Shown one piece after another: positions 1-37,258 of a DNA stretch of 37,258 nt. The notes beneath the pieces are model-generated. The model worked only from the letters and a program-made list of their open reading frames with translations, was not told where the DNA came from and ran no database searches. Position 1 is the first letter of the stretch; every line of letters starts with the position of its first letter. Position numbers and translations under genes: made by a program. The stretch spans positions 1 through 37,258 of the forward strand of contig JAJVHV010000048.1 in assembly GCA_022072445.1 (NCBI GenBank), written 5' to 3'. The DNA comes from Phycisphaerae bacterium (GTDB lineage: Bacteria; Planctomycetota; Phycisphaerae; UBA1845; Fen-1342).

Positions 1-2
1 GG

Positions 3-413
3 GGCAGCAACGTGTACCTCAACAACGCGGGCCAGATCGCCTTCGACCGCTGGCATGACGACACCGAGGTCTGGCAGGTGTGGTACGTCGTCAACGGCGA
101 ATTCTTGCGACTCACCGACGAGCCGGTATGGAACGTCTGCGGCGACATCAACGACCGCGGCGAAGTCGCGTGGGAGCGGGGTATGTACCCCGGCGACGTC
201 GACATCCCCTACATGAAGCGGCTGCCGCTCGGCGACCTGAACTGCGACGACCGGGTGGACTTCGGCGACGTGGACCCGCTGGTGCTGCTGCTGACTGATC
301 CCGGCGCATACGCTGCTGACTATCCGAACTGCGACCCGCGACTCGCCGACGTCAATGGTGACGGCTCGGTCAATGCATTCGACGTGGATCCGTTTATCGA
401 GTTACTGCCTTAG
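3..413 (+). CDS. C-terminal part of a secreted protein ending in a dockerin-like double EF-hand module
   Basis: The reading frame is open from the left edge, so the gene begins outside the window and only its last 136 residues or so are seen. The upstream part (YLNNAGQIAFDRW, then INDRGEVAWERG) shows a repeated 'N.GQIAF / D.GEVAW' pattern, typical of beta-propeller-like repeats in extracellular planctomycete proteins. The last 60 residues carry two calcium-binding-type loops, the second being DVNGDGSVNAFDVD, separated by a segment with YPNCD. This resembles type I dockerin or EF-hand tails. The same tail closes the protein at 16636-18270. Export is inferred from the domain type, because the N-terminus is not visible. 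The substrate or function of the main body is unknown. The stop is TAG, followed closely by a GC-rich hairpin. Confidence 0.8.
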   Translation, partial: GSNVYLNNAGQIAFDRWHDDTEVWQVWYVVNGEFLRLTDEPVWNVCGDINDRGEVAWERGMYPGDVDIPYMKRLPLGDLNCDDRVDFGDVDPLVLLLTDPGAYAADYPNCDPRLADVNGDGSVNAFDVDPFIELLP

Positions 414-425
414 AAGCGCTAACAG

Positions 426-445
426 CCCCGCACTCGCGTGCGGGG
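426..445 (+). terminator. Hairpin after the dockerin-type gene
   Basis: A perfect 8-bp stem CCCCGCAC/GTGCGGGG with a TCGC tetraloop lies 13 bases after the stop codon of the preceding gene. There is no U-run, only two T's follow, so it may be a terminator that relies on stem strength or simply a 3'-end stabilising hairpin. Confidence 0.5.
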
Positions 446-507
446 TTCGGATCGGTGCTCGAAGGCAACATGGAACACAAATACTTTCACACAGACGAGG
501 TGAGATC

Positions 508-1431
508 ATGAATACCCGGCTGTACGCATTTCTGACGGCACTCACGCTGGCCTGCGCCGCGATGACGGCGCCGGTGGCCATCGCGGACACTTACACCTTT
601 GACGGCAGCGAGGACGAGGACTGGGCAAACCCGGACAACTGGACGCCAGCCGGCACTCCCGATGCCGGTAACACGGCCGTCATTCCCAACGGCCTGACGT
701 GCAAGGTGATGTCCGCGAACGCGGTCGCGAAGATCATTCAGGTCGCCGGCACGCTGGGCATCGAAGGCTACAAGTTGACTCTCGGCAGCACGAGCGAGAA
801 CACGACGTCGACGATCAACAACGGCGAGATTTACTTCAAGAAGCCCGGCAACGACACGCCCGAGCTGTTGATTCACAAGACCGTGACGTTCGACAGCGGC
901 GGCCTGGGCACGATCACGGCGCGGACCGCGAACGGCTACGGCCCCGGACTGATCTCCGATGCCGATGATCCGGCGAACTCGGGGATCATTCTGGACGCCG
1001 CCACGCTCCTGGTCGGGAACTTCACGATCACGGTCGACGTGACGAACAACGGCAACCTGCGGTCCGATGGCGCCGGCGACACACTGGCCCTGGGCGTCAG
1101 CGAGTCGCCGCCGACCAACGTGCTGAACGGGTCGGGTGAGCTGCGGGCGTCGGGCGGCGGGACCGTGCGCATCAACGCCATGGACGTGGACGGCGCGGGG
1201 ACATGGACGGTCACGGGCAACGACAATAGCCTGCTGTGGTTGACCGACAAGTTCACCATCGCCGACACAGGCACGTTCAGCGTGAGTGTGCAGGTGTGGC
1301 AGGGCACGCTGGACATCGACGCCGATTTCCTGACGCACGGCGCGCTGCACTTTGGCAATCTCAACCTGTTCCAGCCGGCCACGATCAAAGTCGCCAGCGG
1401 CAAGGCAGCCGAGTTCAACGTGGATGATTGA
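508..1431 (+). CDS. Secreted beta-rich protein of unknown function
   Basis: The protein has 307 residues. The ATG at 508 is chosen because it follows a purine-rich ribosome site (ACGAGGTGAG) and begins a classic signal peptide: a basic start MNTR, a hydrophobic run, then a likely cleavage after PVAIA-D. The mature part opens with TYTFDG, then DWANPDNWTPAGTPDAGNTA. This 'W..NWTPAGTP..G..A.IP' start is common in planctomycete extracellular proteins that fold as parallel beta-helix or autotransporter-like repeats. The rest is rich in G, N, T and alternating hydrophobics, with no catalytic motif that I recognise. The end (AEFNVDD) is abrupt: there is no dockerin module, PEP-CTERM or other anchor, so the protein may be shortened compared with relatives. 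It could be a surface structural or adhesion protein, but that is a guess. Confidence 0.8.
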   Translation: MNTRLYAFLTALTLACAAMTAPVAIADTYTFDGSEDEDWANPDNWTPAGTPDAGNTAVIPNGLTCKVMSANAVAKIIQVAGTLGIEGYKLTLGSTSENTTSTINNGEIYFKKPGNDTPELLIHKTVTFDSGGLGTITARTANGYGPGLISDADDPANSGIILDAATLLVGNFTITVDVTNNGNLRSDGAGDTLALGVSESPPTNVLNGSGELRASGGGTVRINAMDVDGAGTWTVTGNDNSLLWLTDKFTIADTGTFSVSVQVWQGTLDIDADFLTHGALHFGNLNLFQPATIKVASGKAAEFNVDD

Positions 1432-1473
1432 CGGACAAGGGAACACGGAACGGGGTGATCAGCCCGCGTACCA

Positions 1474-3279
1474 TCAGCGGCGCGCCGCGTCAGCCTCGGA
1501 CGCGCCGCCGCGGATCACGACCTCCACCGCCGTCGCCCGCGTGATGACTCCCGGCAGGGAGATCAGCAAGCGGCCGGCCGAGTCGCGACCCGTTGTCGCG
1601 ACGATGCGTCCATCGGCGTAGACCCAGCAGCGCGCCCCGCCGCTGTCGTGAACGCGGAACACCGGGTCGAAACGCAAGCGCCCGCGCGGTTCGAACGTGA
1701 AGCGCAGCGCCGAATTCGCCGGCCGCAGCTCATAACAGCCCTCCCCCTCGTTGTAGCCGTCATGATTCTCGTCGCCCGCCGCATCGGCGACGCTCTGCCC
1801 GGCCTGAAAAGTCAGCGCCGCGGGATGCTGATAATCGTCCGCGATGCTGCGGGCCTCGGCGGCGGAGTCGATGTCGGCCGGCCAGACGCGGAGCATCTGT
1901 GACGATACGATCCGTTCCGCCACCGCCGCCGCCCCGACCGTCGCCGCCACGCGCCGCTCGTCATCGCTGGCGATCAGGCGCACGTGCGGCGTGGCGGCGG
2001 GCTCGTGCATCACCCAGAGCAGGTCGGCCTCGCCCGGTGCGCCGCGCGCGAACAGGACGAATCGCGGCCCGCTCGCATCTCCGACCAGCGGCTCGAACCC
2101 GCGCCGGCCGTCGACGGCGACGGTCCAACCCAGGTGCGCCCCGGCCGGCCACGCCGCGCTAGCAGTGGCAAGTTCCACGCGGACGAAAACCTGCCCCGAG
2201 GGGTAGATGGTCGTCTGCCACGCGATCGTCGGACCCGACGCGACCGGATCGGGAACCGCGGTGCTGGCCGGCGGCTCTGCGCCGAACCGCCACCTTCCGC
2301 GCACCACCGCCCGAAACGCCGACGCCTCTACCACGCCCTGCCCGGCGGCGACGTGTTCGCCCCAACCCGCGAAGAGTTGCGGATCGTCGTACACCACCGG
2401 CGGCTCGCACTGCAGCCAGTCCGGCGGCAGCGGCGTCGGCAGCGGACCCAGCCCGCTGAAGACCGTCAGATTGTCGCGCGAAGCGGCACGCCAGGACGAA
2501 ACCAGCCCGTCGGCCAGCCCGAGCTCAAATCGCCCCTCGACAGCGAAACAAGTCCGTTTTCCGCGGATTTCGCCGCGAAGGACGCCGCGCTCAAGCGCAG
2601 CGCCCGCCGGCGCGTCGGCACTCAGGGCACGCGTGTTGTTAGCCAGCACGAGGTCGTCCAGATGCAGTACGACGCTCTCGCGGGCCTCCGGCAGGCGCCA
2701 GCGGATGGCGCGCACGTCGGTCAGATTCACCTCGTCGGCCAGCTCTTCGAGATCGAAGCGCAGCAGATTCCATCCGGCCGAGAGCACCGCGCGGCGCGGC
2801 GCGGAAGCCACACCCTCCGGGCCGCCCTCGATGGCCGTCTCGATCGCCACCGGCGGGCCGTCGTGCAGCACGCTGGCCAGCAGCAGCGTGCTGGCCGACC
2901 AGTCGCGGATGAGCGCCAGCCGCTCGCTGCGGGCACCGTCGCACCGCAGGCACTCGCCCGGCCGCAGCTCTGCCCGCAGACTGCCGACGCCGCTCCCCTC
3001 GCGGCTGCGGAAAACGGAAATCTCCGGCTGCGGCGCGTCGCCGGCGCCGCCCTCGTCGCGCGTCACGCGAAAGAGCCGAGCATCCTCGGCCTGCTCGAAG
3101 CTCGCGAGAATCACCAGGCGGCCGGACGCCAGGTCAGGGTAGACGCGCACCAGCCGCCGCGCGACAGGGTCCAGCCCGCGCGGGTCTCCCGGACTCAGAC
3201 AGCCGGCCGTCCCCAGTGCGGCACAGAGCAGCCCGCCGAACAGTACGCCACGCCGCGCTCTGCGGCCTGGACCTTTCAT
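1474..3279 (-). CDS. Large lipoprotein of unknown function with a beta-sandwich-like architecture
   Basis: The protein has 601 residues. The ATG at 3279 gives a lipoprotein signal: basic MKGPGRRARR, a hydrophobic core, then the lipobox GTAGC, so the mature protein would be lipid-anchored at a Cys near residue 27. The longer open frame upstream overlaps the preceding gene and is rejected. The body has several segments with a sugar-binding or jelly-roll flavour (ESVVLHLDDLVLANN; AGWNLLRFDLEEL), where the pattern 'GWN..R.D......L..V..I.W......LDD..L' resembles beta-sandwich domains of carbohydrate-associated proteins. Near the C-terminus is DENHDGYNEGEG, an acidic calcium-loop-like motif. I recognise no catalytic residues. 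It follows the prepilin-type gene by 13 bases on the same strand, so the two are probably co-transcribed and may act together at the cell envelope. Confidence 0.8.
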   Translation of the reverse strand: MKGPGRRARRGVLFGGLLCAALGTAGCLSPGDPRGLDPVARRLVRVYPDLASGRLVILASFEQAEDARLFRVTRDEGGAGDAPQPEISVFRSREGSGVGSLRAELRPGECLRCDGARSERLALIRDWSASTLLLASVLHDGPPVAIETAIEGGPEGVASAPRRAVLSAGWNLLRFDLEELADEVNLTDVRAIRWRLPEARESVVLHLDDLVLANNTRALSADAPAGAALERGVLRGEIRGKRTCFAVEGRFELGLADGLVSSWRAASRDNLTVFSGLGPLPTPLPPDWLQCEPPVVYDDPQLFAGWGEHVAAGQGVVEASAFRAVVRGRWRFGAEPPASTAVPDPVASGPTIAWQTTIYPSGQVFVRVELATASAAWPAGAHLGWTVAVDGRRGFEPLVGDASGPRFVLFARGAPGEADLLWVMHEPAATPHVRLIASDDERRVAATVGAAAVAERIVSSQMLRVWPADIDSAAEARSIADDYQHPAALTFQAGQSVADAAGDENHDGYNEGEGCYELRPANSALRFTFEPRGRLRFDPVFRVHDSGGARCWVYADGRIVATTGRDSAGRLLISLPGVITRATAVEVVIRGGASEADAARR

Positions 3280-3292
3280 CACAGCTTGCGGG

Positions 3293-4123
3293 CTAGCCCG
3301 CGTGTGCCTGATGCACGTAGAACTGTACCGACCACCAGCACTCCTCCGGCGTACACGGAATATCCGACGCATCCATCGTTCGCGCACTGCCGTCATAGAA
3401 GCTGTAATTCGATCGGCGGCGGTGGCGCACCGCGCCGGCGTCGCCTTGAAATACGCGATCGTAGCCCGGCCCGCCTTTCGGCAACCCCGGCGTCCAACTG
3501 AAAATCCACCAGCGGTCTTCGGGCCAGTCCTCCTCGGCGTCGCCGTGCCCGTCGCCGAAGAGAATCAGCCGGGCTGGGAAGCGGACGTTGGTCCCGGCGC
3601 GTGTCAGGCCCTCGGGATAGCCGGATTCGGTCGGCCGGCCGAAAGGTCCGTCGCCCTCGGCCTGGGCCCAGTAGTGAGCCAGATTCGCCCCCTGGCCGCT
3701 CGCGTTGTACATCTCGAAGCGGTGCAGGAAACCGTACGTCAGCGGATCGACCGCGGCGGCGGGCAGCCCGGCCTGCTGCCGGTCGTACTGCGACACGCCG
3801 TCGGCGTAACGCTCGCTGCCCTCGCTGGGACAGTCGTAAACCGCCGGACTGGGGGCATATCGCCAGAGATAGACGCGCCACGTGCCCTCGACGTTGCGGT
3901 TGCCGACGCGATGCACGTCTTGAATCGGGTTGAACCAGTCGCGGCTCTCGACGGTGTAGGCGATGGCGGCGATGGTGATCTGATGCTGGTTGCTCAGGCA
4001 GACAGTCGTCTTGGCGGCCTCGCGGGCCTGCCGCAGGCTCGGCAGCAGGATCGAGATCAGCAGCGCAATCAGCGCCACGACCACCAGCAGCTCGATCAGT
4101 GTGAACGCCGCGCGGCGCAGCAT
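3293..4123 (-). CDS. Prepilin-type (type II pseudopilin-like) protein with H-x9-DG motif
   Basis: The protein has 276 residues. The ATG at 4123 places a class III prepilin leader at the very N-terminus: MLRRA followed by [16 protein letters not shown], with the +5 Glu and a hydrophobic helix, so a prepilin peptidase should cut just before the Phe. Longer starts run through an intergenic repeat and are rejected. After the helix comes [19 protein letters not shown], typical of the large planctomycete family of type II secretion G-like proteins. Near the C-terminus is the H-x9-DG motif (His in [13 protein letters not shown]). The family is abundant in Planctomycetota and is thought to build pseudopili or surface fibres; the precise role is not known. 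It is the first gene of a likely two-gene operon with the lipoprotein downstream. Confidence 0.88.
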
Positions 4124-4220
4124 GGCCCTGGCTTCCGAGTTCCGATCCCTCGCGGATCGCGATTCAGTATACCCGATCACGCACCACGCGCGCCGCGCGG
4201 CGCCGCGCGCGATGCCACCG

Positions 4221-4250
4221 CCAGCCGAGCCCCGACCGTGAGGGAGGGGT
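4221..4250 (+). repeat. Dispersed repeat, copy 1 (GAGCCCCGACCGTSAGGG family)
   Basis: This copy carries the core GAGCCCCGACCGTGAGGG followed by AGGGGT. Four copies occur in the window: 4221, 4369 (inverted), 10390 and 18280. Copies 1 and 2 match over 30 bases as perfect inverted repeats about 118 bases apart, so the transcript could fold into a long hairpin. All copies lie at or beyond gene ends. Confidence 0.85.
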
Positions 4251-4368
4251 CGGACCACGAACGATCCACACCGCGCGCACCGTCGCGCCACAAGCGGGAG
4301 GCTTGACGGAGACTCGCCATCGGGCGCGGCGCGGATCCTCGCCAAGTCCGCGCACGCTCTCGACTCGA

Positions 4369-4398
4369 ACCCCTCCCTCACGGTCGGGGCTCGGCTGG
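4369..4398 (-). repeat. Dispersed repeat, copy 2 (inverted relative to copy 1)
   Basis: The reverse complement of this stretch matches copy 1 (4221-4250) base for base over 30 positions. Both copies lie between the divergent prepilin-type and glycosyltransferase genes. Confidence 0.85.
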
Positions 4399-4473
4399 GG
4401 GGGCGTGATCGCGCCTGGGAGCGTTCCACTCGAATTCGACAGCCTCCGTGCCACCACGCATAATTCCCCCCCG

Positions 4474-6432
4474 ATGAGCGTTTCAGGAATGCCGACGGGC
4501 TCTCCGCGCGCGTCACCCGCGACAAACCACGGCACTGCCGTGGCCGATTCGCTCCTCCCGCACGCCAGTTCCTCCGGCTGGCTGCTGGCGCTGATCGCCT
4601 GGACGATCATCGTCTCGTTCTATCAGCTCGACGGCGGCGCCGCGTTCGAGCCGACCGACGCCTGGCTGGCACAGACGGCGCGCGAAATGCGCGAGCGCGG
4701 CGACTGGATCATGCCTTACTTCGCTGGCGAGCCGCGCCTTCAGAAGTCGCCCGGCCCCTACTGGGCCGTGATGCTCGCCAGCCTGGCGCGCGGCACACCC
4801 GTCGACGTCGCCTCGGCCCGGCTGCCGAACGCCGTCGCCGCCGTCGTCATCGTCGCCACCATCTTCCTGCTGACCCGCCGGATCGCCGGCACCCGCGCCG
4901 CCATCTTCGCCGGCTTTGCCACGGCTTCGAGCACGTTCGTCTTGCACTGGTCGCATCGTGCGAACTCGGAAATGGGGTTGGCGGCCTGCGTCGGCGTGGC
5001 CGTCGCCTGTCTCTGGGCCGGCTGCCACGAGGCGCCCGGCTGGCGGCGCGGACGAATCTGGCTGCTCGGCTATTTGGCCGCCGGCGTCGGCATGCTCTAC
5101 AAAATGCCCATGCCGCTTGTGTGCGTCGGCCTGCCCGCCGTGCTGTACATCGTGCTGCGCGGGCAGTGGCGCGCGCTGGCCAGCGGCTGGCACCTGGCCG
5201 GACTGCTGCTGCTCGTCGCGCCCTGGCTGCCCTGGGTCCTCACCGTCATGCGGTTCGAACCCGGCGCCGTCGATCGCTGGCGCATCGAATACGTCGACCG
5301 CTTCACCGGCGACCTGCCCAACGTGCAGGACCAGGGCGGCGGCGCGTGGTACCTACTTTATCTCATCCCGATGTTCCTCTTCACGCTGCCTTACTGCCTC
5401 TCGCTGCCCGGCGCACTGTGGCGCTGCTTTCGACGCCAGGCCGGCGTCGACCGCGACGGTACGACGATGGTCCTCATCTGGTTCGTCAGCCTCTTCGCCT
5501 TCTTCACCGCCGCCACCGGAAAGGAAATCCGCTATTTCCTGCCCGCCCTGCCGCCGCTCTTCGTCCTGCTCGGAATCGAGCTGGCGGCGTTCTTCGATCC
5601 GGCGCGACGAGCCTGGCCGAAACTCGAGCGCCTCGCGTCGATCGCGGTCTGGATCCTGGCGCCCGCCGGCTGCATCGGCGGATACTTCGCCATGCAGGCG
5701 TGGCACCGGCGCTACAGCTTCATCGACTGGAACGAACTCGCGCCGGCCTACGTCGTCACCGCCGCCATCGTCGCGGTCGGACTCTGCCTGTCCGCGTGGC
5801 TCTACGTGCGCCGCCGATCGCACGCGTCGTTCGGCGTGCTCGTGGCGACGATGTGGGCCGTGTGGTTCTGGTCGTGGCCCAAGCTGATGCCGCTGATGGT
5901 TTCCGACGTGCCGCACGCGACGCTGGCGGGGGAAATGCGCGATAAGCTGGCTCCCTTCCGGGCCAGCCTGCGCAACGTCGGCCAGCACGACCCGCGGCTC
6001 GTGTGGCTCTCCGACCTGCGTTTCCCGCGACTGGTCGATCCGTTCGATCTGTTGCGCCGGCAGGGCGGCCGCCGTTCGCTGGAGCACGAGCGGCGCGCGA
6101 ATGGCGAAGCGATGGTGCGGGCGCTGCGCAGCGACGCGCTGACGCTGCTGGTCATCACACGCGTCGATTACATCTCGTTTCTGATCGAGGCTTCGCGCGA
6201 GCTGGCGGAATCGGGCGAATCGTTGCCCCCGGTGCATGTGTGGTTGCAGACGCGGCACGGGCCGCAGAAGAACCACCTGGTCGTAATCGGCAACCGTCCG
6301 CCGCCCTGGCCCGAGCCGCCGCTCACGCCGCCCAGCGACCGGCTGGCGCGCGAGCTGACGGCGAGCCGACCATCGCCGACCCGCTCGGCGGAGGCGTCCA
6401 GCGCACCGGCCCCCGCCGGCACCGGGGAGTGA
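4474..6432 (+). CDS. Polytopic glycosyltransferase, GT39/ArnT-like (PMT_2 family)
   Basis: The protein has 652 residues. It is an integral membrane protein with about a dozen hydrophobic helices, the first near residues 30-50. After helix 1 comes an acidic first periplasmic loop with [20 protein letters not shown], then [16 protein letters not shown]. This matches the GT39 pattern 'E.DE...A.EM...GDW..P...G....KPP..YW', in which an acidic residue in the first loop is catalytic; here the usual DE is replaced by TD. Such enzymes move a sugar from a polyprenyl-phosphate carrier to lipid A, protein or another envelope acceptor. The ATG at 4474 is preferred because the longer frame runs through the intergenic repeat; the first 35 residues are still poorly conserved in type. 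It is followed after three bases by a second, shorter enzyme of the same class, so the pair is likely one operon. Acceptor unknown. Confidence 0.85.
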
Positions 6433-6435
6433 GCC

Positions 6436-8028
6436 GTGGCGCGTCGGCGTGGACCTGGGCTGCGAGTGCTGCTGGGCGGGTTGCTGGCCCTCGGCGTGCT
6501 CGCGCGCGTCGTGCGCTACGCGCTGAATTTTCCGCTCTGGGGCGACGAGGGGTTCGTCAGCGTCAATTTCCTGGTGCGTGATTTCCGCGGCATGGTGGAG
6601 CCGCTGATCTACGGGCAGATACTGCCACTGCTGTTCATGTGGGCCGAGCTGCTGGTCGTGCGGACGCTGGGCCTGTCCGAATACGCGCAGCGGCTGATCC
6701 CGCTGCTCGCCGGCGTCGTGACGCTGCCGCTCTTCTGGCGCTTCGCCGCGCGGATCGTCGCGCCGCGCGCCGCGCTGCTGGCCACCGGCTTTCTCGCCGC
6801 CGCCTACTACCCCATCCGCCACGCCTGCGAGGTGAAGCCCTACTCCACCGACCTGCTCATCGCTCTGCTGCTGCTCATGCTGGCACACGACGTCTGGCGG
6901 CAACCGCGGCGGTGGCCACGCTGGGTCGCGCTGATTTCGCTCAGCGGCGCGGCGATCTGGGCGTCGTATCCGAGCGTGTTCGTGATCGGCGGCATCGGCG
7001 GGCTGCTGGCGACGCTGTGGTGGCGCCAGCGACGCGTGCCGATCGCGCTGGGTTGCGCCGCGTATTTCGTGCTGACGGCCGCCAGCTTCGCCGCCATGTA
7101 CCTCGTCTACGCCCGCCCGCACGCCGAAGCCGCGGCCCGCGTTGCCGAGATCGACATGTGGACCGAGACGTTCCCGCCGCTGGCTGAGCCGTGGAAGCTG
7201 CCGCTGTGGCTGCTGCTGTCGCTCTCGGGCAACATGCTGGCGTATCCCGCCGGCGGACGGAACGGGGCGAGTGCCGCCACGTTCCTGCTCGTGTGCGTTG
7301 GCGCCGTCAGGCTGTGGCGGCGCGGCCGCACCGGCGATCGGGCGCTGCTCTGGCTGCTGCTGGGGCCGCTCGTATTCAATCTCGTCGCAGCCGCGATGCA
7401 CCGCTATCCGTTCGGCGGAACGGTGCGGACGTCGATTTTCATGGCGCCGGCGTTCTGCCTCCTGGCAGGCGAGGGGCTGCTGGCCGTGCTGCGGCGGTTC
7501 GTGCCGCCGGTGCGGCGGCGCGGCGCGATTCAGGTCGCGGCCGGGGTGCTGGCGGGGCTGGCGCTGGTCTCGATCGGCCTGGATGTGGTGCGGCCCTACA
7601 AGAAGCGGGCCAACTGCGAGCTGCGGCGCGTCGTGCGCGAGCTGGCGCGGCAGGTCGCGGCGAACGATCGCGTCATCGTCTACAACGCCATCGAGCCGCG
7701 GACGTACGCGCCTTACATCGCGGCGTGGAAGGGCGACGGTGCCCTGCTCGTTTTCTACCTGCGGACGCTGCTGCCCGTTGAGCCCGAGTTCGCGCCGGCG
7801 CAGGAAGATGTTCGGCTGACGGCCGCCGGGCAAACGTGGCTGCTGGCCTACGGCGGGGCGGAATTCGAGCGTTTCAATCCGGTCGAACAGTATCGCCGCT
7901 ATTGCGCCGAGCTGGAGAGCCGGCTCGGGCCGGCCGAGGTCGCGCGGCACGTTCTTCAGCGGCGGCGTGACCGTGAGGGCCGCGAAATGGAGTATCAGAC
8001 GGTGGAACTGCGGCGGTTCGGGCGGTAG
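6436..8028 (+). CDS. Polytopic glycosyltransferase, GT39-like membrane protein
   Basis: The protein has 530 residues and starts at GTG 6436, three bases after the stop of the upstream glycosyltransferase, with a GGGGAG ribosome site at 6424-6429. A first membrane helix at about residues 9-27 is followed by FPLWGDEGFVSVNFL. This is the GT39/PMT_2 first-loop motif with an intact acidic pair (DE), the likely catalytic or metal-binding site. Many more hydrophobic helices follow up to about residue 375, then a soluble C-terminal domain of about 150 residues containing NDRVIVYNAIEPRTYAPYIAAW. That resembles the periplasmic tail of such enzymes, which commonly contains 'D.V.VY......YY'. The probable role is transfer of a sugar from a polyprenyl-phosphate donor on the periplasmic face. 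Acceptor and sugar cannot be told from sequence. Confidence 0.83.
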   Translation: MARRRGPGLRVLLGGLLALGVLARVVRYALNFPLWGDEGFVSVNFLVRDFRGMVEPLIYGQILPLLFMWAELLVVRTLGLSEYAQRLIPLLAGVVTLPLFWRFAARIVAPRAALLATGFLAAAYYPIRHACEVKPYSTDLLIALLLLMLAHDVWRQPRRWPRWVALISLSGAAIWASYPSVFVIGGIGGLLATLWWRQRRVPIALGCAAYFVLTAASFAAMYLVYARPHAEAAARVAEIDMWTETFPPLAEPWKLPLWLLLSLSGNMLAYPAGGRNGASAATFLLVCVGAVRLWRRGRTGDRALLWLLLGPLVFNLVAAAMHRYPFGGTVRTSIFMAPAFCLLAGEGLLAVLRRFVPPVRRRGAIQVAAGVLAGLALVSIGLDVVRPYKKRANCELRRVVRELARQVAANDRVIVYNAIEPRTYAPYIAAWKGDGALLVFYLRTLLPVEPEFAPAQEDVRLTAAGQTWLLAYGGAEFERFNPVEQYRRYCAELESRLGPAEVARHVLQRRRDREGREMEYQTVELRRFGR

Positions 8029-8130
8029 CTGCGGCCAATGCGCGCTGGCGAGCGCGCGGGTGCGGGCGCGGCTGGGCCGCGGGCGCGGCGCGCGATATGC
8101 TTGCGACTCCGCCATTGATGGAGGAGTGAC

Positions 8131-10332
8131 ATGGGTCCGCTCGTCATGACGCTGCTGCTGGTCGCCGCGTTTGCCCTTTTCGGCTGGTCCATGAACCGCC
8201 GCTGGCGGCTGATGATGGCGGCCCGACGGCCGGAGCGACGATCGGACGACCTGCCGCGCCGCTGGCGAACGCTGCTGCGCTATGCGATCGGCCAGAAACG
8301 CATGTTCCGCTATGGCGTCGCGGGCGTGGCGCACGCGGTAGTGTTTGCAGGCTTCGTCGTCCTGCTGCTCAATTCGATCATTCTCTGGGCGCGGGGATAC
8401 CGCCCGCACTTCGATCTCTGGATCCTCGGGATGGACTCGCCGCTCGGCGTGGCGTACGCGCTGCTGCGCGACGTCTTCACGGTCGCTGTGATCGCCGGCG
8501 TGCTGGTCTTCGCGTATTACCGGCTCGTCGGCCGGCTCAAGCGGCTCACGCTCAACGTCGAGGGTGTCGTCATTCTGGGCATCATCTTCGCGATGATGCT
8601 GGCCGACCTGGCATACGAGGGCGGCGAGCTGATTCGAGCTCAACGCCTCAGCGGGGACGAGTGGCTCTGGCAGGCGGCGACTCCGTTTGCGTCGCTCGCG
8701 GCGGTGATGCTCAACCCGCTGCCGGACGGACTGGTCAACTTCGTGTGGCAAGCGGGCTTCTGGCTGCACTCCGTGCTGGTCCTGCTATTCCTGAATCTGC
8801 TGCCCTTTGGCAAGCACTTCCACGTCATCACCGTGCTGCCAAACGTCTTCCTCAGCAATCCGCAGCCGCGCGGACGACTCACGCCGATCGCCGACCTGGA
8901 AGGGCGGCTCGAGCGCGGCGAGACGCTCGGGGCCAAGGCCCTGGCGGACTTTTCCTGGAAGACCGTGCTCGACCTCTACACCTGCACCGAGTGCGGCCGC
9001 TGCTCCGACCATTGCCCGGCGACGCGGACAGGCAAGCTGCTGTCGCCGAAACACCTGACGATCGAGCTGCGCGATCACGTCTATCGCAATGAGCGGGTGC
9101 TGGTCGGCGCGGCGAACGGGAAGCAGGAAACAGCGAGCAACGGACCGGGGGCGGAGAACCCCGATCCGAGCGCGGGCGAAGGGACGGCGGCGCGCGGATT
9201 CTTGACGCGCGACGGGAAGCCCGACGCAAGCGGCGGCGAGCTGGTCGGCGCGTGGGTCACCGCCGAGGAACTGTGGGCCTGCACGACCTGCGGCGCGTGC
9301 GAGCAGGAATGCCCGGTCTTTATTTCGTACATCGACAAGATCGTCGATCTGCGACGGAACCTGGTGATGGAGAAGGGAGAGTTTCCGGCGCAGCTCCAGA
9401 ACGCATTTCGCGGGCTCGAGTCGGTCGCCAACCCGTACAGCTTTCCGAACGAGCAGCGGGCCGATTGGGCCGCGGGGCTCGACGTGCCGCTCTGGGCCGA
9501 GAAGCCGGACGCGGAAGTTCTCTACTGGGTGGGGTGCTCGCCGTCGTTCGACGACCGCGCCCGAAAAATCGCGCGGGCCACGGCCCGACTGCTCATGCAG
9601 GCCGGCGTGAGCTTCGCGATTCTCGGACCGCAGGAGCAATGCACCGGCGACCCGGCGCGGCGGGCGGGCAATGAATATTTGTTCGAAATGTTGGCGAAGG
9701 CCAACGTCGAGACGCTCAACAGTTGCGGCGCCAAGCGGATCGTCACCACGTGCCCGCACTGCTTCAACACGCTCCGCAACGAGTATCCCGACTTCGGCGG
9801 ACATTACGAAGTCGTGCATCACACGGAGTTCCTGTCCGAGCTGGTACGCTCCGGCCGGCTGCGACCGGTGAATCGCGTTGACGCGACCGTCGCCTATCAC
9901 GACGCCTGCTACCTGGGAAGGCACAACGACGTGTACGACGCCCCGCGCAAGCTCTTGCGGGCCATCCCCGGTCTCACGCTCGTCGAGCCGGCCGAAAGCC
10001 GCGACCGCGGAATGTGCTGCGGAGCCGGAGGCGCGCAGATGTGGAAGGAAGAGGAGCACGTCGTGCGGCGGGAAGACGACGGACGCGGCCGTGTCGAGGC
10101 CGCGGGAAAAGTCAACCACGCCCGCACAAGTCAACTGCTGCGCGTACTTCCGCCAGCGGCATCGGAACCGGCGACCGGGTCGCCGCAGGCGACCGGGTCA
10201 GCGCGGGCGGTAGCGTCAGCGTGCCCGTTCTGCATGACGATGTTGACCGACGGGCTCAAGGACACCGGCCACGACGACGTGATCCAGAAGGACGTGGCCG
10301 AGCTGCTGCTGGAGGCGGTTCGCACGACGTGA
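8131..10332 (+). CDS. Membrane-bound Fe-S oxidoreductase, EtfD-like (HdrD/CCG-domain family)
   Basis: The protein has 733 residues; ATG 8131 follows a GGAGGAG site. N-terminal helices (about 1-20, 65-90, 110-225) form a NarI-like membrane domain. Two ferredoxin-type 4Fe-4S motifs follow, CTECGRCSDHCP (about residue 285) and CTTCGACEQECP (about 384). Two CCG (heterodisulfide reductase) domains complete it: the first has VGCSPSFDDRA, CTGDPARRAGNE and CPHCFNTL; the second has YHDACYLGRHN, GMCCGAGGAQMW and ACPFCMTML. This order matches EtfD-type proteins such as mycobacterial Rv0338c, which pass electrons from electron-transfer flavoprotein to the quinone pool during fatty-acid oxidation. No etfA/etfB lies in the window. 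Two inserts are odd: a Gly/Ala/Glu-rich stretch between the ferredoxin motifs (about 330-370), and a stretch before ACPFC in which the DNA contains GCGACCGGGTC twice. Confidence 0.9.
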   Translation: MGPLVMTLLLVAAFALFGWSMNRRWRLMMAARRPERRSDDLPRRWRTLLRYAIGQKRMFRYGVAGVAHAVVFAGFVVLLLNSIILWARGYRPHFDLWILGMDSPLGVAYALLRDVFTVAVIAGVLVFAYYRLVGRLKRLTLNVEGVVILGIIFAMMLADLAYEGGELIRAQRLSGDEWLWQAATPFASLAAVMLNPLPDGLVNFVWQAGFWLHSVLVLLFLNLLPFGKHFHVITVLPNVFLSNPQPRGRLTPIADLEGRLERGETLGAKALADFSWKTVLDLYTCTECGRCSDHCPATRTGKLLSPKHLTIELRDHVYRNERVLVGAANGKQETASNGPGAENPDPSAGEGTAARGFLTRDGKPDASGGELVGAWVTAEELWACTTCGACEQECPVFISYIDKIVDLRRNLVMEKGEFPAQLQNAFRGLESVANPYSFPNEQRADWAAGLDVPLWAEKPDAEVLYWVGCSPSFDDRARKIARATARLLMQAGVSFAILGPQEQCTGDPARRAGNEYLFEMLAKANVETLNSCGAKRIVTTCPHCFNTLRNEYPDFGGHYEVVHHTEFLSELVRSGRLRPVNRVDATVAYHDACYLGRHNDVYDAPRKLLRAIPGLTLVEPAESRDRGMCCGAGGAQMWKEEEHVVRREDDGRGRVEAAGKVNHARTSQLLRVLPPAASEPATGSPQATGSARAVASACPFCMTMLTDGLKDTGHDDVIQKDVAELLLEAVRTT

Positions 10333-10389
10333 GCGCCAGCGGTCAGGCTTCCGCGCCCAGGGTTCAAGCCGCTACGGTGGGCGTTCCCG

Positions 10390-10416
10390 GCCGAGCCCCG
10401 ACCGTCAGGGTGGGGT
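10390..10416 (+). repeat. Dispersed repeat, copy 3
   Basis: This copy carries GAGCCCCGACCGTCAGGG then TGGGGT, differing from copy 1 at two positions. It sits between the convergent etfD-like and haaO genes, about 57 bases after the etfD-like stop codon. Confidence 0.8.
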
Positions 10417-10447
10417 CCGACGTAGCGTTGCGATCGGACTCGGCACC

Positions 10448-10481
10448 GAGTTCGCCGCGTCCTTGAGTGCGCGGCGAATTC
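10448..10481. terminator. Likely bidirectional terminator hairpin between convergent genes
   Basis: The arms TTCGCCGCG and CGCGGCGAA pair perfectly around a 10-base loop, and the stem extends outward by a G-T, an A-T and a G-C pair. It lies between the end of the etfD-like gene and the end of the convergent dioxygenase gene. There is no long T-run on either strand. Confidence 0.55.
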
Positions 10482-10541
10482 GAGCCATGGTGATCCGCCC
10501 CAGGCAACCGGCCTGAGGACACGCCGGCTCGGACCGCGCGC

Positions 10542-11072
10542 TCAGCGGGGCGCCGCCGGCGGCTGCATCACCGCGCCGCACTTTTTGCACGTACGCAATG
10601 CGGCATTCGCCGGACTCCAGTAGCTTTCCATGATCTGCTTCAATTGCCCGACGATGTCCTTCATGTCGAACTCGGGCTCGTGCACGACCGCGCCGCACTG
10701 CTCGCAGTAGAAACGCAGATGATCCTTCATTCCCTCCGGACGCTGGCGCTCGATCACCATGCCGACCGTGTTCGCCGGTCGCTGCGGTGAGTGCGGGATG
10801 CCCGGCGGAAGCAGGAAGAGGTCGCCCTGGCGGATGGGGATGTCGCGCTTCTGCCCGTTCTCGATCACCTTGAGCGTGATGTCGCCCTCGACCTGAAAGA
10901 AGAGCTCCTCGGTCTGGTTGACGTGATAGTCCTTGCGCGCGTTCGGGCCGCCGACCACCATCACGATGAAATCGCGGTCCTTCCAGACGACCTGGTTGCC
11001 GACCGGCGGTTTGAGCAGGTGGCGGTGCTCGTCGATCCAGGCTTTGAGATTCAGCGGGGCGAGGGTGGACAT
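10542..11072 (-). CDS. haaO: 3-hydroxyanthranilate 3,4-dioxygenase
   Basis: The protein has 176 residues, the usual length of the bacterial enzyme. It opens the ring of 3-hydroxyanthranilate in the kynurenine route of tryptophan breakdown or quinolinate/NAD synthesis. The cupin fold shows the expected iron ligands: His50 and Glu56 (DYHVNQTEELFFQVEGD) and His94 (PPGIPHSPQRP), with Arg46, Arg98 and Glu109 in the substrate-binding positions. The C-terminal rubredoxin-like second metal site is present as two CxxC pairs (CEQC at 123, CKKC at 162), as in bacterial enzymes. ATG 11072 is chosen because it gives the family N-terminus and is preceded by GGAG at proper spacing. No other kynurenine-pathway gene is seen nearby, so it stands alone and converges on the etfD-like gene. 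Confidence 0.95.
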   Translation of the reverse strand: MSTLAPLNLKAWIDEHRHLLKPPVGNQVVWKDRDFIVMVVGGPNARKDYHVNQTEELFFQVEGDITLKVIENGQKRDIPIRQGDLFLLPPGIPHSPQRPANTVGMVIERQRPEGMKDHLRFYCEQCGAVVHEPEFDMKDIVGQLKQIMESYWSPANAALRTCKKCGAVMQPPAAPR

Positions 11073-11256
11073 GGCGCGTCTCCGGATGGGCGTGGCCTGA
11101 GTCGGGTCGAGCCGCGAGTGTAACCGGCCGGAGCGGCCGTGGCCACGGAGCGAGGCGGAGAGTGCATCCGGGGGCGGCTGCTCTAACTGGTTACTCGGCA
11201 CGGTAGCCGCGGGACAGTCGGGAGTTCGTCAGTGGGCGGGGCGAACGCGCCGCGCG

Positions 11257-11273
11257 TTGGCACGAAGATTGCA
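11257..11273 (+). promoter_or_regulatory. Sigma-54 (RpoN) promoter for the outer-membrane protein gene
   Basis: The stretch TTGGCACGAAGATTGCA is a full match to the sigma-54 consensus (YTGGCACGNNNNTTGCW), with GG and GC elements exactly 10 bases apart. Transcription should start about 10-12 bases downstream, leaving a leader of about 80 bases before the ATG at 11365. The enhancer-binding activator is not in this window. Confidence 0.82.
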
Positions 11274-11364
11274 TGTGCGTGCGCGTGGCGCGGTCTGAGT
11301 TCGGCGTATGGGGCAGCACATCTGCGCCGTTTGCGGCACTGGGCACCATCTGAGGAGCGCAGCG

Positions 11365-12441
11365 ATGCGGAAATTTTCACAGTCTTCAAGGGCAATTCGC
11401 ACAGTTGGGCTTGCACCGATCGCGGTTGCGTGCTGGCTGTGCGGGTTTGCTATGGCACAGTCGAAAGCCGAGTCGCTCTTGACCATGTCGCCGGCAATCG
11501 GCGGGACGGCGCAGGCCACGACGAAGCCGGCGGCCAGGCAAGAGACGGCAAGCTCGAACATGAGCGACACGGCCACGTTTCTGCTGGGCAAGGAACGCTG
11601 GCACAACGACCCGGAAGTCCTGTGGCCAGGCTTTCTGAGCGGCCTGCGCGGCTTCGAGCATTTCTACGAGCCGATCGGCAACCCGCTCTACTTCGAGTCG
11701 CCATTCAACTACACCGGCGTGAAGCTGCTCTACCTGCACCACGATTTTCCGGATGGGTCGCAGCTTGGCGGCGGTGACGTGAACGTGTACGCCGCGCAGA
11801 TTCGCCTGGCGCTGACCGAGCGGTTGGGTTTCATCGCCACCAAGGACGGGTACAGCGACCTGAACGCGCGCATCCTGCCAAACGACGAGGGCTGGAACGA
11901 CTTCGCCATCGGCGCCAAGTACGTCTTCATCGCCGACCGCGAGAACGACTTTGTGCTGACCGGCGGCATGCGCTGGGAGTGGGACAATGGCGACCGCGAA
12001 ATCCTGCAGGGCGGGACGCAGGAGCTCAGCCCGTTCGTCAGTCTCGCCAAGGGTTTCGATCGCTGGCACTTTCTCGGCAACGTCACCGGCCGGTTGCCGA
12101 TGGATCGGCACGACGCGAATTACATTCTGAGCTGGGATCTGCACGCGGACTACGAGATCGCGCCGGAGGCATTGCCCGGCCTGGCGCCAGTGGTCGAGCT
12201 GCACGGCCTGCACTACCTCAGCGACGGCGACGTGCTGCCGCTCAGCGTGGGCGGGCTGGACTACTCGAACATCGGGTCGAACAACGTCGCCGGCGACAGC
12301 GTCGTCTGGGCTGGCATGGGCCTGCGCTGGAAGCTCTCGCCGCACATGTCGGTCGGCTCGACCTGGGAGTTCCCGCTGCACAATCCCGACAACGACATCA
12401 TGGGCAATCGCGTAACCGTCGATCTGGCGCTGACCTACTGA
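11365..12441 (+). CDS. Predicted outer-membrane beta-barrel protein
   Basis: The protein has 358 residues; ATG 11365 follows a TGAGGAG ribosome site. An N-terminal signal peptide (MRKFSQSSRAIRT, then a hydrophobic run ending CGFAMA-Q) is followed by an S/T/A-rich linker. Then comes a region of alternating hydrophobic and polar beta strands with many aromatic residues (for example FNYTGVKLLYLHHDF, FAIGAKYVFIADRENDFVLTGG), ending in an aromatic residue (VDLALTY) as many outer-membrane barrels do. It resembles the broad family of transporter-like or 'phenol MetA-like' outer-membrane proteins, but the exact family is uncertain. A sigma-54 promoter lies about 90 bases upstream, so expression is probably conditional. 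A small exported protein gene follows after 22 bases. Confidence 0.83.
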   Translation: MRKFSQSSRAIRTVGLAPIAVACWLCGFAMAQSKAESLLTMSPAIGGTAQATTKPAARQETASSNMSDTATFLLGKERWHNDPEVLWPGFLSGLRGFEHFYEPIGNPLYFESPFNYTGVKLLYLHHDFPDGSQLGGGDVNVYAAQIRLALTERLGFIATKDGYSDLNARILPNDEGWNDFAIGAKYVFIADRENDFVLTGGMRWEWDNGDREILQGGTQELSPFVSLAKGFDRWHFLGNVTGRLPMDRHDANYILSWDLHADYEIAPEALPGLAPVVELHGLHYLSDGDVLPLSVGGLDYSNIGSNNVAGDSVVWAGMGLRWKLSPHMSVGSTWEFPLHNPDNDIMGNRVTVDLALTY

Positions 12442-12463
12442 GACTCAACAGGAGTGTGGATTC

Positions 12464-12661
12464 ATGAATCGAAATCGAAACGCTCTGCGCCGGCGGCACC
12501 GGGTGATCGCCGCGCTTTCGCTCGGCGGCGTGCTGATGCAACTCATTCCGTTCAGTTGCGGGCAGCCGATCCTGCGGGCGGTGACGCCGTTTCTGATGGA
12601 TGACGCGTTCAACATCCTGGATCGAGTCATCTTCGCCGTGGCTCCGCTCGTCCTGCCCTAG
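12464..12661 (+). CDS. Small exported protein of unknown function
   Basis: The protein has 65 residues; ATG 12464 is preceded by an AGGAGTG ribosome site and lies 22 bases after the stop of the barrel protein, so it is probably in the same sigma-54-driven transcript. The first 12 residues are strongly basic (MNRNRNALRRRHR) and lead into a hydrophobic segment ending near SCGQP, which looks like a signal peptide or membrane anchor. The Cys context (PFSC) is not a good lipobox. The remaining 30 residues are hydrophobic with a few acidic positions (MDDAFNILDRVIF). I do not recognise a family. Confidence 0.6.
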   Translation: MNRNRNALRRRHRVIAALSLGGVLMQLIPFSCGQPILRAVTPFLMDDAFNILDRVIFAVAPLVLP

Positions 12662-12804
12662 GGCGGCGCGGCGGCTTGACTGCAGCGCGTGGGCGTGGGG
12701 CGCGGCCGGCGGATCTCGGCGCGCGTCGCACGCCCAGTTTTTCGTGCTATCATCTGTTCAGTGCGCTGCGCGAGAGACCGTTGCGGCCTGGAGAGGAGAT
12801 CCCC

Positions 12805-13038
12805 GTGAAGATCAGCATCACCTACTGCACGCAGTGAGACTACCTTCCGAGGGCCTCCAGTTTGGCGGCCGAGATCAAGGAAGAGCTGGGCATCGACGCC
12901 GAGTTGATCAAGGGCACCGGCGGCGTGTTTGAAGTGCTTGCGGACGGCGAGCCGGTCTTCAGCAAGAAGAGCCTGGGGCGCTTCCCGGACGATCACGAGG
13001 TGATCAACATCCTGCACAAGCGCTTCGCGCGGAAGTAG
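12805..13038 (+). CDS. Selenoprotein W-like (SelT/SelW/SelH, Rdx family) selenoprotein with in-frame TGA
   Basis: The protein has 77 residues when the TGA at 12835-12837 is read as selenocysteine at residue 11. The start is GTG 12805 after a strong GAGAGGAG site. The N-terminus reads VKISITYCTQU-DYLPRAS, with C8-x-x-U11 exactly at the redox motif of the Rdx thioredoxin-like family, just after the first beta strand. The rest fits the family well: SLAAEIKEELG (helix), ELIKGTGGVFEV, then FSKKSLGRFPDDHEVI. Known members have CxxC or CxxU here, and bacterial SelW-like selenoproteins exist. A hairpin suited to a bacterial SECIS follows the TGA. An ordinary gene caller would split or miss this gene. 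The alternative is a pseudogene with a nonsense mutation, but loss exactly at the one codon that may be Sec, with everything else intact, makes that unlikely. Confidence 0.88.
12852..12870 (+). promoter_or_regulatory. Candidate bacterial SECIS hairpin
   Basis: Downstream of the TGA, GGCC-T-CCA and TGG-C-GGCC pair around the loop GTT, with one T/C mismatch. The loop starts 22 bases after the TGA, within the usual window for bacterial SECIS elements, and has a G as its first loop base. It lies inside the coding sequence, as bacterial SECIS elements do. The fold was done by eye. Confidence 0.55.
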
Positions 13039-13050
13039 CACTCCGGCAGT

Positions 13051-13069
13051 GCCGGCCGACGGCGCCGGC
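13051..13069 (+). terminator. Possible terminator hairpin after the selenoprotein gene
   Basis: Two GCCGGC arms pair around a 7-base loop, 12 bases after the TAG stop. The GC-rich, self-complementary arms could equally be chance in this composition, and no T-run follows directly. Confidence 0.3.
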
Positions 13070-13199
13070 CGCTCTCGATTTGCGTCAAACCACGCCGGTT
13101 CCGTAAGCCCCATAACCACGGGATAAACTCCGTATTGTCCAAATGCCCGGACGATGCGCACGCCCCCGACGGCAGCCTGAGCCGGTTGGGCTATGCCTT

Positions 13200-13215
13200 T
13201 GGCACGCCAATTGCG
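13200..13215 (+). promoter_or_regulatory. Sigma-54 (RpoN) promoter for the multihaem cytochrome gene
   Basis: The stretch TTTGGCACGCCAATTGCG (13198-13215) contains TGGCAC, five bases, then TTGC, with GG and GC exactly 10 bases apart, a near-perfect sigma-54 promoter. It lies about 75 bases upstream of the ATG at 13288 on the same strand. It is the second such promoter within 2 kb. Confidence 0.78.
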
Positions 13216-13287
13216 AGCGGATTTCCCCTGTGACACTTCGTCATGCTCGCGATCAAACACACTCGCGCCGAACCGAAGGAGGTTGCC

Positions 13288-14646
13288 ATGACAGGAACGA
13301 TCGCTCGCCGGCTCCGAATCCCCGTCGCCAGTTTGAGCCTGCTGCTCGTGATGAACCTCGGCGGATGCCCATCGATCTTCGACACGTCCGGAAACGACAA
13401 TTCGAGCAGCGAAACGGGCGATAACGTGCCTGGAGACGACAGCAGCCAGGACAACCCGGCGCTCTCGAACAACGCCGACAAGAGTAACGCCGAGGCCCGC
13501 TACGTCGGCGCCAACGCGTGTCGAAACTGCCATAGCGACATCGCCGAACTGCATTCACGTCACGGTCATGCGCACAAGATTACCGCGATCTCCGGCGAGC
13601 CGCCGACGTTTCCGGACGGAACGACGGCGGGCGTGCCGAATCCGCCCGATGGGTTCGCGTGGACCGATGTCGCGTGGGTGATCGGCGGCTACACGAAGAA
13701 GGCGCGGTTCGTCGATCAGGAGGGCTATATCCTGACGACCGGGTCGACCGGGAAGAAGGTCCAGTGGAATCTCGCGTTCGGTCCCAATGGAGGCGCGGCG
13801 GGCTTCGGCAATTATGAGCCCGATCATCCCGAGCGCAAGCCGTTCGACTATTCGTGCTTCGTTTGCCACACCACCGGAGCCCTGCCGCAGGACGAAGATT
13901 TTCCGGAGTTTCAGGACAATCGGCCTGGGATGCGCGGGACGTTCGAGGAAGCGGGAATTCAGTGTGAGGCTTGCCACGGTCCCGGCTCGAACCACTTCAC
14001 GACGTCAGACGGCCAGGTGGTGATCAGGACCGACCGGATATTCATTGATCCGGACGGGAGCGCTTCGTGCCGCGCGTGCCATAATCGCCCGTACGACGAC
14101 CAGACGGGGAACATCGTGGCCAGCGGCGGCTACCTGCAGCATCACGAGCAGTGGCCCGAGTTACGGGCGAGCGGCGGGCACGCGCAGCTATCGTGCCTGG
14201 ACTGCCACGATCCGCACCGATCGGTCTACTACGACAAGGCAAACGCGATCCGCCAGCGGTGTGCCGATTGCCATCCGACGGCAAACATGGCGGGGCACGC
14301 AGGCGCGGTTTACACGCGTTCGGACGGGTATAGCGAGGCGTTAGGCTGCGAGAGCTGCCACATGTCGTACCCAGTGAAGAGCGCCACGGCCGTGGCGTCG
14401 GCGTTGGTTGGTCCGGTGGCGCGGATTGGCGACGTTCGGTCGCATATCGTGCGGATCAACACCGAGCCGGTCGATTACAAGACGTTCTTCGCAGCCGACG
14501 GCAAGTCGGTGGCACGCGATGCACAGGGACGGGCCGCGGTGACGGTTGACTTTGTGTGCGTGCGTTGCCACAACGGCAACGGGCTGTTCGAGCTGAGCGT
14601 GGCGCGGGCGGCGGAGATCGCGAAAAACGTGCATCTGCTGCCGTAA
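13288..14646 (+). CDS. Eight-haem c-type cytochrome lipoprotein
   Basis: The protein has 452 residues; ATG 13288 is preceded by a consensus AAGGAGG site. The N-terminus is a lipoprotein signal (TIARRLRIP, hydrophobic core, then LGGC), so the mature protein should be anchored in an envelope membrane. An acidic, Asn/Ser-rich linker of about 40 residues follows. Eight CxxCH haem motifs then appear in order: CRNCH, CFVCH, CEACH, CRACH, CLDCH, CADCH, CESCH and CVRCH. The pattern of paired motifs (CEACHGPGSNH, CLDCHDPH) resembles multihaem electron carriers of the cytochrome c554/NrfA-like superfamily, but without a clear catalytic-site signature. The role is most likely extracytoplasmic electron transfer. 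It has its own sigma-54 promoter and ends at a hairpin facing the convergent carboxylase gene. Confidence 0.92.
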   Translation: MTGTIARRLRIPVASLSLLLVMNLGGCPSIFDTSGNDNSSSETGDNVPGDDSSQDNPALSNNADKSNAEARYVGANACRNCHSDIAELHSRHGHAHKITAISGEPPTFPDGTTAGVPNPPDGFAWTDVAWVIGGYTKKARFVDQEGYILTTGSTGKKVQWNLAFGPNGGAAGFGNYEPDHPERKPFDYSCFVCHTTGALPQDEDFPEFQDNRPGMRGTFEEAGIQCEACHGPGSNHFTTSDGQVVIRTDRIFIDPDGSASCRACHNRPYDDQTGNIVASGGYLQHHEQWPELRASGGHAQLSCLDCHDPHRSVYYDKANAIRQRCADCHPTANMAGHAGAVYTRSDGYSEALGCESCHMSYPVKSATAVASALVGPVARIGDVRSHIVRINTEPVDYKTFFAADGKSVARDAQGRAAVTVDFVCVRCHNGNGLFELSVARAAEIAKNVHLLP

Positions 14647-14668
14647 CCGAGCAGGCGGTCACGTCGTG

Positions 14669-14695
14669 CGTGGGTTGAGCCGCGCTCGACCCACG
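14669..14695. terminator. Terminator hairpin between convergent genes
   Basis: CGTGGGTTGAG and CTCGACCCACG form an 11-bp stem with one G-T pair around a 5-base loop, 22 bases after the cytochrome stop codon. A weaker 6-bp stem (CCAGGT/ACCTGG, 14723-14742) follows. The site lies between convergent genes and may serve both. Confidence 0.55.
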
Positions 14696-14799
14696 TTCGC
14701 CGGAGAGCGGGACATTCGTTTTCCAGGTACGGAAGCACCTGGTCATGTTCAGTCGCAACGCCGGCCAATCGCTTAGACCTCGAGCTTCGCCATTCGAGA

Positions 14800-16545
14800 T
14801 TACACCTGCATGATGCCCGTCCTGAGCTCCGGCAGATCGCCGACGCGCGACACAGCCTCCAGCGCCAACGCCAGAAAGTCGCGCGTCTGCGCGGGCTCGA
14901 TGATCGCATCGACCCAGCCGCGGGCGGCGGCGTAGCGGATGTCCTGGTGTTCGTCGTATTGCGCGATAATGGCGCGCTCCAGCGTGCGCAGCTCATCCTC
15001 GTCGGGTTCGTGGCCGCGGCGTTTGATCGTCTGTATTTCGAGCTGCAAGAGCGTCTTGGCCGCCGATGCGCCGCCCATGACGGCGTATTTCGCGTTCGGC
15101 CAGCCGACGATGAAGCGCGGGTCGTAGGCTTTGCCGCACATGGCGTAGTTGCCGGCGCCGTAGCTGCCGCCGACGATGACGGTGATTTTCGGCACGATGG
15201 AGTTGCTGACGGCGTTCACCATCTTGGCGCCGCTGCGGATGATGCCGTCGTGCTCGCTGGCACGGCCGACCATGAAGCCGTTGACGTCCTGAAGGAAGAT
15301 GATGGGCGTGCGCTGCTGGTTGCAGTCGAGGATGAAGCGCGCCCCTTTGTCGGCGCTGTCGACGTAGATCACCGAGGGGAATTGCAGCGGGCCGCGGGCC
15401 GGTTTGACCACCTGTTTCTGATTTGCAACGATGCCGACCGGCCAGCCGTCGATCCGCCCGAACCCGCACACCAGCGTCTGGCCATATTCCGGCTTGAACT
15501 CGTCAAAGCTGCCCGCGTCGATGATGTGCTCGATGACGGTGCGGATGTCGAACTCGCCGCGCTTGGCGTGCGCGACAGGCGTCCAGGTTTCCTCGGCGGG
15601 AAGTCTGGGCGGTTTGGGCTCGGCGCGGTCGAACGGGCAGTGCGGGCCGGGGCCGAGCTTGCCGATCAGGCGGCGCAGCCGCTCGATGCACAGCTCGTCG
15701 TTCGGCTCGCGGTAGTCGATCGTTCCGCTGACGCTGGCGTGCATCAGCGCCCCGCCCAGCTCTTCGCTGGTCGCATCCTGCCCGATGGCGGCCTTCACCA
15801 GCGCCGGCCCCGCCAGATACAGCCCGCTCCCCTCCGTCATGAGCAGCGTGTCGCACATCACCGGCAGATACGCCCCGCCCGCGACGCAGTTGCCCATGAT
15901 GGCGGCGAATTGCGGAATGCCGGCGGCGCTGATGACGGCGTTATTGCGAAAGATGCGGCCGAAGTCGTCCTCGTCGGGGAAGATCTCGTCCTGCATCGGC
16001 AGGTAGACGCCGGCCGAGTCGATCAGGTAGATGATCGGCAGTTTATTGTCCAGGCCGATGCGCTGCGCGCGGAGCACCTTCTTGCAGGTGGCGGGGAAGA
16101 AGGCGCCCGCCTTCACCGTGGCGTCGTTGGCGACGATGACGCACAGGCGGCCCATCACGCGCCCCAGGCCGGTAATCACGCCGGCGGCCGGAACGTCGCC
16201 GACGTCGGGGTACATTCCCTCGGCGGCCCACAAGCCGAGTTCGAAGAAGAGCGACGAAGCGACGGAGCGACGAAGCGACGAAGGGTGCGCGCGAGAAGCA
16301 TGGTGCGCGCCGGGAGCAGGGGCCCCACGATGCGCGTCGTGCGCGGAGCTGCCCATTTCGTGCCGCGCTGCTCGCTCGCGATCACAGAGCAGATCGATGC
16401 GCTCGCGCGCGGTGAGGCGGCCGTGCCGGTGCTGGCGCTCGACGCCCTTCGGCCCGCCGCCCTTGCGGATTTCCGCCTCGCGGGCGCGGAGCGCCTCGAT
16501 CAGCTCGTCCATCGCCGTCGACCGTCTGGGTCGGTGGGTGCTCAT
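14800..16545 (-). CDS. Acyl-CoA carboxylase carboxyltransferase (beta) subunit, methylcrotonyl/propionyl-CoA type
   Basis: The protein has 581 residues from ATG 16545; ATG 16512 (570 residues) is an equally possible start. The biotin-dependent enzyme carries a carboxyl group from biotin to an acyl-CoA. The N-terminus (EAEIRKGGGPKGVERQHRHG, then LTARERIDLL) and ELGLWAAEGMYPDVGDVPAAG are typical of the carboxyltransferase family. So are IVANDATVKAGAFFP, DSAGVYLPMQDEIFP, NCVAGGAYLPVM and, in the C-terminal half, GGSYGAGNYAMCGKAYDPRF. The second half has the acyl-CoA-binding fold. DVPAAG, LPMQDE and CVAGGAYLP are closest to methylcrotonyl-CoA carboxylase beta subunits, but the substrate is not certain. 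No biotin carboxylase subunit lies nearby. A 44-residue in-frame insert (codons for about 16249-16380) interrupts a conserved segment between IDLLCD and FFELGL and contains a tandem octamer repeat. Confidence 0.93.
   Translation of the reverse strand: MSTHRPRRSTAMDELIEALRAREAEIRKGGGPKGVERQHRHGRLTARERIDLLCDRERAARHEMGSSAHDAHRGAPAPGAHHASRAHPSSLRRSVASSLFFELGLWAAEGMYPDVGDVPAAGVITGLGRVMGRLCVIVANDATVKAGAFFPATCKKVLRAQRIGLDNKLPIIYLIDSAGVYLPMQDEIFPDEDDFGRIFRNNAVISAAGIPQFAAIMGNCVAGGAYLPVMCDTLLMTEGSGLYLAGPALVKAAIGQDATSEELGGALMHASVSGTIDYREPNDELCIERLRRLIGKLGPGPHCPFDRAEPKPPRLPAEETWTPVAHAKRGEFDIRTVIEHIIDAGSFDEFKPEYGQTLVCGFGRIDGWPVGIVANQKQVVKPARGPLQFPSVIYVDSADKGARFILDCNQQRTPIIFLQDVNGFMVGRASEHDGIIRSGAKMVNAVSNSIVPKITVIVGGSYGAGNYAMCGKAYDPRFIVGWPNAKYAVMGGASAAKTLLQLEIQTIKRRGHEPDEDELRTLERAIIAQYDEHQDIRYAAARGWVDAIIEPAQTRDFLALALEAVSRVGDLPELRTGIMQV
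16251..16282 (+). repeat. Tandem octamer repeat (GCGACGRA x4) inside the carboxylase gene
   Basis: Four consecutive 8-base units occur: GCGACGAA, GCGACGGA, GCGACGAA, GCGACGAA. The array lies within a 132-base stretch that adds 44 residues to the carboxylase between two segments that are adjacent in relatives. The unit is not a multiple of three, so gain or loss of one unit would shift the frame. Confidence 0.8.
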
Positions 16546-16635
16546 GGCGGGGCACATTATGGGCGTCTGCCCGCGCCGCCTCAAATGGGTAAACTGGCGG
16601 CTGGTGCGATTAGAATCAGAGCTTCAGGAGAACCC

Positions 16636-18270
16636 ATGAAATCCACATCCGCCTGCACGTGCCTGGTCGGCGTGGCGCTTTTCGCATCCGGCGCGCTGTT
16701 CGCGCAAATCACCGGTCCGAGCAGTTCCCAGCGGCCCTACGTGTTGCCCGTCGCGCCCGGCGCCGTGACCGTGTCGATCCTGACGGTCGGCGACTCGGTC
16801 AACTATAAGCCCGACGGTGTGACGCCGTATCGCATGGTCGGTCTGCCGGATGGGCTGGGCGCGATGGACAACGGCGACGGGACGCTTACGCTGTTCATGA
16901 ACCACGAGTTGACCGCGACGGACGGCATTGCTCGCGCGCATGGAGCCACGGGCGCCTTCGTCTCGCGCTGGACGATCGACGCGCTCACGTTTGGCGTCAC
17001 GCACGGCGACGACCTGATACAGAGCGTGCAGATCTGGAACGACACCACCGCTGCGTATGGCCCGTCGGCCGCGGAGCGCTTCGGGCGGTTCTGTTCGGCG
17101 ACGCTGGCGGAGCCGGAAGCGTTGTACAACTCGATCAGCGGGTTGGGGACGACGGAGCGCGTGTTTTTCAACGGCGAGGAGAATGGCACGAACGGGCAGG
17201 CGTTCGCACACGTCGCAAGCGGGGTCGGCGCGGGCGTGACGTGGGAGCTGCCCTGGTGCGGGCGGATGAACTTCGAGAATAACGCTCCCGCGCCGTATTC
17301 CAGCGACCTGACGGTCGTGATCGGGACGGACGATTCGAGCACCGGCCAGTTGTATGTCTACGTCGGGACGAAGTCCGCCAGCGGTTCGGACGTGGAGCGC
17401 GCCGGCCTGACGCACGGAACGCTCTACGGACTCGTGGTCGACGGCGTCGCCAGCGAAGACCCCGCGACCGGCATCGGCGCCATCAGCCGGCCGTTCTCGC
17501 TTCACAACTTCGGCGACGTTTCGGCCTGGAGCGGCGCGACGCTTCAGACGCAAAGCCGTGCCAACGGCGTCACAGAATTTCTGCGACCCGAGGACGGACA
17601 CTGGGACGCGGCACATTCCGGGCACTTCTACTGGGTCACCACCGGGGCGAACGGCGGACCCGGGCGGCTGTGGCGCCTGCGTTTCAGCGACATGAGCAAC
17701 CCGGCGCTCGGCGGCGTGATCGAAAATCTGCTCGACGGATCGGAGGGCATCGACTCGCCCGACAACATCTGCGTCCGCGCCGGCTATGTCATGATCCAGG
17801 AAGACGCCGCCAACGCCATTCTGGCGCGCGTCTGGCGCTACGACATTTTGAACGACAAGCTGTTCGTCGCGGCTCAGGCCAACCCGGATTTCTTTCAGCC
17901 GGGCGGCGTGGATTACATGGGCGACGGAGAAGAGGTCTCTGGGATCATCGATCTGGCCGCGATCGTCGGCCCGGGCTGGTTTGCATTCGACATTCAGACC
18001 GGCAATGCACTGGCCGATCCCGAACTCGTCGATGACGGACAACTCCTCGCGCTTTATGCACCGCAAGCGGCGTTCGCGCGCGGCGACGCGAATTGCGACG
18101 GCTCGGTCAACGGCTTCGACGTCGAGGCGTTTGTGCTGGCGCTGAGCGACCCGCCGGCCTACGCCGCCGCCTATCCGGACTGTAACATCGAATTCTGCGA
18201 CGTGAACGGCGACGGCTCTGCCAACGGCTTCGACGTAGACGCTTTCGTCGGCGTGCTGACCGGGCCCTGA
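16636..18270 (+). CDS. Secreted DUF839/PhoX-like protein with a C-terminal dockerin-like module
   Basis: The protein has 544 residues; ATG 16636 follows a CAGGAG site. A signal peptide (MKSTSACTCLVGVALFASG, cleavage near LFA-Q) is followed by a large domain of about 450 residues. It has MVGLPDGLGAMDNGDGTLTLFMNHEL, given here as a spliced motif near residues 58-82, together with FFNGEENG, GTDDSSTGQLYVYVGTK, FLRPEDGHWD and VMIQEDAAN. This 'DGLG..DNGDGT.....NHE', 'PE.G', 'QED' pattern resembles the DUF839/PhoX beta-propeller group, whose characterised members are calcium-dependent phosphatases. Whether this one is catalytic is not clear. The last 65 residues carry two DxNxDG-type loops (DANCDGSVNGFDVE and DVNGDGSANGFDVD) like the tail of the first gene in the window. 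It diverges from the carboxylase gene. Confidence 0.85.
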   Translation: MKSTSACTCLVGVALFASGALFAQITGPSSSQRPYVLPVAPGAVTVSILTVGDSVNYKPDGVTPYRMVGLPDGLGAMDNGDGTLTLFMNHELTATDGIARAHGATGAFVSRWTIDALTFGVTHGDDLIQSVQIWNDTTAAYGPSAAERFGRFCSATLAEPEALYNSISGLGTTERVFFNGEENGTNGQAFAHVASGVGAGVTWELPWCGRMNFENNAPAPYSSDLTVVIGTDDSSTGQLYVYVGTKSASGSDVERAGLTHGTLYGLVVDGVASEDPATGIGAISRPFSLHNFGDVSAWSGATLQTQSRANGVTEFLRPEDGHWDAAHSGHFYWVTTGANGGPGRLWRLRFSDMSNPALGGVIENLLDGSEGIDSPDNICVRAGYVMIQEDAANAILARVWRYDILNDKLFVAAQANPDFFQPGGVDYMGDGEEVSGIIDLAAIVGPGWFAFDIQTGNALADPELVDDGQLLALYAPQAAFARGDANCDGSVNGFDVEAFVLALSDPPAYAAAYPDCNIEFCDVNGDGSANGFDVDAFVGVLTGP

Positions 18271-18279
18271 ATGATGCCC

Positions 18280-18309
18280 CCAGCCGAGCCCCGACCGTCA
18301 GGGAGGGGT
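18280..18309 (+). repeat. Dispersed repeat, copy 4, overlapping the end of the HAD gene
   Basis: This copy carries GAGCCCCGACCGTCAGGG followed by AGGGGT, differing from copy 1 at one position. It lies between convergent genes and its last 12 bases are read on the minus strand as the final codons and TGA stop of the HAD-family gene. Confidence 0.85.
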
Positions 18310-18972
18310 TCGCCCGCGGTCGATCATCTGAACAAGCCGGGCCGCCGTCAGCTCCGTCAGCGATTCGCACACGCGATGCGCGCGGCCCACGCGGCTCCGC
18401 GGCCCCAGCCCCACCACTGTCATGCCCGCCGCCAGACCCGCGTCGACGCCGCTCTCAGCGTCCTCGACCACGATGCAACGCCGTGGCGGGACGTCGATCG
18501 CCGCGGCTGCCATCAGGAAGAGCGTCGGATCGGGCTTTGAGCGCTCGGTGTCGGTCCCGTCGATCACCGCGTCGAGCAGATCGCGGATGTTGAGGTGGTC
18601 GACGACGCGTTTGGCGTTGCGACTGGAAGACGCGACCGCCACTCGCACGCCTGCCGTGCGCAGCCCGCGCAGCAGGTCGAGCGCTCCGGGCAGCATGTCG
18701 GCCTGCGTCATGCGGTCGACCAGTTCCTGGTAATGACGGTTCTTCTTCTCCGCCATCGCCGCCTGCTCGTCCGCTCCGTACTTCACCGCCCGCTCGCCCA
18801 GCACGATCTTAAGGCTCTCGCCGCGCGATATCCCGCGCAGCGCCTCATTGCGCTGCCGGTCAAACGAGATACCCAGCTCCTCCGCCAGCCGCAGCCAGCT
18901 CTGATAATGCAGCTCCGCCGTATCGGTCAGCACGCCGTCGAGATCGAAAATGACGCCGCACGCTTGCTTCAT
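18298..18972 (-). CDS. pgmB: HAD-superfamily hydrolase, beta-phosphoglucomutase-like
   Basis: The protein has 224 residues. Motif I is FDLDGVLTDTAELHYQSW, where the first Asp is the phosphoryl acceptor and the DxD form plus 'T.E.H...W' fit beta-phosphoglucomutases. Motif II is VAVASSSRNA, motif III is the Lys in SKPDPTLFL, and motif IV is VEDAESGVDAG. The cap domain includes GISRGESLKIVLG, close to the substrate-specificity loop of the beta-phosphoglucomutase group, which interconverts beta-glucose-1- and 6-phosphate. A related sugar phosphatase is possible. The start codon overlaps the stop of the upstream CPBP gene by four bases (ATGA), so translation is probably coupled. The final three residues and stop come from the dispersed repeat at 18280-18309. 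Confidence 0.88.
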   Translation of the reverse strand: MKQACGVIFDLDGVLTDTAELHYQSWLRLAEELGISFDRQRNEALRGISRGESLKIVLGERAVKYGADEQAAMAEKKNRHYQELVDRMTQADMLPGALDLLRGLRTAGVRVAVASSSRNAKRVVDHLNIRDLLDAVIDGTDTERSKPDPTLFLMAAAAIDVPPRRCIVVEDAESGVDAGLAAGMTVVGLGPRSRVGRAHRVCESLTELTAARLVQMIDRGRTPP

Positions 18973-19877
18973 GCTCCCTCTCCCGCCGCCGGCGCGATCA
19001 GCTCCGGTGCCAGCGTGGCGAAAACCATCGTCCGCAGATTGAACAGCGCGTGAATCGCCACGCACAGCGTCAGGGAACGCCGTCGCAGCCGAAAGTACCC
19101 GAGCACAATCCCCATGCTGACGAGCGGCACGACGTCCTGCGGCTGCGTGACGTGCATGAATCCGAACGCGACCGCCGAGACGCTGACGGCCAGCCAGGCG
19201 TGCCGCGTATACCGCCAGACCATCTGCAGCACGATCCCGCGAAACAGGACTTCCTCCACCAGCGGAGCTTCGATCACCGCCCGATAGTAGAGCTGCGCGC
19301 GCCCCAGCCAGCCCCACGCACTCTCGTGCAGCGACAGCAGCACCTCGTGCACCGGCGGGACCACGCCGGGCTCAAAACGCCGCCAGAGCGCTTCGGCCGT
19401 GAATTTCTGAACGCTCGTCAGCGCATGACATGCGCACGCCGCCAGGACGGCGATACCCGCCGAACAGAGCATTCGTTCCATCCGAGGGCCGCCGAGACCG
19501 ACAACGTCCGTGGAATCGGTCTCAGCCGTCGGCGCAAACGACCGGCGAAGCGCAAGCAGCAGAATCGCCACGGCGCACGCCGCCGACTTGGCCACGCCGT
19601 CGATGGCATAACGCACGTGCCAGGCGTGCGAACCCGGAGGCGGCACTGCGGCCCCGCCGGTCTGCAAGCTGACGGCGGCCGCCGCGGCGCTGGCGACGTA
19701 CATGACGCCGATAATCAGCACGAAGTCCAGCAGGCCGGGGCCCTGTCCGCTCGCGTGGACCCCACCGAGCGGCTGGCGCCAACGGCCTGAGCGCGCGACG
19801 CCCACGATCCAGCCCAGCAGCGCCACTCCGCCCACGCTCAGCAGCACGGCGTCCGCGGCTTGCAGGGTGCTCGGCAT
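18969..19877 (-). CDS. CPBP-family intramembrane metalloprotease
   Basis: The protein has 302 residues from ATG 19877; ATG 19889 would add four. It is a multi-pass membrane protein with helices near residues 10-30, 50-75, 95-115, 140-160 and several in the last 120. The C-terminal third carries all three CPBP (Abi/CAAX protease) motifs: EAPLVEEVLFRG (EExxxR), FGFMHVTQ (FxxxH) and IHALFN (HxxxN). These are the metal ligands and catalytic Glu of the Rce1-like fold, so it is probably an active protease acting within the membrane; the substrate is unknown. Its stop codon overlaps the start of the HAD-family gene by four bases. It diverges from trpC with only 67 bases between the start codons. Confidence 0.88.
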   Translation of the reverse strand: MPSTLQAADAVLLSVGGVALLGWIVGVARSGRWRQPLGGVHASGQGPGLLDFVLIIGVMYVASAAAAAVSLQTGGAAVPPPGSHAWHVRYAIDGVAKSAACAVAILLLALRRSFAPTAETDSTDVVGLGGPRMERMLCSAGIAVLAACACHALTSVQKFTAEALWRRFEPGVVPPVHEVLLSLHESAWGWLGRAQLYYRAVIEAPLVEEVLFRGIVLQMVWRYTRHAWLAVSVSAVAFGFMHVTQPQDVVPLVSMGIVLGYFRLRRRSLTLCVAIHALFNLRTMVFATLAPELIAPAAGEGA

Positions 19878-19944
19878 TACGGCTAGCATCCGTGACTCGC
19901 GCTGGCGATCGTGCGGCGTGTGTGCTGCATTCCCAGGAGGCTCC

Positions 19945-20760
19945 TTGGCAAGCGTTCTCGACGAGATTCTTGCCCACAAGCGCGTCGAAGTCGAGGCGGC
20001 CAAGGCCCTTTGCCCCATCGAGGCGCTGCAACGCCTGCCCGGCTTCGCCATACGTCCGCGCAATTTCTTCGGCTCGGCCGGCGTCCCGCGGCGGCGAAAG
20101 CCGAACCTTATCGCCGAAGTGAAGTCCGCCAGCCCGTCGGCCGGCCGGATCGTCCCCGACTTCGATCCCGTCGCGATCGCCTCGCGCTACGCCGTCGGCG
20201 GCGCCGATGCGCTCAGCGTACTGACCGACCAGCGATTCTTCGGCGGTCATCTCCGCTACATCGCGCAGATCAAGAAAGCGGTCGATCTGCCGGTGCTCCG
20301 CAAAGACTTCCTGATCGATCCGTATCAGGTCGTCGAGAGCCGCGCCGCCGGCGCCGACGCCATCCTGCTCATTGCCGAGGCACTCGACGACGGCGTCCTC
20401 GCGCGGCTCGCGGCGCAGGCGATCGAGCTCGACCTCGCCGTGCTGATCGAAATACACGACGAGGATTCGCTCACGCGCGTCCGCCCGCTGCTCGACCTGC
20501 ACCATCGCGGGCAGGTCCTGCTCGGAATCAACAACCGCGACTTGCGCACACAGCAGGTCGACATCGCCACCACCGAGCGGCTCGCCCCCCTCGCCCCGCC
20601 CGGAACGCCGATCGTCGCCGAGAGCGGCGTGCGGACGCGCGGCGACGTCGACCGCCTGCGCCGCGCGGGTGCCCGCGCCCTGCTCGTCGGCGAGACGCTC
20701 ATGCGCAGCCCCGACCCCGCCGCGACGATCGAGCAGTTGTTCGGCACCGCCGAAGCGTAA
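19945..20760 (+). CDS. trpC: Indole-3-glycerol phosphate synthase
   Basis: The protein has 271 residues. It closes the indole ring in tryptophan synthesis, converting carboxyphenylamino-deoxyribulose phosphate to indole-3-glycerol phosphate. TTG 19945 is chosen as the start: it is preceded by a perfect AGGAGG at the right distance and gives the usual N-terminus (ASVLDEILAHKRVEV). The TIM-barrel signatures are complete: PNLIAEVKSASPSAG, ADALSVLTDQRFFGG, LPVLRKDFLIDPYQ, ADAILLIAEAL, VLIEIHDE, LLGINNRDLRT, IVAESGV and LLVGETLM. The catalytic Lys (EVKSASPS, LRKDF) and Glu (IEIH) positions are intact. No other trp gene is adjacent, so the pathway is scattered in this genome. Upstream, longer frames overlap the divergent CPBP gene and are rejected. 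Confidence 0.96.
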   Translation: MASVLDEILAHKRVEVEAAKALCPIEALQRLPGFAIRPRNFFGSAGVPRRRKPNLIAEVKSASPSAGRIVPDFDPVAIASRYAVGGADALSVLTDQRFFGGHLRYIAQIKKAVDLPVLRKDFLIDPYQVVESRAAGADAILLIAEALDDGVLARLAAQAIELDLAVLIEIHDEDSLTRVRPLLDLHHRGQVLLGINNRDLRTQQVDIATTERLAPLAPPGTPIVAESGVRTRGDVDRLRRAGARALLVGETLMRSPDPAATIEQLFGTAEA

Positions 20761-20796
20761 CAGGAGCGTCGGCCCTCCGTGGCGACGCGGATCAAT

Positions 20797-20824
20797 AGCG
20801 AATGTCGAATAGCGAATAACGAAT
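20797..20824 (+). repeat. Tandem heptamer repeat (RNCGAAT x4)
   Basis: Four consecutive heptamers occur: AGCGAAT, GTCGAAT, AGCGAAT, AACGAAT, 37 bases after the trpC stop. The stretch is more AT-rich than its surroundings. Confidence 0.75.
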
Positions 20825-20857
20825 TGGACAGCTTGGCGAATACGGCGGTGTCGCAGT

Positions 20858-21232
20858 TCAACTCAGCCCGGCGTAGGCCGACACCTGCCGGCGCGTGGCA
20901 AACCGCGGCGGCTGGTCGAGCACCGTGACGATCACCTCCGCCGTCCGCGGCCCAACGCCCGGAGTCGTCCTGAGCAACGCCACGCCCGGATCGGATCGGC
21001 CCAGCGCGTCTCGCACGGCAGGCGATTCGCACGTTTCGGGTCCGTCGGCAAGGGACAACCTGCCTTGCACAAATCGCAGCCGCTCGGCGTCGCCGCCCGG
21101 CTTGTGACAGCAGGCCAAGCCCTCGCAGGCAAAAGTCGCGGCTGACCGACCCTCGATCCCTTGAGGGCCGCCAAGACACGGGAACCTCGTACGAGCTAGG
21201 CCAGAGCGAACGCTGCTTTGGAACAGGTCCAA
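20858..21232 (-). pseudogene. Remnant of an IS110/IS116/IS902-type transposase
   Basis: The last 40 residues of this frame (LLRTTPGVGPRTAEVIVTVL, then RFATRRQVSAYAGL) match the C-terminal helix-hairpin-helix-like domain (Transposase_20) of IS110-family transposases, where 'TIPGVGP.TA' and 'RF...RQL.AYAGL' are hallmarks. It stops directly after AYAGLS, whereas functional enzymes continue with about 60 more residues. The upstream half of the frame does not resemble the N-terminal DEDD catalytic domain. So only a central fragment survives and the element is dead. It sits just before an FAD monooxygenase that also looks acquired. Confidence 0.65.
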
Positions 21233-21251
21233 AGCCAGCTACGATGCGTCC

Positions 21252-22397
21252 ATGAGCGTTGGATCGGGCATGAAGGTCGGAGTGATCGGTGGCTCGTACG
21301 GCGGGTTGTGCGCCGCACTGGCGTTGCGGTGCGTTGGGCATGACGTAGAAGTCTTCGAGCGGAATCCCGACTTCGACCGCATCGGCGGTGGAATTGTTGT
21401 CCAGCCGGACTTCGCCGAGTACCTGGAGGCATTCGGGTACGCACGGCCCGAATCGGCTGCGGTGCCGACAACACGCCGCCGGTTTCTCGCTCGTGATGGG
21501 TCCATTGCTGCCACCTCCGGCGACGCGGTTTTCTACACGGCGTGGGACACCCTGCTGCGGGCGCTCCGCGACGCGTTCGATGCCTCTCGTATCCACAACG
21601 GGATGACGCTCCGAGCCGTCGAGCGGACCACCAGCGGGGTGACGTGCAAGTTCGACGGCGGGCAGCAGCGTGAGTTCGACCTCGTGGTCGCGGCTGACGG
21701 AATCGGCTCTCTGGTACGCCGTCTCTTGCTGCCGGATGTTGAGCCCAAGTATGCGGGCTATGTCGGCTATCGCGGCCTTGTTCCAGAGCGAGAGCTGTCA
21801 GAGGCGCAAGCTGAGCTTATCCGCGACAGTTTCGTCCTCTACGCGTATCCTCGCTCCCACATCCTGAACTATCTCATCCCGAGCGAGTCAGGCTCCACAC
21901 AACGCGGGGAACGGCGATGGAACTGGGTCTGGTACGTTTCTCACACGCCGGGCGAGCTGACCTCGCTTCTGACCGATCGCAATGGCCATCGTCATCGCGT
22001 CTCGCTTGCCCCCGGGGAAATGAGCGATGAATGGTCCGCCCGGTTGCGGGCACGAGCGGAGCGACTCCTCCCTCCTCTCCTGTCGGACGTAGTGCGGCAA
22101 ACACGCGCCCCCTTCGCCCAAGCCATCTTTGATCTTGCGGTTCCGCGCATGGTGTTCGGTCGCATCGTTCTACTGGGGGATGCTGCCTGCGTCGTTCGAC
22201 CGCACACGGCCTCAGGAACGTCGAAGGCCGCTGCTGACGCGATCTCCCTCGCTCACGTGCTCCGAGATCACGGCGCGGACGACGCCGCTGCGCTGAGTGG
22301 TTGGGAAGCGGAGCGACTTGTGGCAGCTCGGCAACTCTTTGCGTACGGGCAGCAAATCGCTTCACGAGGTGGTTTGGGCGAGCCAGAGCCGATGTAG
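21252..22397 (+). CDS. FAD-dependent aromatic monooxygenase (PHBH-like family)
   Basis: The protein has 381 residues; ATG 21252 is taken, though ATG 21270 (MKVGVIGGSYGG) is also plausible. The N-terminal Rossmann motif VGVIGGSYGGLCAALAL binds the ADP part of FAD, ending in the acidic VEVFERNP. The central DLVVAADGIGSLVRR is the conserved 'DG' motif that contacts both FAD and NAD(P)H, and GRIVLLGDAACVVRPHTASG is the second FAD motif (GD). The order and length fit class A flavoprotein hydroxylases. RPHTASGTSKAAADA and GYVGYRGLVPE resemble the 2,6-dihydroxypyridine or salicylate hydroxylase-like group, so hydroxylation of a small aromatic or heteroaromatic compound is likely. Codon use is less GC-biased than the neighbours, and a transposase remnant lies just upstream, suggesting horizontal gain. 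Confidence 0.88.
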   Translation: MSVGSGMKVGVIGGSYGGLCAALALRCVGHDVEVFERNPDFDRIGGGIVVQPDFAEYLEAFGYARPESAAVPTTRRRFLARDGSIAATSGDAVFYTAWDTLLRALRDAFDASRIHNGMTLRAVERTTSGVTCKFDGGQQREFDLVVAADGIGSLVRRLLLPDVEPKYAGYVGYRGLVPERELSEAQAELIRDSFVLYAYPRSHILNYLIPSESGSTQRGERRWNWVWYVSHTPGELTSLLTDRNGHRHRVSLAPGEMSDEWSARLRARAERLLPPLLSDVVRQTRAPFAQAIFDLAVPRMVFGRIVLLGDAACVVRPHTASGTSKAAADAISLAHVLRDHGADDAAALSGWEAERLVAARQLFAYGQQIASRGGLGEPEPM

Positions 22398-22678
22398 CAA
22401 TCGAGGCAAGCCACGCAGCAGGATCTAAACCCGACCAGTGGGTGTATCGAATCGCTGAAGAGTTCAAACCCGGCCCGGTGCTCACAGGACGCGAGGAGGC
22501 GTTTGAACTACCCCGTAAACACCGATGGCCCCGGCACTTGCCGAGGCCATCCAGTCAGCTGAATCGGGCTAACTGGCGTTCGTTTGAACCGGCGCTGCGG
22601 GGCTTCGCCGACGAGTTCACGCAGCCCGTGCTGCATCTTCCTCGACTGGAAGTGTTTATAGCACGGCCGGCCTGAGGG
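22398..22678. other. Non-coding stretch at the island edge
   Basis: These 281 bases lie between the FAD monooxygenase and the end of the response-regulator gene. An open frame crosses it, but I see no conserved motif, credible start signal or tRNA fold. It may be degraded coding DNA at the boundary of the acquired segment. Confidence 0.4.
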
Positions 22679-23764
22679 TCAACGCTTCACGAGCCGGTAG
22701 TACCCTGGTCTGGGCGTCCGCACGAACTCGATCAGGCCCCTCCCGACGAGGTCGGAGAGGTCGCGCTTCGCCGTTTTCGAGACGATTTCGAAGTGCTTTT
22801 CGAGGCGCGCGCGCTCGATTCTCACACCTTGGCGAAGCTGGTCGAGCACCCAGTGCTGCCGATCGCTCAAGGGGACATTGGCCGGGCTTGCGGGGACATC
22901 GGTCCTCGGCGCGGGGACATCAGACACATCCGTGTCCCCGCATGTCCCCGCGATGTCCCCGCCAGATGTCCCCGCGACGTCCCCGCAACCGTTCCGCACC
23001 GTGATCCACTCCCTGAGGCGGTAGCCGGGGCCGCCGCTGACGATCACGTTGTCCGGACCGCAGGCGATGCCTTGTCTCGCCAGGACGCTCGTGATGCGTT
23101 CGCGCAGATCGCCGATGCACGACGACACGGTGTTCTGCGTGGCCCGGCCGCCCTTGAAAAGTCGGGCCAGTTCGTTCGCCCGTGCCGGTTTGAATCTTCC
23201 GTCCGGGTGCTTATCGCGCAGGCGCTGCAGGACCGGCCAGAAGTTCCCGCGCTCGGATGATTCAGCGATCGTCTCGCCGATAAGCTCGACGCGCCCCGAG
23301 AAGAAGACCATGTCGCCTCCCTCGAAACTCCGCAGCGCGGCCGGCGGGAGGGTCGGTGGTGCCCCGCCCGCCGGCAGAACGCTGCGAATGATCTCGTCGA
23401 AAGGCCGCTTGCTGCGGTTGAACGGCTTAGCGATGTAATCCGTGGCGCCGAAACGCATGGCATCGACCGCCTGGTCCGGGCCGTCGTTTCCGTGCCCGGT
23501 CATCACGACGACGGGCATCGCATATCGCTGTCGAATCTCCTTGAGGAGGTTGATCCCGTTCTGTATCCGGGCGATGTTTCGCCCCGCGCGGACGGGAATC
23601 TCAAGGTCCAGCAGGATGTAGTCGTAGCGGCTTGCCTCGAGCCGCTGCCGGGCCGAGTGCATGCATGGTGCCGAGTCCGACGCGTGGCCCAGAGACTCGA
23701 CGATGTCAGCCACCTCCTCCACGATGCCGGGATCGTCCTCGACGATAAGTGCTCTGAACGTCAT
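22679..23764 (-). CDS. Response regulator with REC domain and two DNA-binding-type HTH regions
   Basis: The protein has 361 residues. The receiver domain (1-125) is complete: acidic cluster VEDD (8-11), phospho-acceptor Asp53 (YILLDLEIP), Thr89 (VVVMTGHG) and Lys113 (YIAKPF). Residues 150-252 look like a winged-helix output domain ending in the beta-hairpin VSGGPGYRL, as in OmpR-type regulators. A low-complexity linker (259-298) is encoded by repeated GGGGACA/TGTCCCC units. The C-terminus (LSDRQHWVLDQL, SKTAKRDLSDLVGRGLIEFV) is a second HTH of the DeoR-like kind often seen at the end of Fic or RecG-like proteins. The start overlaps the kinase stop by four bases (ATGA), so it is translationally coupled to its partner kinase. 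It most likely controls transcription of this operon or of the neighbouring defence genes, which is inference. Confidence 0.9.
   Translation of the reverse strand: MTFRALIVEDDPGIVEEVADIVESLGHASDSAPCMHSARQRLEASRYDYILLDLEIPVRAGRNIARIQNGINLLKEIRQRYAMPVVVMTGHGNDGPDQAVDAMRFGATDYIAKPFNRSKRPFDEIIRSVLPAGGAPPTLPPAALRSFEGGDMVFFSGRVELIGETIAESSERGNFWPVLQRLRDKHPDGRFKPARANELARLFKGGRATQNTVSSCIGDLRERITSVLARQGIACGPDNVIVSGGPGYRLREWITVRNGCGDVAGTSGGDIAGTCGDTDVSDVPAPRTDVPASPANVPLSDRQHWVLDQLRQGVRIERARLEKHFEIVSKTAKRDLSDLVGRGLIEFVRTPRPGYYRLVKR
22871..22984. repeat. GGGGACA / TGTCCCC repeat cluster in the response-regulator linker
   Basis: On the plus strand there are three GGGGACA units at 22871, 22892 and 22913, exactly 21 bases apart. 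They are followed by TGTCCCC at 22933, 22943, 22954 and 22967 and a CGTCCCC variant at 22978. The two halves are mutually complementary, so the region could form hairpins. In the protein it encodes a Gly/Asp/Val/Pro linker. Confidence 0.8.
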
Positions 23765-24924
23765 GCTTCACCCGCTCCATGCTCCAACGGCAGGGCAATG
23801 GTCACGGTGGTGCCGCGGCCCTCCTCGCTCTCTATCGTCAGCGAGCCGCCGTGGGCGACGAGGCTGCGGCGCGCGATGGGCAACCCGAAACCGGTGCCCT
23901 CGTTCTTCTTGGTTTTCGCCCCGGGCAGGAACTCGAGGATCTGTGCCAAGTCCTCCTTCGACATGCCGGCTCCGTTGTCCCGGATCACGATCTGCGCCAC
24001 GCCCTCGTCCACCCGAGCGGCGATCCCGATCGAGCGTGCGTCCACCGCGCTGTCCTGCGAGAATGCCTCGAATGCGTTCCTGATCACGTTGACGAACGCC
24101 ATCAGCACGCGGTCGCGGACGACCTCGACTGTGATCCCACCGTCGACGGCTTGATCTACGGCGATATCCGTCGTTTGGTATCCGCGTCCCTCCGCCGCTT
24201 CGCGCGCAAGGCGTTCGGCCTCCGAGAGCAGGTCGCCGAGGCGTTCCGGGCGCCGCGTCGGCGGCACGGGCAGCGCGTAGCTGCGCATGTCATCAACCAT
24301 CCGGGCGAGCAGGTCGACGCGCTCGCGCATGTGCTGGAGCGAACGCCTCAGACGTCCCGGCTGGATCGGCGTATGCGCCAACTGGTCGATGATCCGGTCG
24401 AGCCTCGACGCGAGCGGCGTCAGAATGCCACGGGCGTCGTGCGCTGTCGCGCCCACAAGCTGGTCGTAGTAGGTCTCGCCGATCTGACGCGCCAGACGGG
24501 CCGCTTCGGCCCCGTGCTTCTGCTCGAGCTGCGCCAGCTTGCCGGCGAAGGTCGTCGAGGCACGCCGTCCGCCGTTTGTGGGACCGGGAGTGGACCGGCG
24601 TCGCTCCAGGGCGCCGTCCGCCGCACGGCGGACGAACGTATTCTCGTCGTCGCTGAGCTGGACGAGGGTCTTTGTGAACCGGTCGTCGGGCGCGTGCCGA
24701 AGAGCGTCGGTGACGGCCTTGCGCACCTCCCACTTGGGGTCGGCGGCAAGCCGGTTCATGAGCTCTATCGCCGCGGCCGCGTCGGTCGCCGACCCACTCG
24801 TTTGCAGTGCCAGGACGAGCGGCCGGGGAAGGTGACGGCGCTCGGTCCATGCGACCGCCTCGGGGTTCTCGCGAAGGCGGCTGACCAATTGCTGAACGTT
24901 CGCGGGCGTCAGCTCGGCGTGCAT
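23761..24924 (-). CDS. Sensor histidine kinase with N-terminal HEAT repeats
   Basis: The protein has 387 residues and no membrane helix, so it is cytosolic. Residues 35-110 are HEAT-like helical repeats (DPKWEVRKAVTDALRHAPD, then NTFVRRAADGAL), a protein-binding platform in place of an extracellular sensor. The dimerisation/phosphotransfer helix has AHDARGILTPL with the likely phospho-His at 162. The HATPase domain is complete: N box VNVIRNAFEAF (Asn283), G1 IRDNGAGMS (Asp316) and G2 GTGFGLPIAR, then GTTVTIALPL. ATG 24924 is chosen because it overlaps the stop of the upstream ATPase gene by one base (TGATG). The downstream response regulator overlaps its stop by four bases. The signal is probably another cytosolic protein, and the co-encoded ATPase is the obvious candidate; that is inference. 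Confidence 0.92.
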   Translation of the reverse strand: MHAELTPANVQQLVSRLRENPEAVAWTERRHLPRPLVLALQTSGSATDAAAAIELMNRLAADPKWEVRKAVTDALRHAPDDRFTKTLVQLSDDENTFVRRAADGALERRRSTPGPTNGGRRASTTFAGKLAQLEQKHGAEAARLARQIGETYYDQLVGATAHDARGILTPLASRLDRIIDQLAHTPIQPGRLRRSLQHMRERVDLLARMVDDMRSYALPVPPTRRPERLGDLLSEAERLAREAAEGRGYQTTDIAVDQAVDGGITVEVVRDRVLMAFVNVIRNAFEAFSQDSAVDARSIGIAARVDEGVAQIVIRDNGAGMSKEDLAQILEFLPGAKTKKNEGTGFGLPIARRSLVAHGGSLTIESEEGRGTTVTIALPLEHGAGEA

Positions 24925-26846
24925 CAGTACTTGTATCTCCGCTGGCGTTCCCGGAACGCGTCCTCGCCGCCCTCCAGGAGCGTGACGACGTCCTGCTTGC
25001 ACTCGTCCACGGTCCCGACGCGGCTGACGACCGCCTTCATTCCATCCGAGCGCAGGACGAAGACGCGCTCGGCGTCGCCCAGGACCGGGATGTTCGGGTT
25101 GTGCGTGACGAAGATCAGTTGGCGGCGGGTCTTCACGTCCCGGATGCCCTTAACGATCGTCTCGTAGATGAAGCTGTTGTCGAGGTTGTCCTCAGGCTGA
25201 TCGATCAGCAGCGGGTTGGCGCTGTCAAGCATCAGGATCGGCAGGATGGCCGTGCACTTCTGCCCGGTCGAGAGGGACAGCGAATCCTTGTACTGCTCGC
25301 CGTCGAGCAGCTCGATCCACGGGCGATCGATCAACTCAACGGTCTCCAGATCGAACAGCAGCTGGTCCTTCGCCAGCGCCGTGAAGACCCAGTCGGCCTG
25401 GTTTGTGTTCAGTCCGGCCTGATCGATCAGCGCGTCGCGGTCGCGGGTCGATACGATCGCCGAGAGCTCCGCCGGCGAAATCGCGTCTACGATCTTCTGG
25501 GCGACGACCTTGCGGTTGACCCTGGCCCCCTCCAGCGCGCTCTCGACGAGTTGGCGATAGGCATCGCGGTTACCGAACTGCTCGACCCGCACGCGGATCG
25601 CCTCGCGGAGTTGCTGGGTGATGTGGGCTGCCTGCTCCGTGCGGAGCTTGAACCGGCGATCGCGCAGCTCCGACAGCCGAGCCAGCAGCTCCTGCCGCTC
25701 CTGCTGCCCGGTCGCGAGACGCGCTTCGAGGTCCTGTTTCGATTTTCGGTGCGCGAGAAGCTCGTTGCGCTTGCGTTCGAGCTGCGCCCGCTCGGCCGAT
25801 TGGGCCTCCGCGACCTTGTGCTTCTCGACCAGTTGGCGGAACACCGCCTCCTGCTTCTGATGTTCGTTGCGCAGGCCGTCTTGGGCATTGGAGATCGATC
25901 GCCCCGCGTGCTCGACCGCGGCGCAGGCCTCCGCGATTGCAGCGTCGACTCTTTCTCCGCACTCGCGAATCGCGGCGGCGACCGCTTGAAGCACCTTTCC
26001 ATTGGGGCCGGCCAGCATGTCCGGCTCGAGGGCCGGCGCCTGCCGATTGATTCGCCCGGTGAAAGCGGAAAGGCCCCGATGCTCCTGGCGCAGCACTTCG
26101 AGCGTGGCAGCGACCGCTCGGACCTCGCGGTCGCGGAGCGCCTTCTGCGCATGGGCCTGGTTGATCGCCTCCGACGAGCCACCAGCGGTCGCGGCGAACT
26201 TCTTGAGCCTTTCCTCGATCGCCGGCAGCTCGCCGAGGGCGTCGGTGAGCCCCGCCTGCGCGTCGCGCAATTCCGAAACGGAGACGGCGTTCGTCTGGAG
26301 TGCACCTATCGCCACTCGAATCTGGGCCTCGATCTCGGCGACGGACTCCGCGATGAAGCTGTCGAGCAGCGCGAGCTGGGAGAGGGGATCGTCCGCGATC
26401 GTCTCCACCTCGTCCTGGCTGAAAACGTCGGCGCGGAACACGCCGGTCGTGCCGAGGGCGATGTTGGTGGGCTCGCCGTCGGCCGTGAAGACGGCCGGCG
26501 GCTCGTGCGCCGTGCGGCTGACGCGATACTCGATCCCGTCCTTCGTCTCGACGACGATCGTGATTCGACCGCCGCCCAGGTTTGTCTGAACGAGGGACTC
26601 GACCCAGCGCCGGAGGGTGCCGTCGCCGTCGCCGCGAAACTCCTCCAGCGCGTACCGGACGAACTCGATCGCGGTCGTCTTGCCGGTACCCCGATGCCCT
26701 ATCAGGCAGTTCAGCCGGTCGGCCAGCTCGAACTCGACGCCGTCGAGGAACCCGCCCGCGACGCTGATTGACTTGATGCGGTGGGCTTCTGGCCGGTCGC
26801 CGCCTCCGGCGGATCGGCCGAGAGAGTGTGTGATAGCCTGCGTCAT
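24924..26846 (-). CDS. SMC/RecN-like AAA ATPase with central coiled coil
   Basis: The protein has 640 residues; ATG 26846 follows a strong AGGAGATCGGAG site, and the longer frame upstream enters the promoter region. Walker A is GHRGTGKT (50-57) in CLIGHRGTGKTTAIEFVRYAL. The C-terminal part carries the ABC-type signature LSLSTGQKC (about 522-530), Walker B LLIDQPEDNLDN (about 546-557) and the switch motif FVTHN (about 579). Between lies a long region rich in Glu, Gln, Arg and Ala (about 270-440) with heptad character, a coiled coil. This is the layout of SMC, RecN or Rad50-like ATPases, which bind DNA ends or act as sensors in many anti-phage systems. It is the first gene of an operon with a HEAT kinase and a response regulator, and diverges from a type I restriction operon. 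Confidence 0.9.
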   Translation of the reverse strand: MTQAITHSLGRSAGGGDRPEAHRIKSISVAGGFLDGVEFELADRLNCLIGHRGTGKTTAIEFVRYALEEFRGDGDGTLRRWVESLVQTNLGGGRITIVVETKDGIEYRVSRTAHEPPAVFTADGEPTNIALGTTGVFRADVFSQDEVETIADDPLSQLALLDSFIAESVAEIEAQIRVAIGALQTNAVSVSELRDAQAGLTDALGELPAIEERLKKFAATAGGSSEAINQAHAQKALRDREVRAVAATLEVLRQEHRGLSAFTGRINRQAPALEPDMLAGPNGKVLQAVAAAIRECGERVDAAIAEACAAVEHAGRSISNAQDGLRNEHQKQEAVFRQLVEKHKVAEAQSAERAQLERKRNELLAHRKSKQDLEARLATGQQERQELLARLSELRDRRFKLRTEQAAHITQQLREAIRVRVEQFGNRDAYRQLVESALEGARVNRKVVAQKIVDAISPAELSAIVSTRDRDALIDQAGLNTNQADWVFTALAKDQLLFDLETVELIDRPWIELLDGEQYKDSLSLSTGQKCTAILPILMLDSANPLLIDQPEDNLDNSFIYETIVKGIRDVKTRRQLIFVTHNPNIPVLGDAERVFVLRSDGMKAVVSRVGTVDECKQDVVTLLEGGEDAFRERQRRYKY

Positions 26847-27299
26847 CTCCGATCTCCTGATGAGCAGCGCAGGGATTCCCCGCCACGGCTTGGCCGTGTG
26901 TTCGGTCGCCCGGAATCGTCTGCGCACGCCGTAAAGCGCCCGGCGACCCCGTCCGTGGGGAGCAATTCCTTGGCCGCGCCGGGCAGCCTTGGCTGGCATC
27001 GGCCGATGACCGCGGCCGATCATCGTGTTAGCTTAATGTACGGCAACAGCCATGTCAAGCCATATCCCGTACAAGACCCGAAAATCTGCCTCGCGTGGCG
27101 GCGATGCGCCCGGCGGGTCTGACCCCGCCTGTCCTACCCCTCGGTGTGGCACTGGGCAGGGAATATGGGCGCCGGCGGCCGGATTCCGGGATGTCGGGTA
27201 CGCCTACCCATCGCGCAGGAAAGGACTTAACATTGGCGTCATCTTGGGCGATGCCGCTCGTGGCGCCGCCCGATATCGGCAATTACTGATGAGCGGGGC
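26847..27299. other. Divergent intergenic region between the ATPase operon and the hsdR operon
   Basis: This 453-base gap contains a candidate sigma-70 promoter for the minus operon (27030-27058) inside a GTACGG/CCGTAC inverted repeat. It leaves a leader of about 175 bases before the ATPase start. I found no clear promoter for hsdR and no conserved small ORF. The region 27020-27075 is notably AT-richer than its surroundings. Confidence 0.55.
27030..27058 (-). promoter_or_regulatory. Candidate sigma-70 promoter of the ATPase/kinase/regulator operon, within an inverted repeat
   Basis: On the minus strand a perfect TTGACA (27058-27053) is followed after 17 bases by TAAGCT (27035-27030), a good -35 with a weaker -10. 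The arms GTACGG (27038-27043) and CCGTAC (27067-27072) flank the -35 box and could be an operator. The AT-rich patch stands out in the gap between two divergent operons. Confidence 0.5.
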
Positions 27300-30059
27300 G
27301 TGATCGTGCCGGAGACGCCGGAGGAAAAAGCCCGCAGGCAGATCGATGAGCAGCTCACCCGCTGTGGCTGGACGGTGCAGCACCGGGATGCGGCCGACAT
27401 CACCGCTGCGCCCGGCGTAGCGATCCGGGAGTTTCCGCTCGCCGGTGGCGACGAGGCGGATTATCTCCTCTACGCCAACGGCAAGGCCATCGGCGTCGTC
27501 GAGGCGAAACCCGAAGGCACCACGCTCACCGGCGTCGAGGTCCAATCCGCCAAGTACACGCAGGGCCTGGCCCCTACCCTCCCCGCCTACCACCGGCCCC
27601 TACCATTCGCCTACGAGAGCACCGGCGTCGAGACCCGCTTCACCAACGTGCTCGATCCTGACGCGCGCAGCCGCGAGGTGTTCACGTTCCACCGCCCCGA
27701 GACCCTGGTCAACTGGGCGACGGCGCCGGACCAGCTGCGGGCTCGCCTGCGCAGCCTGCCACCGCTCGTTCCCGGCAGCCTGTGGGATGTGCAGCGCCGC
27801 GCGATCCTCAGCCTTGAGCGGTCGCTCGCGCAGAACCGCCCCCGCGCGCTGATCCAGATGAGCACCGGCTCCGGCAAGACCTTCACGGCGGTGAACTTCG
27901 GCTACCGCCTGATCCGGCACGCCGACGCCCGGCGCATTCTGTTCCTGGTCGATCGCAGCAACCTCGGTCGCCAGACACTGAAGGAGTTCCAGCAGTTCAT
28001 CACGCCCGATGATGGCCGCAAGTTCACCGAGTTGTACAACGTCCAGCATCTCCAGGGCGCCAACATCGACCGCGTCAGCCGCGTGTGCATCACCACGATC
28101 CAGCGGCTCTACGCGATGCTCAAGGGCGAGGAACTCGACCCGGACCTCGAAGAAGGGTCGGTTTTCGAGGCCGCCAACCCCCTGCTCAAGCAGCCGGCGC
28201 CGGTGGAGTACAACCCGGCGATCCCGATCGAGACCTTCGACTTCATCGTGACGGATGAATGCCACCGCTCCATCTACAACCTGTGGCGGCAGGTGCTCGA
28301 CTACTTCGACGCTTTCATCATCGGCCTGACGGCGACGCCATCGAAGCAGACCATCGGGTTCTTCAACCGCAACCTGGTCATGGAGTACAACCACGAGCAG
28401 GCCGTGGCTGACGGCGTGAACGTCAATTTCGACGTCTACCGCATCAAGACGCGTATCACGGAGCAGGGCTCGAAGGTCGACAAGGGGTATTACGTCGACA
28501 AGCGTGACCGGGAGACCCGCGCGCGACGCTGGGAGCAACTCGACGAAGATCTGATCTACGATGCCAAGAAGCTCGACCGCGACGTGGTAGCGACCGACCA
28601 GATCCGCACCGTCGTCCGCGCCTTCCGTGACGCGCTGGGGCGCGACCTGTTCCCCGACCGCACGCACGTTCCCAAGACCCTGATCTTCGCGAAGGACGAC
28701 AGCCACGCCGACGATATCGTGCAGATCGTGCGGGAGGAGTTCGGCAAGGGCAACGAGTTCTGCCAGAAGATCACCTACAAGACCACCGGCCGCAAGCCGG
28801 AGGAGCTCATCGCCGAGTTCCGGAACAGCTACAACCCGCGCGTCGCCGTCACCGTGGACATGATCGCGACGGGCACCGACATCAAGCCGCTCGAAATCGT
28901 GTTCTTCATGCGCTCGGTGCGCAGCCGGACGTTCTTCGAGCAGATGAAGGGTCGCGGCGTGCGGGTCATCAGCGACACCGACTTCAAGGCCGTCACGCCG
29001 GATGGCACGAAGACGCACTTCATCATCGTCGACGCGGTCGGCGTGTGCGAGGCCTGCAAGAGCGACACGGTTCCGCTTGAGCGCAAGCGACAGGTGTCGT
29101 TCGAGAAGCTGATGGAGGCGGTCGCGTTCGGTAGCACCGATACGGACGTCATCTCCTCGCTCACCGGCCGGCTGGCCCGCCTCGATCACCGGCTCGACGA
29201 CGCACAACGCCAGGAGATCCGCGATGCGACGGACGGCGCATCGCTAACCGAGATCGTCGGCGGCCTGATGGCCGCGCTCGATCCGGACACGCAGGTCGAG
29301 CGCGCCAAGGTCGAACACGGCACCGAAGCGCCCACGCCCGAGCAGGTCCAGCAGACCGCGGCCAAGCTGCTCACCGAGGCAGCCCAGCCGCTGCGCAAGG
29401 CCAAGGCCCGCAACAAGATCGTCGAGATCAAGCAATCGTTCGAGCAGACGATCGATACAGTGAGCCAGGACGAGGTGCTCGACGCCGGCTTCGACGGCAA
29501 CGCCAAGGAGCGGGCGCAGCAGACGGTCGCGAACTTCCAGCAGTTCATCGCCGCGCACCGCGACGAGATCACGGCACTCCAGGTGCTCTACAGCCAGCCC
29601 TACCGCCGCCGGCTGACGTTCAGCGAGATTAAGGAGCTGGCCGACGCCATCCGCAAGCCGCCGCTGGGCCTCACGCCGGAGCGCCTCTGGCGGGCTTACG
29701 AGGTGCTGGAGAAATCCAAGGTGCGCGGCAGCGGTGGCCGGCAGCTCACCGACATCGTCTCGCTGGTGCGGCACGCGCTGGACCACGACGAGGCGCTCGT
29801 CCCCTACGCCGATGTCGTCCATGAGCGCTTCGCCACCTGGCTGGCGGCGCAGCAGGCGGCGGGCCGCACGTTCACGCCCGATCAGATGCGCTGGCTGGAG
29901 TTGATGCGCGACCACGTCGCCACGAGCCTGGCGATCACGCCGGAGGACTTCGAATACACGCCGTTCAACGAGGAGGGCGGCATCGGCCGGGTCTACCAGC
30001 TCTTCGGTGATGAGTTCAACAAGCTGCTGGACGAGCTGAATGAGGCGTTGGCGGCATGA
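27300..30059 (+). CDS. hsdR: Type I restriction endonuclease R subunit (EcoEI-like)
   Basis: The protein has 919 residues. GTG 27300 is listed; GTG 27306 is two codons later and better spaced from GCGGGG. The N-terminal nuclease domain has the D-ExK core in EADYLLYANGKAIGVVEAKPEG, given here as residues near 52-73. The helicase motor has Walker A QMSTGSGKTF (about 185), the DEAD-type box VTDECHRSIY (about 318), GLTATPSK, and motif VI-like FEQMKGRGVRV. The C-terminus resembles the EcoEI R C-terminal domain. The protein translocates DNA and cuts when the complex meets an unmethylated target. The gene heads a tightly packed operon: its stop overlaps the start of hsdS by four bases (ATGA), followed by a TIR-APAZ gene, a short Argonaute gene and hsdM. 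Confidence 0.96.
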   Translation: MIVPETPEEKARRQIDEQLTRCGWTVQHRDAADITAAPGVAIREFPLAGGDEADYLLYANGKAIGVVEAKPEGTTLTGVEVQSAKYTQGLAPTLPAYHRPLPFAYESTGVETRFTNVLDPDARSREVFTFHRPETLVNWATAPDQLRARLRSLPPLVPGSLWDVQRRAILSLERSLAQNRPRALIQMSTGSGKTFTAVNFGYRLIRHADARRILFLVDRSNLGRQTLKEFQQFITPDDGRKFTELYNVQHLQGANIDRVSRVCITTIQRLYAMLKGEELDPDLEEGSVFEAANPLLKQPAPVEYNPAIPIETFDFIVTDECHRSIYNLWRQVLDYFDAFIIGLTATPSKQTIGFFNRNLVMEYNHEQAVADGVNVNFDVYRIKTRITEQGSKVDKGYYVDKRDRETRARRWEQLDEDLIYDAKKLDRDVVATDQIRTVVRAFRDALGRDLFPDRTHVPKTLIFAKDDSHADDIVQIVREEFGKGNEFCQKITYKTTGRKPEELIAEFRNSYNPRVAVTVDMIATGTDIKPLEIVFFMRSVRSRTFFEQMKGRGVRVISDTDFKAVTPDGTKTHFIIVDAVGVCEACKSDTVPLERKRQVSFEKLMEAVAFGSTDTDVISSLTGRLARLDHRLDDAQRQEIRDATDGASLTEIVGGLMAALDPDTQVERAKVEHGTEAPTPEQVQQTAAKLLTEAAQPLRKAKARNKIVEIKQSFEQTIDTVSQDEVLDAGFDGNAKERAQQTVANFQQFIAAHRDEITALQVLYSQPYRRRLTFSEIKELADAIRKPPLGLTPERLWRAYEVLEKSKVRGSGGRQLTDIVSLVRHALDHDEALVPYADVVHERFATWLAAQQAAGRTFTPDQMRWLELMRDHVATSLAITPEDFEYTPFNEEGGIGRVYQLFGDEFNKLLDELNEALAA

Positions 30060-31615
30060 AGCGCGACGACGTCACTGATTTGCCGATCGGCTGGGCGCTC
30101 GCAAGAGTGGGCGAGATCGCCGACGTGAACCCGCGCTTCGACCGCAACGGAATCGCCGACGACGCGACAGTGTCGTTTGTGCCGATGGCAGCCGTGGAGG
30201 AGGAATCCGGCCGAATCGACACCTCGCAGACGCGTCCTTTTGCTGAAGTCAGGAAGGGCTACACGCCGTTCCTGCGCGGCGACGTGCTACTGGCGAAGAT
30301 CACGCCTTGCATGGAGAACGGTAAGCTGGCGGTTGCTCCGGAGCTGACAGGGGGCGTCGGATTCGGCTCAACGGAATTCCACGTGCTCCGCTCTCGCGAT
30401 CCGATTCGCTCCGCTTGGTTCTTCTACTTCCTTCTCCAGAGGTCGTTCCGGCGCGAGGCGCGCCGGCAGATGACCGGCTCCGCAGGCCAATTGCGCGTGC
30501 CGGCCGACTTCGTGGCCGCCACGCAGATTCCTATTGCACCAATCGCCGAGCAGGATCGCATCGTCGCCGAGATCGAGAAGCAGTTCACACGGCTGGATGC
30601 CGGCGTGGCGGCGCTGAAGCGCGTCGAGGCGAATCTGCGGCGGTACAAGGCGGCGGTGTTGAAGGCGGCGTGCGATGGAAGCCTGTCGGCGCCGTGGCGG
30701 GCCGCCCACGCGGACGTCGAGCCGGCAGAGAAGCTGCTGTCCCGTATCCTCCGCGAACGCCGGCGGCGGTGGGAGGAAGCGGAGCTGGCCAAGCTGGTCG
30801 CCAAGGACAAGCCGCCGAAGGACGACCGCTGGAAGCAACGCTACAAAGAGCCCGCCCCGCCGCGCACGGCCGGCCTGGCCGAGCTGCCGCCGACGTGGTG
30901 CTGGGCGACGGTCGAGCAGCTCACGCCGTTTGACCGGCCCGCAGCCTATGGAGTGCTGCAACCCGGGAGCGATATCGACGGCGGCATTGAGTTTGTGCGC
31001 GTGTGCGACATCTGGGAAGGCGCGATTCTCCGAGATCAGTTGAAGAGAATCTCGCCGGCCATCGCCGCGCGGTACCCACGCACCAAGCTGGAAGGCGGGG
31101 AGGTGCTCGTCACGATCGTGGGCACGATCGGCCGCTCCGCTGTTGTTCCAGCGGAACTAGCGGGCGCGAATACCGCGCGCGCCGTCGCCGTCTTGCCCAT
31201 CGCGCAGCCGATCGAAGCGAGGTATGTGGAGATCTGCTTCCGTAACCCGGCGAAAGCGCGCGAGCTCACGGGCAAAGCTCACGAGGTGGCTCGTAAGACG
31301 TTGAATCTCGAGGACGTCCGCGCAACTTGTATTCCGCTGCCCCCGCAGGATGAGCAAGCGGTGATCGCCGAGATGGTGGACGACACCTGGACGATTGTGC
31401 AGTCGGTCGAGCAGACGGTTGAGGTGAACCTCAAACGGGCGGACCGACTACGCCAGTCAATCCTGAAGGCGGCGTTCGAAGGCCGGCTGGTCGCCCAGGA
31501 CCCGTCGGATGTACCGGCGGCGGTGCTGCTGGAGCGGATTCGGGCAGAGCGCGACGCAGGCGAGCGCCGGACTACGCGACGTACTCGGCCGCGGCGGAGG
31601 GTACGGCATGGATAG
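30056..31615 (+). CDS. hsdS: Type I restriction-modification specificity subunit
   Basis: The protein has 519 residues, larger than the common 400-450. It has two target-recognition domains: TRD1 about 8-170 (starting LPIGWALARVGEIADVNPRF, ending FVAATQIPIAPIAEQDRIV) and TRD2 about 280-440 (starting LPPTWCWATVEQLTPF, ending IPLPPQDEQAVIAEM). The conserved helical spacer lies between them (FTRLDAGVAALKRVEANLRR, YKAAVLKAACDG), and its partner at the C-terminus is LRQSILKAAFEGRLV followed by ASQ-type DPSDVPAAVLLERIRAER. The spacers set the gap in the bipartite DNA target. The last 20 residues are very Arg/Thr-rich (RRTTRRTRPRRRVRHG) and overlap the start of the TIR-APAZ gene by eight bases. The start overlaps the hsdR stop by four bases. 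The target sequence cannot be predicted by eye. Confidence 0.95.
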   Translation: MKRDDVTDLPIGWALARVGEIADVNPRFDRNGIADDATVSFVPMAAVEEESGRIDTSQTRPFAEVRKGYTPFLRGDVLLAKITPCMENGKLAVAPELTGGVGFGSTEFHVLRSRDPIRSAWFFYFLLQRSFRREARRQMTGSAGQLRVPADFVAATQIPIAPIAEQDRIVAEIEKQFTRLDAGVAALKRVEANLRRYKAAVLKAACDGSLSAPWRAAHADVEPAEKLLSRILRERRRRWEEAELAKLVAKDKPPKDDRWKQRYKEPAPPRTAGLAELPPTWCWATVEQLTPFDRPAAYGVLQPGSDIDGGIEFVRVCDIWEGAILRDQLKRISPAIAARYPRTKLEGGEVLVTIVGTIGRSAVVPAELAGANTARAVAVLPIAQPIEARYVEICFRNPAKARELTGKAHEVARKTLNLEDVRATCIPLPPQDEQAVIAEMVDDTWTIVQSVEQTVEVNLKRADRLRQSILKAAFEGRLVAQDPSDVPAAVLLERIRAERDAGERRTTRRTRPRRRVRHG

Positions 31616-33068
31616 CGGCTCCGGCGGGACCAGCCATGATGACAACGCGCCGGTGGACCTGTTCCTCTGCCACAACGGGGCGGACAAGGATTGGGTTCGG
31701 CACCTGGCCGAGCAGGTCGAGTCGGAGACCTTTGACGGGCGGCCTGACGGCCGGTCGCTCCGGGTCTTCTTCGATGAGTGGGATATCGACGTCGGCGAAA
31801 ACGTGGTCCTGAGGCTGAATGATGGGCTGCAACGCGCCCGTTACGTCGGAATCGTCCTCTCTCCCGACATGCTGAAAGCGCCCTGGCCCGCGCTGGAGTG
31901 GACGGATGTAGTAGCGGGCGATCCGACGAATCGGCGCAACCGGCTAATCCCGATCTTCTTCCGCGACGGCACCGAGAAGAACGGCGAACGGATCGAGCTT
32001 CCAGCGCCGTTCAAAGCGCTCCACTGGCTGGACTTCCGACAAGCCAAGCAGTTCAAGAGCTCGTACCAGCGGCTGATCCGCAAACTGCGCGATAAGCCGC
32101 CGACTCGCGGGCGGCGTCGCCGGCCGCTGGCCTCGCGCGAGGATCCCGCTACGCCGATCGGGGTAATCGAACCGGACAGCCCGGCAGCGCCAGATCGCAT
32201 CAACGAAGTGGTCCTTGGCAACCTCCTCCCGGTGGAATCGTATCCGACGACGATCTGGAGCGCGCCGACGGGCGCCCGCGACGCTGAGGACATCTTTGCG
32301 CGCATCGAGCAGCCCCCGCCATTCGAGCTGAAGGGCGGACGGTTGCTCACGTTCGTCGACCTCTCGGTACGCGACAACGTGTTCTCGCCCCTCATCGACG
32401 CACGCGCCGTCACGCCGGCGGCGATCCAGCAATGGCGCGACGATCCGGACCGAATGCGCTGGTTCATCGGGCTGCTGAACCGCTGCCTCCACCAGCACCT
32501 GCGGCGCTTGTACCTGAAGCGCGACGATCGCGGCCGGTACTTCTTCCTTTCCGACCGCGGCAACCCGCGCAAGGTCGTCAACCCCGGTGACCCGGCGCGC
32601 GAGGTCGCGGCGAAGAAGACGAACGCCTCCACCGGAGCTGAATTCTGGGTCCATCAGGCGGCGTGGCTGCGATTCCAGTCGCTGGGCGATTCGCTGTATC
32701 TGCTGATCGATCCGTGCTACGTATTCACGGCCGACGGCGAGCGTCCACTCGTTGGCCGCACCGTCGGGCCGCTGTCCATGCAGTGGACCGGCAAGGAGCG
32801 CAACGCCGCCATCCTGCGCCACGTGGTGTTCTGGACGCGATTCCTGGGACGCGGAGCGACGAAACTCGAGTTCCACACGGGGGCGGCGCCAATTGTCCTA
32901 TCCGGCATCCCCGCGCTCGCTCGAGTCAATCGAGGCATCGACTTCGACCACATCGCCGTCGGATCGCTCCTCCATCAGGTCGAAGATGAGCTTGGCAGGG
33001 CTGCGGCGAACGTGGTGTTGGTCGATCCGGCTGAAAGTGATGATGATGAAGAAGAGCTGGCGGAGTAA
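31608..33068 (+). CDS. TIR-APAZ protein, effector half of a SPARTA-type short Argonaute system
   Basis: The protein has 486 residues; ATG 31608 overlaps the hsdS stop by eight bases. Residues 16-150 form a TIR domain: DLFLCHNGADKDWVRHL (strand A and helix), LRVFFDEWDIDVGENV, then RYVGIVLSPDMLKAPWPALEW, with Glu97 in the position of the catalytic NADase Glu. After a basic linker (about 160-180) the rest fits an APAZ domain: NLLPVESYPTTIWSAPTGAR, LKGGRLLTFVDLS, FWVHQAAWLRFQSLGDSLYL, IDPCYVFTADG and KERNAAILRHVVFWTRFLG. In SPARTA the TIR-APAZ protein pairs with a short pAgo, and guide-directed target binding triggers multimerisation and NAD(P)+ loss. The next gene is exactly such a short pAgo. 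Its position inside a type I RM operon, upstream of pAgo, is unusual. The C-terminus is acidic (ESDDDEEELAE). Confidence 0.88.
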   Translation: MDSGSGGTSHDDNAPVDLFLCHNGADKDWVRHLAEQVESETFDGRPDGRSLRVFFDEWDIDVGENVVLRLNDGLQRARYVGIVLSPDMLKAPWPALEWTDVVAGDPTNRRNRLIPIFFRDGTEKNGERIELPAPFKALHWLDFRQAKQFKSSYQRLIRKLRDKPPTRGRRRRPLASREDPATPIGVIEPDSPAAPDRINEVVLGNLLPVESYPTTIWSAPTGARDAEDIFARIEQPPPFELKGGRLLTFVDLSVRDNVFSPLIDARAVTPAAIQQWRDDPDRMRWFIGLLNRCLHQHLRRLYLKRDDRGRYFFLSDRGNPRKVVNPGDPAREVAAKKTNASTGAEFWVHQAAWLRFQSLGDSLYLLIDPCYVFTADGERPLVGRTVGPLSMQWTGKERNAAILRHVVFWTRFLGRGATKLEFHTGAAPIVLSGIPALARVNRGIDFDHIAVGSLLHQVEDELGRAAANVVLVDPAESDDDEEELAE

Positions 33069-33132
33069 ACGACCACAGGGCGGGCGGCCCAAGAGCCGCC
33101 CACGGCCTAGCGTGAGCCGTGGGGCGCTGTTG

Positions 33133-34683
33133 ATGCAGCGCCTGATCACGGACGCGACGTCGTCGTTCCCCGCGTGGCACATCGAGGAGCCCAAGCTGAT
33201 CTTCGCCGGTGATCGGCGGACCGAGGACCCGAAGACGGGCATTACGGTCTTCGGGCCGCGGCAGCTCGACCAGCTCTCCCGTCAGGCGATCAGGATCGGC
33301 GTCGTCGGCACCGGCGAGACGGTACAGCTTCTTCACAACTGGCTATCGACTGCCGAAGGGAGAATCACCGCCGGTCGCAACAAGGCAGGGAAGGCATACG
33401 ACGCGGTTCTGGCGCCGGACTTCCCCGGGTTTTCGCCCGATTCGCCGTTCCGGTGTGCGCTGGAACTGGACGAGCGCTTGTGCGAGACGCTGCCGTTGAA
33501 AGACGTGGAGCAGGCCGTTGAGGGGGCGTCTTTCTCAGCTCGTGTTCGTGGCGTCGTCGAGGTGGTGGCCGAACGGCTGGGCGTCCTGGCCGAGCGCGAG
33601 CCGTCGCCGGACGTGGTCATCTGTGCAATGCCAGAATTGGTCGATCGCGCCTGTGGCCCACAGGGACGGCGCGGGGTTTTTCGCGCAGTTCCACTGACGC
33701 CGCGTCAACGCGCGGAGAAACGCATGCGGCGCCAGGCCGCGCGGGTCGGTCAAATGCTGCTGGCGTTCCCCAGTACCGACGACGAGCCCGAGCAGGAGGA
33801 GCATTGGGACTTCCACAACGCGCTCAAGGTCCACGCGATGCGGTCGCAGTTGCCCACGCAACTCATCTGGGAGAGCACGCTCGCTGGCACCCGGGACACG
33901 CAAGATCCGGCCACGATTGCATGGAACTTCTTCACTGCGCTTTTCTACAAGGCGGGGAATGTGCCCTGGGAACTCGGATTCGAGGCCCCCGGAACGTGCT
34001 TCGTGGGCGTGACCTTCTACCGTGAGCGGCCGGGTGCCAGCGCGGTGACACGCGTGAGTTTGGCTCAGGTCTTTTCGGAGACGGGCGATGGCCTGGTGCT
34101 GCGCGGCGAACCGGTGGAGTGGGATCGCGATCGGGATCGAAAGCCACACCTGTCGGAGCCGGCAGCGCGGAAGCTGCTCGAGCACGCGATCCAGCAATAC
34201 GAGAAGCACTTCAACAAGCCGCGGCGCGTGGTGGTCCACAAGACGTCGCGCTACTGGCCGGAAGAACTCGCCGGGTTCAAGGCCGGTCTCGGCGACGTTC
34301 AGTCGTTTGACTTCCTCACGCTCGAGCGGCGCGGCATCCGGTTTCTGCGGCTTGGTCACGAGCCGCCACTGCGCGGCACGGTGATCCAGCTCGCTCGCCG
34401 CAACTACTTGCTGTATACACGCGGCTACGTCCCGTACCTGCGGGCGTATCCGGGCATGCGTGTTCCGAATCCAATTGAGATCGCGGAGCATCACGGTGAC
34501 TCGTCGGCCGACAAGGTCTGCTCGGAAATCCTGGCGCTGACCAAGCTGAACTGGAACAACTGCGGCTTCGCCAGCCGTGACCCGATCACGATCGCGTTTT
34601 CGAGGCAGGTCGGGCGCATCCTGACCGAGCTGCCGGCGGTCGGAATCGAGGCTCCATTGACCAAGTACAAGTACTACATGTGA
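33133..34683 (+). CDS. Short prokaryotic Argonaute (MID-PIWI, catalytically inactive)
   Basis: The protein has 516 residues from ATG 33133, which follows GTGGGG at about 8 bases; ATGs at 33040-33046 would add about 30 residues and overlap the TIR-APAZ gene. The start is typical of short pAgos: IEEPKLIFAGDRRTEDPKTG, then FGPRQL. There is no PAZ or N domain. The MID region has HNALKVHAMRSQLPTQLIWE and FFTALFYKAGNVPWEL, giving Lys232, Gln243 and Lys273 in the positions that hold the 5'-phosphate of the guide. The PIWI slicer residues are lost: Thr294 (FVGVTFYRE), Thr371 (VVVHKTSRY), and no Asp in ITIAFSRQVG. That is normal for short pAgos, which sense rather than cut. It should form a heterodimer with the TIR-APAZ protein just upstream. 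Its stop overlaps a GTG at 34680, with hsdM following. Confidence 0.9.
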   Translation: MQRLITDATSSFPAWHIEEPKLIFAGDRRTEDPKTGITVFGPRQLDQLSRQAIRIGVVGTGETVQLLHNWLSTAEGRITAGRNKAGKAYDAVLAPDFPGFSPDSPFRCALELDERLCETLPLKDVEQAVEGASFSARVRGVVEVVAERLGVLAEREPSPDVVICAMPELVDRACGPQGRRGVFRAVPLTPRQRAEKRMRRQAARVGQMLLAFPSTDDEPEQEEHWDFHNALKVHAMRSQLPTQLIWESTLAGTRDTQDPATIAWNFFTALFYKAGNVPWELGFEAPGTCFVGVTFYRERPGASAVTRVSLAQVFSETGDGLVLRGEPVEWDRDRDRKPHLSEPAARKLLEHAIQQYEKHFNKPRRVVVHKTSRYWPEELAGFKAGLGDVQSFDFLTLERRGIRFLRLGHEPPLRGTVIQLARRNYLLYTRGYVPYLRAYPGMRVPNPIEIAEHHGDSSADKVCSEILALTKLNWNNCGFASRDPITIAFSRQVGRILTELPAVGIEAPLTKYKYYM

Positions 34684-34694
34684 CGGATCGCATC

Positions 34695-36182
34695 ATGAGC
34701 AACCACTCACAGCAGATCGTTCAGAAGCTCTGGAACTACTGCAACGTCCTGCGCGACGACGGCCTGAGCTACCAGGACTACATCGAGCAGCTCACGTACC
34801 TGCTGTTCCTGAAGATGGCCGACGAGCGGACGCGGCCGCCGTTCAACAAACCTGCCATCATCCCCGAGCCGTTCTCGTGGGCACAGCTCCTCAAGCGTGA
34901 CGGCGACGCGCTGGAGGTGCAGTACCGCAAGACCCTCGAAGGCCTCGGCAAGCAGCCGGGGATGCTCGGCATCATCTTCCGCAAGGCGCAGAACAAGATT
35001 CAGGACCCAGCGAACCTGCGCCGGCTCATCGTCGACCTCATCGATCGCGAAAGCTGGCTGACGCTCGACGCCGACGTCAAAGGTGACGCCTACGAGGGGC
35101 TGCTCCAGAAGAACGCCGAGGACGTGAAGGGTGGCGCCGGGCAGTACTTCACGCCGCGGCCGCTGATCCAGGCGATCGTTGACTGCATGCGGCCGGCTCC
35201 GGGTGAGTTGATCTGCGACCCGGCGTGTGGTACCGGCGGCTTTCTACTGGCGGCGTACGAGTACATCTCGCGTCACCATCGCCTGAACCCGGACCAGAAG
35301 AAGCATCTCAAACACAAGGCGCTGCGCGGCTGGGAAATCGTCGACAACACGGCGCGCCTGTGCGTCATGAACCTGTACCTCCACGGAATCGATCCGGACG
35401 AGTGCCCGATCCGCGTGGCCGATTCGATCCGAGCGGATTCGGGGGAGCGGTTCTCGATGGTGCTGACGAATCCGCCGTTCGGCAAGAAGAGCAGCCTGTC
35501 GATCGTGAACGACGAGGGAGAGGCGGAGAAGCAGGACCAGGTCATCGTGCGCGACGACTTCTGGGCGTCGACGAAGAACAAGCAGCTCAACTTCGTGCAG
35601 CACGTAAAGTCCCAGCTCGCCATGCACGGGCGTGCGGCCATCGTCGTGCCGGACAACGTCCTCTTTGAAGGCGGCGCCGGCGAGACGATTCGGCGCAAAC
35701 TGCTGCACGAGTGCGATGTGCACACGCTGCTGCGGCTGCCGACGGGAATCTTCTACGCGCAGGGCGTCAAGGCGAACGTCCTGTTTTTCGACCGCAAGCC
35801 GGCCAGCGAGACGCCGTGGACCAAGGAGCTGTGGGTCTACGATCTCCGCACGAACATGCGTTTCACGCTCAAGACGAACCCACTCAAGCGCGGCGATCTG
35901 GACGAGTTCGTGACGTGCTTCAACCCGGAGGCGCGGCACGAGCGCAAGGCCACTTGGACGCCAAAGCGAAGTCCCAACGGTCGCTGGCGGGCGTTCGGGT
36001 ATGATGAGCTGTTGAAGCGCGACAAGATCAGCCTGGACATCTTCTGGCTGCGCGACGAGAGCCTGGAGGACTCGGAACACCTGCCAGCGCCGGCGACGAT
36101 TGCAGAGGAGATCGTCGAAGATCTGGAGGCGGCGGTCGATCAGTTTGCCGAAATTGCTGGTGATTTCGGCGGCGCTCCCTAA
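34695..36182 (+). CDS. hsdM: Type I restriction-modification DNA methyltransferase (M subunit)
   Basis: The protein has 495 residues. ATG 34695 is preferred, giving the classic N-terminus SNHSQQIVQKLWNYCNVLRD; GTG 34680, which overlaps the pAgo stop, would add five residues. The N-terminal helical domain (EQLTYLLFLKMADER) is followed by KGGAGQYFTPRPLI. The S-adenosylmethionine motif DPACGTGGFLLAAYEY starts at about residue 175, and the catalytic N6-adenine motif is TNPPFGKKS (NPPF about 258-261). The enzyme methylates adenine in both half-sites of the HsdS-defined target, protecting host DNA. It is the last gene of the hsdR-hsdS-TIR-APAZ-pAgo-hsdM operon. Placing the methylase after the toxic effector genes means loss of the operon tail would leave host DNA unprotected. 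Confidence 0.96.
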   Translation: MSNHSQQIVQKLWNYCNVLRDDGLSYQDYIEQLTYLLFLKMADERTRPPFNKPAIIPEPFSWAQLLKRDGDALEVQYRKTLEGLGKQPGMLGIIFRKAQNKIQDPANLRRLIVDLIDRESWLTLDADVKGDAYEGLLQKNAEDVKGGAGQYFTPRPLIQAIVDCMRPAPGELICDPACGTGGFLLAAYEYISRHHRLNPDQKKHLKHKALRGWEIVDNTARLCVMNLYLHGIDPDECPIRVADSIRADSGERFSMVLTNPPFGKKSSLSIVNDEGEAEKQDQVIVRDDFWASTKNKQLNFVQHVKSQLAMHGRAAIVVPDNVLFEGGAGETIRRKLLHECDVHTLLRLPTGIFYAQGVKANVLFFDRKPASETPWTKELWVYDLRTNMRFTLKTNPLKRGDLDEFVTCFNPEARHERKATWTPKRSPNGRWRAFGYDELLKRDKISLDIFWLRDESLEDSEHLPAPATIAEEIVEDLEAAVDQFAEIAGDFGGAP

Positions 36183-36212
36183 GCCAAGGGTGTTTCGAAT
36201 ATCATCGGGAGC

Positions 36213-37196
36213 ATGCTCGGTGCCGGTAACCGTCGACTGATTCGGAGAGTCGCGCCCCGCGCGGCGGTTGCGCTCATGCTGATCGAAGCCGGGTGCGCGA
36301 GCGACCGTCCAACCGGACCGGCGCGGGAGATGGAGTGGGTCAGCGTCGCCAGCGATGCGAGGGGCTTCGTGCTTCTTCCTTCGGGGCGCTCGTTTGTGCC
36401 GTGGGGTTTCAACTACGACCATGATACGGACGGACGGTTGATCGAGGAGTACTGGGATGCCGAGTGGGTCAAGGTCGTGGAGGACTTCCGCGAGATGCAG
36501 GCGCTCGGCGCGAACGTGATTCGGATCCACCTGCAATTCGGCCGGTTCATGCGCGGGCCGACCGAGCCGAATGCCGCTGCGTTGGCACGGCTTGCGCGGC
36601 TGGTGAGGCTGGCCGAGCAGCTTGAGCTTCGACTGAATCTGACCGGCCTGGGCTGCTACCTCAAGGACGAGGTGTCGGCCTGGTACGATGCCTTGAGCGA
36701 AGAAGATCGCTGGGCCGCCCAGGCTGCCTTCTGGGAGGCGATCGCCGAGTGCTGTGCCAAGAGCCCTGCGATCTTCTGCTATGACCTCATGAACGAACCG
36801 GTGGTTCCCGCAGGGCGCCGTGATCCAGGTGCCTGGCTGGGTCCACCGTTTGCAGAGAAGTACCACTACGTGCAGTTCATCACTCTCGACCCGGGGAAAC
36901 GCCCGCGGCCAACAATCGCCGCCGCTTGGACTCGCGCGCTCGTCGCCGCCATTCGGCGCCACGATCCGCGGCACCTGGTCACCGTGGGACTGGTGGATTG
37001 GAGCCTCGACCGGCCTGGGCTGACCTCGGGATTCGTGCCGGATGTCGTTGGGCCGGAGCTGGACTTTCTCAGCGTGCACCTCTATCCGGAGGCTGGCGGC
37101 GTGGACGCGGCGCTGGCGGGCTTCGACTTAGCCCGACCTTCGCACTTTGAAAAAATCCGGCGCGATTTTTCGGTCCTGGCGTTTCGCCCGGGCTGA
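36213..37196 (+). CDS. Cellulase-like (GH5-type) glycoside hydrolase lipoprotein, truncated at the 3' end
   Basis: The frame gives 327 residues. The N-terminus is a lipoprotein signal (RRLIRRVAPRAAVALML, then IEAGC), so it should be membrane-anchored outside the cytoplasm. The (beta/alpha)8 barrel begins with FVPWGFNYDHD and EMQALGANVIRIHLQF, and contains FCYDLMNEPVV, where the Glu of NEP is the acid/base of clan GH-A enzymes such as family 5 cellulases. Later strands include LVTVGLVDW and LDFLSVHLYPEAG. After about residue 300 the similarity to the fold breaks: the nucleophile strand (usually ending in a Glu in 'P.V.E.') is missing and the last 24 residues look unrelated and AT-richer. So the gene is probably interrupted by an inserted element near 37125. 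The substrate is unknown. Confidence 0.75.
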   Translation: MLGAGNRRLIRRVAPRAAVALMLIEAGCASDRPTGPAREMEWVSVASDARGFVLLPSGRSFVPWGFNYDHDTDGRLIEEYWDAEWVKVVEDFREMQALGANVIRIHLQFGRFMRGPTEPNAAALARLARLVRLAEQLELRLNLTGLGCYLKDEVSAWYDALSEEDRWAAQAAFWEAIAECCAKSPAIFCYDLMNEPVVPAGRRDPGAWLGPPFAEKYHYVQFITLDPGKRPRPTIAAAWTRALVAAIRRHDPRHLVTVGLVDWSLDRPGLTSGFVPDVVGPELDFLSVHLYPEAGGVDAALAGFDLARPSHFEKIRRDFSVLAFRPG

Positions 37197-37258
37197 TTTT
37201 GCCTCCGAAATCGCTGTAGTGCAGACCTACCCGATTGAAAGGGTCACGGCGATTTTGT
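37125..37258. other. Foreign-looking segment interrupting the glycoside hydrolase gene
   Basis: From about 37125 the composition shifts (runs such as GAAAAAATCC, GATTTTTCGG, GATTTTGCC), the protein reading departs from the barrel fold and a stop comes soon after. No open frame or inverted repeat end is complete before the window edge. It could be the end of an insertion element or another dispersed repeat. Confidence 0.4.

Follow-up and report, generated by a model that had tools for sequence, protein, structure and literature searches.

Signaling by phosphorelay is, to our knowledge, rare among known immune systems. One two-component system that acts in phage defense is Detocs, which reportedly has a different sensor and a purine-nucleoside-phosphorylase effector. 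Like Detocs, the three genes described herein encode proteins of the phosphorelay type for which control of an immune output is proposed. They differ in having an SMC-like ATPase as the predicted sensor, a HEAT-like kinase, and a DNA-binding output. A second point of comparison is the TrlF family and Ppl (PHP-SMC), the latter labeled an anti-phage protein in NCBIfam. The ATPase of the trio has the SMC-like ATPase half in common with these proteins. However, it carries no PHP domain, its score falls below the family cut-off, and kinase and regulator genes lie downstream of it.

A further relative is a plasmid-borne trio, in which an ATPase, a kinase, and a response regulator joined to TCAD9 (Pfam PF19974) are encoded in this order in all six neighborhoods examined. 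Gene order and the kind of ATPase are common to the two trios. In contrast, the plasmid ATPases are 26 to 29% identical to the present one by alignment, the three plasmid kinases that were scanned give no HEAT match, and the plasmid regulators end in a TCAD9/APH-like domain, whereas the present regulator ends in winged helices and has no TCAD9 or APH match in Pfam up to an E value of 1. At megablast sensitivity, E. coli genomes showed nothing that matches the Klebsiella plasmid trio. The trio is not described in the open literature that was searched (including PMC7159879 and PMC12839542), a body of work to which most subscription papers do not belong.

Organization of the Locus

The trio resides in a stretch of 37,258 nucleotides from a Phycisphaerae bacterium, hereafter called the window. 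All three genes are on the minus strand. The first encodes an SMC-like ATPase, the second a soluble histidine kinase, and the third a DNA-binding response regulator.

22679 to 23764, minus strand: regulator gene (361 aa; receiver, winged helix, linker, second winged helix)
22871 to 22973, no strand assigned: array of seven GGGGACA words in both orientations, inside the regulator gene at the inter-domain linker
23761 to 24924, minus strand: kinase gene (387 aa; HEAT-like helical N-terminus, DHp, HATPase_c)
24924 to 26846, minus strand: ATPase gene (640 aa; SMC/RecF-type, TrlF-family C-terminal part without PHP domain)
27030 to 27058, minus strand: candidate sigma-70-type promoter, TTGACA-N17-TAAGCT, from comparison with homologous loci
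27300 to 36182, plus strand: type I restriction operon (hsdR, hsdS, TIR/APAZ gene, short pAgo, hsdM), given as context, with a SPARTA-like pair between hsdS and hsdM

The ATPase and kinase genes overlap by one base, which is common to the TGA of the former and the ATG of the latter, and the kinase and regulator genes overlap by four bases (ATGA). Moreover, the order ATPase-kinase-regulator is retained in 92 of the 96 unique loci that carry a homologous ATPase and at least 2.7 kb of downstream sequence. These observations agree with the proposal of an earlier note on this DNA that the three genes form one unit. The sequence AGGAG is located 7 nt upstream of the ATPase ATG at 26846, although this start is likely rather than proven because the reading frame extends without a stop to an upstream ATG at 27023.

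The note had also suggested a shared promoter, and we retain this candidate, whose boxes (TTGACA at 27058 to 27053 and TAAGCT at 27035 to 27030) are separated by a 17-nt spacer. A simple consensus scan of 26840 to 27320 listed no site above threshold, and so the candidate rests on comparison across loci. Of 98 homologous ATPases, 14 are preceded by the pattern TTGACN-N16-18-TA...T, whereas 200 single-base shuffles gave 0.96 on average and never more than 5. Half of these 14 promoter-like sites (the window, L050, L057, L060, L072, L076, and L077) belong to the 11-row clade of the window and lie at similar distances, and the boxes were aligned directly for L072, L076, and L077.

Protein Components of the Trio

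The original description of the first protein as an SMC-like ATPase holds, and can be refined to a member of the TrlF/Ppl (PHP-SMC) family minus its PHP domain. Pfam profiles match the AAA_23/AAA_21 halves, and the ATPase half includes the Walker A (GHRGTGKT), signature (LSTGQKC), and Walker B (LLIDQPEDNLDN) motifs. Alignment to the TrlF-family profile NF045780 extends over positions 292 to 944 of 944 (E value 7.6e-90) with a score of 302.9 bits, which is below the curated cut-off of 350. The first part of this profile presumably corresponds to the PHP domain; the match begins only at position 292, and a Pfam scan of the ATPase likewise revealed no PHP. The Ppl profile NF042955 gives 128.6 bits against a cut-off of 1000, in two stretches of which the best is at 517 to 637. 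An apparent ATPase-kinase fusion in L030 was rejected, because this frame is missing the C-terminal half of the ATPase and the N-terminus of the kinase and is thus judged to be broken or misassembled.

The kinase matches HEAT_2 and HATPase_c in Pfam and has a core typical of histidine kinases. A HEAT-like helical region spans approximately residues 7 to 111, and the DHp domain carries the phospho-acceptor H162, which 92 of the 93 aligned kinases retain, the exception being a gap. Other catalytic positions are similarly conserved, including N283 (91 of 93, the rest gaps), D316 (90 of 93, with two gaps and one N), and G318, G345, and G347 (91 of 93 each). No transmembrane segment is seen, given that the highest mean hydropathy over 19 residues is 1.26, and the protein therefore fits the earlier picture of a cytosolic kinase with HEAT repeats and no membrane sensor. 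That the ATPase provides the input of this kinase, as was also proposed, is supported and considered likely. A search of PADLOC-DB 2023 with the kinase at an E value of 0.01 returned no families.

The regulator matches Response_reg, with D53 as the receiver phospho-acceptor. This residue is kept in 92 of 92 regulators, as is T or S at position 89, while K113 is present in 91 with one gap. A structure model places an OmpR/PhoB winged helix at approximately residues 150 to 258, a disordered linker at 262 to 293, and a second winged helix at approximately 300 to 358, in accordance with the two HTH domains originally predicted. Thus, the receiver and winged-helix fold are common to OmpR/PhoB response regulators, but the linker and second winged helix are additional. 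In PADLOC-DB 2023, the regulator matches only SduA and PDC-M60 (two models). Searching the 5.25-Mb genome with a triple-word GGGGACA pattern yielded matches solely at the array within the regulator gene. An output that consists of DNA binding differs from a classical effector, and we count this feature against a defense role for the trio.

Recurrence and Mobility

Representatives of the trio were found in Planctomycetota, Verrucomicrobiota, Lentisphaerota, Pseudomonadota, Myxococcota, Gemmatimonadota, Fidelibacterota, and viral contigs. The distribution is patchy, with a kinase search giving 11 of 294 genomes of the phylum, and some genomes carry several copies of the trio or its ATPase. Comparison of close relatives is informative. 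The trios of L044 and L046 are sisters whose ATPases are 82% identical, yet the adjoining operons differ, and DNA similarity begins near the ATPase start. Likewise, L072 and L077 are two copies within one MAG; the trio together with about 190 bp is 84% identical between them at the DNA level, and no similarity extends beyond this in the flanks compared. The trio behaves as a mobile cassette, in that it adjoins type I, type III, and BREX-like operons and, in prophages, occupies a place where three of four related phages read have methylase or Druantia genes.

Association with Defense Genes

The expectation that the trio would recur near defense genes is borne out by several loci. It is found directly behind type III genes in L044 (Mod-Res-PDC-S06) and L084 (Mod-Res-OLD/GajA-like), behind a BREX-like SspC/BrxC-like-PglZ-BrxL operon in L046, and behind a type I HsdM-type gene in L048 and, by BLAST, in L049.

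Methylase genes were counted within 15 kb of 95 ATPase places in 69 genomes, which comprise that of the window and those of all 80 loci of the homologue set. N6_Mtase genes are near 8 of the 95 places compared to at most 1.4 expected (P = 1e-4), or 7 compared to 1.4 when the genome of the window is left out (P = 6e-4), and N6_N4_Mtase genes are near 9 of 95 compared to at most 2.9 expected (P = 3e-3). The first 38 genomes, which had been picked for long flanks after contexts had been seen, give 6 of 54 for N6 (P = 2e-4) and 8 of 54 for N6_N4 (P = 8e-4). Because this pick omitted loci without a visible defense gene, the test was repeated on the other 31 genomes, whose loci are mostly on short contigs, giving 2 of 41 for N6 (0.55 expected, P = 0.11) and 1 of 41 for N6_N4 (1.0 expected, P = 0.64). 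The signal stems mainly from the pre-selected genomes.

A BLAST scan of the flanks using leave-one-out representatives detected defense genes at 10 of 77 trio loci and in 3 of 55 control windows, a difference that is not significant (P = 0.24). A previous count, 16 of 77 loci versus none of 20 windows (some of which were short), was circular in that a locus could match its own representatives, and it is not used as support; this first scan found no defense gene at 61 of the 77 loci of at least 11 kb. WYL regulators of the CapW/BrxR type control defense systems, and a cluster with WYL and WCX domains (as scanned in one member) accompanies the trio at 14 loci, mostly adjoining the ATPase, whereas no WYL-type gene is labeled in the window. 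Taken together, the restriction-operon neighbors and methylase proximity support a link between the trio and defense, as the earlier note had anticipated, although the BLAST scan, a cruder test, did not reach significance.

Alternative Explanations

Given its neighbors, the trio might be a C-protein-like controller that sets the expression of adjoining restriction or BREX-like operons without itself acting in immunity. Its position immediately after restriction operons of three kinds is consistent with such a role, as is its divergence from hsdR in the window, where the trio is on the minus strand and the operon runs on the plus strand from 27300. However, closely related trios adjoin different systems (L044/L046 and L072/L077), and the plasmid cousins have TCAD9 on their regulators. 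We therefore regard this role as unlikely. The narrower proposal of activation of the divergent RM-SPARTA operon by the regulator finds no support, because close trios adjoin different systems and flanks vary by locus; a repeat search of 26800 to 27340 found short repeats only and no operator array.

Another explanation, to which we assign a slightly lower likelihood still, is a prophage regulatory switch in which DNA damage would be sensed by the ATPase and phage early genes would be under the control of the regulator, such that the trio stands in for a CI-type repressor and chromosomal copies are leftovers. At least two types of phage gene are present at 29 of 115 loci, and by map reading the trio lies between serine recombinase and replication/sigma genes in 13 of the 16 loci showing both. 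One representative each confirmed the integrase, Sak4, helicase, primase, exonuclease, and DNA polymerase families, and two confirmed phage sigma. Furthermore, nine ORFs of 126 to 299 aa near the trio in prophage-like loci have no Pfam match at an E value of 0.01, and thus none appears to be a CI-like repressor. What lowers the likelihood of a switch is the content of primase-related phages. The ATPase is carried by 3 of 10 such contigs that extend 6 kb or more on the relevant side. Of four phages without it that were read, three have restriction or Druantia genes (type I MTase, type III Mod, or DruE-DruK-HNH) upstream of Sak4, the position that the trio occupies in Chthoniobacter flavus (L066). 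Many copies of the trio, including that of the window, also have no labeled phage gene nearby. With a helicase as bait, the ATPase was found in 2 of 80 contigs (the query and a near relative), many of these contigs being too short to tell, and among phage records 7 match the ATPase, none covering 80% of it. A regulatory role may also apply to trio copies in prophages, a point that counts against the defense reading. Finally, the typical kinase core and OmpR/PhoB-type regulator could indicate an ordinary host stress or DNA-damage regulator that is near defense genes by chance, but the patchy distribution, prophage and operon-tail contexts, multiple copies in some genomes, and methylase proximity make this very improbable.

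Proposed Mechanism and Implications

The sequences themselves show the order of the genes, their domains, the conservation of catalytic residues, the movement of the trio as a unit, and its defense-type contexts. Because it recurs in other bacteria, in prophages, and in restriction-gene operons, the trio is probably a mobile phage-defense signaling unit, and on balance we favor describing it as a self-contained, mobile defense-type two-component cassette.

In the most likely reading, the TrlF-type ATPase is the sensor subunit, which would change state on meeting foreign or broken DNA, a signal suggested by its family, and would then act on the soluble kinase through the HEAT-like domain of the latter. 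The kinase would autophosphorylate at H162 and presumably pass the phosphate to D53 of the regulator. The latter is predicted to bind DNA via one or two winged helices and to alter transcription of its own operon, of defense or stress genes, or of both. In the plasmid-borne cousin, an equivalent front end would instead drive the TCAD9 domain. More tentatively, at somewhat less than even likelihood, the trios could belong to an immune phosphorelay family in which an effector-stripped TrlF-type ATPase serves as the DNA sensor of the kinase and the output (one or two winged helices, or TCAD9) is exchangeable. Such a family would ride in restriction operons, prophage defense slots, and plasmids, and sound an alarm to the cell upon DNA breakage or invasion.

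If the ATPase is indeed the sensor, then the trio would link a DNA event directly to transcription, and would offer a reason for the existence of TrlF ATPases that lack PHP. It would also represent a modular system with an exchangeable output, and a testable case of restriction systems that cut DNA and also raise an alarm.

Organization of the three-gene unit

The genes examined here and the candidate promoter upstream of them occupy the following positions in the window.

26846-22679, minus strand: trio of an SMC-like ATPase, a soluble histidine kinase and a response regulator (gene reading of the window)
27058-27030, minus strand: candidate promoter TTGACA-N17-TAAGCT (comparison across homologous ATPases)

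The gene junctions overlap by one base and by four bases, and a search of the whole 5.25-Mb genome, of which the window forms one complete contig, returned one match to the trio ATPase. Boxes resembling the candidate promoter are present 5′ of 14 of 98 ATPases, versus a mean of 0.96 and a maximum of 5 in shuffles, and are clear in three retrieved loci (L072, L076, and L077). A simple promoter scan does not include this site among those it lists. The comparison supports the shared promoter proposed in the earlier note, whose view of the three genes as one unit agrees with the overlaps and with the gene order described below. Upstream, the ATPase reading frame continues without a stop as far as an ATG at 27023, which lies a few bases past the -10 box and makes a longer, leaderless start possible; no ATG is found at the matching position in L072, L076, or L077.

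The ATPase shares the C-terminal ATPase part of the TrlF family (profile positions 292-944 of 944, E 7.6e-90), with weaker matches to Spaf_1101 and Ppl. However, its score of 302.9 bits is below the family cut-off of 350, and profile searches found no N-terminal PHP part. Judged from these matches, the protein therefore falls outside TrlF proper. The kinase joins a HEAT-like N-terminus to a standard kinase core, which in a structure model (mean pLDDT 86.9) resembles HK853 and YycG. Hydropathy reveals no membrane segment, as expected from the earlier description of a soluble, HEAT-bearing kinase. In the regulator model (mean pLDDT 85.7, pTM 0.49), a receiver is followed by an OmpR/PhoB winged helix, a disordered linker, and a second winged helix; VanR, MtrA, and KdpE are among the best structure matches to the OmpR/PhoB domain.

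Conservation of the front end and exchange of the output

Searching 294 genomes of the phylum with the kinase gave matches in 11. Not counting the window, the order ATPase-kinase-regulator is present in 11 of 13 loci, including L031, where a stop interrupts the kinase; the other two are L029, which starts inside the kinase, and L030, a merged frame. ATPase alignment A4, used as query, yielded 558 confirmed loci in the genome collection, of which the best 80 were taken, and 57 loci in viral contigs. The counting set combined the window, these 80 loci, the first 34 viral loci (L123-L156), and the 13 earlier loci, and comprised 115 loci after duplicates were dropped by the last 150 ATPase residues. 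The set omits L157-L179, which comprise ATPases that are distant, longer or of a PHP-bearing type, as well as fragments and two TCAD9-type trios. It also omits L035-L042; all eight of these contigs were retrieved again in the viral-contig search.

Among the 96 loci with at least 2.7 kb downstream, a kinase is present in 93 and kinase plus regulator in order in 92, the misses being L113, L116, L117, and L030. Because loci were retrieved through the ATPase, except for the 13 earlier ones found through the kinase, kinase and regulator are independent observations for most of them. The phospho-accepting H162 is retained in 92 of 93 kinases (one gap) and D53 in all 92 regulators. L116 and L117 carry Nannocystis ATPases of the trio clade, with no kinase or regulator detected downstream by profiles.

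Regulator outputs are more varied. Two winged-helix models applied to 103 regulators matched both domains in 40, the first only in 16, and neither in 42; five were cut. The Myxococcales regulators of L094 and L100 have 441-464 aa, and that of L100 matches no Pfam family beyond the receiver up to E 0.5. In L102, a Magnetococcales prophage-like locus, a sigma-54 activator with winged helices lies directly behind the trio (13106-14482); its cluster has members in seven loci, of which the L102 member was scanned.

Plasmid relatives (L016-L021) were chosen among the 40 matches listed because their ATPase is not annotated as TrlF. These plasmids, from Klebsiella, Rhodococcus, Shinella, Leclercia, Caballeronia, and Phaeobacter, carry the three genes in order in 6/6 neighborhoods. 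All six regulators bear TCAD9, with the receiver above cut-off in four and just below in two; no HEAT match was found in the three plasmid kinases scanned. Thus, the ATPase-kinase front end is constant while the output is exchanged, a pattern typical of conflict systems (PMC7159879). The Klebsiella regulator is matched by 48 plasmid records, 36 of them Piscirickettsia. Viral contigs L157 and L159 appear to be of the same type, judged by gene order and sizes.

Seven GGGGACA words in both orientations lie within the linker of the regulator gene at 22871-22973 of the window. A linker 7-mer occurs at least four times in 10 of 40 two-winged-helix regulators (shuffle P ≤0.005); words like GGGGACAT recur in the window, L062, L045, and L044, and other words elsewhere. 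Selection or spread may thus act on the DNA itself. Comparable words are also found close to the C-terminus of two proteins, encoded in L337 and L339, that appear Schlafen-like by eye.

Mobility and genomic context

A quick-method tree of 111 ATPases requires at least 24 changes between phage and non-phage context. One MAG contains two copies, L072 and L077, with 84% identity over the trio plus ~190 bp upstream and no further match within the available flanking stretches. The same block aligns between L072 and L076, as does one 177-base stretch. The sister trios of L044 and L046 (protein identity 82, 70, and 61%) follow a type III Mod-Res-PDC-S06 operon and an SspC/BrxC-like-PglZ-BrxL operon, respectively, and their DNA similarity starts near the ATPase start. 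The trio behaves as a mobile cassette.

Two or more phage gene types occur at 29 of 115 loci; checks on representatives confirmed the families of the serine integrase, phage sigma factor, helicase, Sak4, primase, exonuclease, and DNA polymerase. Where integrase and early genes are both evident, the trio lies between them in 13 of 16 loci by eye (exceptions L045, L069, and L109), an interval that could house a lysogeny switch. A regulator cluster is represented at 14 loci, and the member that was scanned combines a WYL with a WCX domain; defense operons are known to include WYL regulators.

Fourteen phage contigs are related through their primase to the Chthoniobacter flavus prophage, and three of the ten with at least 6 kb on the trio side carry the ATPase. 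Among four read from the other seven, three have known defense genes ~6 kb or less upstream of Sak4 (recognized by eye). The interval thus behaves like a defense slot, which speaks against the lysogeny switch.

L246: type I MTase, upstream of Sak4
L244: type III Mod, upstream of Sak4
L252: DruE-DruK-HNH, with DruE cut by the contig end, upstream of Sak4
L251, 2697-4944: uncharacterized gene pair (405 and 350 aa) without a PADLOC match, in the prophage stretch holding defense genes in relatives

Elsewhere, the trio lies directly behind Mod-Res-OLD/GajA-like genes (L084, ~30 bp apart) or an HsdM-type gene (L048 and, by BLAST, L049), and near Res (L071), HmaC (L077), HsdR (L063), type I methylases (L066, L156), or a Snf2 helicase (best PADLOC model C3a139, then DrmD) with an MkoA-like gene (L068). 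The twenty neighbor proteins scanned were large neighbors of striking loci, a non-random choice, and three had no PADLOC match.

Proximity to methylases was evaluated within 15 kb of 95 ATPase places in 69 genomes (the window plus all of the best 80 of 558 loci). N6_Mtase genes are near eight places versus at most 1.4 expected (P 1e-4; seven versus 1.4 without the window's genome, P 6e-4), and N6_N4_Mtase genes near at least nine versus at most 2.9 (P 3e-3). The signal derives mainly from the first 38 genomes, selected for long flanks (6/54 and 8/54); the other 31, with loci mostly on short contigs, give 2/41 and 1/41, not significant alone. With them included, one P value became weaker and the other stronger, and the odds did not change. 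These counts favor the association with defense genes that the earlier note anticipated, although a less sensitive BLAST flank scan with leave-one-out representatives counts against it, showing no significant excess (10/77 trio loci versus 3/55 control windows, P 0.24).

Proposed function

The earlier note also suggested that the regulator switches on the divergent RM-SPARTA operon. Such control is possible, yet finds no support here because neighbors vary across loci and a repeat search found no operator array between the trio and the operon. That type I restriction operon carries, between hsdS and hsdM, a TIR/APAZ gene and a short pAgo gene with overlapping frames (30056-36182).

Based on anatomy and context, the most likely scheme is one in which the ATPase would sense DNA and signal to the kinase, which would pass phosphate to the regulator, whose phosphorylation would alter transcription. 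No description of the trio was found in the open-access literature searched, PMC7159879 and PMC12839542 included, and the trio is not assigned to the two-component defense system Detocs. The trio is a two-component module in which a TrlF-type ATPase is the likely sensor.
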